Source: a virus
Virus record (IMG/VR): IMGVR_UViG_3300044957_000008
Coordinates: 1-20,289 of that record
Strand: one strand, 5' to 3'
DNA: 20,289 nt
The notes below the pieces were generated by a model, which was not told the DNA's origin, made no database searches, and worked only from the letters and a program-made list of their open reading frames with translations. Within the stretch, counting starts at the first letter, position 1. Each line of letters opens with the position of its first letter. This document shows, piece after piece, positions 1 to 20,289 of this stretch. The translations under genes were made by a program, and so were the position numbers.

Positions 1-1471
1 TACCAGCTTGAGTATCAGCTTGAACTTCGATTCTCTTTGGGCGAAGAGGTCCGTAAACGCCAAATGGCAAAAATACTGGATCTAGCCCTTGCTCTATGGC
101 AGGGTTCAGCTCTACTCTGACGTAGAGAGAACGATTCGAGAATTGACCGTATTCTTTGTTAATTCTTTGATTATAGTCAAACTTACGGAACTTGTCACCT
201 ATTCTAGCTCCGATATAATCTGGTGAACTTGGGTTTAAATTCACCTGATCAAATCTTTCTAGAATTACCGGATTGGCATCATTGTCTCTAATATCTCTCA
301 CTATGATACTGAAGGTTCCATATGGATCTGCATCTGGATTAGGACTCTGCCTGATGTTGTCAACTGAAATTTTTATATTTTTATGTGTCCAAGCACCAGC
401 ATCTAAGCCGTGGAATCTAAATAGCTTAACCATGTTATCAAAGCTATAAGAGCTAGTATCATTACTGATATCTTGTGATATAAACCACCCAGTTTTGGCA
501 TCAATAGTATTTGTATTAGCCAAAAGAGTATTGGAATTTGTAAATCTCATTCTGTGGTACGCTGAGTTTGTACTTGCGATACCAGTAGCTAGAGGAGCAA
601 TAAATGCATTAACTATTGTTGGTTGTGCGCCATTGCTAGCTTTTACAAGTTCTGATACTGCTGTTTCGTAGGTTTCTCCAAGCCAGTAGTATTGCTCATT
701 CTTTGATAGAGTGTTTGAGTTGATAACTCCAGCATTTGTTAATACCGGATTTGTATTGAAGACTTTACGAATATAGTTGTTACTATCACGATCAAAATTA
801 AATGCAAATGTCTTTTCGGGCGTACCACCAGGCCCCTTTACTAACATTTTAAATTGTGTATTGACTACGGTGCTATCTACGGTAGTAGCAATCATAGTAT
901 TAGAGCCAGTACCAGTGAACTCTGCGCTTACACCACCTCTGGACAAAGCTCCAGACATATATAGTGAGCCAGTAACAAGGTAGAATACTGCTGCTAGAGT
1001 ACCAGAGTTTGGAGTAGCTCCTGAACCAGATGCAACCAAGAATAATCCGAGTGAACCACCACCATCAACAGCATAATCTTTGATTGTTCTGCTTGATTGA
1101 TCATAGTAGGTGGTAGACCAACCTGCGAGTCCAAATCCGGTAGCGTCTGGGTGTGGCATACCCAATACTCTGAGGTAGTTTACAGGACCGACATTAGCGT
1201 TTAGATAAGCCTGTGCGGCATATACACCATAGGTTGGGCCACTTAGTTTAGAAGATCTATATTCTCCTGCTGGGCCTCCAGGCACCGGTTCGCCGTACAG
1301 ATCAATGAACTCTGAAAAAGAACGAACTGTTGCTACGTTTAATGCTGGGCCTTTTGTTGCACGACCGATAATTGTAGGTCCAACAGCATCTGGTAGCTGT
1401 GGGATCTGCGAATTGTCAATTTCTTTTAGAAATATGCCCGGTGAAATAAATTTAAATGCTCTATCAGCCAT
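1..1471 (-). CDS. 18: Tail sheath protein (gp18-like), C-terminus outside window
   Basis: The frame starts ATG at 1471 with AGGAG 6 bases upstream and is open to the left edge, giving 490 residues so far; it reads into the edge without a stop. The start MADRAFKFISPGIFLKEIDN, with VGPTIIGRATKGP and VRSFSEFIDLYGEPVPGG soon after (about 30-62), is the recognisable N-terminal pattern of contractile tail sheath proteins. Further on come YAAQAYLNANVGPVNYLRVLG and a long Gly/Ser-rich region. Near the edge FGVYGPLRPKRIEVQ resembles late strands of gp18. T4 gp18 has 659 residues, so about a quarter may be missing. This establishes the phage as a myovirus with a contractile tail. Confidence 0.92.
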   Translation of the reverse strand, partial: MADRAFKFISPGIFLKEIDNSQIPQLPDAVGPTIIGRATKGPALNVATVRSFSEFIDLYGEPVPGGPAGEYRSSKLSGPTYGVYAAQAYLNANVGPVNYLRVLGMPHPDATGFGLAGWSTTYYDQSSRTIKDYAVDGGGSLGLFLVASGSGATPNSGTLAAVFYLVTGSLYMSGALSRGGVSAEFTGTGSNTMIATTVDSTVVNTQFKMLVKGPGGTPEKTFAFNFDRDSNNYIRKVFNTNPVLTNAGVINSNTLSKNEQYYWLGETYETAVSELVKASNGAQPTIVNAFIAPLATGIASTNSAYHRMRFTNSNTLLANTNTIDAKTGWFISQDISNDTSSYSFDNMVKLFRFHGLDAGAWTHKNIKISVDNIRQSPNPDADPYGTFSIIVRDIRDNDANPVILERFDQVNLNPSSPDYIGARIGDKFRKFDYNQRINKEYGQFSNRSLYVRVELNPAIEQGLDPVFLPFGVYGPLRPKRIEVQADTQAG

Positions 1472-1497
1472 AGTATTCTCCTATATTGGAACTCATA

Positions 1498-1507
1498 AAT
1501 AAATAGT
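1498..1507 (-). promoter_or_regulatory. ACTAYTTAYT element before tail sheath gene
   Basis: Minus strand ACTATTTATT, 26 bases before the sheath ATG in the 55-base gap after the gp15-like gene. It is identical to the element before the scaffold gene. No terminator precedes it, so it would add transcription to read-through from upstream. Confidence 0.5.
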
Positions 1508-1526
1508 TAGTTTTTACCCTAAACGA

Positions 1527-2459
1527 CTAACGCCTGTAAAATGACTTCGAAGTAAAAGGTGGATTCTCATCGAAAATTACTTGCTCCTTACCAAACTTAA
1601 ATGTTACTGCGTTTTCTCTAATCGCCAGTTTAGGTCTATCAGAATTGCTCCCTTCTCCCAATAGATAACCAAGCACCTTTATATCTATCTCTATCAAGAA
1701 AGTCTTTTCATCATCTTGGAAATTAGAGGAATTAAATGTTTGGCTAAAATCTCCTTCGATAAACCCTTCGAAGCGATGGCCGTCATACGACATAAAGATA
1801 TTGTTTATTTGTCCTGTTTTAGTAAAAAATGGTGTTATTAGTTCATTCATTTGCTGCATGTATTCAGTTCTTATCGACACTTTATAATTTACTTGCACAT
1901 ATGTTGGTATTGGCATAGAAAGTGTCTCATAAACTACTTTCCTGCTTGGGTTAACATAATTCTGTTGGCCAGATCCTCTAGGTATGTTAAATGTGCCAGC
2001 AATCCTAGCATTATCAGAATTAGCAAAATTAGCTGTTTTATCTTGTTTTATTCTCCTGGCTACTACAATAGCACCACCCTTTTCATCATTAGTGTTAGGG
2101 ACATGTGCCCAAGCAATTCCTTTAAAATTAGGGTCTTTTGTTACTGAAGTTCTTTCTACATTAATCATCGGAAAGATCAACACACCGTTGTCATCCCTTA
2201 AGCCTCTGTTGTTTTTTATCTGGAATGCTCTTTCTCCGCTAACCCAAATTATTGGTACCTTAGTAAATCCTTTATTTGTATTAACAGATAAATTTAGCTT
2301 TTCATTTAAAAATGTATACATTGCATAATCAATCGTTTCGATTGTCGAAGGCATCAAAGAAACATCTTTTAGAATTTTATCTGCTTCTTCTATGCCAGTA
2401 TGGCTATACTTGCTAGTTTGTATACGGTCTGGTGGAGACAAAGGTTTTTTAGGTGGCAT
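1527..2459 (-). CDS. Probable tail completion / sheath stabiliser (gp15-like)
   Basis: A 310-residue protein whose start overlaps the end of the gp14-like gene by 11 bases. Early residues are polar and Pro-rich (PPKKPLSPPDR). Then follow a helix (YAMYTFLNEKL) and a region VPIIWVSGERAFQIKNNRG and RDDNGVLIFPMINVERTSVTK that looks like a compact beta-rich tail-terminator type fold. The second half holds VQVNYKVSIRTEYMQQMNELITPFF and a beta-rich end. T4 gp15 (272) caps the tail tube and sheath before head joining. Gene order, directly before tail sheath and after the neck genes, fits gp15. The sequence match itself is only moderate in my reading; gp3-like tail terminator is an alternative. Confidence 0.78.
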   Translation of the reverse strand: MPPKKPLSPPDRIQTSKYSHTGIEEADKILKDVSLMPSTIETIDYAMYTFLNEKLNLSVNTNKGFTKVPIIWVSGERAFQIKNNRGLRDDNGVLIFPMINVERTSVTKDPNFKGIAWAHVPNTNDEKGGAIVVARRIKQDKTANFANSDNARIAGTFNIPRGSGQQNYVNPSRKVVYETLSMPIPTYVQVNYKVSIRTEYMQQMNELITPFFTKTGQINNIFMSYDGHRFEGFIEGDFSQTFNSSNFQDDEKTFLIEIDIKVLGYLLGEGSNSDRPKLAIRENAVTFKFGKEQVIFDENPPFTSKSFYRR

Positions 2460-2940
2460 CGAATAGTCCTCTTCTTGATACCTTACAGGTGGCGGCTACT
2501 TCCAATGATTCACCTACTTGACCGAACAACTGCTTTGGCTCTTGCAAAGTCATGATTTCATAATACAAGCCGTCATACTTTACAAAATCACCTTCACGAA
2601 CAAAGATGTCTTGATCTTCTTGCAATCTACGTTGGTGGAAGTGAACAATAATCTCGGCTGCTTTATCTAGACCAAAACCCTCAGTCTGAACGGTACCGTA
2701 GCTAGACCACTCAACCAAAGCATACACTCTGACAGGTGGAAGAAAGTTCTTTACTAGTGCTTCGCCATACAATGGATGATAGTTTGTGGTTTTGATGTCG
2801 ATTGCATAATAATAGATTTCTTGTCCAATGACTCTTTCTAGCAGTTCGTCATTGACTTGCTTGACAAGATCTTTTTCCTTTTGTCCAAAAAACAAAGGAG
2901 GTGGTGCATAATCTGGTTCAACCCATTTGTTCTGAGCCAT
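2449..2940 (-). CDS. Head closure / neck protein (gp14-like)
   Basis: A 163-residue protein starting 3 bases after the preceding stop, with an AAGGGTGA ribosome site. The segment ERVIGQEIYYYAIDIKTTNYHPLYGEA (key residues: GQEI, TNYHPLYGEA, near 34-62) begins a beta-rich body, and VREGDFVKYDGLYYEI (about 114-129) is the typical strand-turn-strand seen in phage head-tail stopper proteins. It is smaller than T4 gp14 (256). It lies between the adaptor-like gene and a gp15-like gene and overlaps the latter by 11 bases, so it is placed in the head-closure step that retains packaged DNA. The fold reading is inference from pattern. Confidence 0.8.
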   Translation of the reverse strand: MAQNKWVEPDYAPPPLFFGQKEKDLVKQVNDELLERVIGQEIYYYAIDIKTTNYHPLYGEALVKNFLPPVRVYALVEWSSYGTVQTEGFGLDKAAEIIVHFHQRRLQEDQDIFVREGDFVKYDGLYYEIMTLQEPKQLFGQVGESLEVAATCKVSRRGLFDAT

Positions 2941-2943
2941 TTA

Positions 2944-4278
2944 TCACCCTTGGTAAATGAGAAGAGGAATCTTCTCTTGCACTTTCGTAACACTATCCAT
3001 GAGTGTTGCATTTGTTTCTGCAAGTTTCGCATAGGTAAGTTCATCAAGTGTAGCCTTGAGTTCTTCTTTTAGTTTCTCTTGTTCTTCTCTGGCGGAAGAA
3101 ATAAGGTCTGACCCATTTAGCTGAACTGAATCACCGGGGATGGGGATTGCACCAAACTTAGAACGAATAAGACCAAGCGTTTCTTTTACCAATGCCAAAG
3201 CGTAACGACGAATCCATTGTTTACCAATAGCATTGATACTGGAGTATGGAATGTTATCAAATGGCAATGTATTCATGTTTGAGATCCCCTGCTCAGAACC
3301 TTTCTGCGAGCCAGAAACTGGTGACCAAGGATCCGCACCGTCATCAAACGTAAACTCAAACCACATGTGTTGTATTGTACTTACTTCTGGTCTTGGAAAA
3401 ATACGAAGTTTGTTATTGAAGATTTCATAAGAATAATGTGACAGTCTAGTGTAAATGTGATCTTCATAAGCCATAGCTTGCAACTTGTTTTGCCATGCTG
3501 GGATGATTTCGAATGTCGTATCATCAGCGAACTGGCCGTAATAGTTTAGATTACCAACTACGTTTAGGCCACCATAGTAGCCGTAGAAACGCCACACAGC
3601 AGCGGGTGACTTATAGTATACACGACGTATTGTTATTCTGTTGCTAGAAGCACTAACATAAGAAGCAGAATAAGCTACAGCACCGCTGGTAGCTGGTTCC
3701 AGATTATTAGCAACATTGTTGGCGATTATCTGCTGCAAGTCATAATCTTGTATGCTGCTAGTCAAAGCAAAAGAAGCTTGATAATGCGGTGTGGTGCCTC
3801 CTGCGACACCGGCCTCATTAGCCAACCCAATAGCCACCTGACGGGCATACCCCACCTCAAAACGCGGATAACGAAGATTTATGCTAGCACTAGAGAGCGA
3901 TGACTCTAGTAGGTTGCCATCTTCATCAAAGGATCCGGTTGTTTTGCCAAGCAAGCTTGGAAGAGCATTCTTTGATTGATGGAGATTCATGATGTATGAA
4001 TACTCTAAAGTTGCTTCCTCATAAGCAGCGTATACGTTACCGGGAGTGATTTCTAGATCGAGAACATCACCACCTAACTTCTTATAAACAAAAGATACTT
4101 GGTCAGAAGCACCCGAGATAAAGTTGACATCGTATCGCGGAGATGCTGGATCAACATAAATACCGAATGGATACAAAACCAAGTTACCAGCACCATTACC
4201 AGTGGTAGCAGTTGAGCCGGTCGAAGTTAGAATAGAAACATTAGTTCTGCTTGGCGGCGAGTATGAAGGGTATGCCAT
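2944..4278 (-). CDS. Neck / head-tail connector protein (gp13-like)
   Basis: A 444-residue protein that opens a three-gene connector operon. Its N-terminus is polar, followed by a region LDLEITPGNVYAAYEEATLE (about residues 75-94) and IMNLHQSKN that resembles the helical entry of phage head-completion adaptors, where an acidic EEA helix docks near the portal. The middle is beta-rich and aromatic (VWRFYGYYGGLNVVGNLNYYG near 229-249 is the most distinctive part). The C-terminal 70 residues are a helix rich in Glu/Lys. T4 gp13 (309 residues) is shorter. The gp13 role is assigned from gene order and general features, not from a sure sequence match. GGAGG ribosome site. Confidence 0.82.
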   Translation of the reverse strand: MAYPSYSPPSRTNVSILTSTGSTATTGNGAGNLVLYPFGIYVDPASPRYDVNFISGASDQVSFVYKKLGGDVLDLEITPGNVYAAYEEATLEYSYIMNLHQSKNALPSLLGKTTGSFDEDGNLLESSLSSASINLRYPRFEVGYARQVAIGLANEAGVAGGTTPHYQASFALTSSIQDYDLQQIIANNVANNLEPATSGAVAYSASYVSASSNRITIRRVYYKSPAAVWRFYGYYGGLNVVGNLNYYGQFADDTTFEIIPAWQNKLQAMAYEDHIYTRLSHYSYEIFNNKLRIFPRPEVSTIQHMWFEFTFDDGADPWSPVSGSQKGSEQGISNMNTLPFDNIPYSSINAIGKQWIRRYALALVKETLGLIRSKFGAIPIPGDSVQLNGSDLISSAREEQEKLKEELKATLDELTYAKLAETNATLMDSVTKVQEKIPLLIYQG

Positions 4279-4295
4279 TTGTGAACCTCCGCTTC

Positions 4296-4305
4296 AGTAA
4301 GTAGT
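4296..4305 (-). promoter_or_regulatory. ACTAYTTAYT element before neck gene
   Basis: Minus strand ACTACTTACT, directly after a terminator and 17 bases before the ATG of the 444-residue gene. It is identical to the element inside the protease gene. Confidence 0.5.
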
Positions 4306-4316
4306 TTAGGAACAAA

Positions 4317-4344
4317 TAAAAAAGCCGACCCCGAAGGATCGGCC
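4317..4344 (-). terminator. Rho-independent terminator after 136-residue gene
   Basis: On the minus strand GGCCGATCC/GGGTCGGC pairs around a TTCG-type loop and is followed by TTTTTTATTTG. It lies 22 bases after the stop of the 136-residue gene and 12 bases before the element of the next gene. Confidence 0.92.
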
Positions 4345-4365
4345 TAAGAGATAAACCAGATCTAA

Positions 4366-4776
4366 TCAAGGAAAACCGGGATAGGTTCCTGACATAGCTA
4401 GAATTAATACGTCCGAAACAAGTCCCCCACCTGTTGGGGCCGAATCAAACTTGTATGTAACAAATGTTTTTTTAGAACCAAGAACTGTCGAACTAGCTGT
4501 TGAGAATGTCGGTGACAAAACACGACCTGTTGAGCAGTTTAGCAATACATCATAGTCAGAACCATTGACAAGCAACAAGCTTTGACCATTCTTCATGGCG
4601 GCAATGTCGATTGTACCTGTAGCTGCGCTACCACCACCATAGAGCCAAAACCCTGCATCAACGCTGATTGCACCAAGCGAACCAGAACTTTGGACTACTG
4701 TTGCGTTTGCGTTATAAACAACAATGTTCATGTTCTGTGGTAGTGTACTTCTATTGTATTGATTTCTTTTACCCAC
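4366..4776 (-). CDS. Small beta-rich virion protein in its own transcription unit
   Basis: A 136-residue protein with a GTG start and a GGAGGG ribosome site. The basic N-terminus (GKRNQYNRS) is followed by hydrophobic strand-like segments (NIVVYNANATVV, QSLLLVNGSDYDVLL, KTFVTYKF, VSDVLILAMSG) and Gly/Ser/Thr loops, typical of a small beta-sandwich. One cysteine is present. It directly follows the major capsid gene, and terminators lie both before and after it, with a candidate promoter at its front, so it can be made as a single-gene transcript. That arrangement suits a highly expressed capsid decoration or cement protein, comparable in role to T4 Soc; this is inference, and no family match is seen. 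Confidence 0.85.
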   Translation of the reverse strand: MGKRNQYNRSTLPQNMNIVVYNANATVVQSSGSLGAISVDAGFWLYGGGSAATGTIDIAAMKNGQSLLLVNGSDYDVLLNCSTGRVLSPTFSTASSTVLGSKKTFVTYKFDSAPTGGGLVSDVLILAMSGTYPGFP

Positions 4777-4797
4777 GATAAGACCCTCCGTTTGTAC

Positions 4798-4807
4798 AGT
4801 AAATAGC
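4798..4807 (-). promoter_or_regulatory. ACTAYTTAYT element before 136-residue gene
   Basis: Minus strand GCTATTTACT, 17 bases downstream of the capsid terminator and 21 bases before the GTG start. It differs from the shared pattern only at the first base. The terminator-then-element arrangement supports a transcription start here. Confidence 0.5.
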
Positions 4808-4824
4808 GTGCTTTTATCCCAAAA

Positions 4825-4857
4825 GAAAAAGGCCCCGATCCCGAAGGACCGAGGCCA
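4825..4857 (-). terminator. Rho-independent terminator after capsid gene
   Basis: On the minus strand a long GC-rich stem of GGCCTCGGTCC with GGATCGGGGCC closes on a UUCG tetraloop, followed by TTTTTC. One or two internal mismatches are present. It separates the capsid gene from the following small gene. Confidence 0.92.
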
Positions 4858-4884
4858 GAGGTTAGCTAGAAGCTAAAATCTCTA

Positions 4885-6603
4885 TCAGGCTCCGCTTTCA
4901 CCGAGAAGACCACGGACGATAACGAGGCCGTACATGTCTGGGCGAACCATCTTCTTGGCGTAGCGGGTCATGACGCCCTTGCGAGGTACGAAGTCCTCGT
5001 TACCAAAGATGGTAGGAGTGACTTGTAGTGGGACGTAAGGAGCGTAGACGTAGCCGCTCTCTAGGAAGCTACCACCACGGCGACCGACCAATAGAAGGTT
5101 GCGTGGGAAGTATGGATCAACGTGAACGTCGAACTTCTTGGAGATTGAGCCGACCTTGACTGCACCGATTGAACCGCGTTCATCGTCAGCAGTGACGGAG
5201 GCACGGAATCCAGCGGTGAACTCTAGGACGTTGGCAACTTCGGGTGAGGTCACGACGAAGTTTGCGCCACCACGAAGAGTCTTGCGATGGATTTGAGCCG
5301 AAACATCATTGATGGTTTCGATGAGGGTTTCGTACCATTGTGATACTGTACCGGTGAACTCTGGGGCAGCAGAGCTTGCACCAACTTCGACACCAGTTGT
5401 GCGGTTGACGAATAGACCAGGTGAACGTGACCAGTAGAATGTACCGGCGGTGGCACCCTTGATCAAGTCCTCAAGGATTTCGCGGTCGATTTCGAGAGCG
5501 ATTTGTTCAGAGAGGATTGAGGTCAACTCGACTTCTGCATCAAGGTTGTGGTAAGCGTTGAGATCTTGTCCCAACTCTGGGGTCCACTTGGCCTTGAGCT
5601 TCTTGGTACCGGCTGTAACAGCGATTGAATCAACTTTGATGTCGATTTCTGGAATGTTGGAGTTACCTTCTAGGCCCCAGCTTGTTGGGGTTGTGTTAGA
5701 ACCAACAACCGAACCAACAGCAGAAGCTGCTTCGAAAACGTCTGGTTGCAATGGCCATGTAGCAGCGCGGCTACCGGCGTTATCGTCTAGGGCTGTAGTA
5801 GCAACTGAACCATCATACGAAGCAAATACTACATAAGCAACGGTTGTTGAAGAACCGCTTAGTCTTGTTAGACGGCGGACCAAGCTACCGCTAGCTGGTG
5901 TAACAGTCAAAGCAACGAGGTCTGGTGAAGCTAGATTAGCACCAGCGAGTTGAGTTAGATCGACAGTGTGAACTGAGAATGTGGTTGAGCCTGAAACGAA
6001 GTCTGCGTCGAAACGAACTAGAGCGTCGTTTGTTTGGCTGGCACCGAAGGTACCAGATGCAATAGCTGCACCGATGGTAATGTTACCAGAACCAGTTGGG
6101 TAGGCATAGCCATTGTTTAGAGCGTAAGGACCAACTTCAGCGTTGGTACCGGCTAGAAGAACACCACCAGTGATTTCACTGGCTACGCGGCCACCACCGT
6201 ACAATGAAGACGCGGCAGCGTATCCAAGACGACCGGTTGTGGAACCAGTACCAAGCTCACCAGAAACGGTGAAGTCGAGGAAGAAAATGAGACCTGATGG
6301 AAGGCTCATGGGTTGTACTGAGACTAAATCGTTGGCCAATAGGCCAGCGAATACACGGCGAACTAACGGAAACGCGACAGCGGCAAAGCCCTGTACGTCG
6401 CCTGCGCCCATTGATGTTGACTCCTTGAGGAGTTGCTTAGCTTGATTTTCTAGAAGACGAGCCATACCAGCACGGGTATGTTCGCCGCTGAGTCCTTCGA
6501 GAAGACCTGTCTTCTCCCATTTTGAGAGCAGAGCAGCACCTTCTTTCTGGAGGTCGCGGTTAACGACGCCTTCAGTCAATCTTTCAATAAGATTACGAGA
6601 CAT
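4885..6603 (-). CDS. 23: Major capsid protein (gp23-like)
   Basis: A 572-residue capsid precursor. The ATG at 6603 is preferred over an in-frame ATG at 6663 because AAAGGGGGTG lies just before it and the upstream extension falls inside the scaffold gene. The N-terminal 61 residues are a helical delta-peptide, with a likely cleavage at Leu59-Lys60-Glu61 before Ser62; T4 gp23 is cut after residue 65. The mature protein opens with a region like T4 gp23: FPLVRRVFAGLLANDLVSVQPMSLPSG (position about 78-104, of which key residues are VRR, ND and VQPM.PSG). A Gly/Ser/Thr-rich section at about 150-310 probably forms an insertion or outer domain. A terminator follows 28 bases after the stop. Confidence 0.95.
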   Translation of the reverse strand: MSRNLIERLTEGVVNRDLQKEGAALLSKWEKTGLLEGLSGEHTRAGMARLLENQAKQLLKESTSMGAGDVQGFAAVAFPLVRRVFAGLLANDLVSVQPMSLPSGLIFFLDFTVSGELGTGSTTGRLGYAAASSLYGGGRVASEITGGVLLAGTNAEVGPYALNNGYAYPTGSGNITIGAAIASGTFGASQTNDALVRFDADFVSGSTTFSVHTVDLTQLAGANLASPDLVALTVTPASGSLVRRLTRLSGSSTTVAYVVFASYDGSVATTALDDNAGSRAATWPLQPDVFEAASAVGSVVGSNTTPTSWGLEGNSNIPEIDIKVDSIAVTAGTKKLKAKWTPELGQDLNAYHNLDAEVELTSILSEQIALEIDREILEDLIKGATAGTFYWSRSPGLFVNRTTGVEVGASSAAPEFTGTVSQWYETLIETINDVSAQIHRKTLRGGANFVVTSPEVANVLEFTAGFRASVTADDERGSIGAVKVGSISKKFDVHVDPYFPRNLLLVGRRGGSFLESGYVYAPYVPLQVTPTIFGNEDFVPRKGVMTRYAKKMVRPDMYGLVIVRGLLGESGA

Positions 6604-6635
6604 ATTTATCACCCCCTTTATTTTTAGGATTTGCT

Positions 6636-7790
6636 TTACTTGATGCCAGCTAGCTTTTTCCAATAATCGAGTTGACCGAGATCAACGCTTTCGTTTAGAT
6701 TACGCTTGCTGGGAATGGTGTGAGAAGGTCTGTTGATAGCTTCGTGAAGGGACTCAAGTTTCCTGCCGGTAGACGTTGCTCCAGCAGCCGCTGCACTTTG
6801 AAGGGTTTCAAAAATAACCTTCGCTTCTGTAATAGTTTGGGCCTTACGAATAGATTCGACAACATTTTGTTTTTGTCGCTCATTCAACGAGGTATTCATA
6901 AGAACTTTATTTTGGTACAGAAGTTTTGCATTGCTAAGGTTTACTTCTTCGAGCTTTACCTTCAATGCGGAAACTGTTTCGCCAAGAACGGTATTCTGGG
7001 ATTTCAATGATTCATTGACTCCAGCCAGTTTCTTCATACCGTCTTGCAAGTCTTTTAGTTCTTGCTGACGCTTGGTATCAGCCAAACGAGCAAGATTGAC
7101 TTTCTCTTGTTCTTGTCGATCTTTTTCTGGACGACCGGCCCAACCGCCAGCATGTTGTCCGTCCATAATGTCAACAACTAGTTCTTCTACGAGAGTGAGA
7201 AGATCTTCATCGATTTCTTCGTGAGAGTCCTCTTCCTCATCAAGCTCATAAGTTTCATCTAGTTCTTCTTCCAAAGATTCTGGATCTTCCATTTCATTCA
7301 TGAAACGACGAACTTCCTCCATTAGACCAGTCATTTCTGGTGATACGGGAGGTGCTTTCTTTTCGACAGAACCTAGATCAAACTCGACCTCTTGTGGTTC
7401 TTCATCTGATTCGCTAGAATCATCTGCCAATACTTCGAATGGATCCTTTAGATCTTCTGGTGGTATCTCTTGGTCCTCGTATGCAGATAGCATTGTACGA
7501 AGGTCATCCATCGAAACAGTAATAACGTCTTCGTCGCCACCGGCATTTGGTTCGTTAGCTGTATCCAATGTAGCAGCATCTGGGATCTCTTCTGGAATAG
7601 CCTCTGGTTCGGGAGCAGCACCGCCAGCATCCATAGGGTCTGCGGCTGGTTCTTGTTCGTTGAGGAAAGAATCAATAGCTTCTTTCAGTTCGCTAGCGTG
7701 CTTTTCGATAACTTGATTTTCTGCAAATCGTAAAGCTGCTTCGCGAAGCTCTTTTGCGTCGATAATGGCTTGTTCCAAAAGTGATGACAT
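6636..7790 (-). CDS. 22: Prohead scaffold/core protein (gp22-like)
   Basis: A 384-residue, strongly acidic protein directly before the major capsid gene, the place of T4 gene 22. Residues 1-47 are a charged helix (SSLLEQAIIDAKELREAALR). Residues about 48-215 are Glu/Asp/Pro-rich and low in complexity. A long Lys/Glu/Gln coiled coil covers about 222-330. The conserved-looking C-terminus ends LGQLDYWKKLAGIK. Scaffolds of this type form the inner core of the prohead, bind the capsid shell by their C-terminus, and are cut to peptides by the gp21-type protease; several (L/I)-x-E sites are present. T4 gp22 is 269 residues. The ribosome site is ACGGAG. The end overlaps the longest reading of the capsid frame, but not its likely start. 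Confidence 0.88.
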   Translation of the reverse strand: MSSLLEQAIIDAKELREAALRFAENQVIEKHASELKEAIDSFLNEQEPAADPMDAGGAAPEPEAIPEEIPDAATLDTANEPNAGGDEDVITVSMDDLRTMLSAYEDQEIPPEDLKDPFEVLADDSSESDEEPQEVEFDLGSVEKKAPPVSPEMTGLMEEVRRFMNEMEDPESLEEELDETYELDEEEDSHEEIDEDLLTLVEELVVDIMDGQHAGGWAGRPEKDRQEQEKVNLARLADTKRQQELKDLQDGMKKLAGVNESLKSQNTVLGETVSALKVKLEEVNLSNAKLLYQNKVLMNTSLNERQKQNVVESIRKAQTITEAKVIFETLQSAAAAGATSTGRKLESLHEAINRPSHTIPSKRNLNESVDLGQLDYWKKLAGIK

Positions 7791-7823
7791 TTAGATACTC
7801 CGTTACTAAATAATGAAACTCAA

Positions 7824-7833
7824 AATAAATAGT
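7824..7833 (-). promoter_or_regulatory. ACTAYTTAYT element before scaffold gene
   Basis: Minus strand ACTATTTATT in the 64-base gap between bS21 and the scaffold gene, 33 bases before the scaffold ATG. It is a member of the recurrent element set and a candidate late promoter for scaffold and capsid expression. I see no terminator between bS21 and this element. Confidence 0.5.
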
Positions 7834-7854
7834 ATTTAGTTATACCAAAAACCA

Positions 7855-8079
7855 TCACTTCCGATTCTGACGCAGTTTCTTCAGAACCTTTTCTCTACGA
7901 CGCTCTTTCCTCTTACGCTTATCGGAAGGCTTTTCGTATTCTAGAGAGCGTCGATACTCTTCGATGATTCCGCTTCTCTTTACTTTCTTCATGAACTTCT
8001 TGATTGCTGTTGTGATTGATTGACCTTCGCGCACCTCAACAGTAACATGTGCGGGTCGTGAACTATTATAACGCTTCAT
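7855..8079 (-). CDS. rpsU: Phage-encoded ribosomal protein bS21
   Basis: A 74-residue, very basic protein with the bS21 pattern along its length: a short beta-like start VTVEVREGQSITTAIKKF (residues 12-29), then KRSGIIEEYRR (34-44), then the signature YEKPSDKRKR (48-57) and a Lys/Arg-rich helical tail. E. coli S21 has 71 residues and the same YEKPxxxRKR core. bS21 binds the small ribosomal subunit near the anti-Shine-Dalgarno end of 16S rRNA and acts in initiation. Phage copies are known, notably from aquatic phages. It has an AAGAAGGA ribosome site and lies between a probable decoration gene and the scaffold gene, so it is expected to be expressed late. It could replace or compete with host S21. 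Confidence 0.93.
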   Translation of the reverse strand: MKRYNSSRPAHVTVEVREGQSITTAIKKFMKKVKRSGIIEEYRRSLEYEKPSDKRKRKERRREKVLKKLRQNRK

Positions 8080-8101
8080 AAATCCTTCTTATTATTTATT
8101 A

Positions 8102-8485
8102 TCAACCGACGCCAGCAGAACCGGACCAATTTTCTGATAGGTGCGATGAAGCAATTCCGGTTAGACCTGCAATTACCGAGGCGGTAAATTGAGTTCCGCC
8201 GAATTCTGCTGCTGGCGAAATGAAAACTGATGTAACCCTGTAATCTGCCGAGAATGATTCGGATCCTGATAAGACTAAAAAGTTTGTTCCGTTTAATCCG
8301 TTTTGGGAGAAAGCGACTTTCATGTATCCGTCGGAAGCAATGTTCTTAACAATAATAAATTTAGTTACCTGTGGAAATGAAATTTGTTGTGTTGTTGAGG
8401 CACTAATAAATGTTAAGTGAGGTTGGGTGCTTACTTGATAAGAACCAACATTGTTTAATCCAGCAGAATAGATAAAGTTTGACAT
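8102..8485 (-). CDS. Small beta-rich protein, possible head decoration
   Basis: A 127-residue protein rich in Ser, Thr, Gly and short hydrophobic strands (VTKFIIVKNI, TNFLVLSGS, VTSVFISPA, FTASVIAG), with no cysteine and few charges. Composition and strand pattern suggest a compact beta-sandwich like those of capsid decoration proteins. The start is well defined: ATG preceded by GGGAGG. It follows the C1q-like gene by 30 bases and is 22 bases ahead of the bS21 start. No family is recognised; the decoration role is inferred from composition, size and position among head genes. Confidence 0.83.
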   Translation of the reverse strand: MSNFIYSAGLNNVGSYQVSTQPHLTFISASTTQQISFPQVTKFIIVKNIASDGYMKVAFSQNGLNGTNFLVLSGSESFSADYRVTSVFISPAAEFGGTQFTASVIAGLTGIASSHLSENWSGSAGVG

Positions 8486-8515
8486 AGTTTTCCTCCCAGG
8501 TAATTAGTTTGATTT

Positions 8516-10015
8516 TTAGAAAAATCCGTTTCCTACTGTTCTTCCAGAAGTTGGAGATCCAAAAGAACCAGCAGAGAATCCGCCGGATCTGCTACCGAAA
8601 GAAGTTATTCTTGCAGTTCCTCCTCCACCACCGCCACCACCGCCGCCGCCGCCAACGGATCCAACTTTGAAAATAGTAAAAGTAGTTCCAGCTAAGACGC
8701 CCAAACCATTTGCACTAATTGCGTTATTAGCGGCACAAATAGAAACACTATCGTTTGCACTTAAAGAGTAAACTCCAACCAAAGTTGTTTCAAGCGGGTC
8801 TCCGCTTCCATCAACTCTACAGTTTGAAGTGTTTAGTGTGGTGCCGTCAGCACAAGAACTAGCGTTTTTTCTTAAACTAAAATTAACAGATTCTACATCA
8901 AAATTAGTGGCGGAAGAGCTAAGAATAAGATTGCTAGAAACAAAATAATATCCACTAGAACCGACTGTAAAAGTGCCATTAGCAGAATCGTATGTGATAG
9001 CATTTGCTGTTACTAACGGCGTAGCGCTTTTTAAAATTATAGCCGACGAACCAGAAGCAATATTGGGAGCGGCTGCGGTTGTTCTCACCGAAGCATAGTT
9101 TTCGTCATTTACTTCAAAAACAGAATAAGCCGAAGAAGATAACGCATAAAGAGTTGCAGTTGTAGGTAAAATAGTTGCTCTTGTGGTATTTGTGTCACTT
9201 AGCTGCTGTAAAATGCCAGCATTTACTTCATACGGATTGTTGCCAGTGGTTGTGCTACCAATCATCTGAGTAACGCTGCTGTGTATGCTAACATCGTTTT
9301 TATATGTTCTGTTTGTTAAACTTCGGTTTGATGAATCCGATTGGAATAAGTAGTAGTTTGCGGATAAGTAAAAAAGTTTTGTATTACCTGGGGAATCAAA
9401 TTTAAAATTATTATTTGCTCCTGTTACGGAAAAGTCAGAAGACTTTTGTAATGTGTAATGCGTGTTCAGAGTTCCGGTGACGAAAGGGTTGTGTTCTGCT
9501 GCTGTTGCTGTTGTTCCACCGATTCTTGTTGCTACTGCGTAAGAATCGCCAACTTTAATAACTGTCAGAGTTGTGCCTGTTTCGGCAAAAACATCAGTTG
9601 TAGCATTATTAGAAACCAGGGTAGCTGTTATTTTAGAACCTGGACCTATAGACCCAAAGTAGGTTGTTGTAACTTCCATACCATTTGTTCTTACGGCTCC
9701 CGACCCTGCCTCAAAATATGCCACAAATTGTGCGACAGTAGAGTTATCTAATTTAATTTTTACTGTTGGATTTCTGTCTGACGATGCAGATGTAGAGTCT
9801 ATAAAACAACTAAAAATTACAAAGTAGTTTCCACCGTCACCAATTGTGATTTCACCTGTGCTACTATCAAAAGTGTTTGCTCCGCTAGTGTCTGCAACAT
9901 AAGATATGTCTGGGGATGCGTGATTGTCGCTATCAAAGACATTTACATCAGTGTTTCCAATACCATTCGTATTGGACTTGTTAGTTATTGAGACGAACTT
10001 ATGCTCTATTGCCAT
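8516..10015 (-). CDS. Three-domain C1q/TNF-like surface protein with poly-Gly tail
   Basis: A 499-residue beta-rich protein with three tandem units of roughly 145-155 residues. Units 1 and 3 carry the C1q-like jelly-roll pattern of GxFTVGxxGYYFV (for example ITIGDGGNYFVIFS near 56-69 and FTVGSSGYYFVSS near 350-362). Each unit ends with a similar strand: TVIKVG, SVFEVN and TIFKVG. Unit 2 is more diverged. After unit 3 there is a run of 12 glycines and a 35-residue Gly/Ser/Phe-rich tail ending GNGFF. C1q-like domains trimerise and are common in phage fibres and head decorations, so a host- or surface-binding role is likely. The ribosome site is weak (GTGAG). Its place among head genes favours a head fibre or decoration over a tail fibre. 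Confidence 0.85.
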   Translation of the reverse strand: MAIEHKFVSITNKSNTNGIGNTDVNVFDSDNHASPDISYVADTSGANTFDSSTGEITIGDGGNYFVIFSCFIDSTSASSDRNPTVKIKLDNSTVAQFVAYFEAGSGAVRTNGMEVTTTYFGSIGPGSKITATLVSNNATTDVFAETGTTLTVIKVGDSYAVATRIGGTTATAAEHNPFVTGTLNTHYTLQKSSDFSVTGANNNFKFDSPGNTKLFYLSANYYLFQSDSSNRSLTNRTYKNDVSIHSSVTQMIGSTTTGNNPYEVNAGILQQLSDTNTTRATILPTTATLYALSSSAYSVFEVNDENYASVRTTAAAPNIASGSSAIILKSATPLVTANAITYDSANGTFTVGSSGYYFVSSNLILSSSATNFDVESVNFSLRKNASSCADGTTLNTSNCRVDGSGDPLETTLVGVYSLSANDSVSICAANNAISANGLGVLAGTTFTIFKVGSVGGGGGGGGGGGGTARITSFGSRSGGFSAGSFGSPTSGRTVGNGFF

Positions 10016-10023
10016 CTATTGTC

Positions 10024-10470
10024 TCACTTTGTTTTGCCTTTCACTAAGGCATTCCAAGCGTTACCGCCCATTGCAACAATACTAGAGATGTCTATACCGG
10101 GATCATTCGGAGAAGTTCCGGCTAATGGAGATCCCAATGCGCCCTCTGTAGGCTCGGAAGGTAAATCATTGTGACTGACACCTTCGAAAATGTCAACGCC
10201 TCTAAATGAGTCCTTGCCAATAGCATCCAATAACTCTTTCTTTTGTCTCTTGAGTTCTAGGAGCTTTTGTTCTTCTGAAGGGTCTCTAGCAACAGGTGCA
10301 GCAGAAACCGATTTCCTTGATTCTGTTACCATATTGCCACTCATACCCTTAGCAACCTCAGATACAACAGTAGAAAGAAGTCCCTCTTTTATAAGGACTT
10401 CTTGTACTGATTCTTTGACTAGTTCTTTTACCAAAGGTCGTAGTAACTTCTTTAGTTCTGCCGGATTCAC
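10024..10470 (-). CDS. Small probable prohead core/internal protein
   Basis: A 148-residue protein with a GTG start at 10470, one base after the preceding TAA and preceded by a GAGAGG ribosome site. An amphipathic Leu/Lys/Glu helix fills residues 3-29 and ends Ile27-Lys28-Glu29 before Gly30-Leu-Leu, again an I-x-E-G-L site suited to the prohead protease. A second helix with Leu/Lys/Glu heptads covers about 65-85 (EEQKLLELKRQKKELLDAIG). The C-terminal part is Gly/Ser/Pro-rich. It lies between the large internal head protein and the C1q-like protein. I infer a core or internal head component; no family match is claimed. Confidence 0.83.
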   Translation of the reverse strand: MNPAELKKLLRPLVKELVKESVQEVLIKEGLLSTVVSEVAKGMSGNMVTESRKSVSAAPVARDPSEEQKLLELKRQKKELLDAIGKDSFRGVDIFEGVSHNDLPSEPTEGALGSPLAGTSPNDPGIDISSIVAMGGNAWNALVKGKTK

Positions 10471-10471
10471 A

Positions 10472-12829
10472 TTAGCCTCTCAAGACTGTTTTGATACCGG
10501 CCAAAACTGACCAGCGATTTAGCTCAACAGTTTCGCGCATCACGACACCAGCATCTTCTAGGTAATCACCTAGGTAGTCACTGATGGTCTCCATAGCATC
10601 GCGGATAATCTCAGGATCGATTGGTTGTTCGCCATGAGCAGTATGTCCTGTTTCTAGGATGTCGCGAAGGTCAGAAATAAAGAACTTATCTGTTGCTAGT
10701 TCTTGAGCCTTTGGTTGATTCCTGAACTCTTTCTCGAAGTCAACTTTACCTTGCTTCATCTTTAGGTATAGTTGTTTACGTTGATCGGTTGTCATCTTGA
10801 AGAAATCAAACTTAGAACGTTCTTTTTGTGGATCTTCGGGAAGTCTCATTAGTAAGGCTTTTTCTTCTGGAGATAGAGCGGCGATAAACTCATCTGGATT
10901 ATCAAATAGTTGCTTACGGCTGAACCTTAGAGTCTTACCGGCTTTGACAACTGTAGTGTCTGAGCCAAACTCGATTACCATACGAGCAATCTTGCCTCTG
11001 TTGTCACCGGGACCGGCAACGTCACGATCCATTGCTGGACCGACTTTCTCTCTTGCATCTTGTGCTGCTTTAGCAGAACGAGTTGCACCACCGGCACGGG
11101 TTGTATCAGATTTCTTAGCCGGGACGGCATCAGGAGTCTTGCGAGGCTTCTCTTTCTTCTTCTTTTTCTTCTTTTTCTCAAGAAGATTCTCAAGATTTAG
11201 ACCTTCCTTGACTACGAAACCTTTGTTCTCAAGTTCTTGCTTGATACGGTTTGTAACGTCTTTGACGGCCCAATTTGGTAATCCCACATCGCCACCCATC
11301 AGCTTATCGACTAGATTCATGTCTTTTTTGCCTCTGCCAATAAACTTGTGTGGTCCCTTTCTGAAGATGTGGATTACTTCCCCATTACCACCAGACTTCT
11401 TTTCTTCTTCGCCTGCGCCGCCTTCAGCACCACTTTCGGCACCACTTTCAGCACTATCACTGGAGTCATCTTTGGTAATACCCGAATCTGGAAGGTCATC
11501 TAGCTTTTCCAAGATACCATTTAGTGCTGCAAGTCTAGACGAGCTAAGTCCTTTGACACGAAGAAGCTTGATTCCTAGTCCAGTCAAAGCTGCGGCTATA
11601 CCTAGCTTCACAAGTGCAGGACCACCGATAGCTAGCATGACACCTGTTCTTGTTACCTTCTTGACCAGTCTGTCTTCTAGGAAACTTTGCGACACATCCA
11701 CGAACTCAGTGGCCCATTCTTTTGCTATGACCTCACCTTCTTTTACACCAAGCATGTCATTTCCGCCAGAACCTACACCGATCATGTCGTTTCCAAAATG
11801 CTGCATAGCCAACTTTACTGCTTGACCAAAAGTGGCGTTTGCTGACGCGTTATCATGCATCCAGTTTAGAGCTTCTGCTAGTTTTCCAGAATGAAAAGCT
11901 ACCATTGCATCAAGATTCTCAACACTACCAAATTTACTAATGATAGTATCATAAACCTTACTAAATGGCTGGCCATAGTCAAATGCTTTATTCCCCAGAC
12001 CAGTTATGAATCCTAGGAGTTTGATTAGTCCCGCGCCCTTGGGGATTGCAACCTTCCTCGCGGCCTTCAAGACCCTAGTTGCTACTGGGTATGTCTCGCT
12101 AACTATCTCGGGGTCATTGATCCATTCTGTAAAGATGTTTTGTACGAAATCGCTTTGTGCTGCAAATCCTGCAAGGATAGCTGCTGCGCCACCTCTTGCC
12201 AACATTCCGGGTAGAAGATCGCTCTTCATTGACTTCATGACAGAAGTTTCTTTTGTACCAGACAATTGTGGTTGTTCTGCTTCTTCTTGTTCCCTTAGCA
12301 ACCTGAGTTTACGTCGAATACGCTTGTTGGTTTCGATGATCATTTTATGATGTTTCTTATGAACACCTTCAGTAAAGTGTTTGTAGCCATCATACAAATC
12401 ATAATCAATAAACTTTTGCATAATTGCACGAAGGTCTTTTATGATAATGTTAGCAACTTCAGCAGGCAGTTCGCCTTTTTCGACTGCGGCCTTTACGTTG
12501 GCATAGAAATCATAAATTCCACCCGCTTGTTGTAAAAATTCTTCTTTGTTTTCTTGATTGGGGAAGCCAGCAGCCTTTAGTTCCTTATACATGGTTCCAA
12601 GAGCTTTGCTAGATTCGGAATCCGCCTTAGCAAGAATAGCATCTACTTGAGCTTCAGCTTTCTTGGTACGCTCGCCACGACCCATAATACCGCCGCCCTT
12701 TTCCCAAGTGCCGATAAGACTAAATACTTTATTTTTGATCTTATCCCAGAGTCCTTCATCGATTCGACTTTCACGAAGATGTCTCTCGATTATTTCTTCT
12801 AGCACTTTTCTATCGACTTTATTATTCAT
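10472..12829 (-). CDS. Large probable internal head protein (785 aa)
   Basis: I do not recognise a family. The N-terminus (residues 1-25) is a charged helix ending Ile23-Asp24-Glu25 before Gly26-Leu-Trp, a good prohead-protease site. Then come a helical domain (to about 190); two hydrophobic Ala/Gly segments at about 210-222 and 398-418, which could insert in a membrane or pack as helices; an acidic Ser/Gly/Glu linker (about 455-485); and a run of eight lysines near 550 in a very basic linker. The C-terminal helical domain ends RWSVLAGIKTVLRG. The C-terminal LAGIK matches the scaffold C-terminus. The gene sits between protease and scaffold. I infer an internal, protease-processed head protein, possibly ejected with DNA. 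Coupled to the protease by ATGA. Confidence 0.88.
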   Translation of the reverse strand: MNNKVDRKVLEEIIERHLRESRIDEGLWDKIKNKVFSLIGTWEKGGGIMGRGERTKKAEAQVDAILAKADSESSKALGTMYKELKAAGFPNQENKEEFLQQAGGIYDFYANVKAAVEKGELPAEVANIIIKDLRAIMQKFIDYDLYDGYKHFTEGVHKKHHKMIIETNKRIRRKLRLLREQEEAEQPQLSGTKETSVMKSMKSDLLPGMLARGGAAAILAGFAAQSDFVQNIFTEWINDPEIVSETYPVATRVLKAARKVAIPKGAGLIKLLGFITGLGNKAFDYGQPFSKVYDTIISKFGSVENLDAMVAFHSGKLAEALNWMHDNASANATFGQAVKLAMQHFGNDMIGVGSGGNDMLGVKEGEVIAKEWATEFVDVSQSFLEDRLVKKVTRTGVMLAIGGPALVKLGIAAALTGLGIKLLRVKGLSSSRLAALNGILEKLDDLPDSGITKDDSSDSAESGAESGAEGGAGEEEKKSGGNGEVIHIFRKGPHKFIGRGKKDMNLVDKLMGGDVGLPNWAVKDVTNRIKQELENKGFVVKEGLNLENLLEKKKKKKKKEKPRKTPDAVPAKKSDTTRAGGATRSAKAAQDAREKVGPAMDRDVAGPGDNRGKIARMVIEFGSDTTVVKAGKTLRFSRKQLFDNPDEFIAALSPEEKALLMRLPEDPQKERSKFDFFKMTTDQRKQLYLKMKQGKVDFEKEFRNQPKAQELATDKFFISDLRDILETGHTAHGEQPIDPEIIRDAMETISDYLGDYLEDAGVVMRETVELNRWSVLAGIKTVLRG

Positions 12830-13434
12830 TTTTTGCTCCCCAATAAATCATCCAACATGAAATCAATAGTAAGTAGTTTATTTGTATTTCTTTTGCCTTC
12901 ATACACAACGTTATCCATGAAGGCTTTTGGTGTAGAAGGTTCTGATACAATGTCAAAACAAATAAGTTGGAAATCATCTTCTACGATTGTCTGTCCACCA
13001 CGATTAGACACAGAACCTAAACCGCGTGAAGAAATACCAATCTTGACACCATCATTGACCAAGGCTCTAAGAGTTTGACCAGATGGGGTAGAAAGAACCT
13101 TTACTTTACCCATAAGTGTTTTACCATCCCACCACATGTCCGTAACCATGTGTGAAGAGTTACGAAGATTGACAACAGAATCTTCTGGGTGATCTAGTTC
13201 ACCAACTGCGCGACGATCACGAACAACATCCATGTAACTATCTACTTCTCTCTTGAGAATAGGGAATGGGTATACACGACCGTTACCATTTAGTCTTTCT
13301 GCTTCGTGGCATTTGCCAACAAGATAAAGAGCCTTACCCTCTGACATCTGCTTTTTCTCAGATTCAGTGAGAACATCGAGACACATCCCATCGGGACAAA
13401 GTTCATAGAACTCTTTTAGTATTTGTTTTGCCAT
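12826..13434 (-). CDS. 21: Prohead core protease (gp21-like, S80 family)
   Basis: A 202-residue serine protease that matures the prohead by cutting scaffold, capsid and internal proteins after (L/I)-x-E. Family marks are clear: an N-terminal NGNGRVYP segment (50-56), the catalytic His82 in GELDHPE, a Ser135/Ser136 pair in GISSRGLGS (133-141), one of which is the nucleophile, and the C-terminal DIVSEPSTPKAFM block (161-173). Length is close to T4 gp21 (212). It is the first gene after a terminator and a putative promoter element. Its TGA overlaps the ATG of the 785-residue gene (ATGA), so protease and that probable substrate are coupled. Confidence 0.95.
   Translation of the reverse strand: MAKQILKEFYELCPDGMCLDVLTESEKKQMSEGKALYLVGKCHEAERLNGNGRVYPFPILKREVDSYMDVVRDRRAVGELDHPEDSVVNLRNSSHMVTDMWWDGKTLMGKVKVLSTPSGQTLRALVNDGVKIGISSRGLGSVSNRGGQTIVEDDFQLICFDIVSEPSTPKAFMDNVVYEGKRNTNKLLTIDFMLDDLLGSKK
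12868..12877 (-). promoter_or_regulatory. ACTAYTTAYT element inside protease 3' end
   Basis: Minus strand ACTACTTACT, identical to the element before the 444-residue neck gene. It lies within the protease coding sequence, 38 bases before the start of the 785-residue gene, so it could give that gene its own transcription start. Being within coding sequence, chance is harder to exclude. Confidence 0.38.
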
Positions 13435-13456
13435 TTTATACCTTTATGGTTATCAA

Positions 13457-13466
13457 GATAAATAGT
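13457..13466 (-). promoter_or_regulatory. ACTAYTTAYT element before protease gene
   Basis: Minus strand ACTATTTATC. It lies 13 bases downstream of the terminator and 22 bases before the ATG of the protease gene. It belongs to a set of near-identical elements in this window, and position suggests a late promoter or a transcript-start signal. The last base deviates from T only by Y-type variation. Confidence 0.5.
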
Positions 13467-13478
13467 TGTGTATTTGCC

Positions 13479-13514
13479 AAAAAAGAAAGCCACCCTGTTT
13501 AGCAGAGTGGCTTT
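13479..13514 (-). terminator. Rho-independent terminator after 194-residue gene / mini-ORF
   Basis: On the minus strand an 8-bp stem AAAGCCAC/GTGGCTTT, with an inner CTG/CAG extension, is followed by CTTTTTT. It ends the transcription unit that begins upstream of the terminase genes and lies just before the putative promoter motif of the protease gene. Confidence 0.85.
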
Positions 13515-13521
13515 ATCGAAT

Positions 13522-13536
13522 GCGGGCGCAACCCGC
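13522..13536 (-). other. GC-rich hairpin before terminator
   Basis: GCGGG and CCCGC pair around a 5-base loop, 8 bases upstream of the terminator stem on the transcribed strand and just after the mini-ORF stop. It lacks its own T-run. It may protect the 3' end of the transcript or help termination. Confidence 0.45.
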
Positions 13537-13541
13537 GTGAG

Positions 13542-13601
13542 TTAGCTACCGTTACAGCAGCGGCGAACTGGCTGAAGCATCCACTTAGCAGTCATGCACA
13601 T
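13542..13601 (-). CDS. Possible 19-residue basic mini-protein
   Basis: A 20-codon frame starting ATG at 13601 and ending TAA. Its ribosome site GGAGGTGA is excellent, with suitable spacing; the site overlaps the last codons and stop of the upstream 194-residue gene. The peptide would be MCMTAKWMLQPVRRCCNGS, with three cysteines and a basic middle. It is followed by a short GC-rich hairpin and a rho-independent terminator, so it would be the last frame of that transcription unit. The strong ribosome site is the main support; it could be chance because RRR-stop codons (AGA AGG AGG TGA) themselves create an SD-like string. Confidence 0.4.
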   Translation of the reverse strand: MCMTAKWMLQPVRRCCNGS

Positions 13602-13604
13602 AAC

Positions 13605-14189
13605 TCACCTCCTTCTTTTGGATTCTTGTGTAATACGACGGACGATTGATTCTGCGATTCTAGACGCGGAACGATTTAGTGATTCGGCTGTTCCGACAGG
13701 AGAGCCAGAGGCACTATACGCGCCGCCGCGACCACCGATACCACCGGCTGTTGGTTGTATCATTCCTCTATCTCCACCGGAGAAAGCTTTCATAGATTGC
13801 TCAGGAGTTTTCTGACTCTTTACCATTTCTCCGTAATCGCTCAAATCGATACCGGCTGCTCTAGCTAAAGTTTCGATTACGCCAAGCGCGATTTGTTTCG
13901 ACTGTTCAGATGATCCAAGAGTCTTAAATGTAGATTCGTACTTAGAACTTAGAGTTCTTGCAGTGCTAACGGCACTTTCCAGATTGGCTTTTGCAGCACC
14001 AGAAGCGGCGGCGGCGCGAACATCGCCTGCGGCTTTACCAACAGCAGAACCTACTGTCTTTGCTGCTCCTCCCAATGCTCCTGCGGCACCTTTGATGGCT
14101 CCACCAACCGCGCCGAATAATCCTTCTTCAATAGCAGCTTGTACTTCTTCGGCAACGATTGCCTTTAGTTGAGCTTCAGTGAGTTTCAT
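13605..14189 (-). CDS. Probable internal or prohead-targeted protein, Ala/Gly-rich
   Basis: A 194-residue protein. The first 22 residues form an amphipathic helix starting MKLTEAQLKAIVAEE, ending at Ile20-Glu21-Glu22 before Gly23-Leu-Phe. The I-x-E pattern is the preferred cleavage site of T4-type prohead proteases, and a short N-terminal helix of this kind resembles the capsid-targeting peptides of T4 internal proteins. After it comes an Ala/Gly-rich stretch (about 23-65) with a repeat-like appearance, a helical middle, a Gly/Ser-rich loop near 145-165 and a basic C-terminus ending SKRRR. It is coupled to the membrane-protein gene by TAATG. I infer a processed internal head protein; there is no direct family match. 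Confidence 0.85.
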   Translation of the reverse strand: MKLTEAQLKAIVAEEVQAAIEEGLFGAVGGAIKGAAGALGGAAKTVGSAVGKAAGDVRAAAASGAAKANLESAVSTARTLSSKYESTFKTLGSSEQSKQIALGVIETLARAAGIDLSDYGEMVKSQKTPEQSMKAFSGGDRGMIQPTAGGIGGRGGAYSASGSPVGTAESLNRSASRIAESIVRRITQESKRRR

Positions 14190-14521
14190 TATTTATCCCC
14201 TTTATTATCAATAGATTTATGAGTAAACCGTAAACCTTCGTCGTTTACTAACATACTAAGTAGGTATGAAGTTCCCGCTGAAGTCCAGCCACAAATCAAA
14301 AAGTTTGCAACTGACTGGTCAAAACTAAATAGTTCGGTATACGGAGAAAGTAAAAACAAAAACCATCCCGCATGGAATCCGAAACACAGTGGACAATGGA
14401 ATAGCTTACCAAATCCACCTAACCATTCTTTTGATGGTCTTACCCAATTAAAAATAGAAGCAAAAACAACAAGGTAAGTAAGCCCATAAGAGCAGAGAAT
14501 GAACCAAGCAAGCTGTAGCAT
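14189..14521 (-). CDS. Small integral membrane protein, DUF1360-like
   Basis: A 110-residue hydrophobic protein. The start chosen is the ATG at 14521, preceded by a strong GGAGG ribosome site 6 bases upstream; an upstream in-frame ATG at 14626 lies inside the preceding gene and adds a non-hydrophobic segment, so it is unlikely. Three membrane segments are visible at about residues 2-24, 48-62 and 72-92. The signature CPLCFGFHAGW (residues 43-53) resembles the Cys-x-x-Cys-x-G-x-x-x-G pattern of DUF1360 membrane proteins, which occur in phages and bacteria and have no established function as far as I know. It sits within the head genes and overlaps the next gene by one base (TAATG). A role at the host membrane late in infection is possible but unproven. 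Confidence 0.8.
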   Translation of the reverse strand: MLQLAWFILCSYGLTYLVVFASIFNWVRPSKEWLGGFGKLFHCPLCFGFHAGWFLFLLSPYTELFSFDQSVANFLICGWTSAGTSYLLSMLVNDEGLRFTHKSIDNKGDK

Positions 14522-14531
14522 TTTTCCTCCA

Positions 14532-15077
14532 TTAGTATGTGAATGATTGCCAGTAGTAGGCATTGCCGTATGTGAACGGAGATCCACCAACAGTACCCTT
14601 CTTGGAAGCTTGCGGAACTTCCCCAAGATTAGTTGATTCTTTATCTGTTGGATCTGTAAAACGATCAGTCATCATTTCGTCGTAATCTTCCACAAACTCA
14701 AAGTATGGCTTTTCGTCTTCGATAAAACGATGAATGTTTAGAATCAAAAGCTTGATAACGTCAAACTTCTCTGATGGGAAAAACTTGGCTTCGATTGAGT
14801 CGTAAACGTTTCCACCTTGGATTGAGTCGGGTGCTACAAGTCCTCTTTTAGATAGATAATGGAACAACCTATTTTGTGCGCCATAAACGTAATCGCTCAT
14901 TACATCTTTAGCATAAGCGATTACTTTTGAGGCTTTTGGCTGAATAACAATGTAGATGTCGGCATGATCAAAAATCATAACATCGTCATTCAGAGTCTTA
15001 GAGATCTTTAGATTGACGATTTCTTTTGGTTCGATTTTTTGAGGCTGAGCCGAGCCGATTCTAATCGTTATTGCCAT
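14532..15077 (-). CDS. Hypothetical protein of the head gene cluster
   Basis: A 181-residue protein with a mixed alpha/beta appearance. The first 60 residues hold short beta-like segments (ADIYIVIQP), followed by helices around YAKDVMSDYVYGAQNRLFHYL, and an aromatic- and glycine-rich C-terminus (GNAYYWQSFTY). It is acidic in its last third. I do not recognise the family. It overlaps the preceding gene by 17 bases and is followed 10 bases later by the membrane-protein gene, whose ribosome site lies in the short gap. Its place between the portal and the prohead protease suggests a virion or assembly role, which is inference only. Confidence 0.82.
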   Translation of the reverse strand: MAITIRIGSAQPQKIEPKEIVNLKISKTLNDDVMIFDHADIYIVIQPKASKVIAYAKDVMSDYVYGAQNRLFHYLSKRGLVAPDSIQGGNVYDSIEAKFFPSEKFDVIKLLILNIHRFIEDEKPYFEFVEDYDEMMTDRFTDPTDKESTNLGEVPQASKKGTVGGSPFTYGNAYYWQSFTY

Positions 15078-15885
15078 TGCTTGTTATCTCCTGCGCTAGA
15101 GCCTGAAGTTTCAGAACTTTCTCAAGTACTTGCTCGTTTATTGGAGCTTTCCTAAATGATTCGATTAGTTCCATAACAGATTTCAGTCTTTCAGTGACAT
15201 TTGGATCACCACCATCATAACTAGTTATGGCTTCTTTTATTACTTGGATCTCTTCGTTCAGACACATCTGGAACTGAAGTCCTCCGTCACTGATTGACAT
15301 AACATAGCTTTCGATGAGTCTACGTTGTGATTCGTTTAGGGATTGGTTGTACTTGCTATTGAAGTTCTGAACAACTGTGCGATAAACTAAGTTATCGATA
15401 GGTTGCATTTCTGCTTTCTTCTGTTGTACCGGACGTTCCATAAGTGTTCCAACAAGCTTTCTTTCCAGAATGACTTTTTGCTTTACATCAGATTCGCCAC
15501 CAAAGATCTGCGAGATAGTAGCAAGAGTCTTATAGTTTGGAACAAACGTATCAAAAGCATCTTGACCAACATTCTTATTGACCCAGTTGATTAGCTTTGT
15601 TTGCTCATTGAATAACTCTTTTAGATCTAACTTTTGGTAAGCATTGTAGCTTTCTTGTATTAGACGCATTGCTGTATAACTATCAACACTATTTGTCTCG
15701 TATAGATTCTTGTATAGTGATAGTTCATTTGCTAATGGTTTTCCTGCTCTAAAGAAAGCCGAAAAGACTTCTTTGAGTTGGGTTATCATTGACTTGTTTT
15801 GTTGTAATGAAGCAATAGCAAGTTGCTTTACAAGTAACTCATAAAGAAAAGCGGTGTTTCTTTTCTTATTGTGGCGCAATCTCAT
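15061..15885 (-). CDS. Hypothetical protein after portal, possible prohead core component
   Basis: A 274-residue protein, mostly helical by composition, beginning with a basic MRLRHNKKRN stretch. It contains no motif I can name. It starts in an ATGA overlap with the portal gene and runs 17 bases into the next gene, so it is expressed with the portal. In T4 the genes after gene 20 encode small prohead core proteins gp67 and gp68; the position here is equivalent, but the protein is longer than those and no sequence similarity is visible to me. The sequence shows several L-x-E or I-x-E sites that the prohead protease could cut (for example LKE near residue 75), though such tripeptides are common. 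The function is unknown. Confidence 0.85.
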   Translation of the reverse strand: MRLRHNKKRNTAFLYELLVKQLAIASLQQNKSMITQLKEVFSAFFRAGKPLANELSLYKNLYETNSVDSYTAMRLIQESYNAYQKLDLKELFNEQTKLINWVNKNVGQDAFDTFVPNYKTLATISQIFGGESDVKQKVILERKLVGTLMERPVQQKKAEMQPIDNLVYRTVVQNFNSKYNQSLNESQRRLIESYVMSISDGGLQFQMCLNEEIQVIKEAITSYDGGDPNVTERLKSVMELIESFRKAPINEQVLEKVLKLQALAQEITSNGNND

Positions 15886-17903
15886 TTCTTTTTCTCCAAT
15901 GATTCTAATAGACGATTGACTTCTTTTTGGGTTCGGAAGACTTCAGCTTCTTCTTCTAAATAAGTAGTTGCTGAACCTTCGTAGATTTTACCAGAGACTA
16001 AACCAGACAGTTCTTTACTGCCGGGAGTCCTAGTTCTTGCTGTACCTCCCAAAGCTGCCTCTGGGAATGCTACTGACGTAAGATTCTTCTTTCTCGCGAC
16101 AGAACCTTTGTTTCTACCCCCCGGTTTCTGGCCGTAGTAGTAAGCTTTTCCACTTGGTCCACGACGAAGGTACTCTTTACGCCCGTGGAGGCCGACTCTA
16201 TAGGCTCCTTCTTCGTCTTCCTGTAGTGGAGCTTCCCCACCCGGGGCACCACCGGGAGCGGCGAGAAGAGGCTCTTCAGCACCAGCTTCTTCAGGAGCAG
16301 GAGCTTCGGCACCAGCTTCAGGTACGCCTGCTTCGGCACCAGCTTCAGGAGCGGGAGCTTCGGCTCCCAAATCTCCAAGACCGCCACCAGCCTCTCCACC
16401 AAGACCAGCACCTAGACCACCGCCACCGCCAAGACCAGCAGCTTCTTCTTGCATCTTCTCTGCTACGGCGTTGATCTGTGCATCGAACTTACGATCATAG
16501 AAGATTTCACGTTGATTGCGTAGGAACTCTTCTTCTGACATGTTGAATAGCTTCTCGGCAATCCAACGGCGCGAGAAGTAGCCTTCGGTTGCCTTGCTAG
16601 CAACGTCGAACTTACTTGACCAATGTTCTAGTTCCTGCATTTCTGCAATCTTGGAAGGATTGTTTAGGCTAAGAGAGAAGTTGAGTAGATCGTCACCTCT
16701 GTAACCAATAGTGTAAAGATGGATAATACCAATCTTTTCTAGTTCTGACACAACAATCCTTTGTAGTCTTTGGATTGTTCTAGCGAATCGAATGTCTTTC
16801 TGAGCTAGGGTTGTTTTATCCTCTTCAGCTCCTTCGGCTCTTGAAATGTAAGAAGCCGGAATCTTTAGAGCAGAGAAAAGCTTATCGCGAAGATACTTTA
16901 CGTCATCAATGTCGCCTGTGAAAGTACCTCCTGGCAAAGAAGTGATTTCTGTTGCTGAACCGCCACGAACGGGGATGTAATAATCTTCTTCTACTGAAAG
17001 AGGATTATAACGAAGATCAACACGGCCTGTTGTATCATCTAGAATAGAGTTACGCTTCATGGAAGTAATAACTTTCTGGACGTATTGTTCCACTTCATTC
17101 GGAGGGATACCGCCAACATCAATCTTGAATACACGACGTTCTGGGGCGCGGACAATACGGTAAGCCATCATAGCATCTTCTAGAAGTGTTAGTTGACGCC
17201 AAATACGACGAGCAGCCTCTAGAACTGATGTACCATAAGGAGCATACTTGTCATTTCCAAGAATACGGAAGTGTGCAACCTGCCAGTTCTCAAATGTCAT
17301 ACCAGCAGAGTTCCATTGGAACTGAACGTAGTTTGGATTTGTTTTATCTTCACCCTCTAGTCTTTCCACTTCTTGTGGAGGCAAACCGATTGCGCTTGTG
17401 ATACCTTGACTATCATCAATGTCTAGGTATAGGAAGAAATCACCATACTTACACATTGTACGGCACCAACCAAAAAGATTGAAGTTGGCATTTAGCACAT
17501 TGTGGTAGAGAGATTGTAGAACACCTTTTATTTCTTCATTACGGCATTTGATGTTCAGCATTGGTTGCAATGCCGAATGTGTTGTCATTTCATCTGCATA
17601 GATGTCAAGTGCAGATGCAATCTCGGGAGTGTATTCCATTTGATCGAAATCAACATAACGCTCGGAACGATTATGATTGATCATAATAGCATTCTGCATG
17701 TTTGAGAATGCGTATAGTTGTGAACGCTTGAACTGTTGTCCCGAAGCTGACCTAAACTGTGATGCGTACTTGTCCATCAAGGAACGACGCAATCTTCTAG
17801 TAGATTGTGTACGGTAGTTTACGAGCGGACCAGAGAATAATCTTGTTAGTCTCTGAAATAGTTCCGATCCTGGATCTCTTGGATTTTTATCTTGTTTTGC
17901 CAT
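15882..17903 (-). CDS. 20: Portal protein (gp20-like) with long C-terminal extension
   Basis: A 673-residue T4-type portal, the dodecameric ring at the unique head vertex through which DNA enters and leaves. The N-terminal part is typical: a basic start, then a region around YVDFDQMEYTPEIASALDIY (near residue 90), which matches the conserved portal entry helix, and later the crown/stem region with RLQRIVVSELEKIGI near 390. T4 gp20 has 524 residues; here the extra length is C-terminal. Residues about 487-560 are a Gly/Ala/Glu/Pro-rich low-complexity linker, followed by about 110 residues containing a basic Tyr/Gly-rich patch (YRVGLHGRKEYLRRG) and an acidic helical end. The start is ATG with an AAAGGGA ribosome site, 3 bases after the terminase stop. 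It overlaps the next gene by ATGA. Confidence 0.95.
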   Translation of the reverse strand: MAKQDKNPRDPGSELFQRLTRLFSGPLVNYRTQSTRRLRRSLMDKYASQFRSASGQQFKRSQLYAFSNMQNAIMINHNRSERYVDFDQMEYTPEIASALDIYADEMTTHSALQPMLNIKCRNEEIKGVLQSLYHNVLNANFNLFGWCRTMCKYGDFFLYLDIDDSQGITSAIGLPPQEVERLEGEDKTNPNYVQFQWNSAGMTFENWQVAHFRILGNDKYAPYGTSVLEAARRIWRQLTLLEDAMMAYRIVRAPERRVFKIDVGGIPPNEVEQYVQKVITSMKRNSILDDTTGRVDLRYNPLSVEEDYYIPVRGGSATEITSLPGGTFTGDIDDVKYLRDKLFSALKIPASYISRAEGAEEDKTTLAQKDIRFARTIQRLQRIVVSELEKIGIIHLYTIGYRGDDLLNFSLSLNNPSKIAEMQELEHWSSKFDVASKATEGYFSRRWIAEKLFNMSEEEFLRNQREIFYDRKFDAQINAVAEKMQEEAAGLGGGGGLGAGLGGEAGGGLGDLGAEAPAPEAGAEAGVPEAGAEAPAPEEAGAEEPLLAAPGGAPGGEAPLQEDEEGAYRVGLHGRKEYLRRGPSGKAYYYGQKPGGRNKGSVARKKNLTSVAFPEAALGGTARTRTPGSKELSGLVSGKIYEGSATTYLEEEAEVFRTQKEVNRLLESLEKKK
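15959..15968 (-). promoter_or_regulatory. ACTAYTTAYT-like element in portal 3' end
   Basis: Minus strand ACTACTTATT, inside the portal coding sequence and 73 bases before the start of the 274-residue gene. The distance is longer than for the intergenic copies, and it encodes Thr-Tyr-Leu there, so it may be chance. Confidence 0.25.
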
Positions 17904-17906
17904 TTT

Positions 17907-19493
17907 CTATCCCTTTAGTAACCAACTGAAGTTTCTTTGTTCCAACGCTCTGTCCCAAGTACTTTGTTTGAATCCATTTACGTTATGCCCCTCCATACCA
18001 GGGATGGATGTAACGAAAACACTATTTGCGGAATACATAGAATCTACGATTGCTTTTTTATACTCTATTTCTCTTTGGTTTACCGTTAGTGCTGTATCTT
18101 TGACCCAGCAGCTAATCGCTAATGACATAACTAGATCGTCGTGGTATGATCTCATCGCTTGGGCACGATTATCATTCCAGATGAATGTCTTGAACTCAGC
18201 AGCCAATCTAGCAGAGTATGTCTTGATAGTTTTATTCCTGATGAACTCTTCTAACTTGGCTACAATCAATGGTCTTGTCTTAGATGAAGTGGTAAATCCT
18301 GCTATTACTCTATCGGAATCAAACGTTTCGCTGGAATCAACGAAATCATGCGTTCCTTTAGCGGAGTAGTAGATGTTAGGATAACTCATTTCTTTTAGCT
18401 TTTCAAGTACAGAAATGCCTAAAGAGTTATTTTCTACAACTAATAAACAGTTGCCAAACTCTCTACCTGTATTGTATAGGAGGTAAGCAAAATCTCCGAG
18501 AGTTGGTTTTCCTTGGTACTCGCCAATAACTTCCATAGTTTCTAGTTTTGTTAGATGGAATACTGAGTTGTCGGCACCATCACCACGGGCAACGTCTGCT
18601 ACCAATAGATAAGTGGCAGTAGAATCGTATTGCTCCCACATCCACAAGTTTCTGTCGAATCCTGTACGGTAAACTGGTTCGCGGATTTCGGAGTCGATTC
18701 TAGCAAGCTGCTCAGATGGAATAACTGTTTCACCTGAAGAGTTGAAGGAACACTCCAACTCCTGTGCGATCTGTCGGGCAGACATGTTTCTTGTTTCTTT
18801 TTCGAACCAAGCTTGATCTCTGTCTGGATGGACGTTCCAAGGTAGATTGATTGGATGAAAATCGTTCTTGCCAATCTCAGCTTCAGAATAAGTCTTATGA
18901 AACCAGTTGCCAACACCATTGGGGCTTGACAAGGCAATACAACGACCACCAGTTGACAAGGTAGGGTATAGACCGGTCCATAGTTCGTCCAAGCCCTCAA
19001 CGAATGCAGCTTCGTCAATGACAAGCAATGACAAAGCTTCAGAACGACCGGCATCGCCAGACGTAGAAGAAGCCTTTACTTGAGAACCATTTGTGAGTTC
19101 GAACGAGCTTCTATTGTCAGCTTTGATGTCAGAAATCCTCAACCATTTGGGAAGATTCTGCATGATGTTCTTTACTTTCTTGACCAAGTTAGCAGCAACA
19201 GTAAACTTGGTAGCGACTACTAGAACGTTCTTGTCTCTATGAAATAACAAAAGCCAGGCAATGTAGGCTGCGGTAACCGTCGAGAAACCTAACTGTCTGG
19301 CTTTTAGTACAATGTTGAATCGATAATCAGTGAAGTCTTGAATAGCCTCTTTCTGAAAATCGTAGAGGCTGAATGGGATAAGACCTTTTTGGGGGTGTGA
19401 AATCTTACAATAGCTGTTTATGAAATAGACTGCATCTTTACCGGACTTGACTATTTCTTTTAGTGTTTCCTGCTTTGTAAGAACTTGGCTCAT
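17907..19493 (-). CDS. 17: Terminase large subunit (gp17-like packaging ATPase and nuclease)
   Basis: A 528-residue packaging motor that pumps DNA into the prohead through the portal and cuts the concatemer. The N-terminal ATPase shows a Walker A loop at residues 64-72 (KARQLGFST, the variant typical of gp17 relatives), a Walker B at 157-161 (LLVID followed by catalytic Glu161) and a coupling motif ALSSPNG near 187-193. The C-terminal RNase H-like nuclease keeps all three acidic positions of the family: Asp300 in VADVARGDG, Glu354 in VVENNS, and Asp452/Asp453 in HDDLVMSLA. It appears intact. Length is somewhat below T4 gp17 (610). It follows its upstream neighbour with an ATGA overlap and lies 3 bases before the portal gene. 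Confidence 0.97.
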   Translation of the reverse strand: MSQVLTKQETLKEIVKSGKDAVYFINSYCKISHPQKGLIPFSLYDFQKEAIQDFTDYRFNIVLKARQLGFSTVTAAYIAWLLLFHRDKNVLVVATKFTVAANLVKKVKNIMQNLPKWLRISDIKADNRSSFELTNGSQVKASSTSGDAGRSEALSLLVIDEAAFVEGLDELWTGLYPTLSTGGRCIALSSPNGVGNWFHKTYSEAEIGKNDFHPINLPWNVHPDRDQAWFEKETRNMSARQIAQELECSFNSSGETVIPSEQLARIDSEIREPVYRTGFDRNLWMWEQYDSTATYLLVADVARGDGADNSVFHLTKLETMEVIGEYQGKPTLGDFAYLLYNTGREFGNCLLVVENNSLGISVLEKLKEMSYPNIYYSAKGTHDFVDSSETFDSDRVIAGFTTSSKTRPLIVAKLEEFIRNKTIKTYSARLAAEFKTFIWNDNRAQAMRSYHDDLVMSLAISCWVKDTALTVNQREIEYKKAIVDSMYSANSVFVTSIPGMEGHNVNGFKQSTWDRALEQRNFSWLLKG

Positions 19494-20032
19494 GAGTCTC
19501 GTCTTGTATCATTCTTCGGACGAGTCCCTAAGCCTCCTTGTTCTAAGAAGGAGCGGAACTTTGCATCGACTGAATCTTTGCTCTCGCCCTTTACTGGATC
19601 GGTGCCTTGTGCCCCACCAATCTTGTAGGCTCTGTGTGCCGTAACCCAATAGCGGATACGGGAAGTGTTTTCAGCACGGACCTTGACTTCATCAACTGGT
19701 GTTAGAGAAAGCGAACCCTTTGCCTTTGAATAGCCACTGTATTCTTTCTTGATGAAGTTAGCAACATCTTGGATTCGTTGCTCAACCTCAGATTCTAGAT
19801 TACCTTTGTAAATGTCCTCTAATAGAATCTCAGAATGGTATTTGATGATTAGTTGATCGCCGTGGAACTGAACGCCGAAACCATCCATTACTCTTTTATC
19901 GAGCAAAGGATTACCTTCTTCACGCTTTAGTCCAATCTTTACAGGTTCGCCCTTTCTATTTCTGGCACCGTCATAGCCCTGTTCGGCTACGATTTGTGAG
20001 ATTGTTTGTACTACTTCAAGTATTGTTGCCAT
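19490..20032 (-). CDS. Hypothetical protein, positional candidate for small terminase
   Basis: A 180-residue protein that starts with ATG and ends in an ATGA overlap with the large terminase gene, so the two are very likely translationally coupled. The N-terminal third has a helix (ILEVVQTISQIVAEQG) followed by a charged segment. The middle (about residues 70-95) is a predicted helix, and the C-terminal 50 residues are polar and probably flexible. In T4 the gene directly before the large terminase encodes gp16, the small terminase that recognises DNA and stimulates gp17. The position supports that role here, but I see no clear gp16 signature or coiled-coil core, so the assignment rests on context. 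A terminase-associated structural protein is an equally possible reading. Confidence 0.8.
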   Translation of the reverse strand: MATILEVVQTISQIVAEQGYDGARNRKGEPVKIGLKREEGNPLLDKRVMDGFGVQFHGDQLIIKYHSEILLEDIYKGNLESEVEQRIQDVANFIKKEYSGYSKAKGSLSLTPVDEVKVRAENTSRIRYWVTAHRAYKIGGAQGTDPVKGESKDSVDAKFRSFLEQGGLGTRPKNDTRRDS

Positions 20033-20289
20033 TTTTATTGGGCCTCCACCCGGTTTTCCATCTTTCTTCTCTATCCTCTACCCACTGAACATAGCAGTTA
20101 TAACAACAATCGTATTTCTTTATGCAGAAATCGTCTTTGGCATTATTCTCTGCTTTATTGCAGATTGGGCATGGGATAAAAGAACTTTCTCTAGTAAGTA
20201 GTTTTTCGGTTATAAAAAACCCGTCAGCAAAGACTTTTCGCTCTTTGTCCCAAGTATACTGATCTTTTTCTTTGAGAAGTTTCAGTTGT
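20016..20289 (-). CDS. Zinc-ribbon-like small protein, N-terminus outside window
   Basis: This reading frame is open from the right edge of the window and stops with TGA just inside the next gene, overlapping it by 17 bases. The visible 90 residues hold two CxxC pairs, Cys40-Pro-Ile-Cys43 and Cys62-Tyr-Asn-Cys65 (numbered from the window edge), with extra cysteines at 55 and 61. This arrangement suggests a structural zinc site. The region after it is rich in Trp, Arg and Glu. It lies immediately upstream of the terminase genes and is probably co-transcribed with them. I do not recognise the family; a nucleic-acid-binding or packaging accessory role is only inferred from the zinc-ribbon look and position. 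The start codon is not in the window. Confidence 0.75.
   Translation of the reverse strand, partial: QLKLLKEKDQYTWDKERKVFADGFFITEKLLTRESSFIPCPICNKAENNAKDDFCIKKYDCCYNCYVQWVEDREERWKTGWRPNKNGNNT
20193..20202 (-). promoter_or_regulatory. ACTAYTTAYT-like element upstream of terminase genes
   Basis: Minus strand ACTACTTACT inside the zinc-ribbon coding sequence, 160 bases before the start of the 180-residue gene. It is an exact copy of the element before the neck gene, but its distance to a start codon is long, so its function is doubtful. Confidence 0.2.

Follow-up and report, generated by a model that had tools for sequence, protein, structure and literature searches.

In T4 the late promoters consist of the eight-base box TATAAATA at -13 to -6 (PMC1524935; PMC2988020). 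No upstream element is found in them (PMC2988020), and in the T4 GenBank record the gp45 protein is described as "in effect taking the place of a -35". The late promoter of Aeromonas phage Aeh1 was reported as CTAAATA starting at -12 (PMC1524935). A "fused late-transcription sigma" has been noted in the T4 field as not found in nature (PMC2988020). For the Far-T4 phages, the T4 core genes for transcription regulation were not detected in the description of the group (PMC4360716), and no promoter is described in the Far-T4 literature that we searched.

The window analyzed in this study is an IMG/VR virus fragment of 20,289 bases with all genes on the minus strand. The terminase, portal, head maturation protease, ribosomal protein S21, major head protein, neck protein and a tail-sheath-like protein are encoded there, the last one being named from gene order and resemblance without a family match. 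Flavobacterium phage immuto, Microcystis phage Mel-JY01 and Rhodothermus phage RM378 are the nearest isolates to its portal and capsid proteins, and by sequence match its T4-type capsid, portal and terminase are nearer to RM378/immuto-like phages than to Tevenvirinae or cyanophages. Judged from these matches, the window is a piece of an uncultured Far-T4 phage. Phages of this group are abundant in lakes and seas, and relatives of the window head protein are encoded on at least 597 IMG/VR stretches, of which 80 were sampled here; the genes in these relatives were called with a simple ORF picker and their start positions are approximate. The ribosomal protein S21 gene (7855-8079, minus strand) lies within the late head gene cluster, and is also present in relatives and in Mel-JY01.

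A ten-base element recurs in front of late genes of the window. We regard it, with a probability of roughly 0.85, as one half of a bipartite promoter for Far-T4 late genes, namely its downstream box. As predicted from the sequences, this promoter has the geometry of the T4 late promoter plus a -35-like element without T4 counterpart.

A directional two-part signal before late genes

The six occurrences listed in a preliminary description, starting at 1498, 4296, 4798, 7824, 12868 and 13457, all lie where they were placed, on the minus strand, which is the coding strand, and their distances to the start codons were correct. The degenerate form RCTAYTTAYY has nine matches in the window, all nine on the coding strand, versus 0.78 expected, and none of 100 dinucleotide shuffles of the window reached this number. 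Three further exact matches, at 9345, 15959 and 20193, had not been listed before and each is found within an ORF. An unsupervised k-mer count of the intergenic regions in the 80 relatives returned ACTATTTA as the most enriched 8-mer, present in 195 of 445 upstream regions versus 5.4 expected. Upstream of genes, 192 copies of it are in gene orientation and only three are of its reverse complement TAAATAGT, and coding sequence has 27 copies on the same strand and 10 antisense; ACTAATTA and ACTACTTA are other forms of the box in the relatives. The enrichment check, run on the window shuffles and on the 80 relatives, therefore gave a box far commoner upstream of genes than expected or than in coding sequence. 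The box is a real and directional element. A literature search for the motif in the context of phage late promoters, covering few subscription journals, found no report of it.

Alignment of 263 upstream sites revealed the core ACTA[T/A/C]TTA and a second element, GGCTTTT, located 14-20 bases upstream of the core. In an expectation-maximisation fit, one exact spacing took 63% of the spacing weight and the spacing one base closer took 18%, with about 16% of the sites being without GGCTTTT. Because the boxes of further loci are mostly one homologous site or absent, these loci could not be used to test the -35 element independently, and cross-validation was performed by contig, with training on half of the contigs and testing on the other half. 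On held-out contigs, 45-49% of the sites carry GGCTTTT at the exact position versus 2-3% at control offsets. A recognisable -35 element is missing at roughly half of the individual sites, and non-structural sites carry it less often. Downstream of the box, 83% of the sites have a purine at position 13, counted from the box's first base, and few C residues are seen in the stretch leading up to it.

The preliminary description had taken a terminator followed by the element as the layout of a promoter. This layout is correctly described at three sites, 4296, 4798 and 13457, and it is promoter-like; it is, however, partly due to the separate -35-like element, unseen at that time, which coincides with the terminator. 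At terminator-bearing sites in the relatives, the G-run and T-run of the terminator fall on the position of GGCTTTT. A terminator artefact as the source of GGCTTTT was nevertheless rejected, since the element is seen not only with a hairpin but also at the 203 of the 263 sites without one.

The box is distributed unevenly among the genes. In the large syntenic contigs it stands directly upstream of the gp13/14-like (neck) gene in 16/16 cases, of the sheath gene in 14/15, of the tube gene in 11/13 and of the baseplate wedge gene in 10/13, but never of ssb (0/15), recA (0/16), helicase (0/14) or gp55 (0/13). TTGACA-type promoters are found instead before primase (10/13) and ssb (9/15), and early genes appear to use ordinary sigma70-like promoters. 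Near gp55 genes the box was seen in only one of 148 upstream regions, against 265 of 470 in structural regions. Since the box precedes virion genes and not ssb, recA, helicase or gp55, its distribution is that of a late promoter. The portal, terminase and capsid genes of the large syntenic contigs have no box directly upstream, and appear to sit in operons with a box further upstream. The earlier suggestion of a promoter-like late-gene signal is thus supported both by the two-part signal and by its placement before late genes.

Predicted promoters of the window

Scanning the window with the two-part model gave eight sites above the threshold, 8/8 on the coding strand, where 200 shuffles gave a mean of 0.27 and a maximum of 3. 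They comprise the five intergenic sites already listed, the sites at 8499-8508 and 20193-20202, and a weak one at 14324. All features below are on the minus strand. The predicted late promoter before the tail-sheath-like gene (start 1471) consists of the box ACTATTTATT at 1498..1507 and the -35-like element AGTCGTTT at 1521..1528 (score 6.5, consensus spacing), both scoring well, with the predicted +1 at 1494. The head-tail adaptor (gp13-like) gene, starting at 4278, is preceded by the box ACTACTTACT at 4296..4305 with the predicted +1 at 4292; its -35-like element GGCTTTTT at 4319..4326 (score 6.0) overlaps the 3' arm and T-run of a terminator at 4322-4345, and the orthologues of this gene have the box in 16/16 contigs. 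A weaker box, GCTATTTACT at 4798..4807, with G as its first base and C at the predicted +1, lies before a gene starting at 4776, and the accompanying -35-like element TTTCTTTT at 4821..4828 (score 6.7) is in a terminator tail.

The box ACTATTTATT is found again at 7824..7833, upstream of a gene that begins at 7790 and leads on to that of the major head protein (start 6603). Its predicted +1 is 7820, and the -35-like element TGGTTTTT at 7847..7854 reaches a score of 7.6 at a site that has no terminator. The site at 8499-8508 (ACTAATTA), overlooked in the preliminary description, possesses the upstream element and is 15 nt from box to the start codon at 8485. Here the box ACTAATTACC (8499..8508, predicted +1 at 8495) combines with the -35-like element CGGATTTT at 8521..8528, which scores 7.7 and is one base closer than the main spacing, to a two-part score of 18.6. 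Before the head maturation protease gene (start 13434), the box ACTATTTATC at 13457..13466 has its predicted +1 at 13453 and a weak -35-like element, TTCTTTTT at 13480..13487 (score 2.9), in a terminator tail.

The top two-part score of the window, 20.9, belongs to a probable late promoter inside an ORF, with the box ACTACTTACT at 20193..20202 and the -35-like element CGGGTTTT at 20216..20223 (score 9.6). It is placed 709 nt ahead of the terminase start at 19493, a distance comparable to the 597-1051 nt between terminase and the nearest upstream box in several relatives. A possible promoter box, ACTATTTAGT at 14324..14333, is located inside an ORF 136 nt before a gene starting at 14189, with a weak -35 and a two-part score of 15.8. 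Five of the six sites listed earlier are thus convincing, but the one at 12868..12877 (ACTACTTACT) is doubtful: it lies inside the protease ORF, upstream of the gene it was assigned to, and has no -35-like element (-35 score -8.5). The upstream element is likewise absent at 9345 and 15959, and all three strings may be chance matches.

Register and comparison with described promoters

When ACTATTTA is set at -13 to -6, the purine peak falls on +1 and GGCTTTT on -33 to -27. The Far-T4 signal has in common with the T4 late promoter an eight-base box, its predicted position relative to a purine start (as read from the purine peak), its direction, its location before virion genes and the presence of a gp55 homologue. 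However, the box shares four of eight positions with TATAAATA (T-11, A-10, T-7 and A-6), a -35-like GGCTTTT is present where T4 late promoters have none, no T4-type clamp was found in the Far-T4 contigs and isolates searched, and the gp55 homologue has an extra domain in place of the C-terminal tail of T4. The earlier description of the element as different from the strict T4 box is supported. In the relatives, TATAAATA itself is not enriched and has only three upstream occurrences. With the Aeh1 late promoter the box shares, in register, the C at -12 and TA at -11/-10, whereas TTTA replaces AATA at -9 to -6 and the -35-like element is outside the reported Aeh1 consensus.

The late-type boxes of immuto, Mel-JY01 and RM378 are alike in the core TATTTA before late genes and in the purine at the +1 position, but differ in the bases at -13/-12, and GGCTTTT was sought and not detected in the 9-15 sites available from each phage. 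An apparent -35 in Mel-JY01 (27-36% of 11 sites) was discarded, as the scoring sites are mostly terminator-like or at shifted spacing. Two elements in -35/-10 geometry and a purine start are also features of sigma70-type promoters; neither element, however, fits TTGACA or TATAAT, and the TTGACA type is used before early genes in the same phages. In the early region of immuto (L135, L136), many genes have AGTTGC followed by TATATTTAGGTATC, a class separate from the late GATATTTATAATAA boxes, and similar to the TTG / TAnnTTTG promoters known from hosts among the Bacteroidetes. On these comparisons, we regard the two-part late signal as a variant form of the T4-type late promoter.

Candidate readers of the two elements and alternative explanations

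A search with Pfam sigma region 2 for a phage sigma factor gave nothing above the cut-off. A gp55 homologue was found in the relatives through a weak match to PHROG 234 and a full-length match to the immuto homologue; this gene, like that of the small sigma-4 protein described below, is outside the window and was seen only in relatives. Its presence makes plausible the earlier suggestion that a diverged gp55-type sigma reads the element. Compared with the gp55 of T4 and cyanophages, the C-terminus of the homologue has an additional domain of about 60 residues in place of the T4 tail, which is modeled as three helices in a helix-turn-helix-like arrangement. When the model is compared as a whole with known folds, its top match is weak (9a50, listed as RPSB-RPOC, E 0.019), and we take this entry to be B. 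subtilis sigma-B. No sequence similarity was found between the C-terminal domain and sigma region 4; its position and predicted shape suggest that it may be sigma-4-like. The putative recognition helix GLNTKQVVNNLNKMR of the domain hardly varies among the phages that have the -35 element, and is diverged in immuto and Mel-JY01, for which no -35 was detected. This diverged gp55 with the extra C-terminal helical domain is likely the sigma factor for the box. In RM378, the sigma factor Rm378p144 (L139:48329-48928, minus strand) has the look of a small sigma of the ECF type that includes both region 2 and region 4, and differs from the gp55 homologues of other Far-T4 phages.

The T4/cyanophage clamp family (phrog_223 or PF02768) had no match in 14 contigs and the three Far-T4 isolates, with T4 and Syn33 as positive controls, nor did the bacterial beta clamp, for which bacterial genomes served as positive controls. 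A clamp supplied by the host, or a phage clamp of very divergent sequence, could act at the late promoters. A protein of about 1140 aa (L357:16030-19449, minus strand) reads by eye like a bacterial DNA polymerase III alpha subunit with a PHP-type start. Together with the lack of a match to a T4-type clamp, this suggests a replication machinery unlike that of T4.

In the proposed mechanism, host RNA polymerase with the diverged gp55-type sigma of the phage would open the DNA at the box (-13 to -6), transcription would begin at the purine at +1, and a second DNA contact would be made at -33 to -27. Less certainly, this contact would be made by the additional helical domain at the C-terminus of the gp55 homologue, and both halves would then be recognised by a single polypeptide; such a scheme would replace the single box, gp33 and gp45 sliding clamp of T4. 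We tentatively propose that the gp55-type sigma of this large marine group of Far-T4 phages might be a two-domain late sigma which reads both -10 and -35 and can do without gp33 and without a phage clamp. Sigma factors that are split or have two domains are known from B. subtilis SigO/RsoA and the ECF sigmas, where a region-2-like and a region-4-like part read the two halves of a promoter; the region-4 role of the Far-T4 gp55 domain, in contrast, is a predicted one.

The second contact may also be sought in other proteins of the same phages. One is a small sigma-4 protein of about 76-108 aa with a Cys-rich N-terminal half and a clear helix-turn-helix of sigma region 4.2. Its gene comes third in a conserved series, after guaB and the gene of an RHH-like protein, and directly follows the RHH-like gene in 69 of 74 loci. 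The protein at L142:4001-4261 (plus strand) and its relatives (alignment A3) match at least 561 IMG/VR stretches and have no convincing isolate homologue; the Cys-rich half is possibly metal-binding, and many copies end in a short hydrophobic motif, for example LLF or ILF. The preceding RHH-like protein of about 108 aa (L090:3256-3579 and L357:14879-15211, both on the minus strand, and relatives; alignment A5) has a ribbon-helix-helix-like N-terminal half and a strongly conserved C-terminus, IFDILEKEHPEL.

If the sigma were split, with gp55 on the -10 half and the sigma-4 protein as a gp33-like half that binds the -35 DNA, this would agree with the clear region 4 match, with the very common occurrence of the protein in these phages and with its not being found in immuto, Mel-JY01 and RM378, in which the -35 was not detected either. 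However, six contigs have no sigma-4 gene at the conserved place or elsewhere on the contig, one of them being 163 kb and spanning the conserved gene order. These are G020 and five others; four of the five large contigs initially scored as lacking the gene end before that region. The six contigs retain GGCTTTT at 32% of their sites versus 4% at control offsets, as compared with 44% in phages with the gene, and good scores were obtained for every one of their neck and sheath promoters. Because contigs without its gene retain the element, the sigma-4 protein is, as far as these genomes indicate, not required for the persistence of the -35. It was dropped as the sole -35 reader, and the split arrangement is improbable, even though the contigs may be incomplete and a relocated copy is conceivable. 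The RHH-like gene occurs in phages both with and without the sigma-4 gene, and RHH proteins as a class bind DNA, so a contact by this protein deserves consideration, as does one by the C-terminal domain of the host polymerase alpha subunit or by another phage protein. Against such factors, GGCTTTT is single and asymmetric, whereas RHH proteins usually bind palindromes, and it lies at the place of the sigma -35 contact with an almost fixed spacing to the box; we consider a reader of this kind rather unlikely.

Readings in which the element is no phage late promoter fare worse. The box lies 17-60 nt ahead of start codons, usually with the Shine-Dalgarno sequence after it, as would suit a signal for RNA processing, mRNA stability or another post-transcriptional function in the leader. 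Yet the distance to the start codon varies while that to the second element is fixed, and the purine at the T4 +1 position, the placement after terminators and the late-gene specificity all speak for a promoter; the processing site offered as an alternative in the preliminary description leaves both the second element and the purine peak without explanation, and we give this reading very little credence. Were the element an ordinary promoter read by an alternative sigma factor of the host, two elements about 15-16 bp apart and a purine start would be accounted for. This is nonetheless very unlikely, as TTGACA-type promoters stand before the early genes of these phages and the TATTTA core before late genes is common to Far-T4 phages of unrelated hosts (Flavobacterium, Microcystis and Rhodothermus), which a phage factor fits better. 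Resemblance to the T4 late promoter had earlier been recognized only on the opposite strand, where TAAATAGT has TAAATA in common with TATAAATA and would drive antisense transcripts. This does not hold, since T-11, A-10, T-7 and A-6 are shared in register in the gene direction, the genes of the window are on one strand, and the orientation count of 192 against 3 leaves the opposite-strand promoter a negligible chance; it was rejected.

With the two-part late promoter, the Far-T4 group gains a late promoter consensus and a candidate sigma factor, and a clear contrast emerges between a -35-like element here and the sliding clamp used by T4 in its place. If the tentative two-domain gp55 is true, it would functionally be the "fused late-transcription sigma", and the T4 superfamily would have two solutions, with clamp-dependent late promoters without a -35 as only one of them. 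The standing question of why the late sigma of T4 is split and clamp-dependent becomes testable by comparison, and the box provides a simple marker of late operons in many uncultured contigs.
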